Source: Nitrospina sp. (GTDB lineage Bacteria; Nitrospinota; Nitrospinia; Nitrospinales; JACRGP01). From it: a stretch of DNA of 64,000 nucleotides. Location of the stretch: assembly GCA_024648695.1 (NCBI GenBank), contig JACAVV010000005.1, forward strand, positions 248,001-312,000, given 5' to 3'. This document shows, piece by piece, positions 1-64,000 of the stretch. The notes under the pieces are model-generated. The model ran no database searches, was not told where the DNA came from, and worked only from the letters and a program-made list of their open reading frames with translations. The first letter of the stretch is position 1. Every line of letters begins with the position of its first letter. The position numbers and the translations under genes were made by a program.

Positions 1-273
1 ATCACAAAGACTTTCCTGGCCCAAAAGGTAACTCCCGGATTCCTGCACTGCATGAATTTGCTGACAAACTTTCATTTCCCTTCTCCCGCCCAATTAATGA
101 GTATGATCCAAAACTTGAAGTCCCGTTTCGATTTGAAAGTTGAGGATGCCTTTTACCATCTTCCCGGTCATGCAAAATTTCGAAAGGAATTCATGCCTTA
201 TCTTATGGGCCCTCAAAAAAAATTGCATTGTTTCCGCGTTGTTGTAAAAAAGATTGGAAATGCGTCTGCTTAA
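1..273 (+). CDS. Partial ORF running in from the left edge, unknown
   Basis: Frame 1 is open from the first base of the window to a TAA at 271-273, giving 90 residues. An internal ATG at 52 has no convincing ribosome binding site, so this is more likely the 3' end of a gene that starts outside the window than a 73-residue gene. The tail is basic (VVVKKIGNASA). I do not recognise a family and see no motif. It converges on the histidine kinase that ends at 327. It could also be a chance open frame. Confidence 0.35.
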   Translation: MTKTFLAQKVTPGFLHCMNLLTNFHFPSPAQLMSMIQNLKSRFDLKVEDAFYHLPGHAKFRKEFMPYLMGPQKKLHCFRVVVKKIGNASA

Positions 274-326
274 ACCCTTGAAACAAGAGAGTATGCCGGG
301 AAGCCTAAAAGGGAGAGAATATCAAT

Positions 327-2222
327 TCATTCCTCCGGTCTGTAAGGAAAAGAAACGCTAAAAATACTTCCCTCACCTTTTATACTTTCCACCGCTAATT
401 CCGCTCCCATCAATTTCACCAATTGTAAAGTGATCGTCAGGCCGATGCCAGTGCCCTGAATTTCCCGGGACGGGTCCTCCAGACGTACAAAAGGTTCGAA
501 TAATTGTTCTTGAAACTCTTTGGAAATGCCGATTCCGGTATCGATAACTTTTATTAAAATTCGTTCTCCCTCGCTCTCTTCCAGAGAAACCATCACCGAT
601 CCGCCCTTGCGATTGTATTTGATGGCATTGGATATCAAATTAATCAATATCTGCTTGAAACGCATTTTATCGGCCTGAATAATATCCTTTCCACCCAGAT
701 GATCCTCGAATTTGAGGACGACCTCATTCTTCCTGGTTAATGGAGTATGTTGTGATAATACTTCCTGGATCAGGGTTCGAACCGATACCGACTCCATAAC
801 CAGGTTCAATTTTCCAGATTCAATTTTCGCCAGATCAAGCACTTCGTTGATCAGGTCGAGCAAATGGATTCCTCCATCAATAATATGGTTGACGCTATTC
901 ATACTGGCTTCATCTAATTTGCCTTTAGGATCAATTTGTAACAATTGCGCGAAGCCCAAAATAGCATTGAGAGGTGTCCGCAATTCATGGCTCATCCTTG
1001 AAAGAAAATCCGATTTGGCGCGATTGGCTTTTTCAGCTTCCTGAAGAGCATTGCTGAGTTCTTCTTCTGTTCGTTTTTTCCAGGTGATATCCGTGTGAGT
1101 GCCGACCATTCGTAAGGGTTTGCCCTGAGAATCCCATTCCATCACCTTGCCGCGGTCGAGAATCCAGACCCAGTGACCCTCTTTATGTTTCACCCGATGT
1201 TCGGTTTTGTAATAGGGTAATTTACCTTCCAAATGTTCATCCAGAATTTTCAAGACGCGCGGCATATCATCCGGATGCACCAGTTTTTTCCAGGTGTTGA
1301 CATGGCCTTCCAATTCTAAAGGCTTGTATCCCAACATATTCATCCACTGTTGACTGAAGTAGACGGCCCCGGTTTGCACGTTCCAGTCCCATAACCCATC
1401 ACTGGACCCTTCTAATGCCAGCTTTAACCGCTCTTCGCTATTTTTCAATGTCTCTTCATCCTCTTTGCGCGAAGTGATATCCCTTGCGAAAGCGATGATG
1501 TATTCTTCCCCCTTAAAATTTACCAGATGCGGACTGATCTCCACCGGAAACACTTCCCCATTTTTCCTCTGGTGCGAAGATTCAAAGGAAGTAACCTGTT
1601 GGCTTCTCATATTTTCGAGGTAATTGGGCCAGGTTTCCCTTCGAACCGAGGGGTTGATATCAAACACGGTTAAGTTGAGCAATTCCTCTTTAGAATACCC
1701 GAGGTTTGTGCAGGCTTTCTCGTTAACATAAACAAACTGTGCGCTTTCCGGAAGCAACCAAAAAGCGGCATCCCCAGCATACTCCACACCATATTCTATA
1801 AGGTAATTCTTCTTCGCCAGAGACTCTTCCAATTCCTGCCGATTTGACGGGTTCGCCAGGTTTCCTATCCATTCGTGAATATCCAGGCAAGTGCCTGAAT
1901 ATCCAAAAAATTCGCCCTGGTCGGAAATTCTTGGATGGCCTTTTTCGGATACCCAACGATAAGAACCATCGGCCGTTTTTAAGCGATACATCAATTCCAT
2001 AGGCCAACGCCTTTCGAAGCGGGTCGTATAAACCTGGAGGTAATGATTACGGTCTTCCGAATGAATTCCTTCAAGCCAACCAAAATTCAACTCCTGTTCC
2101 AGGGCACGCCCTCTAAAATCAAGCCAGGTCTTATTAAAATAGATAAAACGTTTATCGGTACCAGAGAGCCAAATCATGGCAGGCAGATTATCGAGAATGG
2201 GGGAAAGGTCTTTAGTATCCAA
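327..2222 (-). CDS. PAS-PAS-PAS sensor histidine kinase
   Basis: Cytoplasmic sensor kinase of 631 residues with no membrane segment. Three PAS domains are visible at about 5-118, 140-252 and 265-385, each closing with a D-I-T/D-I-H type end. A HisKA domain follows with phospho-acceptor His412 in the motif SHELRTPLNAILGFAQ. The HATPase domain has an N box (NLISNAIKYN), a G1 box (DTGIGIS) and a G2 box (GTGIGLTIT). No receiver domain is attached and no response regulator gene is adjacent, so its partner is unknown. The frame has a TGA four codons upstream of the first usable start, which is a TTG at 2222 with only a weak A/G-rich site. The alternative is the ATG of Met16, which would trim the first PAS domain. 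The HisKA region closely resembles those of the kinases at 6.3 and 19.2 kb, suggesting paralogues. Confidence 0.93.
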   Translation of the reverse strand: MDTKDLSPILDNLPAMIWLSGTDKRFIYFNKTWLDFRGRALEQELNFGWLEGIHSEDRNHYLQVYTTRFERRWPMELMYRLKTADGSYRWVSEKGHPRISDQGEFFGYSGTCLDIHEWIGNLANPSNRQELEESLAKKNYLIEYGVEYAGDAAFWLLPESAQFVYVNEKACTNLGYSKEELLNLTVFDINPSVRRETWPNYLENMRSQQVTSFESSHQRKNGEVFPVEISPHLVNFKGEEYIIAFARDITSRKEDEETLKNSEERLKLALEGSSDGLWDWNVQTGAVYFSQQWMNMLGYKPLELEGHVNTWKKLVHPDDMPRVLKILDEHLEGKLPYYKTEHRVKHKEGHWVWILDRGKVMEWDSQGKPLRMVGTHTDITWKKRTEEELSNALQEAEKANRAKSDFLSRMSHELRTPLNAILGFAQLLQIDPKGKLDEASMNSVNHIIDGGIHLLDLINEVLDLAKIESGKLNLVMESVSVRTLIQEVLSQHTPLTRKNEVVLKFEDHLGGKDIIQADKMRFKQILINLISNAIKYNRKGGSVMVSLEESEGERILIKVIDTGIGISKEFQEQLFEPFVRLEDPSREIQGTGIGLTITLQLVKLMGAELAVESIKGEGSIFSVSFPYRPEE

Positions 2223-2438
2223 GGCTTTCTTTCAATCTGATTCGAGTTTTCGGAAATTGTTTTTTAAAATCCCATTATATTCGCATCAAGGAGGTATTTC
2301 ATCCTTAAATAAATTTTCATGACATTTCCAGGTTACAATAACCTCTCTCAATGTTATTCTGGATAGAAAGCATTGTGGAAACCCGTTTGGATCTTTAAAC
2401 CTGAGTCCATTGCTATTCAATGGAGGCACTGGTTCATT

Positions 2439-3866
2439 ATGATTCCCCGCTTGACAAAAATCATAGCCACTCTGGGTCCGGAATCAGCAACCCCCAGGCG
2501 CATTCATGAGTTGGTACGAAATGGCGTGAATGTGTTTCGACTCAACCTCTCCCACGGCAAACATTCCGATTTACTGCAATGGATCGAATGGATTCGCAAA
2601 ACAGAAAAAACTCTGAATACTTTTGCAGGAATCCTGCTCGATTTACAAGGACCCAAAATGCGGGTGGGAAAATTTAAAGGAGGATTCATCCAACTGCATC
2701 GTGGCGACCGGGTCATTTTCAGCACAGAAAAAGGCATGGGCGAAAAGGGATGGGTTCCTGTCCAGTACCCCCGTTTTCACAACGATGTAAAGGTTGGGAG
2801 TCAGATATTCCTGGATGATGGCAATATTCGTGTCAAAGTCAAAAAAATATCAGGTCAACGGGTCCACGTTGTGGTGGAGGTTGGCGGTACGCTTTCCGAT
2901 CATAAAGGACTCAACATGCCCGATGCGGTTATCCGTACAGGAGCTTTGACGGCCAAAGATAAAAAAGACCTCGCCTTTGGACTAAAAGCAGGCATCGACT
3001 TTGTCGCCTTGTCGTTTGCCAGTTCTGCGAAGGATATTCAACAACTGCGCCGTATTATAAAAAAGGCAGGTAAGGATGTGGAAGTCATCGCCAAGATTGA
3101 ACGTAAAAAAGCAGTAGAGTGCCTGGAGGAAATCGTTCAGGTCTCTGACGGTCTCATGGTAGCCCGGGGCGACCTGGGTATCGAAATTCCACTTGCAGAG
3201 GTTCCGGTGGTCCAGCAGGAAATCCTGAGATTGGGCGCCAAGCACGAAAAAATAGTGATCGTGGCGACGCAAATGCTGGAGTCGATGGTCAATAACCATC
3301 GCCCCACGCGAGCCGAAGTGTCCGACATTGCGCAAGCAGTAGCCGGGCGGGCAGACGCCATCATGCTTTCTGCCGAAACCGCAGTGGGCAAGCATCCGAT
3401 TGAAGCGGTTCGCGTGATGGACCGGACCGCTCGCACTCAGGAACGCTATCACGAAAAATTTCGGCGGATATTGCGTTTGAACAGAAATATGGAACACGAT
3501 CTTCCCGTGAGCCAGGGAGTGACCTATTCGGCGAACCAGTTGGTGGAATTATTAAACGCCCATGCTTTGCTGATTTTCACCATCACCGGTGGAACCGCCC
3601 GCCAAATAACGGCTCCCAAACCCATGGTTCCCGTATTCACCTACACCTCCAGTTTATCTCGCGCCCGAAAGTCAACCCTGCTTAGAGGAGTGGTCCCTAC
3701 CCTCGTCGAAGATTCCCAACACTTTCTTGAAGACTTGCATAACGTGTTTCAAAATCTAAAAAAACACAAATACCTGAAGAAGGGACAACGCGTGGTCATC
3801 ACCACAGGCATTCCGACTGGCGTTCCTAAATGGACCAATATTATTCGAGTGGAAATCGTTCCCTGA
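2439..3866 (+). CDS. pyk: Pyruvate kinase
   Basis: Catalyses phosphoenolpyruvate + ADP to pyruvate + ATP, the last step of glycolysis, in the cytoplasm. From the ATG at 2439 the protein is 475 residues, normal for bacterial enzymes, and begins IPRLTKIIATLGPES as family members do. The frame is open further upstream to 2373, but that extension is not typical, and GGAGG at 2421-2426 suits 2439. Visible motifs are NLSHG near the N-terminus, LDLQGPKMRVG at the start of the B domain, the catalytic lysine region IAKIERKKAVE, ARGDLGIEIPLAEVP, and the phosphate-binding stretch MLSAETAVGKHP. The regulatory C-terminal domain is complete. Divergent from the histidine kinase upstream. Confidence 0.97.
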   Translation: MIPRLTKIIATLGPESATPRRIHELVRNGVNVFRLNLSHGKHSDLLQWIEWIRKTEKTLNTFAGILLDLQGPKMRVGKFKGGFIQLHRGDRVIFSTEKGMGEKGWVPVQYPRFHNDVKVGSQIFLDDGNIRVKVKKISGQRVHVVVEVGGTLSDHKGLNMPDAVIRTGALTAKDKKDLAFGLKAGIDFVALSFASSAKDIQQLRRIIKKAGKDVEVIAKIERKKAVECLEEIVQVSDGLMVARGDLGIEIPLAEVPVVQQEILRLGAKHEKIVIVATQMLESMVNNHRPTRAEVSDIAQAVAGRADAIMLSAETAVGKHPIEAVRVMDRTARTQERYHEKFRRILRLNRNMEHDLPVSQGVTYSANQLVELLNAHALLIFTITGGTARQITAPKPMVPVFTYTSSLSRARKSTLLRGVVPTLVEDSQHFLEDLHNVFQNLKKHKYLKKGQRVVITTGIPTGVPKWTNIIRVEIVP

Positions 3867-4200
3867 AACACCAAAACCACGAAACCCTCCAGGTTTTGAA
3901 TCAACCAAATGCTGTTGGTGACTTTTTTGAAACTCCAGTTGATCGTTCTCAATTTGAAAATAATGAAACAAACCGTACCATCAAAATCGACATCGCTAAA
4001 AATCCTTTGGGGGTTTCTATCCGAAAATGGGGAATTTCAAAAGTCTGTCAAGTTCCGCAAATTGGTTGCGAATTTTTTGAAAAACGCACACCAGGAAATT
4101 ACCTTCCCACCACATGAAAATTTACACATATAAACCATTGATTTTGTTGGCTATATATGGTAGATTCATGGCAATCATAAAAAAAGAATAAGGAGGGGGC
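3867..4200. other. Intergenic, nothing recognised
   Basis: A gap of about 330 bases between pyruvate kinase and the lipoprotein gene. Open frames here start inside pyk and lack ribosome binding sites. An AT-rich stretch with TATATA near 4151-4157 may belong to the promoter of the next gene, but no well-spaced -35 box was found. Confidence 0.4.
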
Positions 4201-4725
4201 ATGTTTGGAATCAACAAACCCAAAGCAGGATTGTTGGGCAAATTGGTATGGTTACTCGTCCTGGGGCTTTTATTGACAGGGTCAAGCTGTGACGAAAACG
4301 ATGATACGACTATCACTGCGCCGTCAGTGGATCTTCCTGCAGATAATTTTCAGGGTACCTACGTTGCCGTGGCAACCTCAGATGCACTCAACCAATTCAC
4401 TATCACGCAATCAGGAAATGTTCTTGTGGGAACTGTTACAGGGGCCGCCTCGGACCTATTGCAAAATGCCGCTTTGTTAGGTAATGCCTTTGATGGCCAG
4501 GAAATGTCATTAACGGTAACCGATGGTGTAAGTTGTCCTTTTGCTAGCGGGGACATTATTGCCAGGTTTGACGTTAATGCTCAACTTTTGATCCTGGATT
4601 TTAATGGCTCTAATTGTCAACTGATTACTATTACCCCGGAAGATCCAGCCACTACAGAAATAGAATTGGAACAAGCCGTAGATTTAAACTCCTATAGAAA
4701 TAGGACTTATCGAAGAGTCGGTTAA
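4201..4725 (+). CDS. Small secreted lipoprotein, unknown function
   Basis: 174 residues with a strong ribosome binding site, AAGGAGGGGG, just before the ATG. The N-terminus has a basic start, a hydrophobic core (LVWLLVLGLLLTG) and a lipobox-like GSSC, so it is probably lipidated at about Cys30 and placed in the periplasm or outer membrane. The mature part is acidic, Asn/Thr rich and beta-like, with further cysteines (SCPFAS, SNCQL). I do not recognise the family. A hairpin terminator follows at once, so it is probably transcribed alone. Confidence 0.8.
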   Translation: MFGINKPKAGLLGKLVWLLVLGLLLTGSSCDENDDTTITAPSVDLPADNFQGTYVAVATSDALNQFTITQSGNVLVGTVTGAASDLLQNAALLGNAFDGQEMSLTVTDGVSCPFASGDIIARFDVNAQLLILDFNGSNCQLITITPEDPATTEIELEQAVDLNSYRNRTYRRVG

Positions 4726-4740
4726 CCCTTAGTTTCAAAA

Positions 4741-4770
4741 AAACCGGAGATCCTGTGTCTCCGGTTATTT
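4741..4770 (+). terminator. Rho-independent terminator of the lipoprotein gene
   Basis: Nine-base stem AACCGGAGA (4742-4750) with TCTCCGGTT (4758-4766), followed by a short T-rich run. It lies 17 bases after the lipoprotein stop. Confidence 0.75.
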
Positions 4771-4843
4771 TGGTCCAACTCTTTTAACATAAAATCTTTT
4801 CCACCCCCAACCTTCTAATCCCTCCTTTAATTTTCAAATGAAG

Positions 4844-5119
4844 TCATTAGTGTCCGGGGAAAATCAAAATATTCTTTGAAAACGTGAGGCTTAATTGGGC
4901 TGTTTTTTAACCGGACAGCACGAATAAGCTCCTAAAATGGCTGTAAATGCCTGTTCCCACACTGATAAGGATTTTCAGCGATCTCAGAAAACTCTTTCAG
5001 GGGATGTAGATTCAGGTTTTCCCGGACAGCATGGATCGAAAACAGGTAACTCCTTAAAAAACAATGAAATATTTTTTAATACTGGACTATCAACCCAATG
5101 TTAAATATTTCCCCGGACA
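4844..5119. mobile_element. MITE-like element with TGTCCGGGGAAA ends, copy 1
   Basis: A non-coding element of about 270 bases bounded by inverted ends TGTCCGGGGAAA (4851-4862) and TTTCCCCGGACA (5108-5119). Two further internal CCGGACAGCA motifs sit near 4911-4920 and in 5021-5031. The stretch 4844-5075 is repeated without a mismatch at 63769-64000, where the window ends. The ends resemble insertion sequence termini, and it has no transposase, so it is probably mobilised in trans. No clean target duplication was found. Confidence 0.75.
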
Positions 5120-5200
5120 GTAGTGAAATGAAGTAATAACTGAAATATAAGACACCATTTGAGATCAAATATCCTGTCTAATTCCAGGGAACCAGCCCCC

Positions 5201-5535
5201 CTATAGTTGCTGTGCAAACTCTTGAAAATCTGGATCCAGGTGCTCTGTCATCTGCTGGGTGACCTTACGCATTTCCCTTTCCTCTCCGCGATGCAACAAT
5301 TCTTCCAAAACGGAATGGCGGACTTGCACACCACTACCTTTTGAGGGTCCTGGCCAAGTCGAGCTTCATACACAGTAATAAAATTACCACGCTCTGATCC
5401 AACAAAAATATAGTTTTTTCCAAACGGGGCTGTCTCCATATATTGGGGTTTCACAATTTTTTTCGGCTCGAAACTCAGAATAACATCCATGCTGAAAGAC
5501 CAAATATTCCAGGCCCTCTCCTGAATCGAACATCA
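5201..5535 (-). pseudogene. Frameshifted remnant of an unknown small gene
   Basis: Protein-like sequence continues across at least one frame change. One frame gives SFEPKKIVKPQYMETAPFGK and VGSERGNFITVYEARLGQDP. At an AAAA run near 5337-5342 the reading moves to another frame and continues GSGVQVRHSVLEELLHRGEE, ending FQEFAQQL at a TAG at 5201. At the 5' side a third frame reads MFDSGEGLEYLVFQ. Rejoined, the product would be about 110 residues with a charged, probably helical C-terminus. I do not recognise the family. It lies between two non-coding mobile elements, which fits local decay. Confidence 0.5.
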
Positions 5536-5623
5536 CTTTGCTATAAGGCTAAAAGATAGGGACGCCCCGGCTTCCCCTCTTAAAGTCGCCTTCGTTCGCA
5601 GTTACTACGAAAAAATTAATGAA

Positions 5624-5782
5624 ACCCGAGTTATGGGTAAGAAGAGGGAAAACCAAAAAATCGTTTAAATTGGTCAAAGAACTTATTGAGAACTCTAATT
5701 TGTGGGCCCTCGGCTTCATTCATCCCCTTAACCTTATTCCTCTCCCTCCCGGAGAGGGTTTTCTCTTATCCAAAACTCGGGT
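5624..5782. mobile_element. 159-base MITE, family II, full copy
   Basis: Imperfect inverted ends: ACCCGAGTTATGGGTAAGA at the left, and at the right a sequence whose complement reads ACCCGAGTTTTGGATAAGA. An internal hairpin CCTCTCCctcccGGAGAGG is present. A related full-length copy is at 41822-41984 and partial copies are near 6246-6306 and 37886-37993. It has no coding capacity. Its right end abuts and truncates the beta-propeller gene remnant at 5783. Confidence 0.75.
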
Positions 5783-6118
5783 CAAGGAACCAGGAAACGG
5801 CATCGGTTTCGCGGTTTACATCGTTCAGGTTTCCGGAAGGAATGGGAAGAACGGGAGACGTGCTAACACCTACCAAAGCATATGGTCCGGAAACAGCAAC
5901 AGAAGTGGGTTCTCTACCCACATCAACGGTACCGATTCCAACGGGGGCCGCAAGAGTGGCGATGTCGACGAAGCAGACCTTGTGGAAATTCGATTGAATT
6001 TTCACTAAACGTTGCCAAGTCCGTTTGCCAAAGCGTTCAAGCCGGTGGCTACCAATCCCAGCAGTAACACGATGGCACCCATCAGCATTTTGCGGTTTCG
6101 AAATTGCTTATTTATCAT
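5783..6118 (-). pseudogene. Truncated, frameshifted secreted beta-propeller protein
   Basis: An ATG at 6118 follows a very good ribosome binding site (AAGGAGAGAGC) and encodes a signal peptide: MINKQFRNRK, then the hydrophobic MLMGAIVLLLGLVATG, ending GLGNV and a TAG. A shift by one base continues the protein as KIQSNFHKVCFVDIATLAAP and DVGREPTSVAVSGPYALVGV, a pattern typical of YVTN/LVIVD-type beta-propeller blades. The frame then runs into the MITE ending at 5782 and is lost. I read this as a periplasmic beta-propeller gene disabled by a frameshift and truncated by the mobile element. The frameshift is seen directly; the family assignment rests on one blade. Confidence 0.6.
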
Positions 6119-6245
6119 GCTCTCTCCTTAAAAAACCTTTTAAGTGTTTTAGAGTTTAACTACAAGCATGATAAGAATTCGCTAATTGATTTTAATTAGG
6201 AGAGCACGAGTATTTGTTTTGAAGAGTGCACCAAGGGTCTAATCA

Positions 6246-6306
6246 ATCCGGGTTACGGATAAGAGTATCCTCTCCTCTGGAGCAAGAGAATTTAGGTACG
6301 TTGGGC
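6246..6306. repeat. Partial copy of MITE family II
   Basis: Inverted relative to the copy at 5624-5782. It carries the terminal sequence CCGGGTTACGGATAAGAG followed by the CCTCTCC/GGAGCAAGAG hairpin remnant, and ends near TTGGGCC. It lies downstream of the kinase ending at 6313. Confidence 0.5.
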
Positions 6307-6312
6307 CTTAAA

Positions 6313-7230
6313 TCAAACTCCGAGATTATAAACTATTCCAGGGATGGGCAAATCAACGAAAAACTTGCTTCCCACACCTTCTTCGCTTTCAAAATCGATT
6401 TGGCCATCCATCATTTCCACAATTTTTTTGGTGATGCTCAGGCCGATTCCGGTACCTTCAATGGTCATAGTTTCTTTGCCAAGGCGATTGAACAACTGAA
6501 AAACCTGACTCCATTTTTCTCTGGGAATCCCGATTCCAGTATCTTCAAAAACCAGGCGAATCATATTAGCTTCCCTTCTTTCTTTGTAAATTCGCAAAGA
6601 TTCACCTCTTATGTTGTACTTGATTCCATTGGATATCAAATTTAACACCACCTGTTTCAATCTCAAACGGTCTGCATGAAGAAAATGGGAATCAAACTCA
6701 GCGGAATCCAGAATAAACTCTATCTCGTCCTTAATGACAAGAAGTTCCACAATCGTTTTTATTTCTCCCATGAATTTTTTCATGTCAATGGTTTCCATGG
6801 ATAATTTGATACGCCCGGACTCAATGGAGGACAAATCGAGGACTTCATTGATCAACTTCAGCAAATGTTTTCCGGCGGCATATATTCGATCAATATTATT
6901 TAATTGAACCGTCGTCAGGTTATTCTCCGTATTCATTTTCAATATCTGGGCAAAACCGGAAATAGCGTTAAGCGGGGTCCGTAGCTCATGGCTCATGCTG
7001 GATAAAAATTCGGATTTGGCGCGATTGCTCTCCTCCGCTTCTTCCTTGGCAACCTTTAATTCGCGAGTACGTTCTTCAATTTTTTTCTCGATGGATTCAT
7101 TATATTCGATTAATTTGTCTTGCCGAACACCACCAAACCTTGCAAACAAACCCAGAAAAATCGGGTCCGTGTCGATAATCCACAAGTTAATCCTAAAAGA
7201 TAAGGATCTTATTTTGAATAAATTCATCAT
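6313..7230 (-). CDS. Short histidine kinase, apparently lacking a sensor domain
   Basis: 305 residues from the ATG at 7230; a GTG at 7245 would add five. A short N-terminal stretch, a coiled coil (KIEERTRELKVAKEEAEE) and then HisKA with the phospho-acceptor histidine in SHELRTPLNAISGFAQ (His81 from this start). HATPase boxes are complete: NLISNGIKYN, DTGIGIP and GTGIGLSIT. No PAS, GAF, HAMP or transmembrane sensor is present, unlike its paralogues at 0.3 and 19.2 kb, and the first 35 residues look unlike any domain. The gene may have lost its 5' part when the oppositely oriented WD40 gene came to lie against it. The two start codons overlap in the sequence CATCATGG. No response regulator is adjacent. 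Confidence 0.85.
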   Translation of the reverse strand: MMNLFKIRSLSFRINLWIIDTDPIFLGLFARFGGVRQDKLIEYNESIEKKIEERTRELKVAKEEAEESNRAKSEFLSSMSHELRTPLNAISGFAQILKMNTENNLTTVQLNNIDRIYAAGKHLLKLINEVLDLSSIESGRIKLSMETIDMKKFMGEIKTIVELLVIKDEIEFILDSAEFDSHFLHADRLRLKQVVLNLISNGIKYNIRGESLRIYKERREANMIRLVFEDTGIGIPREKWSQVFQLFNRLGKETMTIEGTGIGLSITKKIVEMMDGQIDFESEEGVGSKFFVDLPIPGIVYNLGV

Positions 7231-8239
7231 GGGTATTGCACTCACAGCAATTTCCCTGGCGCTAATCTTTTTTTACTGGATCCGATACCCCAGGGTTTCC
7301 TACAAACAAATATTGGGAAATCCCGGACCTCATTCCATTCACTCGGATCTGCCAAATTTGGCACTGGATGTGGTGCTGGAACAAAACAGGTCGCGCGTTC
7401 TTTCGCGCCAGGTCAACGGTGACGTTCTTGCCTGGGACCTGAAATCGGGTAAAGGCGAAAAAGTAGCGACCACCTCTTCAGTGTTTGCCTATTGCCGGAC
7501 CGGGGAACAAATGATCGTTGGGGATAAACAAGGGTTCCGTGTGATGGATTTAAAATCCGGCACTCAAAGACAGGTCGACGGGCCAACTTACGATTATGCA
7601 AAATGGAGCGCGGACTGCTCACGCTTCGCCCTGGCTCAGGAAGACCGGACACAAGTTGAAGTATGGAATGCGATTGATTTAAAAAAAGTTGCCGTCCACA
7701 ATACCACGTCACCGGTTCGCAACGGACTGGCCTTGTCCCCCGACGGTGTATATCTGGCAAGCGCGGAAGGAACTTATGATGAAGTGCTCGGACACAAAAC
7801 CGAAGTCGAACTTTTTCGAATAGATGAACAAGGAGACATCGTTCCTGCCGTAACGATCAAGAGTCCCACCACAATCTTCGGCATGTGGCGCATGGTGTTT
7901 GCTTCGGGGTCCAACCATTTGCTTCTCGCATCGCAAACCGAGGCGCGTTCCGGACTGCGCAGTTTCGTTCCCGAAATCGGAAAGGTGAAATGGGGTCACG
8001 ACGGATTCAAATCCTATTGGATTCGCGCATTGGCCGTTTCCTCCGATGGTCAGGTGTTGGCCACCGGCGACGAAAAAGGATGGCTCCGCTTGTGGAATGT
8101 GGCGGATGGAAAGAAACTTTTCGAAGGCAATACCGGCCTGGTCATACAAGCCCTGTCCTTTTCAGAAGATGGAAACCGCCTGGCCCTCGCGCTATGGGAT
8201 TCCACCATCGCCATCGTTGACCGCACCGCACTTAATTAG
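7229..8239 (+). CDS. Membrane-anchored WD40-repeat protein
   Basis: 336 residues from the ATG at 7229; the open frame extends to 6995, but that part lies inside the opposite kinase gene. Residues 1-18 form a hydrophobic anchor (GIALTAISLALIFFYW), so the beta-propeller is probably periplasmic. WD40-like blades are visible in the body: GLALSPDGVYLASAEG, ALAVSSDGQVLATGDEKG with LRLWNVADGKKLF, and ALSFSEDGNRLALALWD. About six or seven blades would fit. WD40 propellers are protein-binding scaffolds; no enzyme motif is present. No strong ribosome binding site is seen, so the start is probable rather than certain. Confidence 0.85.
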   Translation: MGIALTAISLALIFFYWIRYPRVSYKQILGNPGPHSIHSDLPNLALDVVLEQNRSRVLSRQVNGDVLAWDLKSGKGEKVATTSSVFAYCRTGEQMIVGDKQGFRVMDLKSGTQRQVDGPTYDYAKWSADCSRFALAQEDRTQVEVWNAIDLKKVAVHNTTSPVRNGLALSPDGVYLASAEGTYDEVLGHKTEVELFRIDEQGDIVPAVTIKSPTTIFGMWRMVFASGSNHLLLASQTEARSGLRSFVPEIGKVKWGHDGFKSYWIRALAVSSDGQVLATGDEKGWLRLWNVADGKKLFEGNTGLVIQALSFSEDGNRLALALWDSTIAIVDRTALN

Positions 8240-8250
8240 TGCAATAATAA

Positions 8251-8469
8251 TTATCGGCCCTCTAGGCGACTAACGTCCCCGTGCATACCATTTGGAGCCC
8301 GGACCTCTTCAATACCCCACTGGCCACCCCGATCCGAATTCTGGGCCTTTCCCATAGCAGGCAAAAGCATGGATAAAACGAAAAAAACCAGACTCGCCCA
8401 TATAGCCCAACTTTCAGATGGCTTTGACAAGGTTAAATAGTTTTGATCATCAAATGGTTCCCTGGTCAT
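8251..8469 (-). CDS. Small single-pass membrane protein, unknown
   Basis: 72 residues, preceded by AAGGGGAAAAGG before the ATG. One hydrophobic segment (WAIWASLVFFVLSMLLPAMG) is flanked by a short hydrophilic N-terminus and a C-terminal tail of about 30 residues. It converges on the WD40 gene with an 11-base gap. No recognised family; the ribosome binding site and membrane segment are the only support. Confidence 0.5.
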   Translation of the reverse strand: MTREPFDDQNYLTLSKPSESWAIWASLVFFVLSMLLPAMGKAQNSDRGGQWGIEEVRAPNGMHGDVSRLEGR

Positions 8470-9071
8470 AACCTTTTCCCCTTATAAACCGGATTAGAAA
8501 TGTAACGTAACTTTGAGCTTATAAAATATTTTTTCCCGTCACCTCCCGCTACATGGACCCATCTTTAGCGGAAAGTTGAAGCGAAAAACCATTTTAAATT
8601 TTCCTTAAAGGTTTATGTAATAAAAATATTCACATCCTTTTTAACAAAAGTCAACCTTTCTTTCCAGAATGTTATTCATTTTTTCCAGGGAATAAAAATC
8701 AATGGACTCAAAAACGGGTGGCAGGTCCCTGCCCTTGCTGAAGGGTAAAATATGCCTTATCATCCCAAGCGAAGATACGGATTACCCTGTATATTGAGGA
8801 AGAAACGCTTTTGAGTATACAAAATGTTATATCTTCGGTGGTTAATAGCCAAGAGTGACATCCTGAAAACTTGTCTGACTACATTAGTTTTGTTCATGCA
8901 ATTTTCGGAAAAGTTATCATCCCCTCCCTATCCCGCCAGGGGGATCGGGTTTTTATGGGATGATGATTTTAAATTTTTCTGCAACGCTTATCCGATAAAA
9001 TTTTTTTTAGTCCTGCCCGCATATCGTTTACAATAAGCTCGTAGCAACACGATTCACTTATACAGGGAGAA
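8470..9071. other. 600-base intergenic region
   Basis: AT-rich upstream region of the protease/nuclease fusion. An open frame at 8824-9036 has no ribosome binding site and no recognisable product. A small palindrome (ATCCCGCCAGGGGGATCGGG) lies at about 8931-8950. TTTACAAT at 9027-9034 may be part of a promoter. Nothing else was seen. Confidence 0.4.
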
Positions 9072-11084
9072 ATGACAATGATCCAGCAGGAGGAAGCCAC
9101 TCGTCAGGCTAAGGAACGGTTTAAAAACCGTGAGCAACAACGTGAGGCCAATGCAAACCAATTAAAGGAACTGAATCAAGGCGGCAATTTCGACTGGACC
9201 CAGATCGAAACGGTATCGCGTCTCGCGCAAAGGGCGAAGCGTCTGGGCCTGTTCGAGATGGCCAATGCGCTGATCAACGATCCCAAAGATGAGCAAACCG
9301 GTCGTCGGGTGTTCGAGCGCATCCTCGATGTGAATAATCTGATCAATGCCTCTTTCCTGACCGAAGGTGCACAAAAATCGCGGGCGGTGGGTCGCATTCG
9401 GATTCCATTGGGCACCAACGCCCGTTTAGGCACGGGCTTTATGGTGTCACCTCGTGTCATGATGACCAATAACCACGTTTTGAAATCACGTGCTGACGCT
9501 TCTAAAGGGGTTATTGAACTGGACTTCTTCGAGCGCGAAAATGGCGATACGGGTCCGGTCATCCGCTTCCGCTTCGAGCCAGAACTGTTTTTCATCACCG
9601 ATGTCAATCTCGATTTCACTCTGGTCGCCGTGGAGCCGGTCAATGTCGACGGCGCTTCAATCGAGGACCGTGGCTGGTTCCCTCTTATCGGCCCCTCTGG
9701 CAAGGCGGTGGTGGGCGAACGGGTATCGATCATTCAGCATCCGGATGGCAAACCTCAGAAGGTCGCACTCCACGATAACAGAATCGTCGACATCGATGTG
9801 AAGGACCATTTCATCCATTACAAAACTGACACCATGGGCGGTTCGTCCGGCTCACCGGTGTTGAATATTCAATGGGACCTGGTAGCGCTCCATCACGCCA
9901 CCTCCGGGAACAACAATGAGGGCGTGCGCATCAGTTCCATCGTCACCAGACTTCGCGAGATCATGGAAAACTCGTTTTCCGGAGCCCGCATCAACCGAAC
10001 GATGCTGAACGATTTGCTCGATTCCCAATCGCCGCCCCCTTCCCCTCCGCAACATTCAGGGCCGGGGACAATGGCGTATCAGGAATCGGCGCCCCGGTTC
10101 AATGCCGATGGCACTGCCACCTGGGTGGTGCCGGTCAACATCACGCTCGGTGTGGGCCAATTGCCGGGAGGCCGTATAGCGCCAAGCGCAATCGCCTCTG
10201 CTCCGGTACAGGGAAGCGGTATGGAGGACCCGCTCTTCAATGAAGCCATGCAGGCTCTGGAACGTTCGGACCAGAAAGAATATTATAATGAGGAAGAGGA
10301 TTTCGAAGTCTGTACAGAATATTATCCCGATTTCAAGGACCTCGATGGCACACAGTTGTACACGGCCCTATCGGACCTGCTGTCGCGCACACATACCACA
10401 ACGCTGAGTTACAAGCGGGCGCGCTGGAACCATTTGTACCCATGGATCGACCGGCGTGACGGGGAGTCGCGTGAACTGCGCGGCATTTATTCGGATAAAG
10501 TGTTCGATGCCCTGGAGATCATCCGCCAGGAAAGCGTGGCCGAAAGCCGGCGCGAGGCGATGATTCAGGAACGCATTCAGCACGAGTCTCTGGGCCCTGT
10601 CGACGAAGCGTTTTTGGAAGAGTTAGAAGCGTCCCACCCCTTCAATTGTGAGCACAGCGTTCCGCAGTCCTGGTTCAACAAACGCAAACAGCCAAAGACC
10701 GACCTGCACCATTTGTTCACCTCCGAATGGGGATGCAACAGTTTTCGCGGCAATCGCGCTTTTTTTGATTTCAACACCGAAGCTTTCCGCGAAGATTGCG
10801 GCGCAAGTGAAAAAAGCAAGTTCGAACCCAAACACGGAAAAGGCGCTGTGGCTCGCGCAACGCTGTATTTTCTGTTACGCTACCCGGGAGACATTGCTGA
10901 CACCAGCAAGGAAATGCCACGCGACCGTCTGGCCACGCTCATCCGCTGGTCGAACGAAAATGAAGTCACCCTTTGGGAAAAACACCGCAATGCGGAGATC
11001 CAGAAAGTTCAAGGCAATCGCAATCCGCTGATAGACTTCCCTGAGTTGGCTGATAAAATAGATTTCGATCCCGGATTCGCCTGA
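9072..11084 (+). CDS. Trypsin-like serine protease fused to endonuclease I
   Basis: 670 residues with GGGAG before the ATG. The N-terminal 100 residues are charged and helical. A V8/trypsin-type protease domain spans about 110-325, with the catalytic triad visible as His135 (MTNNHVL), Asp181 (VNLDFTLV) and Ser259 (GGSSGSP). A Pro-rich linker follows. Residues about 420-640 match the endonuclease I family: YKRARWNHLYPWID, then CEHSVPQSWF with His528, DLHHLFTSEW with His546-547, and NSFRGNRAFFDF. No signal peptide or membrane segment is seen, so it would act in the cytoplasm unless exported another way, which is unusual because endonuclease I relatives are normally secreted. The TPR gene follows about 95 bases later on the same strand. 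The domains are clear; the biological role is not known. Confidence 0.9.
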   Translation: MTMIQQEEATRQAKERFKNREQQREANANQLKELNQGGNFDWTQIETVSRLAQRAKRLGLFEMANALINDPKDEQTGRRVFERILDVNNLINASFLTEGAQKSRAVGRIRIPLGTNARLGTGFMVSPRVMMTNNHVLKSRADASKGVIELDFFERENGDTGPVIRFRFEPELFFITDVNLDFTLVAVEPVNVDGASIEDRGWFPLIGPSGKAVVGERVSIIQHPDGKPQKVALHDNRIVDIDVKDHFIHYKTDTMGGSSGSPVLNIQWDLVALHHATSGNNNEGVRISSIVTRLREIMENSFSGARINRTMLNDLLDSQSPPPSPPQHSGPGTMAYQESAPRFNADGTATWVVPVNITLGVGQLPGGRIAPSAIASAPVQGSGMEDPLFNEAMQALERSDQKEYYNEEEDFEVCTEYYPDFKDLDGTQLYTALSDLLSRTHTTTLSYKRARWNHLYPWIDRRDGESRELRGIYSDKVFDALEIIRQESVAESRREAMIQERIQHESLGPVDEAFLEELEASHPFNCEHSVPQSWFNKRKQPKTDLHHLFTSEWGCNSFRGNRAFFDFNTEAFREDCGASEKSKFEPKHGKGAVARATLYFLLRYPGDIADTSKEMPRDRLATLIRWSNENEVTLWEKHRNAEIQKVQGNRNPLIDFPELADKIDFDPGFA

Positions 11085-11178
11085 TCGGTATTCGGGCAGG
11101 CGGAATCTCCTATGCCCCTGTGGTTGAATCCGGATTTCGACTTCCAGGGCTAACCCTCAAACGAAAGTTTTCCACTTC

Positions 11179-12222
11179 ATGGCTAAATCTCCCGAAGACC
11201 TTTTTGACGAAGCCGAGCGCTTGTGCGAAGAAGATCAATTTGAAGACGCGCTCAAGCTTTTCGAACAGATCCTGAAACTGGATCCCGAACACACCAACGC
11301 CTGGAACGGTAAAGGCAATTGTCTGGACGCCCTGCGCCGTCCCGAAGAGGCCCTATCCGCCTACGATCAAGCCATTGCGCTCGATCCGAATGACCCTCGC
11401 TTGTGGTTCAACAAGGCCCTCACCTGGGACAGCATGGAGCGTTTCGAGGAAGCGGTACAGGCTTACGACAAGTCCCTAGCTCTCAATCCGGAAGACGCCG
11501 ACGCATGGCTCAACAAGGGCGAAGCGTTACGAAGCCTGAGTCGGTTTGAAGAATCCATCGAAGCCTATCAAAAGGTCGTGGCGCTCGATCCGGATGATTC
11601 CGACGCATGGGCCCAAATGGGCAGTTCATATTTTTACCTGGAAAAGTATGAAGTGGCTTTGAACGCCCTGGACCGCGCGCTGGAGATCAACCCCGACGAT
11701 CCAGACGCCTGGTACAACAAAGGCAAATCTTTTCACGAACTGGAACAGTACGATGATGCGGTGGCGGCTTACAAGAAGGTTCTCAAGATCATTCCCAAAA
11801 CCGTTTTTGTAATGTATGCCATGGGATTGGCCCTGATCGGACTGGAACAATACGAGGACGCCGCTAAAGTTTTTGGTCAAATTCTGGACCTGCAACCCGA
11901 CGACGGCGGATCCTGGTTTCAAAAAGGGTTTTGCTTATACCAGTCGGGAAAATTCAAAAAAGCCATCGAAGCCTTGAATCAGGCAACGGAGTTTAACCCG
12001 GAAGACGATGAGGCGTTTTATTTTAAGGGGCATTCGAATTTTGCTTTGGAAAACTTCAAGGAAGCTTTGAGCTGTTACGATCAGGCCATCGAATTGAACC
12101 ACCACTATGTGGAGGCCATGTACTTTAAAGCGAAAACCCTGAAGGCCCTGGCACGTGACCACGACGCCGAACGCGCCCTCAACACCGCCCGCATGCTCGA
12201 TCCCGATCTGCCGAATGTTTGA
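11179..12222 (+). CDS. Tetratricopeptide-repeat protein
   Basis: 347 residues made almost wholly of about nine to ten TPR units of 34 residues, for example AWNGKGNCLDALRRPEEALS, AWLNKGEALRSLSRFEESIE and AWYNKGKSFHELEQYDDAVA, each ending in a LDP/INP turn. There is no signal peptide, so it is a cytoplasmic protein-binding scaffold. It lies about 95 bases behind the protease/nuclease gene on the same strand and could serve as its partner, but that is inference. Its stop is separated by one base from the stop of the convergent membrane-protein gene. The ribosome binding site is weak. Confidence 0.92.
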   Translation: MAKSPEDLFDEAERLCEEDQFEDALKLFEQILKLDPEHTNAWNGKGNCLDALRRPEEALSAYDQAIALDPNDPRLWFNKALTWDSMERFEEAVQAYDKSLALNPEDADAWLNKGEALRSLSRFEESIEAYQKVVALDPDDSDAWAQMGSSYFYLEKYEVALNALDRALEINPDDPDAWYNKGKSFHELEQYDDAVAAYKKVLKIIPKTVFVMYAMGLALIGLEQYEDAAKVFGQILDLQPDDGGSWFQKGFCLYQSGKFKKAIEALNQATEFNPEDDEAFYFKGHSNFALENFKEALSCYDQAIELNHHYVEAMYFKAKTLKALARDHDAERALNTARMLDPDLPNV

Positions 12223-12223
12223 A

Positions 12224-13405
12224 TTAGCTTTTAGATAAAACACCCTTCAAAAATGCACACAACCATTCCTGCTCTTTGATTTTCATGTTGCTTCCAAACC
12301 GATAAGCCATTTGGTCCGTGCGAATCAAAATTTCGCCTCGCCGTTTTGCCTGGGAATTTACATTATGGCTGGTTTTAATTGAAACTTCCTTGATTCGTTG
12401 ACATTCCAACACAACTTTAACCTGAATAGAGTCCAGTACGGAATGATTGACTCGAATTTCTTTGGTATCGATATTTAGAATTTTTCGGATCCGGGAGTGC
12501 AAATATACAACCGCCAACATCAGCAGAAAAAGGCATACCATAAACGTGCTAAAAAACCATGATTGCGGGCCCAGGAAAGCCTCCCGCAAGGTCAAACCTG
12601 TGGCCAAAAGGGAAGTCAGTGCAATAAACAATGAAACCCTATTCCATCCGTTTGGTGGAAGATATACTTTCACAAGGTCGGGAGTTTCTTCAACCTCGAT
12701 GACGCTGTGCAATGGCGGTTTCGCTTTAAATGATTCGTTAAAATGGTGCTTACGAACAGGATCCCTTTGCGCTTTTTCCAAAAGTGTTAAATCCAGGTTT
12801 TGCCAGGGAGTGCGGGTTTCTTCAGTGCCGTTTCGATCAATCGCATCGATCCGGATTTTCTTTGCAAAGTGCTCCATGGCGAGATAGGCATGCGATTCGT
12901 TGTCAAGGACCAGAAAGAAGGCGGGTTCTCGCGATTCCCTGAATTGCAAGCCCACCAACCATATATCGGTATAAGCGGCCTGTTTCCGATAAACGCTTTT
13001 CTTCAAGACCACTCCTTCCAATGCGGACAATGGAAAGTTTTCTTCTTTCGGAGAGAACGTCCAGCCTCGAACTTTCTGAACGGTTCCCTTTTTCAAGTCG
13101 ACTGTCATCCTGTTGCTCCAGACGAAGGGTAAGGTCAGGGTCAATACTGTATAGACAATCAATATTCCGGATAAAAAAGGGAACCAATCGATTGCCCTCT
13201 CAAATAGGAGTAAAACCAGAAGCACTCCTAAAAAATAAACAAAGACATTCCAGAGAAGATAAAAATACCCTGGCCAATTGAATCCAAAATACAGCTTACT
13301 GTCCCTTTCTTCCTTCAATTGAAGATGCCAAAAGGCTTCTACAAAATTGAGCCTGAGAAACTTTCCTTCAACAGATACTCGGGAAAAATAGAAACCAGGT
13401 TTCAT
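12224..13405 (-). CDS. Four-helix membrane protein, unknown function
   Basis: 393 residues. Two membrane segments at about 48-105 (LLWNVFVYFLGVLLVLLLF and FLSGILIVYTVLTLTLPFVW), a soluble region of about 130 residues with alternating beta-like sequence, a second pair of helices near 265-320 (FIALTSLLATGLTL, FMVCLFLLMLAVVYLH) and a C-terminal cytosolic domain. The layout recalls PH-domain-like membrane proteins but no diagnostic motif is present. The start is the first ATG in the frame; no good ribosome binding site is seen. It converges on the TPR gene with a one-base gap. Confidence 0.75.
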   Translation of the reverse strand: MKPGFYFSRVSVEGKFLRLNFVEAFWHLQLKEERDSKLYFGFNWPGYFYLLWNVFVYFLGVLLVLLLFERAIDWFPFLSGILIVYTVLTLTLPFVWSNRMTVDLKKGTVQKVRGWTFSPKEENFPLSALEGVVLKKSVYRKQAAYTDIWLVGLQFRESREPAFFLVLDNESHAYLAMEHFAKKIRIDAIDRNGTEETRTPWQNLDLTLLEKAQRDPVRKHHFNESFKAKPPLHSVIEVEETPDLVKVYLPPNGWNRVSLFIALTSLLATGLTLREAFLGPQSWFFSTFMVCLFLLMLAVVYLHSRIRKILNIDTKEIRVNHSVLDSIQVKVVLECQRIKEVSIKTSHNVNSQAKRRGEILIRTDQMAYRFGSNMKIKEQEWLCAFLKGVLSKS

Positions 13406-13478
13406 AGGATAAGAGGAGTAAAAATTTATGAAAAATTAGGCAAGTGGACGCGGGTAGTTTATACTAGGGGGCACCGTT

Positions 13479-13513
13479 TTCCCAATCAGGAAAGTGGATA
13501 GCCCGATTGGGAA
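13479..13513 (+). promoter_or_regulatory. Hairpin upstream of the parvulin gene
   Basis: Nine-base stem TTCCCAATC (13479-13487) with GATTGGGAA (13505-13513), 35 bases before the ppiC start. A -10-like TATACT lies at 13460-13465, which would place the hairpin in the 5' untranslated region. It is followed by only a short T run, so it could be an attenuator or simply a stabilising stem. Confidence 0.45.
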
Positions 13514-13547
13514 CATTTTTGAAACTACAAAATTTTAGGAGACGTCA

Positions 13548-13826
13548 ATGCCTTCTGCAAGAGCACGACATATTCTGGTTGCTGACGAAAGCAAGTGCAA
13601 TGAGTTGAAAGCTGAAATCGAAAACGGAAAAGATTTTGGGGACGTGGCAAAATCGCATTCCAAATGCCCGTCTGGAGCCAGTGGTGGGGACCTGGGAGAG
13701 TTTTATCCCGGCCAGATGGTTCCGGAATTCGACCAGGTGGTTTTCAAAGAAGAAGTGGGGAAAGTGCATGGTCCGGTGAAAACCCAGTTCGGCTACCACT
13801 TGATCGAGATCACGAGCCGAAGCTGA
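13548..13826 (+). CDS. ppiC: Parvulin-type peptidyl-prolyl isomerase
   Basis: 92 residues, the length of the free-standing cytoplasmic PpiC parvulin, with AGGAG before the ATG. It begins ARARHILVADES and shows the family pattern KDFGDVAKSHSKCPSG, GGDLGEFYPGQMVPEFD, VFKEEVGKVHGPVKTQFG and YHLIEI, including the two active-site histidines (RHILV, YHLIEI) and the cysteine of SKCPS. It catalyses cis-trans isomerisation of prolyl bonds. The next small gene starts 7 bases after its stop, so the two are probably co-transcribed. Confidence 0.95.
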   Translation: MPSARARHILVADESKCNELKAEIENGKDFGDVAKSHSKCPSGASGGDLGEFYPGQMVPEFDQVVFKEEVGKVHGPVKTQFGYHLIEITSRS

Positions 13827-13833
13827 TAACGTC

Positions 13834-13971
13834 ATGTCCGATCCCGAAGAAAAATCCCCGCCTAAAAAACGTCAGGAGCACCCGGTGTTCACCATCTGGG
13901 TGCATGTGGGATACACCATCCTCATCATTTCAATGATCAGCTGGATTGTTTACGTGGAGTTTATTCTGTAA
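13834..13971 (+). CDS. 45-residue single-pass membrane peptide
   Basis: Starts at the ATG at 13834 and stops at a TAA at 13969-13971. The protein has a charged, proline-rich N-terminus (SDPEEKSPPKKRQEHP) and one hydrophobic helix (FTIWVHVGYTILIISMISWI). Its only upstream spacer is the 7 bases after ppiC, which suggests translational coupling. No family recognised. The clear charge and helix pattern and the tight spacing argue that it is real. Confidence 0.6.
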   Translation: MSDPEEKSPPKKRQEHPVFTIWVHVGYTILIISMISWIVYVEFIL

Positions 13972-13998
13972 ACACGGTGGGCTTTGGAAATCCAAAAA

Positions 13999-16242
13999 TC
14001 ATTTCGATTGCATCTGGTATACCCCGTCCCAGTCTAATGGAAGCGTGTTGCCCTTTGCGGCTTCACGCTGAAATTCTTCACACCGATGAATGAACACTTC
14101 GCTTGGACCATCCTCCGGAAGAATTGCCAGGCTTTGGTGAAATTTTTCCAAAGCCTTTTCCCATTCCTTCCCGCGATAATATTCCAATCCTTCGCCAAAC
14201 AAGGGAAGCAGTTTCTGCCATTCTTCGCTGAGTTCGCCTTTCTTTTCCAACACCTCATAGATGGTTACCGGAGCGACTTTTCCGACGACGCGAATTTTGT
14301 CCAGTTCGCGTACTTCGATAATATCCTGAACATCCTGATAGGTAAATTGGCTGATCATGATGCTGGTTCCGTAGGCTTTGTTCACACCTTCTAAACGAGA
14401 AGCCAGGTTTACCGAATCGCCCATCATCGTGTAGTCCATTCGAAAGTTGGACCCCATATTGCCAATAATCATGCTACCGGTATTCAAACCGATCCTGACA
14501 TGGAGTTCGTCTTTACCTTGTTCTCTCCATTGCTCACGCATTTGAACAAGTTTCTTTTGCATTGCCAGAGAAACCAGACACCCTCGTGCGGCGTGGTCGG
14601 CGTAATCCAGGGGAGCCCCAAAAAAAGCAATGATGGCATCACCTTCATACTTATCAACGGTACCCTCATATTCAAGGATGATGTTGGTCATCGCTGTAAG
14701 GTATTCGTTTAGAAGGTCTACCAACTGCATCGGTGTTAAATTTTCGGAAATGGTGGAAAACCTGGCAACGTCAGAAAAAAAGGCGGTCAATCGTTTTTGC
14801 GTTCCACCCAGTTTCAATAAATCAGGATTATCGATCAATCGATCAATCACTGCCGGAGAGAGATACTGACCGAAGGCGTCATTAATGAAAACCTTTTGTT
14901 TGGTTTCCGTAAAATAGTTGTAGGCCGTGATGGAAGTATACACGGCGATGATCTGAATACTCGGATAAACCAGATTGAACCATTGGCCTTCATTAAACAG
15001 TTTCTGGTTGAAAAAATAATACGCCACAAAAAATAAAGCCGTGACCAGAAATCCAATCACCGCTTTAGTCCGGGATAACACAAAGGATAACACCAGACCG
15101 ATAGCAAAAATAAACACGAACGTTGTAAACATGTAGCTGGGGGGCTTGACCAAAAAGTTGTTCTGTAGAATATTGTCGATAACCGTTGCGTTGATTTCCA
15201 CTCCAGGGTAAACCCCTTCAAATGGAGTGGCCCGTAAATCGAAAATACCTTTGCCGGTGGCCCCTACCAGAACGATACGATCTTCCAGTTCAGACCGAGG
15301 GACTTTTCCCTCGATGATGTCCACAATGGGAATGTGAGGAAACAACTTGGCTCCACCATAATAATTGATCAGAAACCGCCCATATTCATCCACAGGAATT
15401 TTTTCAATTTCTTCCCCGATGTTTATATTTTCGACTCCTTCGGGTCCCAGTCTCATTCCCAGCTTCGATTCCAAAAAAAGTTCCAGGACTTTCAGGAACA
15501 TCGGAGCATAATGGTGTTTTCCCACTCTCAGGATTAAAGGGTAGTGGCGCATGATGCCATCCGGATCTGGAGACAGGTTAAAATATCCCCATCCTTCAGA
15601 GGCTTCAGCAAACATGGGCAAATTCGGCTCTACAGCAGGAGATTCGAATACCTTTTTAATGTTTGCCCCTGGCTTGATCTCGACATTCTGAAAACTGGAT
15701 GGGATGATTTCCTGCAATCCCGCCTTGATTTTTTTGGAACTTAAATGCACCACATCTTCCCGGCTATCATGGAAGAAAAAGCCCAGAACCACATTGTTCG
15801 CCCGTTCTATCGATTCCGCGAATAATTGGTCCCCTGTCTTTTGCTCAAGCACCCCCTTGAAAATTTTAATGGTCTCCTGATCCAGTTTCATAGCTTGCTG
15901 AACCAGCCTGACTGCTTTTTGATGGGCGTCATCCCCCGTCTCGGAAAACACCATATCGAAACCGATCGCCCAGGCTCCGCCTTCCACCAAGCGGTCGACC
16001 AACTTTGCCAGAACCGCACGGTCCCATGGCCAGCGACCAAGTATATCCTGGCTTTTCTCATCGATAACGGCGATGACAACCTCCGAACCGGGTTTCAATT
16101 CGCCGCGATTCACAAACCGTTGATCAAGCATCTTCAACTCGAACACCTGAAGAAATCCGGGATCAAAAACAACCAGAAAGCTCATCAGCAGAGTGCACAG
16201 GAGACCGATCTTGAAAGGGCTGGGAGTTAAAAACCTTTGCAT
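13999..16242 (-). CDS. CHASE2-domain adenylate/guanylate cyclase
   Basis: 747 residues. An N-terminal membrane anchor (IGLLCTLLMSFLVVF) leads into a periplasmic CHASE2 sensor at about 35-335 (DQRFVNRGELKPGSEVVIAV, GRWPWDR, GFDMVFSE). Three membrane helices follow at about 345-430. A class III cyclase domain lies at about 475-655: the metal-binding Asp region AFFSDVARFSTISENLTP, DKYEGDAIIAFFGAP, GLNTGSMIIGNMGS and GDSVNLASRLEG. About 70 helical residues end the protein, with TPR-like GLEYYRGKEWEKALEKFHQS. It would make cyclic AMP or GMP in response to an external signal. The FecR-domain gene is divergent and shares its upstream region, a pairing known for CHASE2 cyclases in other genomes. Confidence 0.95.
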   Translation of the reverse strand: MQRFLTPSPFKIGLLCTLLMSFLVVFDPGFLQVFELKMLDQRFVNRGELKPGSEVVIAVIDEKSQDILGRWPWDRAVLAKLVDRLVEGGAWAIGFDMVFSETGDDAHQKAVRLVQQAMKLDQETIKIFKGVLEQKTGDQLFAESIERANNVVLGFFFHDSREDVVHLSSKKIKAGLQEIIPSSFQNVEIKPGANIKKVFESPAVEPNLPMFAEASEGWGYFNLSPDPDGIMRHYPLILRVGKHHYAPMFLKVLELFLESKLGMRLGPEGVENINIGEEIEKIPVDEYGRFLINYYGGAKLFPHIPIVDIIEGKVPRSELEDRIVLVGATGKGIFDLRATPFEGVYPGVEINATVIDNILQNNFLVKPPSYMFTTFVFIFAIGLVLSFVLSRTKAVIGFLVTALFFVAYYFFNQKLFNEGQWFNLVYPSIQIIAVYTSITAYNYFTETKQKVFINDAFGQYLSPAVIDRLIDNPDLLKLGGTQKRLTAFFSDVARFSTISENLTPMQLVDLLNEYLTAMTNIILEYEGTVDKYEGDAIIAFFGAPLDYADHAARGCLVSLAMQKKLVQMREQWREQGKDELHVRIGLNTGSMIIGNMGSNFRMDYTMMGDSVNLASRLEGVNKAYGTSIMISQFTYQDVQDIIEVRELDKIRVVGKVAPVTIYEVLEKKGELSEEWQKLLPLFGEGLEYYRGKEWEKALEKFHQSLAILPEDGPSEVFIHRCEEFQREAAKGNTLPLDWDGVYQMQSK

Positions 16243-16377
16243 TTTAATTGGGTGTGCCTTAAGATAATTTAATAGGGAAATAGAAGGCGTTTCATATTGT
16301 ACACCAAGCCAAGTGCCTTTAAATTCATAATTTTAGGCCGACTCAAACTTGTATTCTAACCACAAAGGTGTTTTGTT

Positions 16378-17121
16378 ATGACGCAAATCCAATTGAACAA
16401 TTACAAGTCCCGGTTATTAATCCGGCTCATTCTTTTCGCATTCATCATTTCCTTGGTGGGTTTGACCAGCGACGGCGCATTTGCCGCCAAAACCGCCACC
16501 CTGGAAAATGTTAAAGGTAATATAAAAGTTTTCAAAGCAGGTAGCTCTCGTGGAAAAAGAGGGCGCCCCGGAATGGCACTTTTTGCCGGGAGTACGGTTA
16601 AAAGCCTGGACAGTTCCGGCATGGCGGATATTCATTTTCAAAACGGAAGCATCACCCGCATCATGCCCAACTCTGAAGTTAAAATAACTTCCGCCAAGGT
16701 TACCAAATCGGACCTGGAAGTGCAAATGGACCTGGCCGCTGGAAAGGTGTTTAGCGTGGTCAACAAACTGTCCCGAAACTCCCGCTTTGAAGTACGCACG
16801 CGAACCGGTACCTCCGGTGTTAAAGGAACCATTTTTTCGACCGAAACCAACGGCAACGAAACGGTTATTATGGTTAAAGAAGGAAAAGTCGAAGCGACCA
16901 ATCCCGGCGCTTCCTCGCAGGCGGTGATGGTAGCGGATTTAAAGAAATCGGTCATCAAGGCCAATCAGGCACCCTCCGCGCCGATCCCCTTGACGAAAGA
17001 AGAAATCGCCCTGTTTGACGTGTTGAACGATATCATGGCTGAAGTTCGCGAAGAAATTCAGGAAGACGTGAAAGACACCATTCGCGAAGAAATCATTCTG
17101 GACGGAATTTTCGACCGTTAG
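16378..17121 (+). CDS. Secreted FecR-domain protein
   Basis: 247 residues. A signal peptide with hydrophobic core (LLIRLILFAFIISLVGL) and a cleavage region near FAAKTA places it in the periplasm. The FecR domain covers about 60-180: GSTVKSLDSSGMADIHFQNG, FEVRTRTGTSGVKGTIFST and VIMVKEGKVEATNP. It has no N-terminal DNA-binding or anti-sigma segment, so it is not a classical anti-sigma factor. A charged C-terminal helix (DIMAEVREEIQEDVKDTIRE) may mediate contact. Divergent to the CHASE2 cyclase with 135 bases between starts, suggesting a shared periplasmic sensing role (inference). AAGGTG precedes the start. Confidence 0.9.
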   Translation: MTQIQLNNYKSRLLIRLILFAFIISLVGLTSDGAFAAKTATLENVKGNIKVFKAGSSRGKRGRPGMALFAGSTVKSLDSSGMADIHFQNGSITRIMPNSEVKITSAKVTKSDLEVQMDLAAGKVFSVVNKLSRNSRFEVRTRTGTSGVKGTIFSTETNGNETVIMVKEGKVEATNPGASSQAVMVADLKKSVIKANQAPSAPIPLTKEEIALFDVLNDIMAEVREEIQEDVKDTIREEIILDGIFDR

Positions 17122-17155
17122 TCGGGACAAAAAAACGGAATACCCGTTAACATTT

Positions 17156-17187
17156 AAGCGCCGCTCATTCGAGTGGCGCTTTTTTTA
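17156..17187 (+). terminator. Terminator of the FecR-domain gene
   Basis: Stem AGCGCCGCTC paired with GAGTGGCGCT (one G-T pair), followed by seven T residues. A textbook intrinsic terminator 35 bases after the stop. Confidence 0.9.
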
Positions 17188-17527
17188 TGCCGATTATCCA
17201 TATTTATCATTTTCTATGGGGTTTAATGCTACCGAAGTTATAGTTAAAACGTCCTCTCCCTTGGCAACTTTGTCACGTTTAAGAAAATAAACTCATTTCT
17301 TTAAAGTCGTGACAGGCAAATTTACTCACAAAAATCTTTATGACACAGCCTGGTAGGGGTTGAGAGGAGATTTAACCCTTGCTGGGGCAATACTGCTTTT
17401 GACAATCAGGCGTTATTTCTTGTAATTTTAAAGCCAAATGATACACTTTAAAGACAGGGGGAAAGCTGTTTTTCGTTAGGTTTTGTGGACAATTTCAAGG
17501 TTTTAAATTAAACCTTGTGAGGGAGCT
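17188..17527. other. Upstream region of the His/Tyr-rich protein gene
   Basis: About 340 bases without a gene. AT-rich with no recognised operator; no confident promoter could be assigned by eye. Confidence 0.35.
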
Positions 17528-19063
17528 ATGAAAACACACGTGTCAGGAATTCTGATTGCCCTCCTGCTACTCAATTTCTGCCAAACGGTACAAGCCCGGA
17601 CGGTGTTCAGAGACCTGGACGCGCAGGTTAATGAAAACAAAACGGCCATATTGGCTCTTGCCATCTACCCCGAAGAATTTCACACCCCGGTTCTCGAACT
17701 GAGCAGTCACCCGGAATTGCTCGTCAAGCTGGCCAGTTTGCAGGAATTGTCCAGCGCCCGTTTCAAGGATTTACTGACCGCCTATCCAGACTCCGAACAA
17801 AAGCAGGTCATGGAACTGTTGAGGTATCCGGATCTGATAACAGACCTTGTGAAAACCCGGGCCCAAACGCGGAACCAAATAAACTTAATTCTGGGCCAAT
17901 ATCCTAAAGAAATTCATCAAAACGCACTCCTGTTTGGAGAAACCCGATTTGACCTTCTGGTTCAATTGCATGATTTGAATGAAGGCTGGAAGCGCGACTT
18001 TGATTCATTAATATCCGATTATTCCCCCACGATTCAGTCCAGCTTGTACAAATTGGTTGAAGTCCCGGAAATTCTGGCTTTGTTAAAGGACAACCTTCAT
18101 CTCGCCATCTTGTTGGGAGAGGCCTACAAACAAAATTCCCAGGCCACTCTTCAGAAAATGCTGGCCTGGAACATCGAAGCCGCAGAAGTAAATATTCAGG
18201 CGCGCCAGGAATGGGCGCAATCTATTGAAGAAGATCCTGAGGCGGCCCTGGAACTGCAAAATTCTGCCCGGACTTTTGCTGAAGAAAATGGTTACAACCT
18301 TGAATCGCGTCCAAACGAAGAGGTATCAAGTTCTACAATCGTTCATGTGCATAGATATTACCGGCCGTACCCTTACTGGGTAGGATGTCCGTGGTGGTAC
18401 CCGTACCGCTATTGGCGACCGGTTCCCGCCTGGTACCACTGGGGTTATTATTACAACCCGGGGGGGTCCCTGGTTATTACAGGATTTCCCTCACTGTTTT
18501 TTAGTTTAACCTTGTTCGGGCATCATCCCATTCATCATTTTCCCCGGCTTCATTACCATTTGGGCAATCATCTGGTGCATCACCATTTGGCGCATCATCC
18601 CCATTCCCATCAGCATTTGCATAAACATTTTCCTTATGTCGCCGATCGAAGCCTACGCCGGCAGAAAGCGGTGCGGGCATTGGGCGATGCACGGGTCAGC
18701 CGGTTTCGCGCGGCGTCGCTCACTGCCAAACAAAGGAATACGGCGCTTTCAAGATTGCGCGACCAACAGCAAACCAGGGTTAAGGATCAATTAAAGAGAA
18801 ACAATTTGCCGGGAATACGGAATCGACAACAACTGAGACTGAAAAACCAGGTTCAAAACCGTCGATTGAGGACGTTTCAACAAAGCCGGAATCGGAGCAC
18901 TCGCCCGTCAGGTGTAAGACCGTCACCCCGGGCCAGGGCGTTTCATAACCAGAGAATGCACCGTGCCCGAACGTTTGGTTCGCATGCAAGGCAACGACAC
19001 CATATGCAACGGTCCTTTAGAGCGAAAGCGTTTTCATCTTCCAGGAAGGGACCGGGAAGATAA
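17528..19063 (+). CDS. Secreted protein with Tyr/Trp-, His- and Arg-rich tail
   Basis: 511 residues, good ribosome binding site GAGGGAG, signal peptide ending near VQARTV. Residues about 30-250 form a repeated helical region with the theme ALAIYPEEFHTPVLELSSHP, LLTAYPDSEQKQVMELLRYP and LILGQYPKEIHQNALLF, a repeat of about 36-40 residues. From about 275 the composition changes sharply: an aromatic block (RYYRPYPYWVGCPWWYPYRY), a hydrophobic stretch, a histidine cluster (HHPIHHFPRLHYHLGNHLVH) and finally about 130 residues rich in Arg, Gln and Ser. The helical part faintly recalls secreted DUF3300-like proteins. The His block could bind metal. No firm family; function unknown. Confidence 0.8.
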   Translation: MKTHVSGILIALLLLNFCQTVQARTVFRDLDAQVNENKTAILALAIYPEEFHTPVLELSSHPELLVKLASLQELSSARFKDLLTAYPDSEQKQVMELLRYPDLITDLVKTRAQTRNQINLILGQYPKEIHQNALLFGETRFDLLVQLHDLNEGWKRDFDSLISDYSPTIQSSLYKLVEVPEILALLKDNLHLAILLGEAYKQNSQATLQKMLAWNIEAAEVNIQARQEWAQSIEEDPEAALELQNSARTFAEENGYNLESRPNEEVSSSTIVHVHRYYRPYPYWVGCPWWYPYRYWRPVPAWYHWGYYYNPGGSLVITGFPSLFFSLTLFGHHPIHHFPRLHYHLGNHLVHHHLAHHPHSHQHLHKHFPYVADRSLRRQKAVRALGDARVSRFRAASLTAKQRNTALSRLRDQQQTRVKDQLKRNNLPGIRNRQQLRLKNQVQNRRLRTFQQSRNRSTRPSGVRPSPRARAFHNQRMHRARTFGSHARQRHHMQRSFRAKAFSSSRKGPGR

Positions 19064-19201
19064 TTTTCAATGCTCCAGCGTTGGTGAAGAATCGAGATTT
19101 TTTTCAAAATTCGGTGAACTATAGCTTAAATTACAGTTAAAAAATATTCAGATATGCCATTATAAATTTCATCCAAACTTTTTGCCAAATCAACATTTGA
19201 A

Positions 19202-21985
19202 ATGAAATCTCATCAATTCCAACAAACCCAGGATTTTGGTCAAAATAATATTTTGGAAATGGTCATTCAAGGCTGTTCATTGGAAAACACCCTGGATACA
19301 CTGGCCAAAAACCTTGAGTCCATATCCATTGGCACGTCCTATTGTTCGATAATGCTGGTCGATAAAACGGGTGAATATTTGGTTCTTAAATCCGGGCCCA
19401 GTCTCCCGGAAGAATACCGTAATGCATTAGGACAGGTTAGAATCAGCGCGGGGTCAGGGTCTTGCGGGACTTCGGTCTTTAGACGCAAGAACGTTATCGT
19501 TGAAGACATTGAAAATGATCCCCTGTGGGCTGATTTTCGGGATCTGGCACTGAAATACGATTTAAGAGCCTGCTGGTCAGTACCCATTTTCGATTCTACC
19601 AGAAATGTTCTCGGAACCTTTGCTTATTATTATAAACATCCCCGAAACCCATCCGCTGGTGAAATACTAACCCTGGAATCTGCGGCCCATTATGCTGGAT
19701 TAGCAATTCAAAGAAGCAACATGGCTATCCCCGTGGAGTTGCCCAACCCATCCACTATCAGGGTAAATTCGGTCTATCAACAACTGTTTGCAGTAGTTTC
19801 CGATGCCATAATAATCGTAGATGTCGGCTTGAACAGCGTGATCGATGTTAACGATGCGGCCCTGGAATTGTATGGATATTCCCGGGAAGAATTTTTAAAG
19901 CTCTCTCCTGAAGACATATGCATCAATCCGGAAAAATCCCGGGAAGCTATTGCACATGTCAAACCGGGCCAATTAAAAAAATTTCCTCTTTGGTTTCATA
20001 AAAAGAAAGATGGCACCAAGTTCCCTTTGGAGATGTCGGTCGGAACCCTATCTATAGACCAGAAAGTTTTATTTTATACAGTCGTCCGGGATATTTCGGA
20101 ACAGATTCAGAAGGAACAAAACTTGTTTAAAGAAATTCAAAAACGCGGTATGCAAGAGCGTAAACCGGAAACCTTCTCCGAGTTTCCTTTGCAGAACCCA
20201 AACCCCGTGATGAAAGTAGGGTTCGACCACACCATCTTATTTGCAAATAATTCTGCTTGTGAATTATTGATGGCGTGGAATTGCCGGGTGGGGGACCCGG
20301 TTCCATCTGAATTCCAAACACCTATAAAGAAAATATTAGAACAAAAACTCCCGAAAGATTTCGAGATTAAAATTAATAATCGTTCCTATAGTTTCAGAAT
20401 GGCTGTTCTGGAGGAGAACAAAGAAATTAATTTGTATGGAGCCATTGTTACCCAGTCCAGGGAGATTGGCCAGGCAGTATATGAAGAACGCCAAAATCTA
20501 TACCATATGCTTGAACATTTACCCGTCGCCTTCCACTTACAGGCTCCAGACTATTCCGTTCCTTATGCGAACAAGATGTTTCGTGATCGCTTTGGCAGTC
20601 CCGAGAACATGAAGTGTTATGATCTCATGCAAAAAAGAACACGACCCTGCGAAGTGTGTTCTCCCTTTAAAATTTTTGAAACCGGCGAAACGATAAGCAG
20701 TGTATGGACCGCACCGGAAGGGGAAACCTACCTTACGGTAATGACACCTTTTCGTGATCTGGATGGCAGTCCCCTGGTTATGGAAATGGCGATCGATATA
20801 TCCGAGCAGGAACGATCGAAAAAAATTGCTGTGGAAGCGCAAAAAGCCGCGGAAAAAGCCAATCGCGCCAAATCGGAATTTCTTTCCAGTATGAGCCATG
20901 AACTTAGAACACCCATGAATGCCATTTTAGGCTTTGCCCAGTTAATGGAAATAGATGGAGACCATCTACCCCAAACCCACACTGAAAATGTCAAGCAAAT
21001 CCTCAGTGCAGGCAAACATTTGCTCGATTTGATCAATGAAATACTGGACCTTGCAAAAATTGATTCCGGAAAAATTCAATTGAAATTTGAAGGCATCCCA
21101 CTGGGGACCTTCCTCAGCGGGGTTCTGGAAACCATTGACCCTTGGGCTAAAAAACAAAACATCCGTATCCTGAATCAGGTCCCTCAGGACCTTGCCGTTA
21201 AGGTTAGGGCCGATTCCATGAGGCTCAAACAGGTTTTATTCAATCTGGTTTCAAATGCGGTTAAATACAATGGCCCGGGTGGATCGGTCACCCTAAGTTA
21301 TGAAAAAGCGGGACCGGGTAAAATCAGGATTAATGTCATCGATACAGGACGAGGTATTGAGGAAAAGGATTTTCAAACCATTTTCGATCCGTTCAACCGC
21401 TTGAAAGTGGATATCTCTGAAATCGAGGGCACGGGAATCGGTTTGAGTATCACCAAACGGTTGATCGAACTGATGGGAGGCCGGCTTTTAGTTAAAAGTA
21501 AAATGGGAGAAGGCAGTACCTTCTCTTTTGAATTACCTGTAACGAATGAATCGGAAGCTTTTCTTCAACAATCCATTCAACCCGGAAAAGGGGACCATCA
21601 TCAAACGCCCAGCAAACCCCGGCACACCGTCTTGTATATAGAAGATAATGCAACCAATCTGGAATTAGTGAGCCAGATTATTAAAATGAAAAACGGTATC
21701 CGATTGGTTAACGCTCCCAATGGAAAAAAAGGAGTGGATTTAGCCCGGGACCAAAAACCTCAATTGATATTAATGGATCTACATCTTCCTGACATGGATG
21801 GTTTTGAAACGTTTACCAAGATTCAGAGCGATGAAAATATGCGCGATATTCCCGTGGTTGCCCTTACCGCAGATGCTCTGGAAGTGGATAAAAAGAAAGC
21901 TTTGCAAATGGGGTTCAAGGACTACCTGGTCAAACCCATTGATGTCAGTTTATTTTTAAAAGTTCTCGACATCTATCTTACTTGA
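19202..21985 (+). CDS. GAF-PAS hybrid sensor histidine kinase with receiver domain
   Basis: 927 residues, cytoplasmic, no membrane segment. Order: GAF domain about 15-175 (SISIGTSYCSIMLVDKTGEY, SCGTSVFRRKNVIVEDI); PAS about 195-305 ending TVVRDISEQ; a degenerate PAS about 325-410; a further PAS about 425-535 containing the cysteine motif RPCEVCSPF; coiled coil; HisKA with phospho-acceptor His566 (SHELRTPMNAILGFAQL); HATPase (NLVSNAVKYN, DTGRGIE, GTGIGLSIT); and a C-terminal receiver with acceptor Asp859 in LILMDLHLPDMDG and the conserved KP of LVKPID. The HisKA segment is nearly the same as in the other two kinases of this window. No output gene is adjacent. The CxxC in the last PAS might bind metal or sense redox (inference). 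Confidence 0.95.
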   Translation: MKSHQFQQTQDFGQNNILEMVIQGCSLENTLDTLAKNLESISIGTSYCSIMLVDKTGEYLVLKSGPSLPEEYRNALGQVRISAGSGSCGTSVFRRKNVIVEDIENDPLWADFRDLALKYDLRACWSVPIFDSTRNVLGTFAYYYKHPRNPSAGEILTLESAAHYAGLAIQRSNMAIPVELPNPSTIRVNSVYQQLFAVVSDAIIIVDVGLNSVIDVNDAALELYGYSREEFLKLSPEDICINPEKSREAIAHVKPGQLKKFPLWFHKKKDGTKFPLEMSVGTLSIDQKVLFYTVVRDISEQIQKEQNLFKEIQKRGMQERKPETFSEFPLQNPNPVMKVGFDHTILFANNSACELLMAWNCRVGDPVPSEFQTPIKKILEQKLPKDFEIKINNRSYSFRMAVLEENKEINLYGAIVTQSREIGQAVYEERQNLYHMLEHLPVAFHLQAPDYSVPYANKMFRDRFGSPENMKCYDLMQKRTRPCEVCSPFKIFETGETISSVWTAPEGETYLTVMTPFRDLDGSPLVMEMAIDISEQERSKKIAVEAQKAAEKANRAKSEFLSSMSHELRTPMNAILGFAQLMEIDGDHLPQTHTENVKQILSAGKHLLDLINEILDLAKIDSGKIQLKFEGIPLGTFLSGVLETIDPWAKKQNIRILNQVPQDLAVKVRADSMRLKQVLFNLVSNAVKYNGPGGSVTLSYEKAGPGKIRINVIDTGRGIEEKDFQTIFDPFNRLKVDISEIEGTGIGLSITKRLIELMGGRLLVKSKMGEGSTFSFELPVTNESEAFLQQSIQPGKGDHHQTPSKPRHTVLYIEDNATNLELVSQIIKMKNGIRLVNAPNGKKGVDLARDQKPQLILMDLHLPDMDGFETFTKIQSDENMRDIPVVALTADALEVDKKKALQMGFKDYLVKPIDVSLFLKVLDIYLT

Positions 21986-22151
21986 TTTCATCCCGCTTTT
22001 TATGATTTGCCAACTCTTCCCTTAAACAATTTCAACATAAAAATAACATTTGATTCGTCAAATAATAATACTATAATCAAACCCCTTGCTAACATATCCT
22101 TCGTTATTTTTTCGATAACTTTCTTTCAGCCCTCAATTTTTTCTGTCCAAT

Positions 22152-23594
22152 ATGCCCACAACCGGAATGTCTCAAAAAAACCTTCTTGTGTTGATTTTTT
22201 CGGCGATCTCCATTTCAGGCTTGATCGCGGTTTTCTTCACACCCGACCTGCTTTACCTGCTGGAATTTTCCGGCAAAACACTGAGCAAATCCGAAACCGC
22301 CATGCGCTGTTTCATTGGACTCTGGATAGTCTTTTGTTATTTTTTTCTGTTGGCGAAATCGGATGTTCTCGATTGGCTGTTGCAGGAACGATGGCGGGTA
22401 TGGGTTGGAGGTCTGTTCGCCATTGGTGTTTTGACGACCTTTTGTTTTGACAACAAGGGTTTCTATCAGGAATCCAGCTGGATCCGTAATTGGACCGCCT
22501 CGGTTTTATTGATCGCCGGTATCCTTGGCATTCGTGGTGCGTTTCAAAGCTCTCATGGTGTAAAACGGCTCCTGGCAGGGTTCCTGGGCCTGCTATTTAT
22601 TTTCGCGGCGGCGGATGAGCGGTTTGAAATCCATGAAAACGTCACCTGGCAAATTGAAAATTATTATGAAATCAAATACGGTGAAGACAGCACCTTCAGC
22701 TATGGCGAAGCCAATGATGTTCCCACATTATCCTACGCCCTGATTGGCATTTTTGTTCTGGTATTGGCAAGAATCGCCCAAACCGGCATGGGACAAAAAG
22801 TCCTCGACCGTACCCTCAAAGCGGGTTCGGCCTGGCTTTTAAAACACCACGAGTCCCTTGCCCGCAACCTGGTACGCGGACTCCTGGGACTGCTGGCCTT
22901 CGCTGGAGTGACGGCTTTGTTGATGGGAATTTTTATCGACGCTGAGTTTGCCCGAAAATATATTTCCGTTAAGCACCAGATCAACGATCATTCAAAGCTG
23001 GTGATCCGGGATTTTCAGTTGGTTTGTGTCATATTGGGTCCGGTTTTGCTGGCCCTGTTTGCAGGCCTTTGGGCTTACCGTATGAGAGTTTCCAATTTCA
23101 TTAGTACCAGCCTGTTAGTGGGCATCGACTCATCATCCAACAATCTTAACCCGTCACCGGATAATGTCGATCTTTATGGGCAGGCCCTAAGTTTGTTTTC
23201 TTGCGCCACGATTGCTTTTTTCATCGCCATGCTTCTGGATACGTATGACAAAAAATTTGAAGATTTGATTAACCTGATAAAGCAATCGGGATTTCTGGGC
23301 TTGCAGAGTGGCCTGGGGGATATTTGGGTTTCTTTTGTCCGTCCCGCTATTTTGGCAAACATTTTGGAGGAAGCCCTGGAATATTTGGCCGCCCTGTTTT
23401 TTCTGGCTATGAATGGGGTCCTGTTTGCAAACCTGACCTTCCAAAAACCATTTTCGCTCAAATGGCCATCGGCCTTGCTGGTACGATGGAACACCTGCGC
23501 TTTGGCCCTCTTTCTAGTTGCGGGCCTGGCCTTGTTTTTTATCTTCCCACAATCCCCCGAGGCCTCACTGATAAACAGGACATGGGAAAAATAA
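22152..23594 (+). CDS. Polytopic membrane protein, unknown function
   Basis: 480 residues with about ten hydrophobic helices, starting LLVLIFSAISISGLIAVFF and then LLYLLEF. A conserved-looking acidic stretch after the fourth helix (AADERFEIHENVTWQIE) and another near the end (LANILEEALEYLAALFFL) contain His and Glu residues within or beside helices and could be functional. No transporter signature is recognised. The start could be the ATG at 22152 or the ATG five codons later; neither has a strong ribosome binding site. It converges on the acidic small gene with an 8-base gap. Confidence 0.75.
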   Translation: MPTTGMSQKNLLVLIFSAISISGLIAVFFTPDLLYLLEFSGKTLSKSETAMRCFIGLWIVFCYFFLLAKSDVLDWLLQERWRVWVGGLFAIGVLTTFCFDNKGFYQESSWIRNWTASVLLIAGILGIRGAFQSSHGVKRLLAGFLGLLFIFAAADERFEIHENVTWQIENYYEIKYGEDSTFSYGEANDVPTLSYALIGIFVLVLARIAQTGMGQKVLDRTLKAGSAWLLKHHESLARNLVRGLLGLLAFAGVTALLMGIFIDAEFARKYISVKHQINDHSKLVIRDFQLVCVILGPVLLALFAGLWAYRMRVSNFISTSLLVGIDSSSNNLNPSPDNVDLYGQALSLFSCATIAFFIAMLLDTYDKKFEDLINLIKQSGFLGLQSGLGDIWVSFVRPAILANILEEALEYLAALFFLAMNGVLFANLTFQKPFSLKWPSALLVRWNTCALALFLVAGLALFFIFPQSPEASLINRTWEK

Positions 23595-23602
23595 ACCCCG
23601 CC

Positions 23603-23893
23603 CTATTCTGAAGGCTCTTCTTCCGGTTGTTCCTCTTCTTCGGATTGATCCTCTCCAAAGGTTTCGACGAAACGGTCCTTCATTTTTTCCAGATCGTTTT
23701 TGTTGCGATTGATTTTTTTCAAGAGCTTGCGCATTTCTTCATCCTGAAACAACTCGTTCAGATCGGTTTCTTCATCCGCAAAAATTCGATTGAGGTCAAT
23801 CTCCACCTTAGGATCTTCCTCTCCACCCGGATCCGAGGCTGGTGGTACTGAAGGTTCTGTATTTGCAGAAACCTTTGCATTTTCATCATCCAT
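23603..23893 (-). CDS. Small acidic protein, unknown
   Basis: 96 residues from the ATG at 23893, chosen because AAAGGAG lies 8 bases before it; an ATG at 23911 overlaps that site. Very acidic, with a central basic coiled segment (MRKLLKKINRNKNDLEKMKD) between Asp/Glu-rich ends. No signal peptide and no recognised family. It begins a run of minus-strand genes with the next upstream gene 57 bases away. Confidence 0.65.
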   Translation of the reverse strand: MDDENAKVSANTEPSVPPASDPGGEEDPKVEIDLNRIFADEETDLNELFQDEEMRKLLKKINRNKNDLEKMKDRFVETFGEDQSEEEEQPEEEPSE

Positions 23894-23950
23894 ATTTAAA
23901 ACTCCTTTCATCCAATGAACATCCGGAAGGCTTAAAATGAAGGGTTGCCA

Positions 23951-24580
23951 TCACGCTGACTTGCGAGGAACCTGAGAAAGAATCAAAGGAACCCATTCAA
24001 TGGCCAGATTGCGGTCAAAGTCCAGAATAAATTTCAGGGACCGTTTTATAAAATCCCAATCAGGCGGATTTTTCTTTAATTCGGCTTCCAGCAAATCGAT
24101 TTCCCGCATCAGTTCCGCCTTGTCCCGGGCATTGAAGGGATAAGCCTCCAGGTTTTTGCGCGCCGATTCCAGGCTGTCAGGGGTAGATAAGGCTGGAGTG
24201 ACGGCCCCTTTTCCTGCCTTCTGACCCAAAACCGGATCCGGGGTTACGGGTTTCACCGTTTCCGGAAGAAAACGTCTCTGATCTTCCAAATGACCTGCCA
24301 TTTCCCTGAACAGTTTGATCACAAGATCCATGTCGCATACTAAGGCTATGCGGTCGTTGATCGTTTGCTGTTCCTCACCTGATTTTGACAAAAAGTAATC
24401 TGAAGCGAACCGGATTTCATCAAAGGCCAGCAGTTTTATAGGCAGGTATTCAATCACAACATGCCGGGCAAATTCATGCCATTGGTCAAAGGCAGGATCG
24501 TTACGGTTCCTGCAACGGTCCCGAATAGATTCTGCTTCCGCCAACACACGATCAATCGTTTCCTTCCAATCCTCGGACAT
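23951..24580 (-). CDS. Hypothetical cytoplasmic protein
   Basis: 209 residues, helical and charged. An N-terminal part (DWKETIDRVLAEAESIRDRC) and a middle helical part are joined by a Pro-rich linker (PETVKPVTPDP) to a C-terminal helical part ending EWVPLILSQVPRKSA. No signal peptide, membrane segment or known motif. The gap to the membrane-protein gene upstream is 10 bases, so the two are probably in one operon. Confidence 0.7.
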   Translation of the reverse strand: MSEDWKETIDRVLAEAESIRDRCRNRNDPAFDQWHEFARHVVIEYLPIKLLAFDEIRFASDYFLSKSGEEQQTINDRIALVCDMDLVIKLFREMAGHLEDQRRFLPETVKPVTPDPVLGQKAGKGAVTPALSTPDSLESARKNLEAYPFNARDKAELMREIDLLEAELKKNPPDWDFIKRSLKFILDFDRNLAIEWVPLILSQVPRKSA

Positions 24581-24590
24581 GGAACCTCTC

Positions 24591-25067
24591 CTAAAACCGG
24601 GCCAACCAAACTCCCAGGAAAACCGCCAGAACGATCAGACCCAGTGATACTTTCCCAAACACTTCCAGCTTGCGCAAAACGTCCGGCACTCCGGTTTTGT
24701 TTTCCGGGCGCAAATCGAGATGGGTGATCCGGGAGCGCAATCCAAAACTCTGGTAAGCGGTTAGAAAAAATACCACGATCACCACTGCCATCTTCGCTCC
24801 GAACAGGTTGTAATAATCGGTTTCGAAGTTGACTTGCAAAGTGTAGTTTTCCATAAGGTAAATGATTCCCGTACCTACCAAAACCAGCACACACACAAAC
24901 ACGGTTGTGGGCAGAAGATTCAATAAGGTAAAAGCCACCGATCCTTCTTCTAAAGAAGTATCCTTCTTTTTCCAGGCGGGTAAAAAGAGGAACAGGGCAA
25001 AACTCAGACTGCCCACACCCACACCGGCGGCCATTAGATGCAAAAAGATGAGTATGTTATTTTCCAT
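24591..25067 (-). CDS. Four-helix integral membrane protein
   Basis: 158 residues with four predicted helices at about 4-28 (ILIFLHLMAAGVGVGSLSFA), 45-70, 90-108 and 137-156. His10 in the first helix recalls the small CopD/cytochrome-like four-helix membrane proteins, but the rest of the heme ligand set cannot be confirmed by eye. It is followed at 10 bases by the hypothetical gene ending at 23951. Function unknown. Confidence 0.7.
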   Translation of the reverse strand: MENNILIFLHLMAAGVGVGSLSFALFLFLPAWKKKDTSLEEGSVAFTLLNLLPTTVFVCVLVLVGTGIIYLMENYTLQVNFETDYYNLFGAKMAVVIVVFFLTAYQSFGLRSRITHLDLRPENKTGVPDVLRKLEVFGKVSLGLIVLAVFLGVWLARF

Positions 25068-25109
25068 AAATAGTCATTGGTTTGAAAGATCCTGGATTCA
25101 GGCTTCAGG

Positions 25110-26636
25110 TCAGGACAATTGTTCGAGGTAACGTAACAACAAGCGGACCCCATATCCCGATGGGCCTTTGGAAACGTAATGCCTGTCTTCGCCACCCCAT
25201 GCGGTTCCGGCGATATCGATATGCACCCAGGGCATGTCTCCTACAAATTGTTTGAGAAAAGCCGCACCCGTGATTGTTCCGGCCCCCACTCCAGGACCTG
25301 CGATGTTTTTCAAATCGGCGACGTCACTTTTAATCGCTTTTTCATGTTCAGGCCATAAAGGCAGTTGCCACAACCGCTCGCCGGTTTCCTCTCCGCTGGC
25401 AATCAAATCAGCAATCAACGCATCGTCATTTCCCATAATAGCGGCGGCCTGGTGACCCAAAGCGTGGAGAACGGCTCCCGTGAGCGTTGCCAAATCAATC
25501 ACCGCCCGCGGTTTGTAGCGTTCGGCATAGGACAGAGCATCGCACAAAATCAGGCGCCCTTCCGCATCGGTGTTCAACACTTCAATTGTTTTTTTGGACA
25601 TACTGGTCAAAATGTCGCCCGGCTTGATAGCTTTTCCACTCGGCATATTTTCTGTCGCAGGAACGAGGCCGATCACATTCACCGGCAATTTGACACCCGC
25701 AACGGCCGCCATTGCTCCGATGACGGCGGCGGCACCGGACATGTCCATTTTCATTTCATCCATACTGGCCGATGGTTTGAGCGAGATGCCTCCGGTATCA
25801 AAGGTCACCCCTTTGCCAACCAAAACGACAGGCGACCCTTTTTTCTTCGCCCCTGAATATTCCATGATGATGAATCGCGCCGGTTCTTCGCTACCTTGCG
25901 CCACACCCATCAAAGACCCCATGCCAAGTTTATTCATTTCTCCAGGACCCAGCACTTTGCAGGTAAACCCATGCTTCCTCCCCAAAGCGCGCGCCGTTTG
26001 GGCGAGGTAAGAAGGCGTTGCCTTGTTGCTGGGATGGCTTTGCAGACTGCGCGCTTCCATCACCGCGCTCGCAATGGTCAAACCGCGACTGACCCCTTTT
26101 CGGCCCTGCGCCAAATCCTGCTTGGAATCCACCAGCACCACTATTTCCTTAATCTGGCTTGGCGGCGGTTCGTCTTTGGATTTCGATTTGTATTCATCGA
26201 AACGGTACAATCCTAAAGCCGCACCTTCGGCAATCGCCTGTGTCCCGTCTTGCGCTGATACCTTTTTTCCAAGCGCCTTGCTCAAAGCCTTATTGGCAAA
26301 ATCAAAACCTGCTTTTGTGAAACAGGACTTTTGCGCAAGCTTTACAGACGAAGCAGAAGCCTGCCGCAATTTTTCCAGATTAAACTCATCCGCTTTGCCA
26401 ACGCCCACCAATAAAACGTGATCAGCAGTAAACAGCCCTTTGGCATTCAACAGCAGGGTCTGGTTTAATTTTCCCTGAAACCGCCGGTCTTTATACGATT
26501 GGCTGATAACTTTATTCAAGGCCTGGTCCAGCGAATTCAAATAAGGTCCCGGGGTTTCCTGATCGAGACAAGGAACGATAAGGCAAGGGGTTTTATGACG
26601 CGAATGGTTTTCCTCTTTTACGGTTATTTTTATCAT
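25110..26636 (-). CDS. pepA: Leucyl aminopeptidase (M17)
   Basis: 508 residues, the normal length. Cytosolic two-metal enzyme that removes N-terminal residues from peptides. The catalytic half carries VGKGVTFDTGGISLKPSASM with the metal and substrate ligands, DMSGAAAVIGAM, the signature NTDAEGRLILCDAL, and a C-terminal TGAAFLKQFVG and HIDIAGTAW. The N-terminal domain is the usual macro-like fold (LLVGVGKADEF). The PepA family also includes DNA-binding members, which cannot be judged here. The stop lies 42 bases from the membrane-protein gene downstream. Confidence 0.97.
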   Translation of the reverse strand: MIKITVKEENHSRHKTPCLIVPCLDQETPGPYLNSLDQALNKVISQSYKDRRFQGKLNQTLLLNAKGLFTADHVLLVGVGKADEFNLEKLRQASASSVKLAQKSCFTKAGFDFANKALSKALGKKVSAQDGTQAIAEGAALGLYRFDEYKSKSKDEPPPSQIKEIVVLVDSKQDLAQGRKGVSRGLTIASAVMEARSLQSHPSNKATPSYLAQTARALGRKHGFTCKVLGPGEMNKLGMGSLMGVAQGSEEPARFIIMEYSGAKKKGSPVVLVGKGVTFDTGGISLKPSASMDEMKMDMSGAAAVIGAMAAVAGVKLPVNVIGLVPATENMPSGKAIKPGDILTSMSKKTIEVLNTDAEGRLILCDALSYAERYKPRAVIDLATLTGAVLHALGHQAAAIMGNDDALIADLIASGEETGERLWQLPLWPEHEKAIKSDVADLKNIAGPGVGAGTITGAAFLKQFVGDMPWVHIDIAGTAWGGEDRHYVSKGPSGYGVRLLLRYLEQLS

Positions 26637-26893
26637 GAGTCCTTTTTATAGAGGGGTATGAGTTACGGAAGAATTTGTTACAGTATCAAACAGAAGTTTT
26701 TCCTTTTGAGGCGGGAAGCCAATGGAATCATCGTACCTCACATTGTAAAAAATTAAGCCCAGCCGTACAAGAGTAAATACATGAAGACGGCACAAAGGAC
26801 CGAGCACAATTCGAAAAAATTAAAACTTCAAAAACGAATGTGATACAGGTAAAGTAAAACCATAGATTCGAACACTTTCATCAGGGTCCGGGA

Positions 26894-27733
26894 ATGAACA
26901 ATCAAACTATTTTTATTTTACTGGGAGGCGGAGCCTTATTCGTATTGACCGCTTGCGCCAGTCCAGATTCCGGGGGCACAACGCGTCCCCAGGAAACACC
27001 GCAAGTCAGTTCTATACCTCCATCGCAACCCATCCGAACACCACCGGTGGGTGAGCGAAATACAAGCCCGGTCCTTGAAAGCGAACGTCCTTCGATTCCC
27101 TCCAGGCCTGTAAAAAAAAGGCCTGAAATCACTTCCGCTCCTGCCAGCCCTGAATCAGAGGCCGGCCTGTTCGAATTTCTGAAAAACGAACCGCAAATGC
27201 AAGTGAAAGAATCGACCACCGGATCCAGCATCCGCGGAGACGAGGTACCCGAAGAAATTCGTGCCAAACGAAAGCAGAATACGGCCCAACCCAGCGCCGA
27301 TAATCTGACGCAGGATTATTTATATCTGCGCGACCATCCCGCGCTCGGCCAAACCCGGGCCGTGGTTTATAAAATCTCGCAATGGCTCAATGCGGCTTTG
27401 GAAAACCGTACCGAATCCTCCCACGATCTGGAAAGGGTGCTGATCCCGCATCACAATGAAATCAGCAAGCAATGGTTTCCGGAAGCGCAACGCAGTTTGA
27501 ACCTGATCAAAAAGATTCAACCTCGAACCCCGGAAGCAGGAAATATTCAGCGCACCTATCAACGATCGCTTCTGCTACTGACCAGTGGACTCAGGTTGTG
27601 GACCATGGCTGGCGGGCAAAGCGGAATCCCGTTGTACAAATTGGGTTATCAGCAAATCCGCCAGGCTGAAGCCTTTTACCGTTCCGCCCTGCTCCACTCG
27701 CAAATCCTGGAAAGACGGTTGCAATTGAATTAA
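26894..27733 (+). CDS. Proline-rich lipoprotein, unknown function
   Basis: 279 residues. The signal ends in the lipobox LTAC with Cys21. A linker of about 90 residues rich in Pro, Ser and Thr suits an envelope-spanning tether, followed by a helical domain (SQWLNAALENRTESSHDLER, QWFPEAQRSLNLIKKI). No family recognised. Monocistronic, with a strong terminator 45 bases after the stop. Confidence 0.8.
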   Translation: MNNQTIFILLGGGALFVLTACASPDSGGTTRPQETPQVSSIPPSQPIRTPPVGERNTSPVLESERPSIPSRPVKKRPEITSAPASPESEAGLFEFLKNEPQMQVKESTTGSSIRGDEVPEEIRAKRKQNTAQPSADNLTQDYLYLRDHPALGQTRAVVYKISQWLNAALENRTESSHDLERVLIPHHNEISKQWFPEAQRSLNLIKKIQPRTPEAGNIQRTYQRSLLLLTSGLRLWTMAGGQSGIPLYKLGYQQIRQAEAFYRSALLHSQILERRLQLN

Positions 27734-27777
27734 AGTCGATCTTCTCCCGCCGGAAAAGGTTTTTTCCCATGAAAAAA

Positions 27778-27808
27778 AAGCGGAGGCCCCAAAAGGGAAC
27801 CTCCGCTT
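27778..27808. terminator. Bidirectional terminator between convergent genes
   Basis: Nine-base stem AAGCGGAGG (27778-27786) with CCTCCGCTT (27800-27808). An A-run lies on the left and a T-rich run on the right, so it can serve both the lipoprotein gene and the convergent 876-residue gene ending at 27839. Confidence 0.85.
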
Positions 27809-27838
27809 GATGTTTTACTCAAATTAGAAATTAAAATA

Positions 27839-30469
27839 CTATTTCATCTTCTTACCTGTAGCCACACCTGTGATCTTGAGAGACGTAATGGCTGAGTTGC
27901 CTACACCATCGGTCGCAGTGACTTCCAGTGTGTAAACGTTTTCGCCATTAATTTCAGGCTCAAACAAGTAAGTAAACGTTCCTGCCGGACCTTCAACGAT
28001 ATCAGCAGACACGTCCACGCCATCGATTTCAAAAGTCACCGAAGCAACCCCCGTGAGGTTATCGGTAGCGGTAGCCACCAGGTCACCCCAACCGATAATC
28101 GTTGGTACGGTCACAAGGTCATCTACCAGTTCACCATGTACCTGCTTCTGCGTCGGACCCGGAAAGGTGATGTTCACATCCGGCGGAGTCAAATCCACCA
28201 GCCAGGTTTCAGAAGCGGGGCTGAGATCTTTGACCGATTCTCTGTCCGTTGCAACGACATTAAACGTATGGTTGCCTTCGGAAAGACTTGTGTAATCTTT
28301 CGAACTGGTACAGGGTGCGATGGCACCGCCGTCCAATTGACAATCGAAAACAGCGAAGGGTACCGATGCTTTAAAGCTGAAACTCGCCGAGTCCAAATTG
28401 GTCTGTGACGAAGGACCGGATGTAATAGTCGTGTTGAGCCGACCTCTCCACAAGGCGGCGAACCGGGCGCTTCCGGCACCGTTGTCGTAACCTGTGTTGT
28501 AACGCGTCAGCAAACCATTGCCGAGATTGATGTCGAACTCCGTTTGGTACTCACTGCTGGTGAAGCCGTGAATAGCGGCTGTGCCATCATCGATCGGATC
28601 AACAAAAATACCCGTAAGTCGTTGGGCTCCGTTGAAATCGAATCCATGCACGTAAATGAGAATTCTGCCGGCATCGAAATTGGCGTCGAAGGTGTCCTGA
28701 TAATCTGCGTCGTCCACCGTTTCAACGGTCCAGCCATTGACGTCCAAATCTTCAAACAGTCCGGTCCAGAATGCCTGGCCGCCGACTTCTACCGTCGAAA
28801 CATTAATGGGAACAAAACCGTCATCTGCCAATTCGTCAACCCGGTCGCTGTATTCAGAATCAGTCAGGTTGTGAAACGCGGCAAAGTCAGGTCCATCGCG
28901 CACTTCAAATATCGCCGCAAAGCGAATGTTGCCATTTTGCAGGTAGGCATCGATTTGTTGCAGGCGAAATCCATCTCCTGTCAAATCGTCAAACAGATCC
29001 TGGTATTCCGTCGCAGTCAAACCATGACGGGCCACCCAGGACGAGGGTCCGCCCGTGCGGAAAGTAGCGTTGAAAAAGGTATCGCCGCCGACATCATAGC
29101 CATCCACGAAGACAGGACGGTAGCCACGCGAGACGATCAGGTTGAATACGTCCTGATAACATTCCGCTTCAATGCCATGACGACTGACTTCGATAAAACC
29201 CGCATCGGGAATATCCATGCCACACGTGTTGGGCAAAATCAGGGAATTGCTGTGCAGGGTTTTATTGTGCAAGGCTTTTAAGTCGGGTGAATCACCCAGG
29301 TTGGTAACGGTATCATCATCCGCCAAAGCGCGGATGTTCAGAAACTGCATGGGAGCACCGTTGATCGTGTCTGTGCCGGTATCGACCACGTTGTTGACTT
29401 GAAAATGAATATGCGCATTGGTCGACCGACCGGTGTTCCCCACCAAACCCAGAAAGTCCCCTGTTTCCACGGGAATGTTGAGGCCGTTGTTTTGTCCGTT
29501 GCTCGGACAAAGGTCGTTTGGAATAGATCCGAACATCATGTGCGCTATCGCCACCGCTTCGTCACCGTAGCGTATGACCAAACTATTCCCAAACGTATTC
29601 ACGAAGGTTATATTGTTGAAAGAATCGGGGTCGTGGTCCACTTCGCCTCGAAAGCAGGAGGTGATGGTTCCATCTCCCATTGCATATAATGGAACTCCCC
29701 AAACCAGATAATCCGAGTTGTCTCGATCTGCGATATTTCCAGGAGCGCCGCTGACCAAAGATGTCCAGGCGGAACCGTTCCATCGCACCACACCCATATC
29801 CAAAGCATAGCGCTGAGAACCCGCCGTAGGATTGATCTGTCCACCGCCACCACCGGAATCTTCAACGTGCCGGGTGCCGTATTGCCAGAATTGATCTACA
29901 GGCAAATCTTCCGCCTTTGCGGGAAAGAAGAACGCTTTCATCGGATTTTTGTTATCGTGCAAAGCCAGACTGTAACTGAGCGAAATGGGAACCGCGTCTC
30001 CCTGAAACGTGATGTCGATATCCACGGTATCCGGAACCGGGGTGGGCAAATCCCTGCTCAACCCGTCGAAAACGGGTACCAGGGTTTGCCCGCTACCAGT
30101 GACTACCAGAGGCGAACCCACGTTATTACTGAACACTTGCGGAGTGTATGAGTTATTGGTGATACCCGAACCGGGATAAGATACCGTGATGTTGGACACG
30201 GTTTGATTAGTAGCACTCGTATTATTGATAAACACATCCGCCTTCAATTGAAAGGTCGGTGCATTCAACGGGTTGTTCGCCGCGGTTCGTGCTACCAACA
30301 TCGTGTTGCCGTCCAGTGGAGTGACCGAATTGACACTGATTCCGGTTGGCACTGCATACACTGTAGAACCCAGAATACTGAATAGAAACATAAAGCACAT
30401 GGACATTGCTGTCAGCGCTCGTCTTTTGGAGAAGGTTCTAAAACCTCCCCCAAGACTCGAATTGTTCAT
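27839..30469 (-). CDS. Large secreted M23-like protein with tandem BTRD1-type repeats
   Basis: 876 residues with AAAGGAGT before the ATG and a signal peptide ending near VYAVPT. An Asn/Thr-rich region (45-180) is followed by an M23 (LytM) peptidase-like domain at about 205-375. The HIH of AHIHFQV (353-355) and the Asp224 of RYALDMG are present, but the first zinc histidine is replaced by Arg220, so it may be inactive. About five copies of a 45-50 residue repeat follow at 425-690, with pattern HGLTATEYQDLFDDLTGDGF; these resemble bacterial tandem repeat domain 1, known from polyglycine hydrolase-like proteins. The C-terminus holds two Ig-like domains (TFEIDGVDVSAD). It is probably an extracellular adhesin or hydrolase; the substrate is unknown. 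Confidence 0.85.
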   Translation of the reverse strand: MNNSSLGGGFRTFSKRRALTAMSMCFMFLFSILGSTVYAVPTGISVNSVTPLDGNTMLVARTAANNPLNAPTFQLKADVFINNTSATNQTVSNITVSYPGSGITNNSYTPQVFSNNVGSPLVVTGSGQTLVPVFDGLSRDLPTPVPDTVDIDITFQGDAVPISLSYSLALHDNKNPMKAFFFPAKAEDLPVDQFWQYGTRHVEDSGGGGGQINPTAGSQRYALDMGVVRWNGSAWTSLVSGAPGNIADRDNSDYLVWGVPLYAMGDGTITSCFRGEVDHDPDSFNNITFVNTFGNSLVIRYGDEAVAIAHMMFGSIPNDLCPSNGQNNGLNIPVETGDFLGLVGNTGRSTNAHIHFQVNNVVDTGTDTINGAPMQFLNIRALADDDTVTNLGDSPDLKALHNKTLHSNSLILPNTCGMDIPDAGFIEVSRHGIEAECYQDVFNLIVSRGYRPVFVDGYDVGGDTFFNATFRTGGPSSWVARHGLTATEYQDLFDDLTGDGFRLQQIDAYLQNGNIRFAAIFEVRDGPDFAAFHNLTDSEYSDRVDELADDGFVPINVSTVEVGGQAFWTGLFEDLDVNGWTVETVDDADYQDTFDANFDAGRILIYVHGFDFNGAQRLTGIFVDPIDDGTAAIHGFTSSEYQTEFDINLGNGLLTRYNTGYDNGAGSARFAALWRGRLNTTITSGPSSQTNLDSASFSFKASVPFAVFDCQLDGGAIAPCTSSKDYTSLSEGNHTFNVVATDRESVKDLSPASETWLVDLTPPDVNITFPGPTQKQVHGELVDDLVTVPTIIGWGDLVATATDNLTGVASVTFEIDGVDVSADIVEGPAGTFTYLFEPEINGENVYTLEVTATDGVGNSAITSLKITGVATGKKMK

Positions 30470-30768
30470 TTTTACTCCTTTCCCTCAAAGAGAGCATTTA
30501 AGTGATAACATCACAAGTATTGTAACCGTGCTCTCTCTGAGGTATAGACCCAAATAAACTCAAGCTAACTTCAAATAATCATAGCAAAATACCAAAATTA
30601 TTAATTAATAAATATCAATTTTATCACTAGTCTAAAATTCGATATCGGATAATTTATTTTTCAAATTTATAGGGATGTGGATAGGTAGATAGGACGCAAA
30701 AATTAATGGGATAAAGATAATCCACTCTTCAACACGGATTTCTCAGGCGGGATATTATTAGATGGAGC
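30470..30768. other. AT-rich intergenic region
   Basis: About 300 bases upstream of the M23-like gene and downstream of the sigma-54 activator. Very AT-rich. A short palindrome GAGAGAGC/GCTCTC-type repeat occurs near 30490-30540. No promoter assigned. Confidence 0.3.
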
Positions 30769-32274
30769 TTATACAGATGACCTTTGCAGGCCCATTTTCT
30801 TTATTCTGGAATTTAAAGTGGTGGGTTTGATTTCTAACAGCTTAGCCGCTCCATCCGGACCTGTGATTTTCCATCCGCAATGATTCAATGCGGCTAAAAT
30901 ATTGTCGCGTTCTCGCAGTCTCATGTCGTGTTCCGTCAGAACCTCGGTGTTCGGAGAGGGGTAGAACGACTGGCGGGACTTATTCTTGATTGGAACTACT
31001 TTTGGAGGAATTTTGCCTCCCTTTGGAAGGTCGAAATAAAGCTTGCCCGACCTTGATGTAATAACCGCACGCTCCAGGACATTCTGAAGTTCCCTTACAT
31101 TTCCGGGCCATTGGTAAGCCATAAGGTCGCCGATGTTCCCTTTGCTGAGTTTGGGTTCTGGACGATTGAGTTTTTGGGACAAGATCCTGACAAAGTTCGC
31201 GGCCAACAAAGGAATATCCTCTTTCCGGTTTCTTAACGGAGGCACTTCAATGGGGAATACGTTCAGCCGGTAATACAAGTCCTCTCGAAAACGTTTGGCC
31301 TCCACTTCCTCTTTCAACGAGCGGTTGGTGGCGGCAATGATGCGGACATCGACATGCCGGGTCTTTTCCTCTCCGACGCGCTCAAAGGTACCCTCCTGTA
31401 AAACACGCAGGAGTTTGCTTTGCAGGTCCAAAGGCACTTCGCCGATCTCGTCGAGAAACAGTGTGCCACCATCGGCTAGTTGAAATCGTCCGGCGCGATC
31501 CTTGATAGCGCCTGTGAAGGCGCCTTTGACATGGCCGAAGAACTCGCTTTCATAGAGGTCTTTTGGAATTGACGCACAATTGACCTTGATCAGCGCACGA
31601 CTATGACGCTCGCTCCGCTTATGAATTTCCCGCGCCACCAATTCCTTTCCCGTTCCGGATTCGCCGGTGATCAACACGCTTGCGGAGGTTGTGGCCACCA
31701 TGTCGATTTGCCGGATGATGTTTTCCAGAGCCGGACTGTTTCCGATGATATCACCGTAGGCCTGGGCTTCCAGGACCTCTTCATGCAGGTAGGCGTTTTC
31801 CAGTTCCAGTTGCTGGCGCAAGTTGAGGATTTCCTCTTCGGCCCGTTTCCTTTCTGTGATGTCCCGAAACACCACAACCGCCCCCAGAATTTTCATGTTT
31901 TTTCGAATCGGGGTGCTGACGTACTCAACAGGGAAACAAGTACCGTCTTTGCGCCAAAACACTTCGTGGGATACCTTGCGGACTTTCCCTTCAAAGAATG
32001 CCGAATAAATCGGGCACTTTTCCGGCGGATAAGGAGTGCCGTCGGGGTGACTGTGATGGCTCAGTTTATGCTGGCATTGGCCAATCATTTCCTTCGCCGT
32101 GTAACCTGTCATTTTCTCCGCGGCGGGATTGACAAAGGTGGTCCGGCCCCTTTGGTCAAACCCGTAAATCCCTTCCCCGGCTGATTCCAGAATCAGCTTA
32201 TTCAAATAGGAAGCATCCGGTTCGACAAAATCGCTCGGCTCTTGTGGAAAAATTGAATCGCTATTGTTATCCAT
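30769..32274 (-). CDS. PAS-domain sigma-54-dependent transcriptional activator
   Basis: 501 residues. A PAS domain at about 25-140 includes [11 protein letters not shown] and [10 protein letters not shown], an insertion seen in a subgroup of PAS regulators. The AAA+ domain at about 170-405 has Walker A GESGTGKE, the sigma-54 contact loop GAFTGA, Walker [10 protein letters not shown] and [11 protein letters not shown] Fis-type helix-turn-helix ends it ([20 protein letters not shown]). There is no receiver domain, so it probably senses a ligand or redox state directly through PAS. It is divergent from the DsrE-like operon, whose promoter is a clear -24/-12 type, so that operon is its likely target. 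Confidence 0.95.
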
Positions 32275-32305
32275 AAAATAAAATTACCACAAAAACCGGC
32301 ACAAT

Positions 32306-32381
32306 AATAGCGAAAACTCGTTAATATATCTGAATATAAAACTAAATTTCGCTATTCACTAAATTTCATAACATTTTCGCT
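32306..32381 (+). promoter_or_regulatory. Likely binding sites of the sigma-54 activator
   Basis: Perfect 10-base inverted repeat AATAGCGAAA (32306-32315) and TTTCGCTATT (32347-32356), plus a third half-site TTTCGCT (32375-32381). They lie 60-135 bases upstream of the -24/-12 promoter, the expected place for upstream activator sites, and immediately upstream of the activator gene itself, so they could also control it. The protein-site link is inferred. Confidence 0.6.
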
Positions 32382-32438
32382 CTCCCAAAAAATACAATAA
32401 AACCTTTAAAGTTAATAGGTTAAATAATCGATTAGGTT

Positions 32439-32456
32439 TTGGCACGTCTCCTGCTT
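32439..32456 (+). promoter_or_regulatory. Sigma-54 promoter of the DsrE-like operon
   Basis: TTGGCACGTCTCCTGCTT: GG at 32441-32442 and GC at 32453-32454 with exactly ten bases between, matching the sigma-54 consensus. It lies about 70 bases before the first gene. Confidence 0.85.
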
Positions 32457-32525
32457 TAGTAAGAACAATGTTTTATTATTACATTTCAACATCACTTATC
32501 ATCTTACTGAAAAAAGGAGAATAAA

Positions 32526-32888
32526 ATGAAAACAGCCATCATAATTTTATCCGATCCGAAAAGTGGAACCGAAGAGGCTTTGGGCCGAGTGTTTAATGGA
32601 TTAGCCACCGCTTACGATTTAAAATCTGCTGGCAAAGAAGTGTCGATTCTGTTTCAGGGAACGGGAACACGCTGGCCGGAAGCGCTCCAGCATGAAGATC
32701 ACCCCGCTCACGAACTGTTTGAAACTGTTGCTGACAAAATTCAAGGAATCTCCTGTGCCTGTGCGGATGTGTTTGGTGCGGACACTTCCGGCTATGATTT
32801 GATCAAAGATAATTCTGTGCCCAAAACGACAGGTTTGCCGAGTTTGAGCAATTTGCAGGATCAAGGATTCAGCATTCTGGTTTTCTGA
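32526..32888 (+). CDS. DsrE-family protein
   Basis: 120 residues with AAAAAGGAG before the ATG. The Rossmann-like start KTAIIILSDPKSGTEEALGR and the following FNGLATAYDLKSAGKEVSIL are typical of the DsrE/F family, which includes sulfur-transfer subunits and many small proteins of unknown role. Cysteines are present at CACADVFGAD. First gene of the sigma-54-controlled operon. The DsrE fold is supported; a sulfur-carrier function is only a possibility. Confidence 0.8.
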   Translation: MKTAIIILSDPKSGTEEALGRVFNGLATAYDLKSAGKEVSILFQGTGTRWPEALQHEDHPAHELFETVADKIQGISCACADVFGADTSGYDLIKDNSVPKTTGLPSLSNLQDQGFSILVF

Positions 32889-32905
32889 TTGGCCCACATC
32901 AAATG

Positions 32906-32923
32906 AGCCCCCGCAAGGGGGCT
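32906..32923 (+). promoter_or_regulatory. Intercistronic hairpin
   Basis: Perfect stem AGCCCCC-GCAA-GGGGGCT in the 67-base gap between the DsrE-like gene and the flavin-oxidase-like gene. Only a weak T-rich stretch follows, so partial termination or mRNA stabilisation, giving unequal expression, is more likely than a full stop. Confidence 0.6.
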
Positions 32924-32955
32924 TGAACAATTTTCTTCAAAAGGATTGAGAAATC

Positions 32956-33540
32956 ATGGCAAACAATTTTATGGCATTGGCTTTCAATGACAGCGTTCGA
33001 AACGTTCAGGAACAATACGGCACTCGTGCCCCTTACGAAAAAATGGAGGAAAAACATGGTTTTCGGAATCAACTGACCTGGCAGGAAAAAGCTTATATCA
33101 AAAATCGAAGCGATTTTTATATGGCAACCGTGGGTGAAAACGGATGGCCTTATATGCAATACCGGGGCGGTCCCAAAGGCTTCCTTAAAATACTCGATGA
33201 GGACACTCTGGCGTTCGCAGATTTTCGCGGCAATGGTCAATACATCAGCGCAGGAAATTTGAAAGCGACCGGCAAAACCATGCTGTTCCTGATGGATTAT
33301 AAAAACCGACAACGATTGAAAATCTGGGCTGAGGTTACCGTGCAGGATGCAAAAGAACATCCGGAACTGGCAGAAAAGGTGACAATCCCTTCCGGGCCTG
33401 GTGAGGTGGAGCGAATTTTCAGTTTTAAAGTAGAGGCTTTTGACTGGAATTGCCCACAACATATTGTGCCTAAACTGACTAAAGAGGAGTGGGAGTTGGA
33501 GAACCCCCAAAGCGCGATGGATCTCCAGATTCATAAATAG
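32956..33540 (+). CDS. Pyridoxamine-phosphate-oxidase-like flavoprotein
   Basis: 194 residues with AAAGGA about 10 bases before the ATG. The split-barrel FMN-binding family is indicated by FYMATVGENGWPYMQYRGGP, DTLAFADFRGNGQYISAGNL and KTMLFLMDYKNRQRLKIWAE. Members reduce or oxidise small molecules or bind flavin/F420/heme. The substrate is unknown. Second gene of the sigma-54 operon. Confidence 0.85.
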   Translation: MANNFMALAFNDSVRNVQEQYGTRAPYEKMEEKHGFRNQLTWQEKAYIKNRSDFYMATVGENGWPYMQYRGGPKGFLKILDEDTLAFADFRGNGQYISAGNLKATGKTMLFLMDYKNRQRLKIWAEVTVQDAKEHPELAEKVTIPSGPGEVERIFSFKVEAFDWNCPQHIVPKLTKEEWELENPQSAMDLQIHK

Positions 33541-33594
33541 AAAACGTTTGGCTTCTAAACATCTAATTTACCGAAATCATGAAAGGGTCCACTC

Positions 33595-34062
33595 ATGGAA
33601 AAAAAACATCCTTTACCCCCATTTACGGAAAAAACTGCATTGGAAAAAGTACGTTTGGCTGAAGATGGCTGGAACAGCCGTGACCCGGAAAGGGTCGCAC
33701 TGGCCTATTCGCTGAACAGCAAATGGCGTAACCGCAATCAATTCATTAACGGGCGTGATGAAATCAAAAAGTTTCTTGCCGAAAAATGGAAAAAAGAGCA
33801 GGAGTATCGCCTCATCAAGGAACTCTGGGCCTTTCGGGAGAACCGTATCGCTGTTCGTTTTGCCTACGAATACCATAACAGGGAAGGGCAATGGTTCCGC
33901 GCTTATGGAAATGAAAACTGGGAGTTTGATGAAAATGGTTTGATGCGATGGAGAATAGCAAGCATCAATGATCTTGCCATCGATGAAAATAACCGGAAAC
34001 TTTTGTTTGATCAGGGTCGCAGGCCGGATGGTTACGAGAGTTTGTCAGAGCTGGGTTTATAA
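33595..34062 (+). CDS. SnoaL/NTF2-like protein (DUF1348 type)
   Basis: 155 residues. The NTF2-like cone fold is suggested by [39 protein letters not shown] and [20 protein letters not shown] with [17 protein letters not shown], the pattern of the DUF1348 group of nuclear transport factor 2-like proteins. Members bind small molecules; the catalytic role is not known. Third gene of the sigma-54 operon, 54 bases after the flavoprotein gene. Confidence 0.85.
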
Positions 34063-34299
34063 AGTCTAATCCTTCCGGGTATCTGGCGATACCAATAGCA
34101 AACTCTCTCCAGGCGTATTGAGCGATGCCTCTTTTATTAGGCTGATCCTATAATGTCAATAGCCCTGATGGCGTGTCTGGATATTTTGCGTTGGCCCTGA
34201 CCGGATTCTATGTTAAATTAGAAACCATTGAATTTAATCGAGTTTTTTAGTTTAGGATCGAATTGGGCTCTTTAAAAAACCGGTCCGCAGGTATCATTC

Positions 34300-35190
34300 A
34301 TGTTAAAAATCAACGCCATCAATAAGGATAGCGGTCCCTTATCTCTCACCACAGATGACGGACATTTACGCGTGGTCTTCCTGGGTGTGGGTTCTGCTTT
34401 TGCCAAGCGCAATCGCCAATCCAACATGCTGATCATCCAGGGCGATCACCATGTTTTGGTTGATTGTGGAACGCAGGGTCCTTTAGCCCTGAACGATGTA
34501 GGGTTGAACGTAGTCAAAGTACGCACCTACCTGCCAACCCACAGCCACGCCGACCATGTGGGCGGGTTCGAAGAGATTGCCTTGATGAACCGCTACATTT
34601 CTTCGGGGGACGGCAAACCGCAAATGGTCATTCTCCGCGATTACCAGGATTTGTTGTGGAGCAAAACCTTGTCCGGGGGTGTGGAGTATTGCGAAGTCAA
34701 CCAGGGCAAGTCTTTGCAGATCACCGATTTTTTTGAAATCCTGCGTCCCAAAGCTCTGGAGTTGGATGGCCGCAAGGTCTGGACCTACCAGCACGGTCCT
34801 ATGGAAATCATGATGATGCGGACACGCCACTTTCCGGACAGCGCCATCAGCGTCGATGAATCCCAGTGGTGTTGCGGGGTTTTTATTAACAGGAAAGTGT
34901 GGATTTCGGGGGATACCATGTTCGATTACGAATATCCCACCCGATTTGCAAACGAGGCAGAGATCCTGTTTCACGATTGCCAATTGTTTAATGGGGGCGT
35001 GCATGCCTCCTATCAGGAGCTCATGACCCTGCCTCCTGACATACGGGCCAAAATGGTTTTGTATCATTTTGGAGACAACTGGGATCAACCTCAAACCTGG
35101 GTGAAAGACTCGGATAAATACACTGGAAACCCCGTAGAAGACGGTTTCTACGGTTGGGCTCAGCCCCAGGTGGCCTACGATTTTTATTGA
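34300..35190 (+). CDS. Metallo-beta-lactamase-fold hydrolase
   Basis: 296 residues. The zinc motif THSHADH is at 80-86 (His81, His83, Asp85, His86). Further ligands are likely in MRTRHF, SGDTMFDYE and FHDCQLFNGG. The start GVGSAFAKRNRQSNMLIIQG resembles RNase Z-like and other single-domain hydrolases of the superfamily. It could hydrolyse a phosphodiester or lactone; not decidable here. It lies 237 bases behind the sigma-54 operon and may have its own promoter. Confidence 0.88.
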   Translation: MLKINAINKDSGPLSLTTDDGHLRVVFLGVGSAFAKRNRQSNMLIIQGDHHVLVDCGTQGPLALNDVGLNVVKVRTYLPTHSHADHVGGFEEIALMNRYISSGDGKPQMVILRDYQDLLWSKTLSGGVEYCEVNQGKSLQITDFFEILRPKALELDGRKVWTYQHGPMEIMMMRTRHFPDSAISVDESQWCCGVFINRKVWISGDTMFDYEYPTRFANEAEILFHDCQLFNGGVHASYQELMTLPPDIRAKMVLYHFGDNWDQPQTWVKDSDKYTGNPVEDGFYGWAQPQVAYDFY

Positions 35191-35385
35191 CCCTCCCCCG
35201 ATTTAATTTTTTACATCCCCACCCTTTAATCCAAATCGGAATAATTATTCTAAAATAGCAATCCGCCCTATTGATTTACATAATAATTCGATGTACTATT
35301 AATTACGGTTTTTATTTAGAATATTTTCAATACAATGCTGTTTATAACGCGGCCGATGTGTTTTCTCTTAGAAAGGAACAGGGGC

Positions 35386-36636
35386 GTGAGTACCTACATC
35401 GTAATCAATGAATGGACCGGAACCAATGAATCCATAGCCATCCAAAGAATGGCCAAATTGTTTCGCATGAGCCTGGATAAAGCCGATGCAATCTTTGACC
35501 GGATCCTGTCGGGCCAATCCTGGCAATTCGAGAAAACGGTATCCGATCAACAGGGCGAAAAGGCCGTCAGTTTTTTGGGAGACATGGGTTTCCGGGTCGA
35601 TTTAAAACCACCGGATTCGAATGGTGGTGCTCCCGCTGTTCCTAAATTGCCCTCTCAAACACAAACTTTGCCACGGGCGGCGACCCAATCTGTTGCGTCC
35701 AGTAGAGGCAAATACCAATTCGGGTTCAGCGGAACCGGCGGCGAACTGTTCCGTATTTTTATTGTCAACTTGATTTTGACTGTCCTCACCCTCGGTGTTT
35801 ATCGCTTTTGGGCCAAAACCAAATTGCGGCATTATCTTTACGAAAACACGAGTTTTGCCAATGACCGATTTGCGTATCACGGTACTGCCATGGAACTTCT
35901 CAATGGCTTCTTTCGGTTCACCATAATTTTCACATTAATCAGTGTGGGGATTTCGGGCCTGGAATTGATGGCTCCAAAGGAAGGCCAGATCGCACGATCT
36001 TTCGTTTCTCTTTTGATTTTTTTGTTCCTGCCCTATTTTATGGTCAGCGCCTGGCGTTATCGACTGTCCCGAACTTCCTGGCGGGGCATCCGTTTTTCGT
36101 TCCGTGGAAAAGTCAAGGAGGCCACCTGGATTTATGTTAAGGGCTGGATTCTTTCCATACTGACTTTGAACTTTTACAATCCCTGGTTCTACATAAACCA
36201 GCAAACGTTTTGGCGAAGCCAATCCCATTTCGGCAACCTCAATATGGAATTCGACGGCAAAGGTAGAGATATCTTTAAACGCTTTCTGTTAAATGCCCTG
36301 TTGCTCATTCCCACGTTGGGTTTTTGCTTTTTCTGGTATCTGGCTTATTTGCAACGCTACAGTTGGGAGCACACGAGCTTTCAGGGACAACGGTTCAAGT
36401 TCACCGCTACCGGCGGACAATTAATGAGCCTGCACGTCGGCAACTTTTTCCTGTTCATACTCACCTTAGGACTGGCTTATCCCTGGATACTGGTGAGAAA
36501 CAACCGTTTTCTGGCAACGCATTTGACCTTGCAAGGTACCATGTCCCTCGACAAGGTGGTCCAGGATATGAAAAACAGTGGCACCTTTGGCGAAGCGGCA
36601 CTGGATTCGTTTGATGTTCCCGTAGACGTTTTCTAG
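35386..36636 (+). CDS. DUF898 (YjgN-like) membrane protein
   Basis: 416 residues from a GTG at 35386 preceded by GGAACAGGGG; the open frame extends back to 35335 without a ribosome binding site. Residues 1-90 form a small soluble domain (TYIVINEWTGTNESIAIQRM). Then come two DUF898 units with the typical FSGTGGELFRIFIVN and LTLGVYRFWAKTKLRHYLYE, and later FTATGGQLMSLHVGNFF and LTLGLAYPWILVRNNRF. About six membrane helices. The M48 peptidase gene follows after 21 bases; DUF898 and M48 genes are known neighbours, which suggests a joint envelope function. Confidence 0.88.
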   Translation: MSTYIVINEWTGTNESIAIQRMAKLFRMSLDKADAIFDRILSGQSWQFEKTVSDQQGEKAVSFLGDMGFRVDLKPPDSNGGAPAVPKLPSQTQTLPRAATQSVASSRGKYQFGFSGTGGELFRIFIVNLILTVLTLGVYRFWAKTKLRHYLYENTSFANDRFAYHGTAMELLNGFFRFTIIFTLISVGISGLELMAPKEGQIARSFVSLLIFLFLPYFMVSAWRYRLSRTSWRGIRFSFRGKVKEATWIYVKGWILSILTLNFYNPWFYINQQTFWRSQSHFGNLNMEFDGKGRDIFKRFLLNALLLIPTLGFCFFWYLAYLQRYSWEHTSFQGQRFKFTATGGQLMSLHVGNFFLFILTLGLAYPWILVRNNRFLATHLTLQGTMSLDKVVQDMKNSGTFGEAALDSFDVPVDVF

Positions 36637-36657
36637 TCGCAGTCAGGATATCCCACC

Positions 36658-37833
36658 ATGTCTGCATCCCCGCGAAACCGTTTCAACGGAGTGTTGTATG
36701 ACGGCCAAAGTGCCGGCAAAACCTCTGTGGCTCTTGGCTTCAACGCCAAGGGACTGGTACTCCAGCCGCCGCAGAGCAAGCCACTTCTTTGGCGCTATTC
36801 AAGCTTTCGATTAAAACAAGGCCAATCGGGCAAACCGCCCTTTCATATCGAATACCCGGTGGGACAGTCAGTCGAGCATCCCATGGCCACCCTGATGGTG
36901 GAGCATCCCGGTTTCCTGGCTCCCTGGGGGAACCTGCATCCCAAGTCGCTTCCGTGGTCCATGCGCCCCGGCAACTCCACGATCCAAAAGGTTTTGCTTT
37001 GGGGCGGATTGATTTGCATTCCTTTTTTACTGCTGTTCCTGTGGCGTTTCGCCATTCCGGCGATAGCTGACCGAGTGGCCATGAAAGTCCCCGAAACCTG
37101 GGAAGACCATCTCGGCACCGAATTTTACAAGGCCATCAATTTTAAAGAATACGAGACTGTCGATCTCGAACGGCAGAAGGCCATCGATACCATCGTTCGC
37201 CGTCTGTTAAAGGCGGCACCGGGACAGCCGTACCGGATTCGCGTCCATATGGTCAAGTGGAACATTGTAAACGCCTTCGCTTTACCCGGTGGCACCCTGG
37301 TCGTGTTTCAGGGCTTGCTGGACAAGACCGAAACGCCGGAAGAACTGGCCGGTGTGCTGGCGCATGAAATCCAGCATGTGCTTCTCCGCCATTCCACGCG
37401 CAATATCATTCATCATTATTCGACTTCGATGCTACTCAGCATGGTCGTCGGCGACTCGACCCAAATGATGGAAGCGATTTTGACTCTCGCAAACAGTATG
37501 GAAGGTTTGCGTCACACGCGAACGATGGAAGCCGAAGCAGATAAAGAAGGCATGACAATGATGGTGGCCGCGGGGATTGATCCTAAAGGAATGATCTCTA
37601 TTTTCGAAAGACTGTCCGAAGAACACAGTCAAATATTTCGAGATGAAGGAGACGATTCCGAAGCCTCCGAAACCGAAAAGAAGGCACTGGGATGGCTGGA
37701 TTTTTTCTCCGATCACCCCGGCTGGACCGACCGTCTCGATTCCCTTCACGCCATTGCCGACAAAAGCACCGTTCCCCCCAAACCCCTGTTGGAAAATTTC
37801 GACTGGACCCGGATGCATAATACGGATAGATGA
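36658..37833 (+). CDS. Membrane-anchored M48 metallopeptidase
   Basis: 391 residues. A cytosolic N-terminal domain of about 110 residues, one membrane helix (KVLLWGGLICIPFLLLFLWR), then the M48 catalytic domain with HEIQH at 236-240 in GVLAHEIQHVLLRH, the third zinc ligand Glu in MEAEADKEGM, and FSDHPGWTDRLDSL. It would cleave envelope proteins. Likely operon with the DUF898 gene. Confidence 0.93.
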   Translation: MSASPRNRFNGVLYDGQSAGKTSVALGFNAKGLVLQPPQSKPLLWRYSSFRLKQGQSGKPPFHIEYPVGQSVEHPMATLMVEHPGFLAPWGNLHPKSLPWSMRPGNSTIQKVLLWGGLICIPFLLLFLWRFAIPAIADRVAMKVPETWEDHLGTEFYKAINFKEYETVDLERQKAIDTIVRRLLKAAPGQPYRIRVHMVKWNIVNAFALPGGTLVVFQGLLDKTETPEELAGVLAHEIQHVLLRHSTRNIIHHYSTSMLLSMVVGDSTQMMEAILTLANSMEGLRHTRTMEAEADKEGMTMMVAAGIDPKGMISIFERLSEEHSQIFRDEGDDSEASETEKKALGWLDFFSDHPGWTDRLDSLHAIADKSTVPPKPLLENFDWTRMHNTDR

Positions 37834-37885
37834 TTAACCCCAGCTATATAAGAAATTTGAAACCCAAAAGACGATTCATTTATAC

Positions 37886-37993
37886 AACTCTCTTATAGAG
37901 GACCAAATTTATGGGCCTTTAGCCATAATTAACCCCTTCATCTCCTCTCCCCATTACGGGAAAAGAGGAATCTTTTTATCCATAACTGAAGTC
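37886..37993. repeat. Degenerate copy of MITE family II
   Basis: Shares with the copies at 5624 and 41822 the order TTATGGGCCTTTAGCC, AACCCCTTCATCTCCTCTCC, a short spacer, and TTTTTATCCATAACTGAAGT. It lies in the 280-base gap between two convergent transcription units. Confidence 0.5.
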
Positions 37994-38058
37994 AGATTAG
38001 TCCGTTTTGGTGTATTATTTATTCTGCAAAAGAACACACTTGATTGTGATTCCAGGGG

Positions 38059-38089
38059 AAAAAATGGGGCCATTCCAAGGAATGGCCCC
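38059..38089 (-). terminator. Terminator of the 176-residue gene
   Basis: Perfect 11-base stem GGGGCCATTCC/GGAATGGCCCC with an A-run on the left, which is a T-run for the minus strand. Confidence 0.85.
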
Positions 38090-38114
38090 AGGTGTTAAGT
38101 CTCGAAACCTACGT

Positions 38115-38645
38115 TTAGCTTTGCCCAACTAAAGCGACGTCGACTTCAACTTCTTTCGTACTGATGGTGATATCGCTACTTTCTGCTTCTTCAGGGGTTC
38201 CAAATTCTTTAAGGTTTTTACTGATCTTTTTCACTTTCTTGGCAAATCCCTTTACGAATTTCGGAAGCATGGCGGAAGCTTCAATCCGAATCAACAGTTG
38301 TTCCTCGATCAATGGTTTACGGCTTTTCACTTCACCTGCCTGATAAACCACCCGGTTCAATCGGAATTTTTTACTTTTGTTGTCAGACCCCCATTCCAGA
38401 GCATCGAAGGATCCATTTTCACTGTCGTTATATTCATAAGTATAAGGAACAGCAAAACCCTTCTCCTGGAAAAAGGCTTCCAGAGCACGAATATCGTCAC
38501 TGACATTATCGATTTCATCACCAAGCCCTGCAATAGCTTCGCTGTAGGAGTCAAACGCTTCGGTAGCTTTGGCAACGGATTTTTCCAAAGATTTATTTTT
38601 AAATTCATGAACTAAATTTTCTTTAACCGTACTTTTATTTTCCAT
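38115..38645 (-). CDS. Hypothetical protein, paralogue of the next gene
   Basis: 176 residues, charged, no signal peptide. The segment IRALEAFFQEKGFAVPYTYE, then KFRLNRVVYQAGEVKSRKPL and MLPKFVKGFAKKVKKISKNL align directly with the N-terminal 160 residues of the gene at 38894-39985. No known family. The shared core (about 110 residues) ends in a basic helix, so a nucleic-acid contact is conceivable. Confidence 0.75.
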   Translation of the reverse strand: MENKSTVKENLVHEFKNKSLEKSVAKATEAFDSYSEAIAGLGDEIDNVSDDIRALEAFFQEKGFAVPYTYEYNDSENGSFDALEWGSDNKSKKFRLNRVVYQAGEVKSRKPLIEEQLLIRIEASAMLPKFVKGFAKKVKKISKNLKEFGTPEEAESSDITISTKEVEVDVALVGQS

Positions 38646-38837
38646 AACATCCTCTTTCGGATAAATTTTTATTATTTAAGGCAAAAAAAATCGACGGCAA
38701 TCAAGCCAATGTTTTGCCCAATCAAGGACCTTGCCTGCTAATCAAAGCATTTGCAACAAATCAATGTTACAGATTTTAATATAAAACAAACTCTAATCTT
38801 GTCAACAGAAAATTTAAAACAAAAACATTTTTCATAA

Positions 38838-38863
38838 AAAAGGGCCACCCCGGAAGGTGGCCC
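38838..38863 (-). terminator. Terminator of the 363-residue gene
   Basis: Stem GGGCCACC/GGTGGCCC with an A-run on the left, a T-run in the minus-strand transcript. Confidence 0.8.
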
Positions 38864-38893
38864 AGACTCATTTGCGGATTGAAAACAAAACGG

Positions 38894-39985
38894 CTAACTT
38901 CCCGGTTTCTTCCTGGTTACAATCAAATCTCCTTTTCGTGATGATTTAGCAGATTTTGTTGACGCCTTCTTTTTAGGGGAAGTTGCTTTTTTGGTACTTT
39001 TCGATTCAGCCGCATTTTTTTTGCCGGAAACGGATTTGGAAGCGCCCTTTTTGACAGAGGATTTATTACCCGCTTTGGGAATTTTCTCTTTATTCCCGGA
39101 ACTCTTCTTTGTTTCCGTTTTCTTTACAATGGTCTTTTTGTTCGAATCAGACGCTTCCAATTCCCTGGAGGGGATATTCACCTTCGAAGCTTTTGCAGGT
39201 TTTACGCTCATGGCCACCGGTTTCTTTTCAGACAGCAAATCAGTGGCACCTTTGGACTCCGCCTTCGAGGGGGTTGACACCTTCGGCGACACAGTAACCG
39301 CCCTTCCCCTTGATTTCGTTTCATGCAAAGAGTCTTTATCCGAAGCAGATTCCTCTTGGGATATGCTGGGAGTGGAAGTAATTGTGACTTCGGTTTTATC
39401 TGAAGATTCTACGGGACCGGTTTTGGCAGAACCTTGCTCCTCTTTTGGGAGATCCGTTCTACTTTCTTTCAATACAGCTCCGCTGTCGCAACCATTTAAC
39501 TCTTCCCTGGAATCGATTTTGAGCGTATGGATTGCCAGCGAACTTCCCTTTTTGCTTTTGCTGTACTTCCTGGCTTTTTTTGAAAAGGCTTTAACAAATT
39601 TGGGAAGTTTTTCGAAGGCGTCCATTCGAACCATCAACGGCTCTTCGAGTAATGGCTTTTTACTGACCAACATTCCTTTACGATAAACCGCGCGGTTTAA
39701 ACGAAACCGTCCGTTGCTTCCATCTCTACTCCATTCGATTCTTTCGGATTTTCCTGAAGACCCTTTTTTGTATTCAAAGGAAAAAGGAAGCGTTACATTC
39801 ATTCCCTGAAAAAAGGTATCCAGACTTTTGATGTCTTCGTTGATGCTTTCGGCTTTCAGGCGGGGTTTCCCGTTGAGTCGGGAAAACGCCCCAAAATCTT
39901 TGACTGATTTGAGAACATTTTTTTGCAGGGAATCATCATAAAATTTTGGAGGAACCCTCACCGCATTATAAGTATCATTTTCCAT
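38894..39985 (-). CDS. Protein with conserved core and histone-H1-like basic tail
   Basis: 363 residues from the ATG at 39985, which follows GGAGGTG by four bases; an ATG at 39997 overlaps that site. Residues about 1-155 are paralogous to the 176-residue neighbour (TFFQGMNVTLPFSFEYKKGS, RFRLNRAVYRKGMLVSKKPL, LPKFVKAFSKKARKYSKSKK). The remaining 200 residues are low complexity: a Ser/Thr/Glu-rich part, then Lys/Ala/Ser repeats such as KKATSPKKKASTKSAKSSRK, the composition of bacterial histone-H1-like proteins. I infer a DNA- or RNA-binding role. Each of the two paralogues has its own terminator. Confidence 0.78.
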   Translation of the reverse strand: MENDTYNAVRVPPKFYDDSLQKNVLKSVKDFGAFSRLNGKPRLKAESINEDIKSLDTFFQGMNVTLPFSFEYKKGSSGKSERIEWSRDGSNGRFRLNRAVYRKGMLVSKKPLLEEPLMVRMDAFEKLPKFVKAFSKKARKYSKSKKGSSLAIHTLKIDSREELNGCDSGAVLKESRTDLPKEEQGSAKTGPVESSDKTEVTITSTPSISQEESASDKDSLHETKSRGRAVTVSPKVSTPSKAESKGATDLLSEKKPVAMSVKPAKASKVNIPSRELEASDSNKKTIVKKTETKKSSGNKEKIPKAGNKSSVKKGASKSVSGKKNAAESKSTKKATSPKKKASTKSAKSSRKGDLIVTRKKPGS

Positions 39986-40242
39986 CGTCACCTCCATGGA
40001 AAAGGGTTTGATTAATGGGTAAGTTACATTTGAATCAATTCATTCCAACTTAAAAGTTCAGAAAGGTTCAGCCTATAAAAATCATTAAAAACTCCCTCGG
40101 CTGAGAAATGGAGTTTTGCCATTCAAGGCAGGAGGTAACCAATCAAGATTATAGAACCCACGATACTGCAATACAGGTTTCTGTCAATGCCAAAATCGGA
40201 CTAAACACAATTTGCCCGATCAGGCGTTCACAAACGGATCGT

Positions 40243-41808
40243 TTAAATCAATTTTTCCCTTTTCAAAAACTGTTGAACCACGTCGGGCACATCGCGTTTT
40301 TTTTCATCGACTTGAAAGTTCAAGTCCATCATCGTTGCGTCATCGATTCGCGATTCCAAAAGCGAAACAACTTTTTTCAAATGTGGAAAGCGGGTCAACG
40401 TATCACGGCGAATCACCGGTCCTGCAAAATAGGGTGGAAAAAAATCAGCATCGTCTTTCAGGGACTTCAGATTATAGGCGGGTATCCTGCCATCGGTGGA
40501 AAAACCCACGATAAGATCGACTGCCCCCTCTGCAATGGCGCGGTAGATCAGGCTGGGATCCAGATCCTGAACTTGCCCGAATTGAAATCCGTAAGCTATT
40601 TTGAATCCTGGATAACCATCCGACCGTTCCTGAAACTCCGGGGAAAAGCCTGCTGTCAATTTGGGGGCGAAAGGATTCAAATCCGAAATGGTTCGCCATC
40701 CGTTTTTCCGGGCATCGGATTGACGGACGGTGATGGTGTAGGTGTTGTTGAATCCGAATGGTTTCAGCCAAACCAGATCGAATCGTTTCTGGTACTCATG
40801 CCGAATACGCTCGGTCAATCCGGAGGCATCCTTCAATGGACCCTGATTCAGTATCGCCATCATGGCGGTTCCAGTGTATTCTGCATAGAGATCGATATCT
40901 CCCTGCACGAGGGCGTTGTGGCAAATCAGCGTGCCTCCCAGATTGAATTTACGTTCCACGGAGAGTTGAGTCCGCGCCTCGATCAACTGCGCCATTAGTT
41001 CGCCGAGAATGTTTTGTTCGGTGAAGTTTTTCGATCCGATTCGTATCACCCTCTTTCCGGAAGAACCCTTTTCGAAGCTACTTCCAGGCAGACCGGTCAT
41101 GATAAATAAACCGGCCATCAACACCAGACCGGTTTTCCATACTCGGCGCTGTTGAATACTCATAGCTCTTTGTTGCCGCGGATTGAAAAATTTTTCCACA
41201 GCACCCAAAAACGCATCGACTAACAACGCAAGCAGAGCGGCAGGAATTGCGCCCAGGCAAATCAGGCGGGTATTGGAAAGTGCGAGGCCCCGGTTGATGA
41301 ATTCTCCCAGACCACCGGCTCCGATAAATGCGGCGAGGGTGGCGATTCCGACTCCTACCACGGCGGCGGTTCGCACGCCGGCGAGTATGGTGGGTAAAGC
41401 GAGAGGAATCTGGACGTCCCGCATTTTTTGAAACGCGGTCATGCCCATTCCGTCAGCGGCTTCCAGGATTTCGGGCGCGACGCCCTGTAATCCGGTAACG
41501 GTGTTTCTCAGGACAGGGAGCAGGGCATATAGGACGAGAGCGGTAATGGCGGGCAATACGCCGATCTGCTGAAACAGGGCCAGCAAGATGACCAGCATGG
41601 CAAGACTGGGTATGGTTTGCAGAATGCCCGCTGAAGCCAACAACAATCGGCCTGTACCGGGTCGAAAGTAAGCCCAGATCCCAAGCGGTACACCGATCAA
41701 CACACCGGTGAAGGTGGAGACTCCGGTGAGAAAAATGTGTTCGCCAAGCCGTTGCCATAATTCCGGCAGGCGCTCTAAAAGGTAAGTGGTCCAGGATAAA
41801 TCAGACAT
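40243..41808 (-). CDS. Osmoprotectant ABC transporter, fused permease and binding protein
   Basis: 521 residues. Residues 1-215 are a ProW/OpuCB-like permease with about six helices and the ATPase contact loop EAADGMGMTAFQKMRDVQIP. Residues about 245-521 are an OpuAC/QAT-type substrate-binding domain (IRIGSKNFTEQNILGELMAQ, DIDLYAEYTGTAMMAILNQG, DLIVGFSTDGRIPAYNL). Such fusions are known for glycine betaine, choline or carnitine uptake. The ATPase gene lies upstream on the same strand with a MITE in between. Confidence 0.93.
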   Translation of the reverse strand: MSDLSWTTYLLERLPELWQRLGEHIFLTGVSTFTGVLIGVPLGIWAYFRPGTGRLLLASAGILQTIPSLAMLVILLALFQQIGVLPAITALVLYALLPVLRNTVTGLQGVAPEILEAADGMGMTAFQKMRDVQIPLALPTILAGVRTAAVVGVGIATLAAFIGAGGLGEFINRGLALSNTRLICLGAIPAALLALLVDAFLGAVEKFFNPRQQRAMSIQQRRVWKTGLVLMAGLFIMTGLPGSSFEKGSSGKRVIRIGSKNFTEQNILGELMAQLIEARTQLSVERKFNLGGTLICHNALVQGDIDLYAEYTGTAMMAILNQGPLKDASGLTERIRHEYQKRFDLVWLKPFGFNNTYTITVRQSDARKNGWRTISDLNPFAPKLTAGFSPEFQERSDGYPGFKIAYGFQFGQVQDLDPSLIYRAIAEGAVDLIVGFSTDGRIPAYNLKSLKDDADFFPPYFAGPVIRRDTLTRFPHLKKVVSLLESRIDDATMMDLNFQVDEKKRDVPDVVQQFLKREKLI

Positions 41809-41821
41809 CAGGACTCTACTT

Positions 41822-41984
41822 TAATACGAGTTATGATTAAGAGGAATGAAATCTAAAAAGCCCTTTAAGTTGGCCAAATCTCTTATTGAAGGCTTTAAAA
41901 TGTGGGCCTCCGGCCTTTTTTATCCCCCTCAACTTAATCCTCTCTCTCCAGGGGAGAGGGTGTTTTGCTATCCGTAACTGGGGT
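41822..41984. mobile_element. MITE family II copy inside the end of the ATPase gene
   Basis: About 163 bases, related along its length to 5624-5782: ACGAGTTATGATTAAGAGG at one end, GTGGGCCTCCGGCC and the CCTCTCTCTCCAGGGGAGAGG hairpin in the middle, and CTATCCGTAACTGGGGT at the other end. It lies between the permease gene and the ATPase gene and provides the ATPase stop codon. Confidence 0.7.
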
Positions 41985-42731
41985 TACTTTAAACACATCT
42001 AAATTTTTTTGAGATTTTTGCAACAGGTCCCGGACGAATGGGGTGGCAGGACGATTAAGGAGTTCCTTGCCCCCTCCGACTTGCTCCAGCCGCCCTTTGT
42101 TGAGTACGGCAATGCGATCGCCTAAAGTGAGGGCTTCCAGAACATCGTGAGTGACAAACACTACGGTCTTTCCTAACCTCTGTTTCAAGGCTAAAAATTC
42201 CTGCTGAATATTGTCGCGGGTGATGGCATCCAATGCACCGAACGGTTCGTCCATCAACAGGCAGGGCGGGTCTCCCGCTAATGCGCGGGCTACGGCAACG
42301 CGCTGTTGCTGTCCTCCGGACAATTCGTCAGGGAAGCGGTCGGTATATTCCGCCAGGGGCAATCCCAGAAGTTCCAGCAGTTCCTCGATCTTGTCCTGAG
42401 TTTCTTGTACCGGCAGATTCAATAACCGGGGAACGATTCCCACATTAGCTCGAATGGTCATATGAGGAAACAGACCGATGCCCTGAAACACATAGCCAAT
42501 GGAACGCCGCAATTGCACGGGATCGGATTGGCGTATATCGGATCCGTTCACGAAGACGGTTCCCTGGCTTGGCTCGATCAGACGATTGATCATTTTAAGA
42601 ACCGTCGATTTGCCGCTTCCGGAAGAACCTAACAGGGTCAGGCATTCTCCCTGCTCAATTTCCAGGGAAAGGTCATCGACCACATTATTTTTGCTGTCAT
42701 AGGATTTGCTTATGTGATCAAGTCGGATCAT
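41934..42731 (-). CDS. Osmoprotectant ABC transporter ATPase
   Basis: 265 residues. Walker A GSSGSGKST, Q-loop VFQGIGLF, signature LSGGQQQRVAVARAL, Walker B LLMDEPFGALD and the switch histidine in VFVTHDVLEA. The family usually has a longer C-terminus with CBS domains; here the last residues (VTPVTDSKTPSPLERED) are encoded by the mobile element at 41822-41984, so the C-terminus is element-derived and possibly truncated. The nucleotide-binding core is complete, so it may still work. It pairs with the fused permease/binding gene downstream. Confidence 0.92.
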   Translation of the reverse strand: MIRLDHISKSYDSKNNVVDDLSLEIEQGECLTLLGSSGSGKSTVLKMINRLIEPSQGTVFVNGSDIRQSDPVQLRRSIGYVFQGIGLFPHMTIRANVGIVPRLLNLPVQETQDKIEELLELLGLPLAEYTDRFPDELSGGQQQRVAVARALAGDPPCLLMDEPFGALDAITRDNIQQEFLALKQRLGKTVVFVTHDVLEALTLGDRIAVLNKGRLEQVGGGKELLNRPATPFVRDLLQKSQKNLDVFKVTPVTDSKTPSPLERED

Positions 42732-42772
42732 GCCTTCACCGTTTAAGTGAGCCTGTAAATTTTAGCAATCAG

Positions 42773-43366
42773 TCATGTTGAGGCTTCTTCGTCAAACCAT
42801 TTTTTGGGCATCTGGGGTGCTTTGAAATTCAGAATGTAATCGAGTGCTTCCTCCGGTGTGGAAACTACACCAAACAGGTTTAACGTTTCCTTTTTGGCGA
42901 ATTTGAGATCGATCATTTCTTTGAAGTAATCCACCAGGGGATTAAAAAAACCTTCGATGTTTAAAAACACCAATGGCTTCTGGCTTAGCTTCAATTGCTT
43001 CATCGACAGGATTTCAGTAACTTCTTCAAGAGTACCAATGCCGCCGGGAAGGACGATGAAGGCATCCGCAAGTTGATCCATCTCCGCCTTGCGCTCCCGC
43101 ATGCTTTGGCTGATGATCAATTCATCGGCTTCGATGTAATCGATATCTTTACCCATAAAGAACTCCGGGATCACGCCAACTACACGGCCTGACTCCTGAT
43201 GAACACCGCGTGCGACACAACCCATCAAACCAATGCGGGCACCACCATATACCAGGTCGATCCCCTTTTGGCCCATCAGGATTCCCAAATCCATCGCCGC
43301 ATTTTTGAATATTTCATCGACAGACGCACTGGACGCACAAAACACACAAATGGTTTTTATGGTCAT
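42773..43366 (-). CDS. LOG-family phosphoribohydrolase
   Basis: 197 residues from the ATG at 43366 (open frame extends to 43438 inside the next gene). Motifs GGARIGLMG and PGGIGTLEEVTEIL with the catalytic Arg/Glu arrangement of LOG proteins, which release bases from nucleoside 5'-monophosphates. The start CVFCASSASVDEIFKNAA is typical. The ATG lies one base after the TGA of the dGTPase-like gene, so translation is probably coupled. Confidence 0.92.
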   Translation of the reverse strand: MTIKTICVFCASSASVDEIFKNAAMDLGILMGQKGIDLVYGGARIGLMGCVARGVHQESGRVVGVIPEFFMGKDIDYIEADELIISQSMRERKAEMDQLADAFIVLPGGIGTLEEVTEILSMKQLKLSQKPLVFLNIEGFFNPLVDYFKEMIDLKFAKKETLNLFGVVSTPEEALDYILNFKAPQMPKKWFDEEAST

Positions 43367-43367
43367 A

Positions 43368-44537
43368 TCATTTCCAGGGCTGATCGGACTCGTCTTTTTC
43401 ATCGGGACTGAACAGTTTTTTATATTCATTAATGACATAGCGGTCCGTCATTCCCGCTATATAATCGCAAACATGCCTGTGCCGTGTTTCTTTATTTGCA
43501 ACGTGGACTACTGATTCCGGCAATAAACCGGGATGATTCAAATACGCTTCAAACACCTGCGTCAAAAACAACTCCGCTTTGAACTCCATGCGCTTCACCC
43601 TTCGGTGAGCGTACATGTTTTTACGCAAAAAGTTTTTCAACTCCAGATGCTTTTCGTTGAATCCCTTGCTGAATCCGGCCACACGGCCTTTGGCAGAACG
43701 GATATCATCCACCGTTTTGATTTTATACTTCTTTATATTCTTCAGGGTGTGTTTTCGGAAATCGGTGATTTGCTGATTGATGATAGCGCGCACGATCTGA
43801 TATTTCTTTAAATTCAAATCGAGACCGGGGTACTTTTTATCAAGCGTTTCCTCGTTATCCCTCCAAAGCGCCACGCTACGCACCTGATCCAAATCCAGGA
43901 GGCCAGATGTGATGCCATCGTCCAAGTCATGAGCGTTGTAAGCAATGCCGTCGGCGAAGTCGGCCACCTGCGCTTCCAAAGAAGGAAAACGATATCCCTC
44001 CTTGTTAGAGATCGGGTTCTCCGAATCTTTGGAATGCTTGCTGACCCCTTCCATCACTTCCCAGGTGAGATTGAGTCCATCAAATTCGGGGTAGCGTTTT
44101 TCCAGAAGCTTCACGATGCGCAAACATTGCCGGTTGTGCTCGAATCCACCGAAACCCTTCATCAACCGGTTCAAAACTTCCTGACCCGTATGCCCAAAAG
44201 GGGGATGACCTAAATCATGCGCCAGTGCGATGGCTTCGGCGAGGTCTTCGTTCAGTTGCAGGGATTTACAAATAGAACGCGCGATTTGCGCCACTTCCAG
44301 AGAATGGGTCAGGCGCGTGCGATAGTAGTCGCCTTCGTGATAAACGAACACCTGTGTCTTGTATTCCAGGCGCCGGAATGCAGAGGAATGGATGATACGG
44401 TCGCGGTCGCGTTGGAATCGGGTTCGATAAGGATGCTCGGATTCGCGATGCTGTCGGCCCAGGCTGTCGCCGCTTTTTTGTGCGTAGGATGCCAGGTGGT
44501 CGCGTTCGAATTTTTCAATGTCCTGCCTTTTAATCAA
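43368..44537 (-). CDS. dgt: dGTPase-like HD-domain triphosphohydrolase
   Basis: 389 residues. HD motif residues are seen in RLTHSLEVAQIARSICKSL and ALAHDLGHPPFGHTGQEVLN; the family entry YRTRFQRDRDRIIHSSAFRR is also present. It hydrolyses dNTPs to nucleosides and triphosphate. The reading frame begins at a TTG (44537) with no good ribosome binding site; no ATG lies near, so the exact start is uncertain. Coupled to the LOG gene. Confidence 0.92.
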   Translation of the reverse strand: MIKRQDIEKFERDHLASYAQKSGDSLGRQHRESEHPYRTRFQRDRDRIIHSSAFRRLEYKTQVFVYHEGDYYRTRLTHSLEVAQIARSICKSLQLNEDLAEAIALAHDLGHPPFGHTGQEVLNRLMKGFGGFEHNRQCLRIVKLLEKRYPEFDGLNLTWEVMEGVSKHSKDSENPISNKEGYRFPSLEAQVADFADGIAYNAHDLDDGITSGLLDLDQVRSVALWRDNEETLDKKYPGLDLNLKKYQIVRAIINQQITDFRKHTLKNIKKYKIKTVDDIRSAKGRVAGFSKGFNEKHLELKNFLRKNMYAHRRVKRMEFKAELFLTQVFEAYLNHPGLLPESVVHVANKETRHRHVCDYIAGMTDRYVINEYKKLFSPDEKDESDQPWK

Positions 44538-44712
44538 AACAATACCGAAAAAACTTTAATTCATTAGCAATGGTTTAAAGGAGAAAGAAGAATATTAAAA
44601 TGTTTTGGATGGGATTGGTAGGAAAAACCAAAGGAAGGCCTTGATTCAAAAAAAAGAAATCACAGGGAAAGCATACCGGAATTTCGCTATTCAGGAATTT
44701 GCTATGTAAAAA

Positions 44713-45417
44713 TCAGTTTTGGAGTACGTTGGTAGTGTTGGTTTGTCCAATTTGAATGACCGAGGCTGAATTGCCATCGCTCAATTGATCAACATAAGCT
44801 TCATGAGACACACCTTCCTGACTGACCCACGCCGAGTTATCATTTGCAAGCTGATTGATTTCCGCAATACAATTCAAACAAGTTTCCGATTCGAATCCAC
44901 CTAGATACACCTCGGCGAAATTGCCATTTCCATCCTGCACAATCAGGGCTTCGTTGCCAATTCCATCCTGGGAAATCATGGTTCCATTGTCTTCTCCAAT
45001 TTGAGACACATCCCCATAATTATCCACTCCGGTTTGATCAACATCTGCAATATTTTCCAAGCCAGAGTCTGGTGATATTTGGTCAATCCTGGCTACATTC
45101 ACTTCACCGTCCTGGGCAACATTTGCGGTATTGGCGTCACCCACCTGATCCACCACAGAACTATTGCTTTCTCCATTTTGATCGATCAATGCATTATTGT
45201 CATTACCGTCTTCGGTAATCATCACGGCATTTGCCGTCCCTACCTGGCCAACATTTGCGGCGTTATTGTCACCGCCTTGCTCCATTTGGGCAGAATTGTC
45301 ATCCCCACTTTGGTTCACATTGGCCACATTACTGGCAATAACCGAAGTAGCTGTTAAGACCAAAGTAAGGCTAATTATAAATAAAACCATCCGTTTCCAG
45401 AAAGAATTATTCATCAT
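44713..45417 (-). CDS. Curlin-repeat secreted protein A
   Basis: 234 residues, GGAG before the ATG, signal peptide ending near VIASNV. The rest is about 18 units of 11 residues (DGNDNNALIDQ, NGESNSSVVDQ, VGDANTANVAQ), the strand pattern of curli subunits, which stack as a beta-solenoid amyloid outside the cell. It contains one unit with ETCLNCIAEINQ and ends NTTNVLQN. Its signal peptide differs from the main subfamily, and it is last in the transcription order. It is preceded by a strong hairpin and a gene remnant. Confidence 0.88.
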   Translation of the reverse strand: MMNNSFWKRMVLFIISLTLVLTATSVIASNVANVNQSGDDNSAQMEQGGDNNAANVGQVGTANAVMITEDGNDNNALIDQNGESNSSVVDQVGDANTANVAQDGEVNVARIDQISPDSGLENIADVDQTGVDNYGDVSQIGEDNGTMISQDGIGNEALIVQDGNGNFAEVYLGGFESETCLNCIAEINQLANDNSAWVSQEGVSHEAYVDQLSDGNSASVIQIGQTNTTNVLQN

Positions 45418-45508
45418 TTATTCTCCATCAAGTGTTTTCATCATAAACACTTTCGGGGTCGAAACTTTTCAAGAACGATGACCTTGCTTACCCTCGTATT
45501 TTTTTAGA

Positions 45509-45539
45509 GAGCGAACCGGAGGGGGGCTCCGGTTCGCTC
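45509..45539. repeat. Perfect 13-base-pair hairpin
   Basis: GAGCGAACCGGAG (45509-45521) with CTCCGGTTCGCTC (45527-45539), loop of five G. No T-run on the minus strand, so it is not a canonical terminator. It lies between the curlin remnant and gene A and could stabilise or process the mRNA. Confidence 0.7.
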
Positions 45540-45581
45540 CCTTGAAACAAACTCCAACTCCCTAGAGCCGAAGTTTTCAGA

Positions 45582-45671
45582 TTAGTTTTGCGTGATAGAA
45601 CTCATGTTGCCACTACCCGATTGAGACACGACGCCGATGTTTCCAGATCCATTCTGAGTAGTTTCGGCGTT
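45582..45671 (-). pseudogene. C-terminal remnant of a curlin paralogue
   Basis: An open stretch of 29 codons reads NAETTQNGSG and SGSGNMSSITQN, then TAA at 45582. This is the C-terminal signature of the main paralogues (GNVSMITQN-like). No signal peptide or start precedes it; instead the conserved hairpin repeat at 45694 lies directly upstream, at a distance like that before intact paralogues. Most of a gene was evidently deleted. Confidence 0.75.
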
Positions 45672-45693
45672 AAAATTAAAAAATGTTCAAAAG

Positions 45694-45760
45694 CTGAACA
45701 TGGGAAGAAGCGTGAAGTGGTTTTGGGTAAACAGCGTCTTCACGCTTCCTACCTGTTCAG
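45694..45760. repeat. Curlin-locus hairpin repeat, copy 1
   Basis: Arms CTGAACATGGGAAGAAGCG and CGCTTCCTACCTGTTCAG form a long imperfect stem. Almost the same as copy 2 at 47562, including the central GTTTTGGGTAAACAGCG. Upstream of the curlin remnant. Confidence 0.85.
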
Positions 45761-45808
45761 ATTTTTACTATAGGGAGACAAACTGCCGTTTCCAGTGGTC
45801 GTGGGCCG

Positions 45809-47503
45809 CTAGTCCTGGACGATGTTGCTCACGTTGAAGCTCCCCAACTGACTCACGGCACTGTTATTTCCGGTTCCGGTTTGCATTGTGGAGGCCATAT
45901 TGTTATACCCATCCTGACCGACAGTTGCGGAATGATCGGTTCCAAGCTGGTCTATGAGGGAATCATTGCCCGGTTCGATCAAATCGCCCTGTTGATTGAC
46001 CTCGGCATAGTTCCCATCTCCATCCTGAAAAATCTCTGAATTATTGTAGCCATCCATCTGGTTTACGATCGCCGTATTTCCAAGGCCTACGCCAGACGTT
46101 GTATCAAAACCATTATCAACATAAATTCCACCCCCGGAATTTATTTGCACTATGGTTGACGCATTATTAAATCCATTCTGATCGACGGTCGCAGAATGCC
46201 CGGACCCAAGCTGGTCAACGAGGGAATCGTTACCTGGATCAATGGCATCGCCCTGTTGGGTTATGTGGGCGTAGTTGTCGGTTCCATCCTGGTAAACCTC
46301 CGAATTGTTATAACCATCCATCTGGTTCACGATCGCGGTGTTTCCAAGACCTATGGGGAAAATATATTCACTTGGGGAGTCACCTGGTAAATCTTGTATG
46401 AATAAACCTCCGCCAGTCTGGATTACTGTAGAATCGTTATTGAAACCATCCTGATCGACGGTAGCTGAATTTCCGGTTCCAAACTGGTCAACGAGAGAAT
46501 CGTTGCCTGGATCAATCCCGTCGCCTTGTTGGGTCACACCGGCGAAGTTACCGCTTCCATCCTGGTAAACCTCAGAATTGTTATAACCGTCCATCTGGTT
46601 AACGACTGCTGTGTTTCCAAAACCTCCCTCAAAAATAAAATCGCTTTGGGTGTCGATCGGAAAACCTATTATTACGAAATCACCACCGCCACCCGTCTGG
46701 ATCACTGTTGAATCATTATTGAAACCATCCTGATCAACGGTAGCGGAATGGCCGGTTCCAGACTGATCAACGAGAGAATCGTTGCCCGGATCAATCCCGT
46801 CACCCTGTTGCATCACGTCGGCGAAGTTTCCCGAGCCACTTTGATAAACCTCCGAATTGTTGTAGCCATCCATCTGGTTCACTATCGCCGTGTTCCCGAT
46901 TCCAATATACTCACTGGACCTTTCATAGGGTAAAAAGCCTCCAAAACCATCCTGTACCACTACAGAATTATTATTAAACCCATCCTGATTGACGGTAGCA
47001 GTATTACTGGAGCCCATCTGCTCTACATAAGAATCGTTGCCCGGATCCACCGCATCGCCCTGCTGGGTGACATCTGCATGGTTGAAGAACCCGCTCTGGT
47101 AAACTTCCGAATTATTGTAGCCGTCAGACTGATTGACATTGGCCGTGTTCGATTCATCCGACTGGTCCACCAACGAATTGTTGTTGAACCCATCCTGAAT
47201 GACCGTTGTCGAGTTATCGAAACCAGTTTGCATGACATTCGACGTATTGCCAGGAACAATGCTGTCGCCTGACTGGGTAACATTCGCCGAATTCATGGTG
47301 CCATCCTGGTCAATGTTTGAATCGTTGCCGTTGTCGCTCTGGTCAACATTGGCATCGTTATCGGTTCCTGATTGTGTTGCGGTCGCCATGTTGTCAGAAC
47401 CGGATTGCGTTGTGGTACTGGTGTTGCCTGCGGCGAACGCCATACTGGTTACAAATACCCCGACGGAAATCACCGAGGCCACTGCCAAAAACTGTTTTTT
47501 CAT
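45809..47503 (-). CDS. Curlin-repeat protein B (alpha type, largest)
   Basis: 564 residues, AGGAG site, signal peptide KKQFLAVASVISVGVFVTSM nearly identical to those of C, E, F, H, I, J and K. The mature chain is a series of 11-residue curlin units, organised as superrepeats with the order NQMDGYNNSEVYQDG, VTQQGD, IDPGNDSLVDQ, VDQDGFNNDSTVIQTG. Between superrepeats lie three or four non-repeat linkers rich in Phe/Ile/Pro (GGDFVIIGFPIDTQSDFIFE and similar), a feature not seen in the other paralogues. No CxxC module. It ends GSFNVSNIVQD. Follows gene C on the same strand with a hairpin repeat between. Confidence 0.92.
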   Translation of the reverse strand: MKKQFLAVASVISVGVFVTSMAFAAGNTSTTTQSGSDNMATATQSGTDNDANVDQSDNGNDSNIDQDGTMNSANVTQSGDSIVPGNTSNVMQTGFDNSTTVIQDGFNNNSLVDQSDESNTANVNQSDGYNNSEVYQSGFFNHADVTQQGDAVDPGNDSYVEQMGSSNTATVNQDGFNNNSVVVQDGFGGFLPYERSSEYIGIGNTAIVNQMDGYNNSEVYQSGSGNFADVMQQGDGIDPGNDSLVDQSGTGHSATVDQDGFNNDSTVIQTGGGGDFVIIGFPIDTQSDFIFEGGFGNTAVVNQMDGYNNSEVYQDGSGNFAGVTQQGDGIDPGNDSLVDQFGTGNSATVDQDGFNNDSTVIQTGGGLFIQDLPGDSPSEYIFPIGLGNTAIVNQMDGYNNSEVYQDGTDNYAHITQQGDAIDPGNDSLVDQLGSGHSATVDQNGFNNASTIVQINSGGGIYVDNGFDTTSGVGLGNTAIVNQMDGYNNSEIFQDGDGNYAEVNQQGDLIEPGNDSLIDQLGTDHSATVGQDGYNNMASTMQTGTGNNSAVSQLGSFNVSNIVQD

Positions 47504-47561
47504 TTCAATCTCCTGCGTATTAAAAATGTGAAAAAGTTTCTAAACGAATTCTGTTCAAAAG

Positions 47562-47628
47562 CTGAACATGAGAAGAAGCGTGAAGTGGTTTTGGGTAAAC
47601 AGCGTCTTCACGCTTCCTACCTGTTCAG
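47562..47628. repeat. Curlin-locus hairpin repeat, copy 2
   Basis: Same arms and centre as copy 1 with one change (CATGAG for CATGGG). It lies 59 bases upstream of the start of gene B. Confidence 0.88.
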
Positions 47629-47779
47629 ATTTTTACTCTAAAGGACGGGTTATGGATCACCCTCACCTGAATCCTCTCCGGCCAGGGGAGAGGGTGAACA
47701 CCCCAAGTCAGACTTTAGTCTGCATTTGCGGAACACGGGCAAAGCGAAACTAACCGCCCTTTCCTGCGACCGTGGGCCG

Positions 47780-49066
47780 CTAGTTTTGTGTGATCAGGCT
47801 CACGTTGTTACTTCCGGACTGGGCAACAAAACTTGAGTTACCCCCACCGTTTTGAGTGGTCACCGCCAAATGCCCATCGCCTTCCTGGTGAATGGATCCA
47901 ATATGCCCACCGTCATCGTTCTGTTCCACGGTGCCGTCACAGGAATTACAATCGGCCAGGTCATTACCCTGAATGACGAACGCATCATTTTCATCGGAGT
48001 TTTGATCGATGAAGGCCGTGTTGCTTTGGCCCCACTGCTCAATTTCTCCAAAATTCAGTTCTTTGCCATTCTGGTCAACCGTGGCATGATTCAACTGGCC
48101 CACCTGCGTGATATTGGCAATGTTCAATACCGCCGGACCTGATTGATCCACAAACGCCATATTACTCGGAATGCTCAACTCGTCAGGGTCACCACTCTGG
48201 GTCACGTTGGCGTCGTTCACTTCTCCGTCCTGATCCACGTCCGCAAAATTCGCTTTATCCTCTTGATTGACGTAGGCGAAGTTGGCCAGGCCATCCTGAT
48301 TGACATCGGAAAGGTTTTCGGCTCCGTTTTGAGTCACGTTCGCCTGATTGGATTCTCCATCCTGAACAATAAATGACTGATTGCTGGGTGGAATGGTATC
48401 GAACAATTCTCCGCTTTGATGCACCGTAGCAATATTGCCCACACCCATTTGATCGATATCCGAAATGCTCTCGGCATCTTCCTGGGTAACATTGGCTTCG
48501 TGAAGCTCACCGTCCTGATTCACACTTGAATCATTATTGAAGCCGTTTTGGTCCACAGTGGCCGTATTGTCGACACCGAACTGGTCTACGTAAGAATTGT
48601 TTCCGGGAAGAACCGTGTCGCCCTGTTGCGTTACATAGGCCATATTACCGGAACCATCCTGATTGACATCCGAATTGCTGTAGCCATCCATCTGGATCAC
48701 ATCTGCGATGTTCCCGTCACCCAACTGACTCACAGTAGAAGTGTTGTTGAAACCATCCTGATTGACCGTCGCATCATGGTTCGCTCCATCCTGACCCACC
48801 AGAGATTCGTTACCAGGAACAATGCCGTCGCCCGCCTGCGTCACATCGGCCATGTTGTCATCGCCATTCTGGTCAATTTCCGAATTGTTGCCGTTGTCGC
48901 TCTGGTCCACAACGGCATCGTTGTTATTGCCAGTTTGAACCGTGGTGGCTGTGTTGGCGAAACCGCTCTGCGTGGTGGTACTGGTGTTGCCGGCCGCAAA
49001 GGCCAAGCTGGTGACAAACACCCCGACCGAAATAACGGAAGCCACTGCCAGAAATTGTTTCTTCAT
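47780..49066 (-). CDS. Curlin-repeat protein C (beta type)
   Basis: 428 residues with AAGGAGG before the ATG and the shared signal peptide. About 35 curlin units. Beta-type modules are present: GDTVLPGNNS, GELFDTIPPSNQSFIVQDG, QNGAENLSDVNQ and DPDELSIPSNMAFVDQSG. Near the C-terminus is the module DCNSCDGTVEQNDDGG with CxxC, followed by HEGDGHLAVTTQNGG-type units and the end NNVSLITQN. These modules are shared with F, I and J. It is the first gene after a 700-base gap, so it may start a transcript with B and A. Confidence 0.93.
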   Translation of the reverse strand: MKKQFLAVASVISVGVFVTSLAFAAGNTSTTTQSGFANTATTVQTGNNNDAVVDQSDNGNNSEIDQNGDDNMADVTQAGDGIVPGNESLVGQDGANHDATVNQDGFNNTSTVSQLGDGNIADVIQMDGYSNSDVNQDGSGNMAYVTQQGDTVLPGNNSYVDQFGVDNTATVDQNGFNNDSSVNQDGELHEANVTQEDAESISDIDQMGVGNIATVHQSGELFDTIPPSNQSFIVQDGESNQANVTQNGAENLSDVNQDGLANFAYVNQEDKANFADVDQDGEVNDANVTQSGDPDELSIPSNMAFVDQSGPAVLNIANITQVGQLNHATVDQNGKELNFGEIEQWGQSNTAFIDQNSDENDAFVIQGNDLADCNSCDGTVEQNDDGGHIGSIHQEGDGHLAVTTQNGGGNSSFVAQSGSNNVSLITQN

Positions 49067-49715
49067 GCTAAACCTCCTTCATTTGATTGAAAAAATCTAA
49101 CGATCTTCATCATTTAGAGCTTTTGTTCCCTTAAGCCGAATGAATACCAAAATACGAACAAGACATTTAAAGCTCCAGCCTCACTGTCTTCATGCGAACA
49201 ATTTCACGTTACCGCTACAAGAGGGAAACACATTACGCGCATCATTCGATCCGGAATTCATTTCACAGAAATCAGAAACTGGATAACCATTCCATACACC
49301 ATTTCTGTGGTATTAAAAAATCTAAACTATTTCATTAGATCGAAACTGCTCCAGCAACAAAAAGTTTTCTCAATGAGCTAAGTTATGCTTGGTTAAAATC
49401 GATCAATACTCAATATTGATTGAACTTTTATATAGTTAGCAAAAATACAGATATTTAATCGGGTCTATTATAAGCAATTTCAACTCCGCTTAATATACCC
49501 TTTTTGGGGTGTTTTTTTAAAATTATTTTAAACTCTTTAACTTCCCAATTTTCAACGTCTTTCATACCGTTGACAGGGTATAAATTCTCATTTAACCGGA
49601 TTTTTTATATCTATTCTTGCTTTGCTGACTTGTGGACCGGAAAAAGAGGAGGGGGTAAAAGGATAAAATTTTAAAGCTTTCTTCACTTTCAGCCAAAATT
49701 GCAATGGTCCATAAA
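49067..49715. promoter_or_regulatory. Long AT-rich region upstream of gene C, with shared motif
   Basis: No gene seen. At about 49492-49512 lies ATATACCCTTTTTGGGGTGT, a short inverted ATACCC/GGGGT motif in an AT-rich background. Similar motifs lie at about 50554-50575 upstream of gene D and at 54172-54194 upstream of the G remnant. A promoter or operator for the curlin transcripts is likely but not proven. Confidence 0.45.
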
Positions 49716-49755
49716 AAAAAGACCCGGCTACGCTCTGCAACAAGCGTAGCCAGGT
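49716..49755 (-). terminator. Terminator of curlin gene D
   Basis: Stem GGCTACGC (49726-49733) with GCGTAGCC (49744-49751), extended by GACC/GGTC across one mismatch, with an eight-A run on the left (T-run on the minus strand). Confidence 0.85.
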
Positions 49756-49769
49756 CCGGAATCAAACCA

Positions 49770-50246
49770 TTATTGAGCCTGACAACTTGAACAGGGCTCT
49801 CCGCCACCTTCATGACCGAACCAGTCCTGATAGGTGTGACTCACATTATTACTACCACTCTGGCTTACGTAGGCTGAATTGCCCTCATCCGCCTGATAAA
49901 CAGACGCGCTATTATTTTCGCCATCCTGCATAATGCCAGCAGTGTGGTCGTTGCCCCATTGCATTACATTCGCATAACAACTGTCGCATTCACCCGGCAA
50001 TTCGCCGCCTTGATACACATCAGCGGTGTTACCATAGCCATCCTGGATGATGTCGGTTTCGTTATAATCACCATCCTGCATCACCATCGAATGGTTACCA
50101 CTGCCCGCTTGTTCAATCTGTGCGATATTTTCATTGCCTTCCTGATCCACATCCGCGGTGTTGCCAGGGGGAATAGCATATGCAACGCTGGCACTCAACA
50201 TTCCAGCAAAAAATAAGGCCGCCATCACTTTGATTCCTTGTTTCAT
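49770..50246 (-). CDS. Small curlin-repeat protein D
   Basis: 158 residues from the ATG at 50246, which follows AAGGAG; the open frame extends to 50348 without support. Signal peptide KQGIKVMAALFFAGMLSASV. Nine or ten curlin units (DQEGNENIAQIEQAGSGNHS), then a unit with GECDSCYANVMQWGND. The C-terminus differs from the others: after NNVSHTYQ comes DWFGHEGGGEPCSSCQAQ with a second Cys pair. It sits alone between a promoter-like region and its own terminator. It may be a cap, nucleator or anchoring subunit (inference). Confidence 0.9.
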   Translation of the reverse strand: MKQGIKVMAALFFAGMLSASVAYAIPPGNTADVDQEGNENIAQIEQAGSGNHSMVMQDGDYNETDIIQDGYGNTADVYQGGELPGECDSCYANVMQWGNDHTAGIMQDGENNSASVYQADEGNSAYVSQSGSNNVSHTYQDWFGHEGGGEPCSSCQAQ

Positions 50247-50742
50247 CTCATTGCTCCTTATGTGAAATTGAAATAAAAAAATTTCTAAACCAACTTCGTT
50301 CAAAAAAAACTGAACCCATGATAAAGCACAAATGGAAACTTGACTCATAAAGCCCTATTACCATGTATGCAGTATAAAAATTAGAAAATACACACTACTA
50401 ATAACCAGATTAAACAAAATATAAAATTTGATTAATTTTCAACTGCCTTTGAATCCAAATCAATTAAGTCATTATTTATATTGAATTTTTAAAACTTTAT
50501 GAATTGATATTTCAGGATTCGCTATTAGGTTAAGTGATTTCACCAATATTATATATACCTCTAAAAGGGTATTTTTAAAAAATTTTAATTAAACCTTTAA
50601 GTTATTATCTTTCAAGAGGTTCAGGTCAAGGCGTTGAATTCAGGGCACCGGTTATTATCGGATTTATGATACGGGTCCGCGGATTAGCGGTTTCGGATAT
50701 AAAAGTGGAGAGATGTGGGAGGTTTTGCATCTTTTATGGATA
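50247..50742. promoter_or_regulatory. AT-rich region upstream of gene D with shared motif
   Basis: The motif ATATATACCTCTAAAAGGGT (about 50553-50572) followed by ATTTTTAAAAAATTTTAATT resembles those upstream of C and G. A degenerate piece of the hairpin repeat (GTTCAAAAAAAACTGAACCC, about 50300) is also seen. No gene. Confidence 0.45.
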
Positions 50743-50783
50743 AAAAAAATGGAAGTGAACACGGGAACACCGCATCCATTTCC
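50743..50783 (-). terminator. Terminator of curlin gene E
   Basis: Arms GGAAGTG-AAC and CCGCATCCATTTCC form an imperfect stem, with an A-run on the left. Nearly the same sequence terminates gene H (54583-54623). Confidence 0.7.
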
Positions 50784-50840
50784 ATAAAATTCAGTACAAA
50801 AAACAGCCGAGGCCAAAAATTTCCGGCAGACGTCTCCGAC

Positions 50841-52181
50841 TTAGTTTTGGGTGATCATGCTCACATTGCCGGCACCTGACTGGAATACCGCACTGATATT
50901 TCCCAATCCATTCTGCGTGGTGACTGCCAGGTTGGTGTCGCCATCCTGAGTGATGGATGCAGTGTGGCCGCCATCATCATTCTGCACAACAGTCGCGTCA
51001 CAAAAGGAACAAGGGATGCCGCCAAAGCCTTGATCAATATTTGCTGTGTTGTCATCGGAGTTTTGATCCACGAAGGCAATGTTGTGGTCGCCTATCTGAT
51101 CTATGTCTCCATAATTCGTGACGACTCCCTCAATCTGCTCAATGCTGGCAATGTTTAAACCTCCCACTTGATAAACATCAGCGCTATTTGAGGTTCCATC
51201 CTGGTCAACAAACGAATCATTGTTGTAGCCATCCTGAATCACATCGGCGGTGTTGGATGCGCCTGCCTGAAATACCGTGGATACGTTACCCGGTTCAATC
51301 AGGTCGCCCATTTGCATCACGTTGGCTGTATTTGAACTGCCAGACTGCCCTACCAGGGAACTGTTATATCCATCGAACTGATAAACCGCCGCAGTGTTTC
51401 CTGATGCCGTTTGATCCACTTCGGAACTGTTATTGAAACCATCCTGGGTCACCGTCGCTGTGTGATCCCCTGTTCCCGATTGGGTGATTATAGAATCATT
51501 CCCTGGATCCACTCCATCGCCACTTTGTGTCACCGCGGCTGTGTTTAGAGAACCGGCCTGGTCTACGAAGGAACTGTTGTATCCATCGGACTGAGTCACC
51601 GTCGCCTTGTTAATCAAGCCCGCTTGATCCACTTCAGAACTGTTATTGAAACCATCCTGGGTTACCTTCGCCATATTAAAACCCTCTCCCGATTGTGTGA
51701 CTATAGAATCATTCCCCGGATCGACTCCATCTCCGCTCTGCGTCACTGTGGCTGTATTAAAATTTCCACCCACCTGCTCTACGAATGAACTGTTGTACCC
51801 ATCGGACTGCGTTACTGTTGCAGTGTTGAACCTGCCAGTTTGATCCACATCAGAAATGTTATTGAATCCCGCTTGATCTACCGTCGCGGTGTGATCATCA
51901 ACTTTCTGAGATACTAGGGATTCATTGCCAGGGGCAATGAGGTCGCCACTTTGAGTGACATCGGCATTATTGTCTGTTCCGTCCTGATCAATATTTGAGG
52001 TATTGTCCGCATCGCTTTGATCAACGATGGCTTCATTATCCATTCCCGCCTGAGTCGTGGTTGCTACTTGCCCGGTACCCGTTTGCGTGGTGCTACTCAT
52101 ATTTCCTGCCGCAAAGGCAACGCTTGTTACAAACAGACCTGCTGAAATAACCGAGGCCACTGCTAAAAATTGTTTCGTCAT
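50841..52181 (-). CDS. Curlin-repeat protein E (alpha type)
   Basis: 446 residues with the shared signal peptide (TKQFLAVASVISAGLFVTSV). Superrepeats of about 70 residues: VTQSDGYNSSFVEQ, VTQSGDGVDPGNDSIVTQSG, VTQDGFNNSSEVDQ, repeated about three times. Then a GDLIEPGNVS unit, the variable units DVYQVGGLNIASIEQIEG, the CxxC module PCSFCDATVVQNDDGG and the end GNVSMITQN. Directly downstream of F with a hairpin repeat between; its terminator is nearly the same as that of H. Confidence 0.92.
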   Translation of the reverse strand: MTKQFLAVASVISAGLFVTSVAFAAGNMSSTTQTGTGQVATTTQAGMDNEAIVDQSDADNTSNIDQDGTDNNADVTQSGDLIAPGNESLVSQKVDDHTATVDQAGFNNISDVDQTGRFNTATVTQSDGYNSSFVEQVGGNFNTATVTQSGDGVDPGNDSIVTQSGEGFNMAKVTQDGFNNSSEVDQAGLINKATVTQSDGYNSSFVDQAGSLNTAAVTQSGDGVDPGNDSIITQSGTGDHTATVTQDGFNNSSEVDQTASGNTAAVYQFDGYNSSLVGQSGSSNTANVMQMGDLIEPGNVSTVFQAGASNTADVIQDGYNNDSFVDQDGTSNSADVYQVGGLNIASIEQIEGVVTNYGDIDQIGDHNIAFVDQNSDDNTANIDQGFGGIPCSFCDATVVQNDDGGHTASITQDGDTNLAVTTQNGLGNISAVFQSGAGNVSMITQN

Positions 52182-52225
52182 CTGACGTACCTTTTATTCA
52201 AAAATCTTAATCAACTGCTATAAAG

Positions 52226-52282
52226 CTGAACATGAGAAGAAGCGTGAAGTGATTTCAGACCTCACGCTTCCTACTTGTTCAG
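52226..52282. repeat. Curlin-locus hairpin repeat, copy 3
   Basis: CTGAACATGAGAAGAAGCG and CGCTTCCTACTTGTTCAG arms with a shorter centre than copies 1 and 2. 45 bases upstream of gene E. Confidence 0.85.
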
Positions 52283-52494
52283 ATATTTTAAAAATAAAGA
52301 TCAAAGGAATGCATCCCCCTGACCTTCCTTAATATCTTTATAAGAAATGCCAAGCTATGCTTGGTGCTAAGCTAGGCGCACCCTGCCCTCTCCCGCCAGG
52401 GGAGAGGGTGTGTGGATGCTGTAAAACTTTAATCTCGCCTCTGGGCGAGGGAGCGAAGCGACCCCAGCCCAAGTTTCCTGCAGGCGTCGCCTGC

Positions 52495-53781
52495 CTAGTT
52501 TTGGGTGACCATGCTGACGTTGCCGCTTCCGGACTGGGAAACCGCACTGATGTTGCCACCACCGTTTTGAGTCGTCATCGCCAGGTGACCGTCACCCTCC
52601 TGATTGATGAGGGCGTCGTGTCCGCCATCATCGTTTTGCTCGATGGTGGCATCACAAGACATACAATCCATGCCTTCATGGCCCTGATTGATTTCTCCAA
52701 TGTTTTCATCAGAGTTCTGGTCGACAAAGGCCAGGTTGCTTTGACCCCACTGGGTGATGAATCCATCGTTCACTTCCTTGCCATTCTGGTCGATGGTAGC
52801 TTCGTTCAACTGGCCGACCTGATTGATGTTAGCCAGATTCAAAACAGCCCCACCCGTCTGATTAACAAAGGCCAGGTTGCTGGGAATGCTCAACTCGTCG
52901 GGATCGCCACTCTGGTTCACATTGGCTTCGTTGACTTCACCTTCCTGATCGATATCGGCCCAGTTAGCCTTGTCCAACTGCGTAACATTTGCCAATTGCG
53001 CCAGGCCGGACTGATCCACAAAGGACTGGTTTTCAGCGCCATTCTGGGTCACATTCGCTTCACTGGATTCACCCGTTTGAGAGATGTATGAACGGTTGCT
53101 TGGAGGAAGCGTATCGAACAGCTCTCCACTCTGATGAACGTTGGCGAGGTTGCCGACATTGGTCTGATAAACATCCGAGAAACTTTCGCCATCTTCCTGT
53201 GTCACATTCGCTTCGTTGAGTTCACCATCCTGATTAACGACAGAATCATTATTGTATCCATCCTGCACAACGTTCGCGGTGTTAACTACACCCAACTGAT
53301 TCACAAAAGAATCGTTGCCGGGATCTACAGTGTCCCCACCCTGGGCGACACTCGCACTATTAGCGAAACCATCCTGATCCACGTCGGAAGCATTGTATCC
53401 ATCGGTCTGGCTTACCGAAGCGAGGTTGCCATCGTCCATTTGGGATACATCAGAAACGTTGTTGTAACCGTCCTGACCCACCGTGGCTTCGTGGCCCTCA
53501 CCACTTTGGGTGATGTTGGAATCATTGCCCGGATCAAAAATATCACCCATTTGATCCACATCGGCAAAGTTGCTGGCACCATCCTGATCAATGTTGGAAT
53601 TGTTATAAGCATCACTCTGATCAACGGTGGCATCATTGAAGTCACCGGCCTGAGTGATTGTAGACATCTGGCCTGTACCCGACTGAGTCGTGGTGCTGGT
53701 GTTGCCCCCTGCGAAGGCCATACTCGTCACGAATACGCCCACTGAGATTACGGAGGCTACTGCCAGGAATTGTTTTTTCAT
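52495..53781 (-). CDS. Curlin-repeat protein F (beta type)
   Basis: 428 residues from the ATG at 53781, preceded by AAGGAG; the frame extends to 53814 without support. Same length and module order as C: shared signal peptide, IFDPGNDSNITQ, GDTVDPGNDS, GELFDTLPPSNRSYISQTG, QNGAENQSFVDQ, DPDELSIPSNLAFVNQTG, DCMSCDATIEQNDDGG and the end GNVSMVTQN. The 3' flank (CTGCAGGCGTCGCCTGCCTA) is shared with gene H, a trace of sequence exchange between paralogues. Confidence 0.93.
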   Translation of the reverse strand: MKKQFLAVASVISVGVFVTSMAFAGGNTSTTTQSGTGQMSTITQAGDFNDATVDQSDAYNNSNIDQDGASNFADVDQMGDIFDPGNDSNITQSGEGHEATVGQDGYNNVSDVSQMDDGNLASVSQTDGYNASDVDQDGFANSASVAQGGDTVDPGNDSFVNQLGVVNTANVVQDGYNNDSVVNQDGELNEANVTQEDGESFSDVYQTNVGNLANVHQSGELFDTLPPSNRSYISQTGESSEANVTQNGAENQSFVDQSGLAQLANVTQLDKANWADIDQEGEVNEANVNQSGDPDELSIPSNLAFVNQTGGAVLNLANINQVGQLNEATIDQNGKEVNDGFITQWGQSNLAFVDQNSDENIGEINQGHEGMDCMSCDATIEQNDDGGHDALINQEGDGHLAMTTQNGGGNISAVSQSGSGNVSMVTQN

Positions 53782-53853
53782 GGTCAATCTCCTTATTCTG
53801 ACTTTAAAATGCATTTAAAGATTTTCATCGTATTAGACCTCTTCCGCTTAAAG

Positions 53854-53926
53854 CTGAACAGGAGCAGAAGCATGAACGGTCACCTGAATTGCAATGAGTT
53901 CGCTCTTCCAACTTGCACAGCTTGTT
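53854..53926. repeat. Degenerate curlin-locus hairpin repeat, copy 4
   Basis: Starts CTGAACAGGAGCAGAAGCAT like the other copies, but the second arm is eroded. Between the G remnant and gene F, the same relative place as the others. Confidence 0.5.
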
Positions 53927-53930
53927 GAAA

Positions 53931-54054
53931 TTAATCTTCGTGACCGTGCCAATCCTGAAACGTGGAAGTGCTGTTACCGCCAGCAAACGCAACACCAGAG
54001 GTCAACATGCCAGCCATTAACAATACGGTCATGGATTTAAAATAGTTTTTTCAT
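53931..54054 (-). pseudogene. Curlin remnant G: signal peptide joined to C-terminal tail
   Basis: After TGGAGTG and the ATG at 54054 the sequence encodes MKKLF, then one extra T shifts the frame. Corrected, it continues KSMTVLLMAGMLTSGVAFAG, a signal peptide like that of gene D, and goes directly to GNSTSTFQDWHGHED and a stop. That ending matches the DWFGHEG tail of gene D. All curlin units are missing. It looks like an internal deletion of a D-type gene followed by a frameshift. An in-frame ATG after the shift could still give about 36 residues. Confidence 0.75.
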
Positions 54055-54333
54055 TTTTCACTCCATTAGAAAAAAAGCTTAAAAATAAAAAAGCTTTTCT
54101 AACGTTAAACTTCTTAAAAAATTAAATGATAATATTTCAGCCTATGGTTTATGTTAAGAAATTTTTACTTTTTTATATATACCTCTTATGGGGTATTTTC
54201 AATAATATTTAATAAATAATATAACTTACTATTTTTCAATAGTTTATAAATTTCAAATACCCCATACATTCAAGCTATTTTCAGAACTCTGATGTATCCT
54301 TTTTAATAAACCCATTTGAGGTTATAAAATCAC
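54055..54333. promoter_or_regulatory. AT-rich region upstream of the G remnant
   Basis: Contains TATATATACCTCTTATGGGG followed by TATTTT at about 54172-54196, the same motif as upstream of C and D. No gene. Confidence 0.4.
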
Positions 54334-54530
54334 GTAGGTTGGGGTGAGGAATGAACACAACATTATAGATGTCGCCTTTTAATAACCATCTGTTTCCTGG
54401 AAACGAATATAGACGATCTTGCCGGGATTTGGTTTTCGGGGAGGCCTTCGTTTTGATTCGTATGGGATTTTCCGGGTTGACCTTTTTCTACGGCAAACAA
54501 TGTTGGGGTTCGTTCCTCACCCCAACCTAC
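54334..54530. mobile_element. MITE-like element with 32-base inverted ends
   Basis: GTAGGTTGGGGTGAGGAATG (left, from 54334) pairs with CATTCCTCACCCCAACCTAC-type sequence (right, to 54530); arms of about 32 bases with two or three mismatches. 197 bases in all. Open frames inside have no recognisable product, although NNHLFPGNEYR recalls the start of small REP-type transposases. It is inserted between the terminator of H and the upstream region of G. Confidence 0.65.
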
Positions 54531-54582
54531 AAAACTGGAAAACATATTCGTTGCTCTGAAGGGGGAATTGGAATTTTTCCCA

Positions 54583-54623
54583 AAAAAATGGAAGTGAACG
54601 CGGGGTTAACCGCATCCACTTCC
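54583..54623 (-). terminator. Terminator of curlin gene H
   Basis: GGAAGTG-AACGCGG and CCGC-AT-CCACTTCC arms, with an A-run on the left. Nearly the same as the terminator of E. Confidence 0.85.
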
Positions 54624-54705
54624 AAAAAATTTTCTAACCGGATTTAACCTAAAGGCGCGGGAGCAAAGCGACCCCAGCCGCAAGCTTCCTGCAGGCGTCG
54701 CCTGC

Positions 54706-56259
54706 CTAGTTTTGCGTGATCATGCTGACGTTGCCGGTACCGGACTGGGATACTGCACTGACATTACCCAAGCCGTTCTGGGTGGTGACCGCCAGGTTAG
54801 TGTCGCCATCCTGAGTGATTGTAGCCATGTGGCCACCATCATCATTCTGCTCAACGGTCGCGTTACAAAAGGAACAACCGGAAACTGATCCCTGATCGAT
54901 ATCCGCCATATTGTTTGCAGAATTCTGATCAACAAAGGCTGTATTGTTATCGCCTATCTGATCAATCGTTCCTTCGTTATCATCACCGCCAATCTGCTCA
55001 ATATGGGCATCATTCAAACCACCTTCCTGATACACTGCCGCATCATTCACTTCATCATCTTGATCAACGAATGACACATTGTTGAAACCATCCTGGGTCA
55101 CCGTCGCGGAACCATTATTTCCAACCTGAGATACAATGGAATCGTTACCAGGATCCACGGCATCGCCACTTTGAGTCACGGTCGCAGTGTTTATTTCACC
55201 CGATTGCACCACTAAGGAAGCGTTATATCCATCGGTTTGGTTCACCGTCGCCTCGTTACCAATATTCGATTGATCCACATCAGAACTGTTATTGAAACCA
55301 TCCTGAGTCACCGTCGCAGAGTGGAAACCGGTTCCCCCTTGCGTTACTACAGAATCATTGCCGGGATCCACCCCATCGCCGCTCTGAGTCACGATGGCTG
55401 TATTGCCACCACCACCCGCCTGGTCCACGTCGGAGGTGTTATAGCCATCGGACTGAGTCACCGTCGCGGTATTACTACCTCCACCCCCCTGGTCCACATT
55501 AGAACTGTTATTGAAACCATCCTGAGTCACCGTCGCCGTGGAACCAGCTCCACCACCTTGCGTTACAATGGAATCATTCCCCGGATCCACCCCATCGCCG
55601 CTCTGCGTCACTGTCGCTGTACCACCGCCACCACTGGACTGACTCACGACCGAAGTGTTATACCCATCGGATTGGGTTACCGTCGCTGTGGCACCACCTG
55701 ATGACGTCTGGTCGACATCAGAACTGTTATTGAAACCATCCTGAGTCACCGTCGCCGTGGAACCTACTGACGATTGCGTTACCATAGAATCATTTCCGGG
55801 ATCCACTCCATCGCCGCTCTGTGTCACTGTTGCGGTGTGACCAAATCCATCCTGTTCTACAAACGAGGTGTTGTAACCATCCGACTGGTTCACCGTTGCA
55901 TCGTTACTGATTCCAAACACTTGGTCGACATCAGAACTGTTATTGAATCCCGCCTGGTCTACGGTCGCGGTGCCGGATTCTCCCAATTGAGTTACCGTAG
56001 AATCGTTACCAGGGGCGATGAGGTCGCCGCTTTGAGTGACATCGGCGATATTGCTCACTCCGTCCTGATCAATGTCAGACGTATTGTTCGCATCACTTTG
56101 ATCGACGGTGGCATCGTTGAGGTCGCCTGCTTGGGTTATCGTGGACATTTGGTTCGTACCCGTCTGGGTCGTGGTGGCGGTATTGCCTGCAAACGCTATG
56201 CTGGTCACAAACACGCCGACCGAAATGACGGAGGCGACTGCGAAAAATTTTTTATTCAT
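54706..56259 (-). CDS. Curlin-repeat protein H (alpha type, Gly-rich turns)
   Basis: 517 residues, AGGGAG site, shared signal peptide (NKKFFAVASVISVGVFVTSI). Four superrepeats with GDGVDPGNDS or GDAVDPGNDS, VTQDGFNNSSDVDQ and VTQSDGYNTS. Several turns between units are enriched in glycine (QGGGAGS, QGGGGSN, SSGGGGT), unlike E, B or K, which could change fibre packing. CxxC module VSGCSFCNATVEQNDDGG and the end GNVSMITQN. Paired with I upstream via hairpin copy 5. Confidence 0.92.
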   Translation of the reverse strand: MNKKFFAVASVISVGVFVTSIAFAGNTATTTQTGTNQMSTITQAGDLNDATVDQSDANNTSDIDQDGVSNIADVTQSGDLIAPGNDSTVTQLGESGTATVDQAGFNNSSDVDQVFGISNDATVNQSDGYNTSFVEQDGFGHTATVTQSGDGVDPGNDSMVTQSSVGSTATVTQDGFNNSSDVDQTSSGGATATVTQSDGYNTSVVSQSSGGGGTATVTQSGDGVDPGNDSIVTQGGGAGSTATVTQDGFNNSSNVDQGGGGSNTATVTQSDGYNTSDVDQAGGGGNTAIVTQSGDGVDPGNDSVVTQGGTGFHSATVTQDGFNNSSDVDQSNIGNEATVNQTDGYNASLVVQSGEINTATVTQSGDAVDPGNDSIVSQVGNNGSATVTQDGFNNVSFVDQDDEVNDAAVYQEGGLNDAHIEQIGGDDNEGTIDQIGDNNTAFVDQNSANNMADIDQGSVSGCSFCNATVEQNDDGGHMATITQDGDTNLAVTTQNGLGNVSAVSQSGTGNVSMITQN

Positions 56260-56329
56260 TACTAATCTCCCTATTAGAAAAATTAAACCTTAAAATTTTT
56301 AAACCGTGTCATCGGTCACCGCCCATAAG

Positions 56330-56386
56330 CTGAACATGAGAAGAAGCGTGAAGTCATTTCCGATTTCACGCTTCCTACTTGCTCAG
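56330..56386. repeat. Curlin-locus hairpin repeat, copy 5
   Basis: CTGAACATGAGAAGAAGCG and CGCTTCCTACTTGCTCAG. 70 bases upstream of gene H. Confidence 0.82.
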
Positions 56387-56526
56387 TTTTTTAACTATCA
56401 AGATTTAAAGGAATCATCCCCTTTGACCTTCCTTAAAATGTTTATAAGGGAATACCAAGCTTTGCTTGGTCACCCTGCCCTCTCCCTCCAGGGGAGAGAG
56501 GGAGTGCTTCCAACGGCCGTGGGCCG

Positions 56527-57891
56527 CTAGTTTTGTGTGATAATACTTACGTTGTTACTTCCCGTCTGATAAACGGAACTACTGTTGCCAATGTCGTTCT
56601 GAGTCGTTACAGCAAGGTGGCCATCACCTTCCTGATTGATCGTCGCAAAATGGTCACCACCGTCATTTTGCTCAATCGTCGCATCACAGGAAAAACAATC
56701 AGGCACTTCTTCACCACCCTGATAGATAGCCGCATAATTTCCATCCGAGTTTTGATCAACAAGTGCTGTATTGCTTTGCCCAATTTGAGTGACAAAACCC
56801 TCATTATCAAACTGACCTTCCTGCTCCACGCGGGCAAAATTCAACTGGCCAAACTGGACAATTTCGGCCAGATTTTCTTCTGCGCTACCAGTCTGGTCCA
56901 CTTGCGCGATGTTACTGGGAATGCTCAACTCGTCGAAGTCACCACCCTGGGAAACGAAAGCAGTGTTTGCATAACCCACCTGGTCAATGTCTGAAGAATT
57001 TGCCAGATTGGACTGAAAAACGGTGGCATCATTTAAATCACCATCCTGATCAACGTGAGACAGGTTTTCCGCTCCATCCTGAATGACCAGTGCCGTATTT
57101 CCAGCTTCATCAGAATGCTGAGTAACATAAGACCGATTGCTGGGAGGGATGGTATCGAAAAGCTCTCCCCTCTGCTCAACTGTAGCGTCGTTTCCAAAAC
57201 CCGTCTGGGTAACTTCAGATATACTTTCCGAGTCTTCTTGCAATACTGAGGCCGAGTTGCCAATCCCGTCCTGCGTTACGGTCGAATCGTTATTGTAACC
57301 ATCTTGCGTAACATCTGCGGTGTTGAACTCTCCAAACTGATCCACAAGGGAATTGTTTCCCGGATGAACCGTATCACCAGACTGATTCACTGTGGCTGTG
57401 TGACCAAAGCCACTCTGATTGACATCAGAAGTGTTGTAGCCATCGTTCTGGGTAACAGTAGCTTCATTGTCATCAAATTCCTGGTCCACGGTTGAAACGT
57501 TATTATAACCATCCTGGGTCACAGTAGCATCATTTCCGATACCACTCGTCTGACTTACTGTCGAATCGTTACCAGGATCAAAAATGTCACCGCTCTGGGT
57601 AACAGTAGCGGTATTTGAAGCTCCATCCTGGCCTACGGTAGAGGTATTGTACGCATCACTTTGAGTGACGTTTGCTTCGTTAAAACCACCATCCTGGTCA
57701 ATGGTAGAGGTATTATTCGCATCACTTTGATCGACGGTCGCTTCGTTGTCCGTACCCGCCTGTGTAGTCGTTGCCATTTGACCGGTACCTGTTTGTGTGG
57801 TGGTACTTATATTGCCGCCTGCAAAGGCAACACTGGTGACAAACACACCCACCGAAATGACGGAAGCAACTGCTAAAAATTTATTTTTCAT
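56527..57891 (-). CDS. Curlin-repeat protein I (beta type)
   Basis: 454 residues, AAGGAG site, shared signal peptide. Beta-type modules: GDTVHPGNNS, GELFDTIPPSNRSYVTQ, QDGAENLSHVDQ, DFDELSIPSNIAQVDQTG and DCFSCDATIEQNDGGD; ends SNNVSIITQN. Longer than C, F and J by about two units near the N-terminus (AYNTSTVGQDGASNTATVTQ). Its 3' flank (CGGCCGTGGGCCGCTAG) is shared with gene C. Confidence 0.93.
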   Translation of the reverse strand: MKNKFLAVASVISVGVFVTSVAFAGGNISTTTQTGTGQMATTTQAGTDNEATVDQSDANNTSTIDQDGGFNEANVTQSDAYNTSTVGQDGASNTATVTQSGDIFDPGNDSTVSQTSGIGNDATVTQDGYNNVSTVDQEFDDNEATVTQNDGYNTSDVNQSGFGHTATVNQSGDTVHPGNNSLVDQFGEFNTADVTQDGYNNDSTVTQDGIGNSASVLQEDSESISEVTQTGFGNDATVEQRGELFDTIPPSNRSYVTQHSDEAGNTALVIQDGAENLSHVDQDGDLNDATVFQSNLANSSDIDQVGYANTAFVSQGGDFDELSIPSNIAQVDQTGSAEENLAEIVQFGQLNFARVEQEGQFDNEGFVTQIGQSNTALVDQNSDGNYAAIYQGGEEVPDCFSCDATIEQNDGGDHFATINQEGDGHLAVTTQNDIGNSSSVYQTGSNNVSIITQN

Positions 57892-57947
57892 CTTATTCTC
57901 CTTATATGTATTAATGAAAATTGTTTAAAAGTTAACCTGTTCAAAAT

Positions 57948-58003
57948 CTGAACATGGGAAGAAACGTGAAGTTTTTTCAACCTCACGCTTCCCACTTATT
58001 CAG
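57948..58003. repeat. Curlin-locus hairpin repeat, copy 6
   Basis: CTGAACATGGGAAGAAACG and CACGCTTCCCACTTATTCAG. 57 bases upstream of gene I. Confidence 0.82.
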
Positions 58004-58048
58004 TTTTTATGGAGAAGAGCGATTAAAGTCACCCTTCCCTGGAAACGC

Positions 58049-58081
58049 GAAAAGGGAATCCGGACCGAAGCCCGAATTCCC
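58049..58081 (-). terminator. Terminator of curlin gene J
   Basis: GGGAATCCGG and CCCGAATTCCC arms with AAAA on the left (minus-strand T-run). Nearly the same as the terminator of K. Confidence 0.75.
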
Positions 58082-58092
58082 AAAGGTTCAAA

Positions 58093-59382
58093 CTAATTTT
58101 GCGTGATCATGCTGACGTTGTTGCTACCCGTCTGGGAAACAAAACTGAAATTGTCTCCGCCGTTTTGAATGGTTTCAGCAAAATGCCCATCACCTTCCTG
58201 ATGGATAGCACCCGAATGCCCACCGTCGTCGTTTTGCACAACGGTACCGTCACAGGAATTACAATCCGCCAGGTCATTACCTTGAATGACAAATCCATCA
58301 TTGTCATCAGCGTTTTGATCGATGAATGCTGTGTTGCTTTGCCCCCACTGATCAATGTCTGCAGTGTTACCATCTTGACCATTCTCATCAATTCTGGCTT
58401 CATTCAACTGGCCTACCTGCTTGATATCGGCAATGTTAAAATCTGCTCCGCCGGTTTGATCTACATACGCACGATTACTTGGAATGCTCAGCTCGTCAAA
58501 ATCCCCGCTCTGGAAAATGTCGGCGTCATTAAATTCACCGTCCTGATCGATATCAGCAAAGTTGGCCAAGTCTGTTTGACTGACAAATGCTATGTTTTCC
58601 GACCCGTTCTGATTGATATCAGAAAAGTTTTCCGCCCCATTCTGCTCAACAAATGCGCCATTGGAATCTCCATCTTGAACGATAAACGACTGGTTGCTGG
58701 GCGGAAGGCTATCGAAGATTTCACCTCTTTGATCAACATCGGCCAAATTACCAGTTCCCGCTTGATCGATATCCGAAACGTTTTCGCTGTCTTCCTGGAC
58801 CACCATTGCATCGTTTAGTTCGCCTTCCTGGTCTACATTCGAATCATTATTAGGACCATTTTGATAAACGTCAGCGAAGTGCCCGCCAAACCCGGACTGG
58901 TTGACTACAGAATTATTACCGGGAGAAATCGTATCCCCTTGCTGAGTCACATAGGCTTCGTTATCATCACTGGTTTGATTTACTTCAGACGTGTTGTATC
59001 CATCGCTCTGAGTCACTTCTGCAATATTCCCGCTATCCATTTGCAAAATATCGGAATCGTTATTGAAGCCATCCTGATTTACGGTTGCACTGTTGTCTAT
59101 ACCATCCTGAACCACGCTGGAATCATTGCCCGGAACAATGCTGTCCCCGGACTGAGTCACATCGGCAACATTACTGGTACCAAATTGATCGATTTCGGAA
59201 TTGTTACCATTATCACTTTGGTCAACAGTCGCATCATTAAAGTCCCCTGTCTGGCCGATCGCCGAAGAGTTAGCAAAACCACTCTGGGTCGTGGTGCTGG
59301 TGTTGGTGCCTGCAAATGCCATGCTGGTGACAAAGACGCCTACAGAAATGACAGATGCTACTGCTAAAAATTGTTTCTTCAT
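58093..59382 (-). CDS. Curlin-repeat protein J (beta type)
   Basis: 429 residues, AAGGAG site, shared signal peptide. Same module order as C: GDTISPGNNS, GEIFDSLPPSNQSFIVQDG, QNGAENFSDINQ, DFDELSIPSNRAYVDQTG and DCNSCDGTVVQNDDGG; ends SNNVSMITQN. The CxxC stretch is nearly the same as in C (DLADCNSCDGTV), closer to C than to its neighbour I. Confidence 0.93.
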   Translation of the reverse strand: MKKQFLAVASVISVGVFVTSMAFAGTNTSTTTQSGFANSSAIGQTGDFNDATVDQSDNGNNSEIDQFGTSNVADVTQSGDSIVPGNDSSVVQDGIDNSATVNQDGFNNDSDILQMDSGNIAEVTQSDGYNTSEVNQTSDDNEAYVTQQGDTISPGNNSVVNQSGFGGHFADVYQNGPNNDSNVDQEGELNDAMVVQEDSENVSDIDQAGTGNLADVDQRGEIFDSLPPSNQSFIVQDGDSNGAFVEQNGAENFSDINQNGSENIAFVSQTDLANFADIDQDGEFNDADIFQSGDFDELSIPSNRAYVDQTGGADFNIADIKQVGQLNEARIDENGQDGNTADIDQWGQSNTAFIDQNADDNDGFVIQGNDLADCNSCDGTVVQNDDGGHSGAIHQEGDGHFAETIQNGGDNFSFVSQTGSNNVSMITQN

Positions 59383-59440
59383 CTCATGCTCCTTATATGA
59401 ATTAATTAAAACGGCTTCTTTATAAAAATGTGTTCAAAAG

Positions 59441-59496
59441 CTGAACATGGGAAGAAGCGTGAAGTTTTTTCAACCTCACGCTTCCTGCTTATTCAG
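59441..59496. repeat. Curlin-locus hairpin repeat, copy 7
   Basis: CTGAACATGGGAAGAAGCG and CACGCTTCCTGCTTATTCAG. 59 bases upstream of gene J. With copy 6 it shares the adjoining GAGAAGAGCGATTAAA. Confidence 0.85.
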
Positions 59497-59541
59497 TTTT
59501 TATGGAGAAGAGCGATTAAAATCACCCTTCCCCGGAAACGC

Positions 59542-59574
59542 GAAAAGGGAATCCGGGTCGAAGCCCGAATTCCC
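59542..59574 (-). terminator. Terminator of curlin gene K
   Basis: GGGAATCCGGG and CCCGAATTCCC arms, AAAA on the left. Same design as after J. Confidence 0.75.
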
Positions 59575-59585
59575 CAAGGTCAAAA

Positions 59586-61184
59586 TTAGAACTGCGTTAC
59601 AGAACTCACATTGCCGCTACCGATTTGGCCAACACTACTTGCATTGCCGGAACCGAACTGAGTGGTTTCTGCAAAGTTGGTGTCACCATCCTGAGTGATG
59701 TCAGCTGAGTGGCCACCGGCATCGGTCTGCATGATGTCCGCATCGTTGAAACTTCCGGTCTGGAAAACGTCACCGAAACTACCTACTCCGGACTGATCTA
59801 CGTATGAGTCATTATTAAATCCGTCCTGGGTCACCAAAGCTCCGTTGCTTTCATCGATCTGCGTTACCAGAGATACGTTGCCAGGCTCGATCAAATCGCC
59901 ACCCTGGAACACATCGGCCGTGTTGGAAGTCCCGCCCTGCAATACGGTGGAGGAATTATAGCCGTCAATCTGAAATACAGAAGCAAAGTTACCAACATCC
60001 ACCTGATCGATGAATGAATCATTGTTAAATCCATCCTGAATCACCAAAGCTCCGTTGCTTTCACCCGCTTGATAGACTTCCGAATTGTTTCCAGGATCAA
60101 TTCCATCGCCGCTCTGGAACACATCGGCAGTGTTATCGGTTCCACCTTGAACGACCAGAGACGCGTTGTAACCATCGGTCTGGAATACAGAAGCAAAGTT
60201 ACCTGTATCCACTTGATCAACAATCGAATCATTGTTAAATCCATCCTGAGTCACTATAGCTCCGTTACTTTCACCCAATTGGAAGACATCCGAATTGTTT
60301 CCGGGATCAATTCCATCACCACCCTGAAACACATCTGCAGTGTTGCTCAACCCATCCTGAACGACTGAAGAAGAGTTGTAACCATCGGTCTGGGAAACAG
60401 AGGCAAAGTTACCTGTATCCACTTGATCAACAATCGAATCATTGTTAAATCCATCCTGAGTCACTATAGCTCCGTTACTTTCCCCTAATTGAAACACATC
60501 CGAGTTATTTCCTGGAACGATTGCATCGCCACCCTGAAAAACATCGGCGGTGTTGCCAAGGCCATCTTGAAGAACGGTCGAAGAGTTCCCACCATCGATT
60601 TGTGTGACCAATGCCGTATTGCCCGTATCAAACTGTTCGATTAAAGAGGAATTATTAAAACCATCTTGAATCACAAAAGCTCCGTTAGCTTCACCCACCT
60701 GGGAAACTGTGGAATCGTTTCCAGGCTCAACCGCATCGCCACCCTGGAACACATCGGTGATATTGCTGGTTCCATCCTGAAAAACCGTAGAAGTGTTATA
60801 GCCATCCAACTGAACTGCGGTTGCGGCATTTCCCTCACCATATTGCTCAACCAGAGATCCATTGTTAAAGCCATCCTGTACAACCGTCGCTCCATTGAAA
60901 TCACCGTCCTGCAAAATATCGGAATCGTTACCCGGATCGATCAAGTCGCCTTCCTGAAGGACATCCGCCGTGTTACTTTCTCCGGTTTGATCAATAGTGG
61001 ACGTGTTGTTGGCATCGTTTTGTTCAACAACGGCATCGTTGAAGTCACCAGTCTGTGTCGTGGTGGACAACTGGCCCGTTCCCGTTTGCGTCGTGGAGCT
61101 GGTGTTTCCTGCCGCAAAGGCTATGCTGGTGACAAATACGCCTACCGATATTACCGAAGCTACTGCTAAAAATTGCTTCTTCAT
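59586..61184 (-). CDS. Curlin-repeat protein K (alpha type)
   Basis: 532 residues from the ATG at 61184, preceded by TTAGGA; the frame extends to 61265 without support. Shared signal peptide. Six superrepeats of 70 residues: VFQGGDGIDPGNNSDVFQLG, ESNGAIVTQDGFNNDSIVDQ and NFASVSQTDGYNSSSVVQDG. Some copies are identical over 80 bases. It lacks CxxC but keeps the following QTDAGGHSADITQDGDTNFA; ends GSGNVSSVTQF. It has no hairpin repeat upstream. Confidence 0.92.
   Translation of the reverse strand: MKKQFLAVASVISVGVFVTSIAFAAGNTSSTTQTGTGQLSTTTQTGDFNDAVVEQNDANNTSTIDQTGESNTADVLQEGDLIDPGNDSDILQDGDFNGATVVQDGFNNGSLVEQYGEGNAATAVQLDGYNTSTVFQDGTSNITDVFQGGDAVEPGNDSTVSQVGEANGAFVIQDGFNNSSLIEQFDTGNTALVTQIDGGNSSTVLQDGLGNTADVFQGGDAIVPGNNSDVFQLGESNGAIVTQDGFNNDSIVDQVDTGNFASVSQTDGYNSSSVVQDGLSNTADVFQGGDGIDPGNNSDVFQLGESNGAIVTQDGFNNDSIVDQVDTGNFASVFQTDGYNASLVVQGGTDNTADVFQSGDGIDPGNNSEVYQAGESNGALVIQDGFNNDSFIDQVDVGNFASVFQIDGYNSSTVLQGGTSNTADVFQGGDLIEPGNVSLVTQIDESNGALVTQDGFNNDSYVDQSGVGSFGDVFQTGSFNDADIMQTDAGGHSADITQDGDTNFAETTQFGSGNASSVGQIGSGNVSSVTQF
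60193..60482. repeat. 210-base tandem repeat inside gene K
   Basis: The 80 bases 60193-60272 recur without a change at 60403-60482, offset exactly 210 bases (70 codons). The unit recurs with more divergence across about 59.88-60.96 kb, which indicates recent expansion by unequal exchange or slippage. Confidence 0.9.
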
Positions 61185-61289
61185 TTTTTTTTTCCTAATT
61201 AAAAAGTTAATTAATGAGAATGGGTGCTTTATATGGCTTACCCAAATCTCCTTATAAAAATACAAAAATAAAAGTTTGCAGAACGTTCT

Positions 61290-61976
61290 TTAAGGAACGT
61301 CCTGTAAGGTGACCGCCTGATTGCCTGTACCACTTTGTAAAATGGCGGCGGTATTGCTGTCGCTACCCTGCTGAATATCGGCGATGTTGTCGTTGCCGGT
61401 CTGAATGATATCCGCGAGGTTGCTATTGCCATTTTGATCGATACTCGCCAGGTTCAAATCGCCTGTTTGAGAAATTCCTGCCGTGTTGCCAAGTCCGTTC
61501 TGGTCGATATCACCCTGGTTCAATTCACCGTCCTGAGCCACAAAGCCGATATTTTCATCACCTTCCTGATTGAGGATGTTAGCGGAGTTATCCGTTCCAA
61601 CCTGATCGACGAGGCCGTCATTAAGATTTCCCACTTGATCAATTCGCGCGGCGTTGTTTTCGCCATCCTGCGCCGAGTCGGCATTGTTATCGTTGCCTGC
61701 CTGCGTGATAAATGCGATATTTTGATTGACCGACTGAAAAGAAGACGCCGTATTGCCCTCGCCGTCTTGCTCGGTGGTGGTGTCGTTTTCGTTTCCATCC
61801 TGATCAACCTGAGCATCATTGGAATCTCCCACCTGTTCGATGGTGGCCACGTTGTCGACTCCGTTTTGATTGACCGTACTGGTGTTGATGGCCGCACTGC
61901 CGAGACCCGCATACAGCAGGAACCCTACTGCCAACATGCCCGATACAGCTTTTAATGTTTTGTTTGAATGATTCAT
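61290..61976 (-). CDS. Curlin-repeat protein L
   Basis: 228 residues, AAGGGGAGGGG site, signal peptide of its own type (KAVSGMLAVGFLLYAGLGSA). Very regular: about 17 units of 11 residues with little insertion (NGVDNVATIEQ, VGDSNDAQVDQ, DGNENDTTTEQ), ending SGTGNQAVTLQDVP. No CxxC, no DPGN insertions. Of all genes here it is the simplest, closest to a canonical CsgA-like solenoid. It lies 86 bases behind M and probably belongs to an N-M-L operon. Confidence 0.92.
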   Translation of the reverse strand: MNHSNKTLKAVSGMLAVGFLLYAGLGSAAINTSTVNQNGVDNVATIEQVGDSNDAQVDQDGNENDTTTEQDGEGNTASSFQSVNQNIAFITQAGNDNNADSAQDGENNAARIDQVGNLNDGLVDQVGTDNSANILNQEGDENIGFVAQDGELNQGDIDQNGLGNTAGISQTGDLNLASIDQNGNSNLADIIQTGNDNIADIQQGSDSNTAAILQSGTGNQAVTLQDVP

Positions 61977-62062
61977 ATCCCCTCCCCTTGATGTTGCCCT
62001 GTTCTACAATTCAATAAATGACTTCTTGTCCGCTGTGCCGGGCGGACGGATTCTACTCGAAA

Positions 62063-62608
62063 TCAATCTTTACTCGATTGCGTGATGGTCACGGTTTTAC
62101 CGTCTTCTTTAATGACCACCGTTTCCATGTTGCCGCTACCGGTTTGTGAGTGCGTGACGGTATTGTCATCGCCTTCATGAATCGCGGTGGCGATGTTGTT
62201 ATCGCCATGCTGGCTTTGAACAACTTCGTTGCCGCTTCCTTCCTGCTCCACAAGAGCCACGTTGTTTTCTCCGGTTTGGGTTTGAATGGCAACATTTCCA
62301 CCCCCGCCGGATTGACGGATCACAGCCCGGTTGCCACTACCACGGGAGGCTCTTTCCTGCCTGCGTTTTTCACGCATTTCTTTCATTCGTTCTCTCATAG
62401 CTTTTATCCTTTGACTCCGCCGTTCCTTGCGGTCCGAGGAATCGCTCTGGGTGATGACCGCCGAGTTGCCTGAACCGTTCTGGACGATCTCTGCCGAGCT
62501 GTCACCTTCGCTTTTGATGACAGCCGAATTAACGGCAAAAGCCAACCCACCTGAAAACAGGGTGAGGCTGGCGATTGCGGTCATGGTTTTCATGACTGGA
62601 TACTTCAT
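62063..62608 (-). CDS. Curlin-repeat protein M with charged helical insertion
   Basis: 181 residues, AAAGGAG site, signal peptide (TAIASLTLFSGGLAFAV). Two or three curlin units come first (IVQNGSGNSAVITQS), then a strongly charged, probably helical stretch at about 57-89 (KERRSQRIKAMRERMKEMRE), then seven or so curlin units (TQTGENNVALVEQEGSGNEV). The end is VTITQSSKD. The basic helix in a fibre protein is unusual and could bind a surface, polysaccharide or DNA. It starts 20 bases after the stop of N, in the same operon. Confidence 0.88.
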   Translation of the reverse strand: MKYPVMKTMTAIASLTLFSGGLAFAVNSAVIKSEGDSSAEIVQNGSGNSAVITQSDSSDRKERRSQRIKAMRERMKEMREKRRQERASRGSGNRAVIRQSGGGGNVAIQTQTGENNVALVEQEGSGNEVVQSQHGDNNIATAIHEGDDNTVTHSQTGSGNMETVVIKEDGKTVTITQSSKD

Positions 62609-62628
62609 AAAACTAAACTCCTTTTGGC

Positions 62629-63720
62629 TTAACAGTTACCTTGGCAGATGATGACGGATTCGCCACCGGGCTGGGTGACCGAGAAATTCAAGCCATTTCC
62701 ATTTTGAGTGATATCAGCAATGTTGCCGGAACCGTGCTGAATGATGTTGGCGATATTGTCATTACCAATCTGCTCAACGAAGGCCTGGTTAAAATCACCC
62801 TGCTGGGAAATAAATGCCTCGTTGCCTGTACCCTGCTGAAGGATGCCCGCTTCGTGGAACTGACCGTCCTGGGAGATATCGGCAATATTGAAATCGCCAT
62901 CCTGGAATATGCCAGCGGTGTTGTCTTCACCAAACTGAATGATCGAAGCCAGATCGAAGTCGCCGTTCTGTTCGATTTCTGCAAAGTTGTTTTCGCCGGG
63001 ATCGACGAGTGCAAATTCGGAATGGCTGTCGGTGCCGTTGTGATCATGATCGTGACCGCGCCCGCGTCCAATGGTGTGACCGCGTCCGCGCTGGTTTCGG
63101 TGGCCGTCTTCGTTCAATGATGAAAAGTCATCAACAATCACATCGTCATCGCCACCTGCCTGGATGATGAGGGCTTCGTTGCTATTACCGGTTTGCGAGA
63201 TGGATGCAAAGTTCAAGTTGCCGGTCTGTTCGATGGCTGCCATATTGTCTGCCCCTTCCTGACCGATGAATGCTTCGTTCTCGGCACCAACCTGGGAAAT
63301 GCTGGCAAAATTGAAATCACCGGTCTGGCTGACTTCAGCTGTATTCAAATCTCCCAATTGGATGATGCTGGTGGGTTCGCCTTCGGGACCGATATTGGAG
63401 TCGCCGGTTTGATCAATAGATGCGAAGTTGTTGAGACCTTCCTGCTCAAGAAAACCTTCGTTCTCATCACCAACCTGGACAATCGACACTTCATTGTCGT
63501 CTCCCACCTGGAAGACCTGGACGATGTTGCTTTCTCCATCCTGATCGACACTGGCCAGGTTACCCACCTGAGCAATGAAAGACAGCACGTCAGCACTTTG
63601 GGATTCGTAAGTATCGTCAAATATGTCCAAAGCACCCCCGGAGGATTGAGTGCTGAAAGACACCAGCAACAACAAAATCAAACCCAATCCAAAACCTGCT
63701 TTTAGTTTTTTAAATCGCAT
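62629..63720 (-). CDS. Curlin-repeat protein N with His/Arg/Gly insertion
   Basis: 363 residues from the ATG at 63720 (GAGG nine bases before); an ATG at 63735 is less well placed. Signal peptide FGLGLILLLLVSFSTQ. About ten curlin units, then an insertion GHRNQRGRGHTIGRGRGHDH and DHNGTDSHSE, which is rich in Gly, Arg, His and Asp and could bind metal or nucleic acid. Eight or so more units follow. The C-terminus QPGGESVIICQGNC has two cysteines and differs from all other paralogues. First gene of the N-M-L operon. Confidence 0.88.
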   Translation of the reverse strand: MRFKKLKAGFGLGLILLLLVSFSTQSSGGALDIFDDTYESQSADVLSFIAQVGNLASVDQDGESNIVQVFQVGDDNEVSIVQVGDENEGFLEQEGLNNFASIDQTGDSNIGPEGEPTSIIQLGDLNTAEVSQTGDFNFASISQVGAENEAFIGQEGADNMAAIEQTGNLNFASISQTGNSNEALIIQAGGDDDVIVDDFSSLNEDGHRNQRGRGHTIGRGRGHDHDHNGTDSHSEFALVDPGENNFAEIEQNGDFDLASIIQFGEDNTAGIFQDGDFNIADISQDGQFHEAGILQQGTGNEAFISQQGDFNQAFVEQIGNDNIANIIQHGSGNIADITQNGNGLNFSVTQPGGESVIICQGNC

Positions 63721-63768
63721 TGAGACTCGCCTCATATAAAGAAAGAACGTTCAAGTTTCTATTTAATT

Positions 63769-64000
63769 TCATTAGTGTCCGGGGAAAATCAAAATATTCT
63801 TTGAAAACGTGAGGCTTAATTGGGCTGTTTTTTAACCGGACAGCACGAATAAGCTCCTAAAATGGCTGTAAATGCCTGTTCCCACACTGATAAGGATTTT
63901 CAGCGATCTCAGAAAACTCTTTCAGGGGATGTAGATTCAGGTTTTCCCGGACAGCATGGATCGAAAACAGGTAACTCCTTAAAAAACAATGAAATATTTT
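63769..64000. mobile_element. MITE-like element with TGTCCGGGGAAA ends, copy 2 (cut by window end)
   Basis: All 232 bases are the same as 4844-5075. The left end TGTCCGGGGAAA is at 63776. The right end lies outside the window. It sits 48 bases upstream of the start of gene N, so it could affect transcription of the curlin operon. Confidence 0.85.

Follow-up and report, generated by a model that had tools for sequence, protein, structure and literature searches.

A V8-like protease fused to Endonuclease I in Nitrospina, a candidate latent effector of an accessory conflict system

In a window of 64,000 nucleotides from Nitrospina sp. (contig JACAVV010000005.1, positions 248,001 to 312,000), we found a gene whose product joins a V8-like serine protease to an Endonuclease I-type nuclease (EndoI) within one chain. 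The fusion recurs in distant bacteria, and among its relatives other destructive enzymes take the place of the DNA cutter; together, these observations suggest a self-destruct or anti-invader weapon controlled by proteolysis. We favor the interpretation, with a probability of roughly one in two, that the protein acts in the cytoplasm as a latent effector, made as one chain, of an accessory conflict system (anti-invader or programmed-death), in which the nuclease would be gated by proteolysis.

Domains, active sites and N-terminus of the fusion

A sequence-only reading of this region had placed a protease and an Endonuclease I-type domain in a single cytoplasmic-looking chain, and Pfam matches, invariant catalytic residues and the lack of a hydrophobic N-terminus all bear this out (Table 1). 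Trypsin_2 (aa 120-273) and Endonuclease_1 (aa 520-658) both scored far over their curated cut-offs, the latter with 88.8 bits against a gathering cut-off of 25. An AlphaFold2 model computed from 54 fusion sequences, the window protein included (the other 28 of the 82 rows, the two from plasmids included, were left out), had a mean pLDDT of 84.8, with confident protease and nuclease modules and a low-confidence linker at approximately residues 320-388.

Table 1. Features of the fusion gene and of its downstream neighbor (positions within the window).
Feature	Position	Strand	Basis or remark
Protease-Endonuclease I fusion, 670 aa	9072..11084	+	ORF call, Pfam, AlphaFold2
N-terminal helical region, aa 1-81	9072..9314	+	Weak conservation; (near-)invariant E82/R83 directly after
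V8-like serine protease module, aa 82-315	9315..10016	+	Trypsin_2, 2.3e-21
Interdomain linker, aa 316-389, mostly low-confidence	10017..10238	+	pLDDT <50 at 328-338 and 358-384
Conserved linker motif NADGTATWVVPVNITLGVG, aa 344-362	10101..10157	+	Core pattern in related fusions
Endonuclease I module, aa 390-670	10239..11081	+	PF04231, 6e-25
Catalytic His135	9474..9476	+	Invariant 82/82
Catalytic Asp181	9612..9614	+	Invariant 82/82
Catalytic Ser259 (GSSGSP)	9846..9848	+	Invariant 82/82
Glu527-His528, predicted metal ligand and general base	10650..10655	+	Invariant 82/82; roles presumed from Vvn
Asn556, predicted metal ligand	10737..10739	+	Invariant 82/82; role presumed
TPR protein, 347 aa	11179..12222	+	94 nt downstream of fusion; adjacency not conserved

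Among 82 aligned fusion proteins (79 genome rows, two plasmid rows and the window protein; L060, whose reading frame is split, was left out), protease residues H135, D181 and S259 and nuclease residues E527, H528 and N556 were invariant, and thus both active sites appear to be selected for. The Glu/His/Asn assignment presumes that these residues correspond to the catalytic residues of Vvn and EndA. Three cysteines of the nuclease, C526, C555 and C576, were likewise invariant in all 82 proteins; position 551 is Cys in 80 and Ser in two, the window protein being one of them. C526, C555 and C576 together with C551 (window 10647-10800) could form a metal site that replaces disulfides in a cytoplasmic Endonuclease I. 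The fusion shares with Endonuclease I, Vvn and EndA (PF04231) the nuclease family and the E-H and N catalytic residues, but differs from them in being cytoplasmic-looking, in its attachment to a protease, and in belonging to a subfamily with the three invariant cysteines.

Searches of PDB sequences matched the nuclease to Vibrio-type Endonuclease I (2g7e, 2vnd and 1oup) and the protease to staphylococcal Spl/V8-type proteases. The best structural match of the protease was the protease domain of human FAM111A (Z 20.9 over 207 residues, rmsd 2.5), to which the V8/Esp proteases were nearly equal (Z about 19); the chymotrypsin fold and an intact triad are common to the window protein, the V8/Spl/Esp glutamyl endopeptidases and FAM111A. 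The staphylococcal V8/Spl/Esp proteases are secreted, and FAM111A is a eukaryotic protein that has other domains besides its protease and a role at crosslinks.

Classical Endonuclease I proteins are exported by means of a signal peptide, which is not part of the Pfam definition. By hydropathy, this signal peptide was not seen in the fusion, and neither the window protein nor its 81 relatives contain a hydrophobic N-terminal segment (over 15 residues, the first 70 aa reach a Kyte-Doolittle mean of at most 1.34). The sequence-only reading had held that an export route would speak against its proposal; we saw no export signal, on a measure that leaves room for specialised secretion. The N-terminus is modeled as a long helix plus short helices, with no confident structural match: Foldseek gave two matches in the comparison with the CARD/death fold (E 4.1 and 7.5), with no CARD entry among the matches listed, and the best VIA match reached Z 4.8 over 44 residues.

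Distribution of the fusion and exchange of its second enzyme

A scan of 84,980 species genomes, using an alignment of five proteins as the query, returned 324 candidate stretches and 242 relatives, of which the best 80 were kept. We found that protease and EndoI lie in one frame in 79 of these best 80 of 242 (L060 is split), so the domain order whose recurrence the sequence-only reading had proposed to check does recur, in a sample that favors full-length fusions because its loci are the best-ranked ones. Thirty of the 80 are from Streptomyces; the remainder come from cyanobacteria, Planctomycetota, Pseudomonadota, Nitrospira, Chloroflexi, Myxococcota, Acidobacteriota, Bacteroidota and others, and the closest to the window protein is that of Shimia abyssi (57%).

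Within its own phylum, the fusion was found in one of 77 genomes at E<=1e-15, namely its own, and was absent from the other 76; a looser threshold yielded relatives with EndoI-only or protease-only matches. The GC content of the fusion gene is 0.543, compared with 0.467 across the window, and the gene ranks first in GC among the 42 ORFs of 150 aa or longer called there. No other phylum genome searched carries the fusion, its GC is high and its nearest relative is in Shimia; taken together, these features make the gene look horizontally acquired, and it is probably moving horizontally. The protease module is itself patchy, occurring in 9 of 385, 20 of 292 and 57 of 195 genomes in three genome sets. 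We ruled out a vertically inherited housekeeping gene on the basis of the distribution within the phylum and of four relatives that keep the cyclase-FecR pair of this region with no fusion nearby (two of these contigs are short). With respect to mobile elements, we found no tRNA and no convincing repeats as borders at the locus, where promoter and terminator matches were near shuffled expectation. No relative turned up when viral contigs were scanned with the plain protein, and phage records gave only two short EndoI-only matches.

The second enzyme varies among relatives of the protease module. The module is joined to Endonuclease_NS (NucA-type) in L023, L027, L028, L030 and L033, to a GDSL-like domain in L024 (with a GDSL match under the Pfam cut-off), to both Exo_endo_phos and EndoI in L022, and to an alpha/beta-hydrolase in L032; it also occurs in EAD1-, EAD5-, EAD8- and EAD11-trypsins. 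In a tree of 85 protease domains, from which 30 near-duplicate EndoI rows were left out and in which long-branch rows (e.g., L144 and L164) are placed uncertainly, the EndoI label required six changes, of which at least four fall on branches with good support. A supported group of 10 rows (99/90) places the GDSL fusions among EndoI fusions, next to the window protein. We read this nesting as effector swapping, in which a lipase-like domain has taken the place of a nuclease in one protease clade. A separate alphaproteobacterial locus (L149:553-3345) encodes Amidase_3, the protease module and Exo_endo_phos in one chain, a protein that combines cell-wall attack with nucleic-acid or phosphodiester attack.

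The linker carries a conserved motif whose core was present in 70 of 82 EndoI fusions, five of 12 NucA-type fusions and none of three GDSL fusions, as compared with approximately 4% of shuffled linkers. A longer pattern, run against the open frames of all loci (1.6 million residues), matched only family proteins, with one exception in L157; at that locus (L157:1360-3551), a NucA-type nuclease and the protease are encoded by separate, adjoining genes, and the WTIPL motif lies N-terminally in the nuclease. We found no conserved linker motif of this kind in the available text of the literature searched. We suggest that the linker's beta motif may dock on the protease or regulate it. A more specific version of this idea, which we hold only tentatively, is that a shared protease module would serve as a chassis for killers that can replace one another (Endonuclease I, NucA, GDSL-like lipase, Exo_endo_phos and amidase), and that the linker strand WTIPLxITVxLG would act as a lock, docked on the protease until a trigger allows the protease to cut the linker and release the killer. 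The placement of the motif in L157 is as expected of a docking tag.

Neighborhood of the fusion gene

The sequence-only reading had likened the protease-nuclease pair, with the adjacent TPR protein as a repeat scaffold, to the composition of effector systems. The scaffold did not survive comparison: TPR was matched in one of 45 neighbor proteins scanned (11 of 54 listed neighbors were left out), that one being the window's own, and a search of 20 relatives for TPR matches at E<=1e-50 gave none. We thus ruled out the TPR gene as a partner, and the TPR protein is probably not part of the system. Between the fusion and the conserved cyclase-FecR pair stand the genes for the TPR protein, for a 393-aa protein that Pfam does not match and for a PpiC-type isomerase (window 11179-13826); in the four relatives examined, these genes were not found next to cyclase-FecR, save for a weak TPR match in L220.

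Nor did PADLOC, applied to 30 window proteins, detect a defence island at the locus; its matches were of kinds that have housekeeping members too (a class III cyclase, a dGTPase-type phosphohydrolase and a sigma-54 activator). We found no sensor gene beside the fusion. The genome as a whole contains no EAD1, NACHT matches only below the cut-off, and three S8 protease genes, the nearest of which lies about 56 kb off on the same contig. In a distant part of the window (45809-61265), at least eight minus-strand ORFs share a near-identical signal-peptide start (MKKQFLAVASVISVGVFVTS...) and have repeats of the curlin type; of the 30 window proteins scanned, a set that covered part of this array, two were matched by Curlin_rpt.

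The effector-like composition itself held up better elsewhere, through the kinship of the protease module to EAD-trypsins and through an operon in Nannocystis (L108:5728-12725), in which a trypsin-NTPase is followed by an EAD1-trypsin and then by a trypsin-EndoI fusion. The NTPase is AAA_16/NACHT-like (strongest ATPase match AAA_16, 33.3 bits against a cut-off of 32.6), and this operon is the best locus for finding a sensor. In Chloroflexi L091, the fusion is followed by two EAD1-trypsins. S8 protease genes occur in the flanks of 10 of the 80 fused loci (a raw count, from the best 80 of 242), and in all four Bacillales plasmid loci an unfused EndoI of the same subfamily has an S8 protease gene upstream. 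The fused loci have no constant operon partner and most of their neighbors are unrelated; the neighborhoods are variable, and a consistent housekeeping neighborhood, which the sequence-only reading had set against a link to defence, was not found.

Comparison with published systems and candidate functions

A trypsin-Endonuclease I fusion is not described in the available text of the literature searched, which included PMC7159879, PMC13236601 and PMC8195603, the original CARD-NLR description being outside its scope. The available text of Kaur et al. 2020 eLife (PMC7159879) describes, as 'System 3', trypsin-NucA conflict systems with S8, EAD1 and STAND components, proposes a proteolytic cascade that deploys the nuclease, and has zero mentions of Endonuclease I, EndA, NucM, GDSL or amidase. 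Like System 3, the fusion unites a trypsin-like peptidase, its active site intact, with a small nuclease domain in one protein or operon, and the S8 peptidases, EAD1-trypsins and STAND NTPases of some System 3 operons have counterparts at relatives of the window protein. The System 3 nuclease, however, is NucA/Endonuclease_NS, whereas Pfam assigns the window protein to Endonuclease_1 only, and the EAD1, STAND or second trypsin of a subset of systems, present in L091 and L108, is missing at the window locus. A second comparison is LypC of Caulobacter LypABC (CARD-NLR-like), a trypsin-endonuclease protein required for lysis (PMC13236601). As described in the available text, LypC resembles the fusion in its N-terminal trypsin-like peptidase, flexible linker, C-terminal endonuclease (aligned there with both Dns and NucA) and location outside a defence island; in contrast, the adjacent NLR-like ATPase and CARD-trypsin-ATPase (LypA/LypB-like) are absent at the window locus. 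Because its nuclease type and operon differ, we do not count the window fusion as a NucA-trypsin/LypC member, and infer by analogy that it may work as those effectors do.

We infer the following function, trigger and proteolytic gating. In the chain, a helical segment is followed by the V8-like serine protease, and a flexible linker bearing the conserved beta motif connects this protease to the nuclease. An active cytoplasmic DNase would presumably kill the cell, and so the nuclease would be kept inactive. An invader or stress signal would switch on the protease, possibly via an unlinked sensor or another protease; the activated protease would then cut the linker, in cis or between molecules, or cut a partner, and would thereby free the nuclease to degrade DNA. 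Several observations argue for this effector function: the fusion is kept in 79 of the best 80 relatives, both catalytic sets are invariant, no export signal is seen, the destructive domains are exchangeable, the kin include EAD-trypsins, the L108 and L091 operons and S8-EndoI plasmid loci exist, and the distribution is patchy. Against it stand the lack of an adjacent sensor, of EAD1 and of NACHT matches over the cut-off in the genome, of a defence island and, mostly, of an operon partner, and the dispensable nuclease of LypC.

This last point bears on an alternative that we consider unlikely, in which the protease is the true executioner or a signal relay, as in LypC, and the nuclease is secondary, stabilising or active only in some hosts. 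In the available text of PMC13236601, the S296A substitution abolished LypC-dependent lysis and nuclease mutants did not, such that the protease site is essential and the nuclease site dispensable, which weakens any nuclease-centered interpretation; the protease module is, moreover, what members of the family have in common, and the second enzyme is what differs among them. The invariance of the nuclease site in 82 of 82 fusions nevertheless argues that the nuclease is used, and the Bacillales EndoI accompanies a different protease family (S8).

Somewhat more doubtful is that the enzyme is secreted or injected and serves in competition or in the scavenging of nutrients; it would then leave the cell by a specialised or lysis-dependent exit with no signal peptide. 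Consistent with this idea, classical Endonuclease I is exported, and cell-wall hydrolases or enzymes of secreted type are encoded near some relatives: GH19, an amidase and a murein endopeptidase in Geminocystis, an amidase and S8 in Priestia, and a DUF4157 protein in Streptomyces L021. The absence of a hydrophobic N-terminus in all 82 proteins (by hydropathy) argues against it, as do the EAD adaptors of related trypsins, which belong to intracellular conflict systems according to the available text of PMC7159879. A DNA-maintenance enzyme, in which protease and nuclease jointly clear protein-DNA crosslinks, is improbable: the best structural match is FAM111A, a protease linked to DNA replication in the source text available, but V8/Esp match almost as well and this is a generic fold. 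The gene is also patchily distributed, with none in the other phylum genomes searched, and close kin carry a lipase-like domain in place of the nuclease.

If the latent-effector interpretation is true, the fusion would extend the protease-nuclease conflict effectors to a second class of nuclease and would document effector swapping, from a nuclease to a lipase-like domain, inside one protease clade. It would also provide a protein, encoded by one gene and bearing both active sites, on which the proteolytic control of a bacterial death nuclease could be tested.

Follow-up and report, generated by a model that had tools for sequence, protein, structure and literature searches.

Escherichia coli keeps two curli subunits, which are about 150 aa long. 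The minus strand of the window, the 64,000-nucleotide stretch of Nitrospina sp. DNA analysed here, carries 13 curlin-repeat genes (PF07012) and two gene remnants between 44.7 and 63.7 kb. How was such an array built? A preliminary description proposed that a cassette of beta, alpha and small genes had been copied as a block and then altered by local gene conversion. The evidence makes it probable that this curli-type array instead grew by several old, overlapping duplications combined with exchange of gene ends, not by clean copying of a three-gene block.

The curlin repeats score above the PF07012 gathering score in 13 of the 13 genes. Their products, 158–564 aa long, carry a signal peptide ahead of curlin repeats that are predicted to fold as a beta-solenoid. 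The AF2 model of C is all-beta (pLDDT 85, pTM 0.85), and a PDB fold search returned no significant match. The genome also contains csgE, csgF and csgG, on contig C23, with the array on contig C1. Among these export genes PF03783 and PF10614 are above cut-off, and the NCBIfam CsgE, CsgF and CsgG models match, yet under their E. coli-tuned cut-offs. The subunit genes adjoin csgEFG in relatives and not here; separated subunit and export operons are recorded in surveys, and adjacency is not required of curli (PMC3521004). The array would thus encode subunits of curli-type (type VIII secretion) extracellular amyloid fibres; the CsgG pore, whose gene lies elsewhere in the genome, would probably export them, and they would polymerise outside the cell.

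Read in the direction of transcription, with every feature on the minus strand, the array opens with N (62629..63735), a curlin protein with a His/Asp-rich insert that scores above the NCBIfam CsgB cut-off and whose orthologues stand at the head of relatives' arrays. It is followed by M (62063..62608), a short curlin protein with a basic insert and an orthologue in relatives, and by L (61290..61976), a curlin protein of 228 aa. Next come the alpha-type K (59586..61184; 70-aa superrepeat) and the beta-type J (58093..59382), whose nearest relative is C (72% over the whole gene in self-comparison). The beta-type I (56527..57891) and alpha-type H (54706..56259) precede G (53931..54054), a small-gene remnant in which a signal peptide is fused to a DWHGHED tail and the frame breaks close to the start. 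Then follow F (beta; 52495..53781), E (alpha; 50841..52181) and D (49770..50246), a small curlin gene of 158 aa from its likely start, with a DWFGHE tail and two CxxC motifs. The array closes with C (beta; 47780..49066), B (45809..47503), an alpha-type gene with a 91-aa superrepeat and no CxxC, a second remnant (45582..45671) and A (44713..45417), a curlin protein of 234 aa.

Much of the preliminary description is confirmed by this inventory. The locus order I-H-(G remnant), F-E-D and C-B-(remnant)-A holds, all on the minus strand, as do the mid-module common to the betas C, F and I (with 'PPSN.S' and 'DELSIPSN'), the 70–91-aa superrepeat common to the alphas B, E and H, and the DWxGHE tail in D and G. 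The family extends past 57891: the beta J and the alpha K also belong to it and had both been missed. Nor does the remnant between B and A derive from a small gene: it preserves the last 29 codons (..NMSSITQN), at the 3' end, of a curlin gene of the alpha/beta type.

Palindromes, terminators and hairpins punctuate the array. A 7-2-7 inverted repeat stands upstream of G (54179..54196, minus strand; ATACCCCATAAGAGGTAT) and of D (50555..50572, minus strand; ATACCCTTTTAGAGGTAT), and two operator-like palindromes stand upstream of C (49495-49512 and 49564-49581, minus strand), the nearer one with TATAAT downstream. Its spacing to a −10 box is that of an activator site: at N, C, C1:346 and C55 a TATAAT follows about 22 nt downstream of the repeat, and in relatives 24–25 nt downstream; D and G have no clear TATAAT at that distance. 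Genome-wide, the palindrome shows no excess (45 sites; the reversed pattern has 46) and is unusual in placement only. The curlin units have it in common with csgEFG and with further matrix genes. We regard it as a candidate NarL/FixJ-type operator. E. coli NarL activator sites lie at −40 to −49 in napF and −38 to −47 in yeaR (PMC4549865, PMC4886647), and an engineered high-affinity NarL site reads TACCCCTAAAGGGGTA (PMC4549865). The inverted TACCCC..GGGGTA halves resemble these E. coli 7-2-7 sites (PMC4549865, PMC4886647), which differ in serving nitrate respiration and not matrix genes.

An intrinsic terminator follows H (54582..54624, minus strand) and is homologous to the terminator-like hairpin after E (50742..50784, minus strand; z=14.6 against shuffles), in keeping with the match claimed for them; another terminator follows D (49713..49757, minus strand). 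Read from the operators and terminators, the order within a unit would be operator-small-beta-alpha-terminator. The working units would then be operator-N-M-L-K-J-I-H-terminator, operator-G-F-E-terminator, operator-D-terminator and operator-C-B-(remnant)-terminator, followed by A. Within units, most subunit junctions hold a further hairpin, found on the minus strand between K and J (59441..59496), J and I (57948..58003), I and H (56330..56386), F and E (52226..52282), C and B (47562..47628), and B and the remnant (45694..45760), the last lying in 89 nt that match the C–B spacer at 98% identity. These hairpins are found in this array only, which rules out a genome-wide mobile repeat, and no T-run follows them, which makes intrinsic terminators unlikely.

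Self-comparison reveals the collinear blocks that block duplication predicts. The stretch from I+21 to H884 matches that from F+81 to E878 (70% over 1163 bp), F with both flanks matches C (68% over 1460 bp), and the likeness of E and H continues beyond the genes, across the terminator and into part of the small-gene promoter region. Multi-gene blocks are therefore real, with I-H-G and F-E-D collinear. Their genes differ in age, however. Silent difference (pS) is 0.61 (0.55–0.67) between E and H, the youngest pair, and even along the gene. It is 0.81 (0.74–0.87) between I and F, an interval that does not overlap with the former; C–F stands at 0.77 and C–J at 0.70. Complete randomisation of silent sites would put pS at about 0.90, so that near saturation these values rank ages only roughly, and codon bias could lower them unevenly. 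With E–H at 0.61 and I–F at 0.81, the betas did not travel with the youngest stretch, contrary to the claim that they lay in the same copied block. The nearest sequence to I is Q39, a curlin fragment on contig C39 (pS 0.60). The youngest duplicated stretch in the array thus appears to be the post-beta spacer, alpha gene, terminator, operator and small gene, with the betas probably older and not moved along with it.

Could one beta-alpha-small block nevertheless have been copied whole, as I-H-G, F-E-D and C-B-A, with conversion later replacing the beta I or F? Collinearity extends over the spacers, alphas, terminators and small genes, the three units have homologous beta–alpha spacers (z=26 to 51), and the resemblance of I to the dispersed copy Q39 is what a donor-driven replacement would leave. 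Such a history requires an additional replacement ending exactly at I+21, and the F–C and I–C pairs are also near saturation, so that no beta pair within the array matches the age of E–H. The third unit has the beta gene and the spacer between beta and alpha in common with the others and lacks a close alpha, the terminator and a D-type small gene: B differs from E by 0.81 and from H by 0.76 at silent sites and has no terminator like theirs, and A is not of the D/G type and lacks the DWxGHE tail. C-B-(remnant)-A is thus no clear third copy, and we consider whole-block copying improbable.

The opposite extreme, in which genes were copied singly and spacer similarity came from dispersed repeats inserted between them, draws on the spread of spacer sequence: CCCTCTCCCC, part of the F–E spacer, recurs at about 20 dispersed places in the genome, and C22 and C19 also match the first 51 nt 3' of F. 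The same copies and matches weaken the common 3' flanks (F/H and C/I) that had been cited as evidence of conversion. Positions 81–272 of the F–E spacer, however, match the I–H spacer over 192 nt at 81%, with no off-array match that long; the hairpin is confined to this array; and E–H similarity extends past the terminator, partly into the small-gene promoter region. Single-gene copying is therefore very hard to credit. Under the preferred reading of overlapping duplications, spacers, terminators and operators would have been carried along with the genes. Four same-family genomes (incomplete) held no match to the array, and a search for related loci in named genomes gave one distant Rhizobium match. 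Without a close relative bearing the same array among the genomes examined, the order of events cannot be polarised.

Exchange of gene ends was sought in trees built for separate modules. The 5'-module DNA tree divides {B,C,J,P16} from {E,F,H,I,K} (support 94/97), groups that cross the alpha and beta classes, and a beta clade is rejected there, although this rejection is modest (AU p=0.034) and the 5' split is left unstarred. The 3'-module tree keeps the classes apart (E+H 96/94, C+J 97/98). The expectation that betas would group apart from alphas thus holds for C, F, I and J against E and H in the 3' module and fails in the 5' module. Such conflict is what recombination predicts, and swapping of 5' or 3' portions between paralogues would have made each gene a mosaic. 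Selection on the exported amino-terminal region could instead have produced the conflict. The signal peptide is nearly invariant in protein (pN 0–0.13) with saturated silent sites, so that constraint alone suffices there; this saturation shows that selection holds the peptides alike and rules out their recent conversion in the window. The split of {B,C,J} from {E,F,H,I,K} nonetheless follows common variants beyond the signal peptide, and in relatives identical DNA is limited to 5' halves, which protein selection cannot give. We therefore think selection rather unlikely to be the whole cause.

Local conversion, as first proposed, is old or weak within this array. Sliding pS over all 28 pairs left no conversion tract after correction, the best candidate being the 3' end of C–J (p=0.012 uncorrected, 0.34 corrected for 28 pairs). 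Recent conversion is unmistakable in relatives and proven only there: G006 a1/a3 are identical over a run of 534 bp, pS being 0 for the 5' half against about 0.4–0.8 for the 3' half, and G009 b1/b3 give 0.08–0.28 against 0.5–0.75. In both modules the window paralogues and those of the relatives fall into clades of their own (100/99 and 100/98), which indicates that the array expanded independently of theirs. Literature searches for curli in Nitrospinota/Nitrospinae and for conversion between csgA paralogues found nothing relevant.

Arrays of this kind are already known; the shared DNA switch and the inter-gene hairpins are the new leads. It is conceivable, though we hold it doubtful, that this is a subunit-diversifying system, in which recombination keeps 5' halves alike for export and stacking while 3' halves diverge, and in which all units answer to a single NarL-type switch that also serves csgEFG, a diguanylate cyclase, and exopolysaccharide and adhesin genes. 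If so, a nitrate/nitrite or c-di-GMP-linked signal would govern what a mixed amyloid matrix is made of. The array and its relatives offer a direct handle on what leads some bacteria to retain a dozen curli subunits against two in E. coli, through sharp-bordered half-gene conversion, spacer hairpins that reappear where the sequences are not homologous, and a single operator that may link the subunit genes with those for export, exopolysaccharide and c-di-GMP.

A comparison with known systems places the array. The arrays of relatives of the same order and another family (G006, G009, G011, G015, G021) likewise begin with N and M orthologues, and three of them (G006, G009, G021) have the same palindrome upstream of N and hairpins between subsequent subunit genes. 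They differ in their separate paralogue clade, adjacent csgE/F/G and recent 5'-half conversion. E. coli csgBAC/csgDEFG likewise combines subunits with CsgE, CsgF and CsgG, and N scores above the CsgB cut-off; here, in contrast, subunits reach 158–564 aa against about 150, and the array is not beside csgEFG. Sleutel et al. 2023 report CsgA copy numbers per genome that tail out to 14, the highest being 30, and proteins with 4 to 62 repeats (PMC10192328). Such multi-CsgA/B curli systems (Dueholm et al. 2012, PMC3521004; Sleutel et al. 2023, PMC10192328) share PF07012 repeats, signal peptides, csgE/F/G in the genome and several subunit genes with the present one. Unlike them, it gathers 13 subunit genes in one array of operator-led units, with hairpins between most genes of a unit, paired cysteines close to the C-terminus and export genes on another contig.

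The curlin-repeat gene array spans 44.7-63.7 kb on the minus strand of the window (C1:248001-312000 in a draft genome of 4.2 Mb), and all of its intact genes match the Curlin_rpt profile (PF07012). As transcribed, its order is N, M, L, K (alpha), J (beta), I (beta), H (alpha), G* (a small-gene remnant), F (beta), E (alpha), D (small), C (beta), B (alpha), a second remnant and A. N exceeds the NCBIfam CsgB cut-off. The inserts of N (62629-63735) and M (62063-62608) are His/Asp-rich and basic, respectively; comparable inserts are present in some relatives' orthologues. For export, csgE, csgF and csgG are encoded on a separate contig, C23, and additional curlin genes are dispersed over C1 (+33 kb), C3, C16, C39, C55 and C56.

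The preliminary description, which saw a beta-alpha-small cassette duplicated as I-H-G, F-E-D and C-B-A, was largely right. The alpha and beta classes and the DWxGHE tail common to D and G* are real, and the genes it named belong to the family, as do J, the closest relative of C, and K, which it overlooked. G* is 124 bp long, with a signal peptide fused straight to DWHGHED and a frame break near its start; A has no such tail. The second remnant derives from an alpha/beta-type gene, of which it is the 3' end, and the third unit was therefore C-B-X rather than C-B-small.

Local alignment confirms collinear blocks (I+21..H884 with F+81..E878; H501..+20 with E291..+20) and the likeness of the H and E terminators, and matches the small-gene promoter regions at 72%. 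The beta>alpha spacers are homologous among all three units (z=26 to 51), and the same test finds no homology to them in the L>K spacer. Block duplication followed by gene conversion was right in kind, but the proposed unit and timing were not: silent-site difference is 0.61 (0.55-0.67) for E-H, evenly distributed along the gene (p=0.61), and 0.81 (0.74-0.87) for I-F. Because these values separate the two ages, the young duplicated unit is spacer-alpha-terminator-operator-small. C-F and C-J differ by 0.77 and 0.70; with about 0.90 expected for randomised silent sites, these values are near saturation and rank the events only roughly. I is nearest (0.60) to Q39, a beta-type fragment at the end of C39 (L006 7587-8302). 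Since this contig breaks off inside a curlin gene, the assembly gap may contain more copies.

Separate module trees place beta apart from alpha in the 3' module, as the description had anticipated, with E+H (96/94) and C+J (97/98) both starred. A beta clade is rejected in the 5' module (codons 1-114, DNA tree; AU p=0.034), where {B,C,J,P16} stand against {E,F,H,I,K} with support 94/97. Exchange of segments between genes is expected to yield just such a conflict. The curlin gene P16 (C16; L005 7584-9287) has alpha-like superrepeats in front and beta-like 3' modules, which makes it a natural alpha/beta hybrid; two operators lie upstream of it. The near-identical signal peptides (pN 0-0.13) are ruled out as recent copies by their pS of 0.46-1.02. 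A sliding-window search of 28 pairs for conversion tracts gave none significant after correction (best, C-J 3', p=0.012). Within the array, only one event is recent: an 89-nt stretch of spacer whose C>B and B>A copies are 98% identical. A dispersed short element, CCCTCTCCCC..GGGAGAGGG, lies in spacers, at 52375-52494 and at about 20 places in the genome.

Five genomes that share the order but not the family have comparable arrays. They open with N and M orthologues wherever the array start is present, and csgE/F/G adjoin them or stand close; CsgF is found in 8 of 36 genomes of the order. In two of these species, recent conversion has affected curlin genes 1 and 3 in their 5' halves only (L032 9590-13967; L033 7205-11719). 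In G006, genes a1 and a3, with a2 between, share a 534-bp identical run, with pS 0 over codons 41-160, rising to about 0.4-0.8 in the 3' half; at the same positions in G009, pS is 0.08-0.28 in the 5' half vs 0.5-0.75. The pairs a1-b1 and a3-b3 between these genomes are diverged along their entire length, so conversion of the 5' half occurred independently in each species. A third relative, G021, shows only a weak sign of conversion. Paralogues of the window and of the relatives form two clades in both modules, so expansion or homogenisation took place independently in the two sets of arrays.

The AlphaFold model of C is all-beta (pLDDT 85, pTM 0.85), and a PDB fold search returned no significant match. 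All cysteines of C, E, F, H, I, J, A and D (44713-59382) are in CxxC pairs, which replace GxxN of a curlin repeat turn and in the alpha/beta genes lie near the C-terminus; B and K have no cysteine pairs. As a guess, the pairs form a disulfide cap. The relatives' curlin proteins have CC pairs close to the C-terminus.

A hairpin, CTGAACA..GGAAGCGTGA..TCACGCTTC..TGTTCAG, occurs in K>J, J>I, I>H, F>E, C>B and B>remnant, with a half copy in G*>F; a search of the rest of the genome gave nothing similar. Strong hairpins also separate the subunit genes of G006, G009 and G021 (L032, L033, L044; z -2.7 to -6.4), without sequence likeness to that of the window; the relatives' M>first-subunit spacer has no strong hairpin (z about 0). 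We infer that hairpins likely segment or stabilise a long mRNA. Because hairpins fall between most genes within a unit and terminators between units, the array would divide into operator-N..H-terminator, operator-G*-F-E-terminator, operator-D-terminator, operator-C-B-remnant-terminator and A.

The operator is a palindrome, ATACCYN6RGGTAT, noted upstream of G* and D and then sought elsewhere (<=1 mismatch, within 1.0 kb upstream). It precedes N (2), C (2), C1:346108, C16 (2), C55 and csgEFG (C23:98393; L036). There is no genome-wide excess (45 sites vs 46 for the control); 7 of the 45 fall in about 7 kb of curlin/csg upstream DNA, G*, D and C left out, against a chance expectation that we estimate at <0.1. 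TATAAT follows about 22 nt downstream at N, C, C1:346 and C55, and at 24-25 nt in the relatives. Further sites, picked out post hoc, precede a GGDEF-PilZ protein (C23:41903; L040) and a Wzz/sugar-transferase operon (C7:87804; L042) or lie between alginate-export-like and FG-GAP proteins (C5:34273; L043). Together, the sites outline a possible biofilm-matrix regulon.

In form, the palindrome matches the 7-2-7 sites of E. coli NarL, whose heptamer is TACYYMT (PMC4886647) and of which TACCCCTAAAGGGGTA is one engineered example (PMC4549865). Surveys record up to 30 curli subunit copies per genome (PMC10192328), and the array is a variant of these known multi-copy curli subunits.
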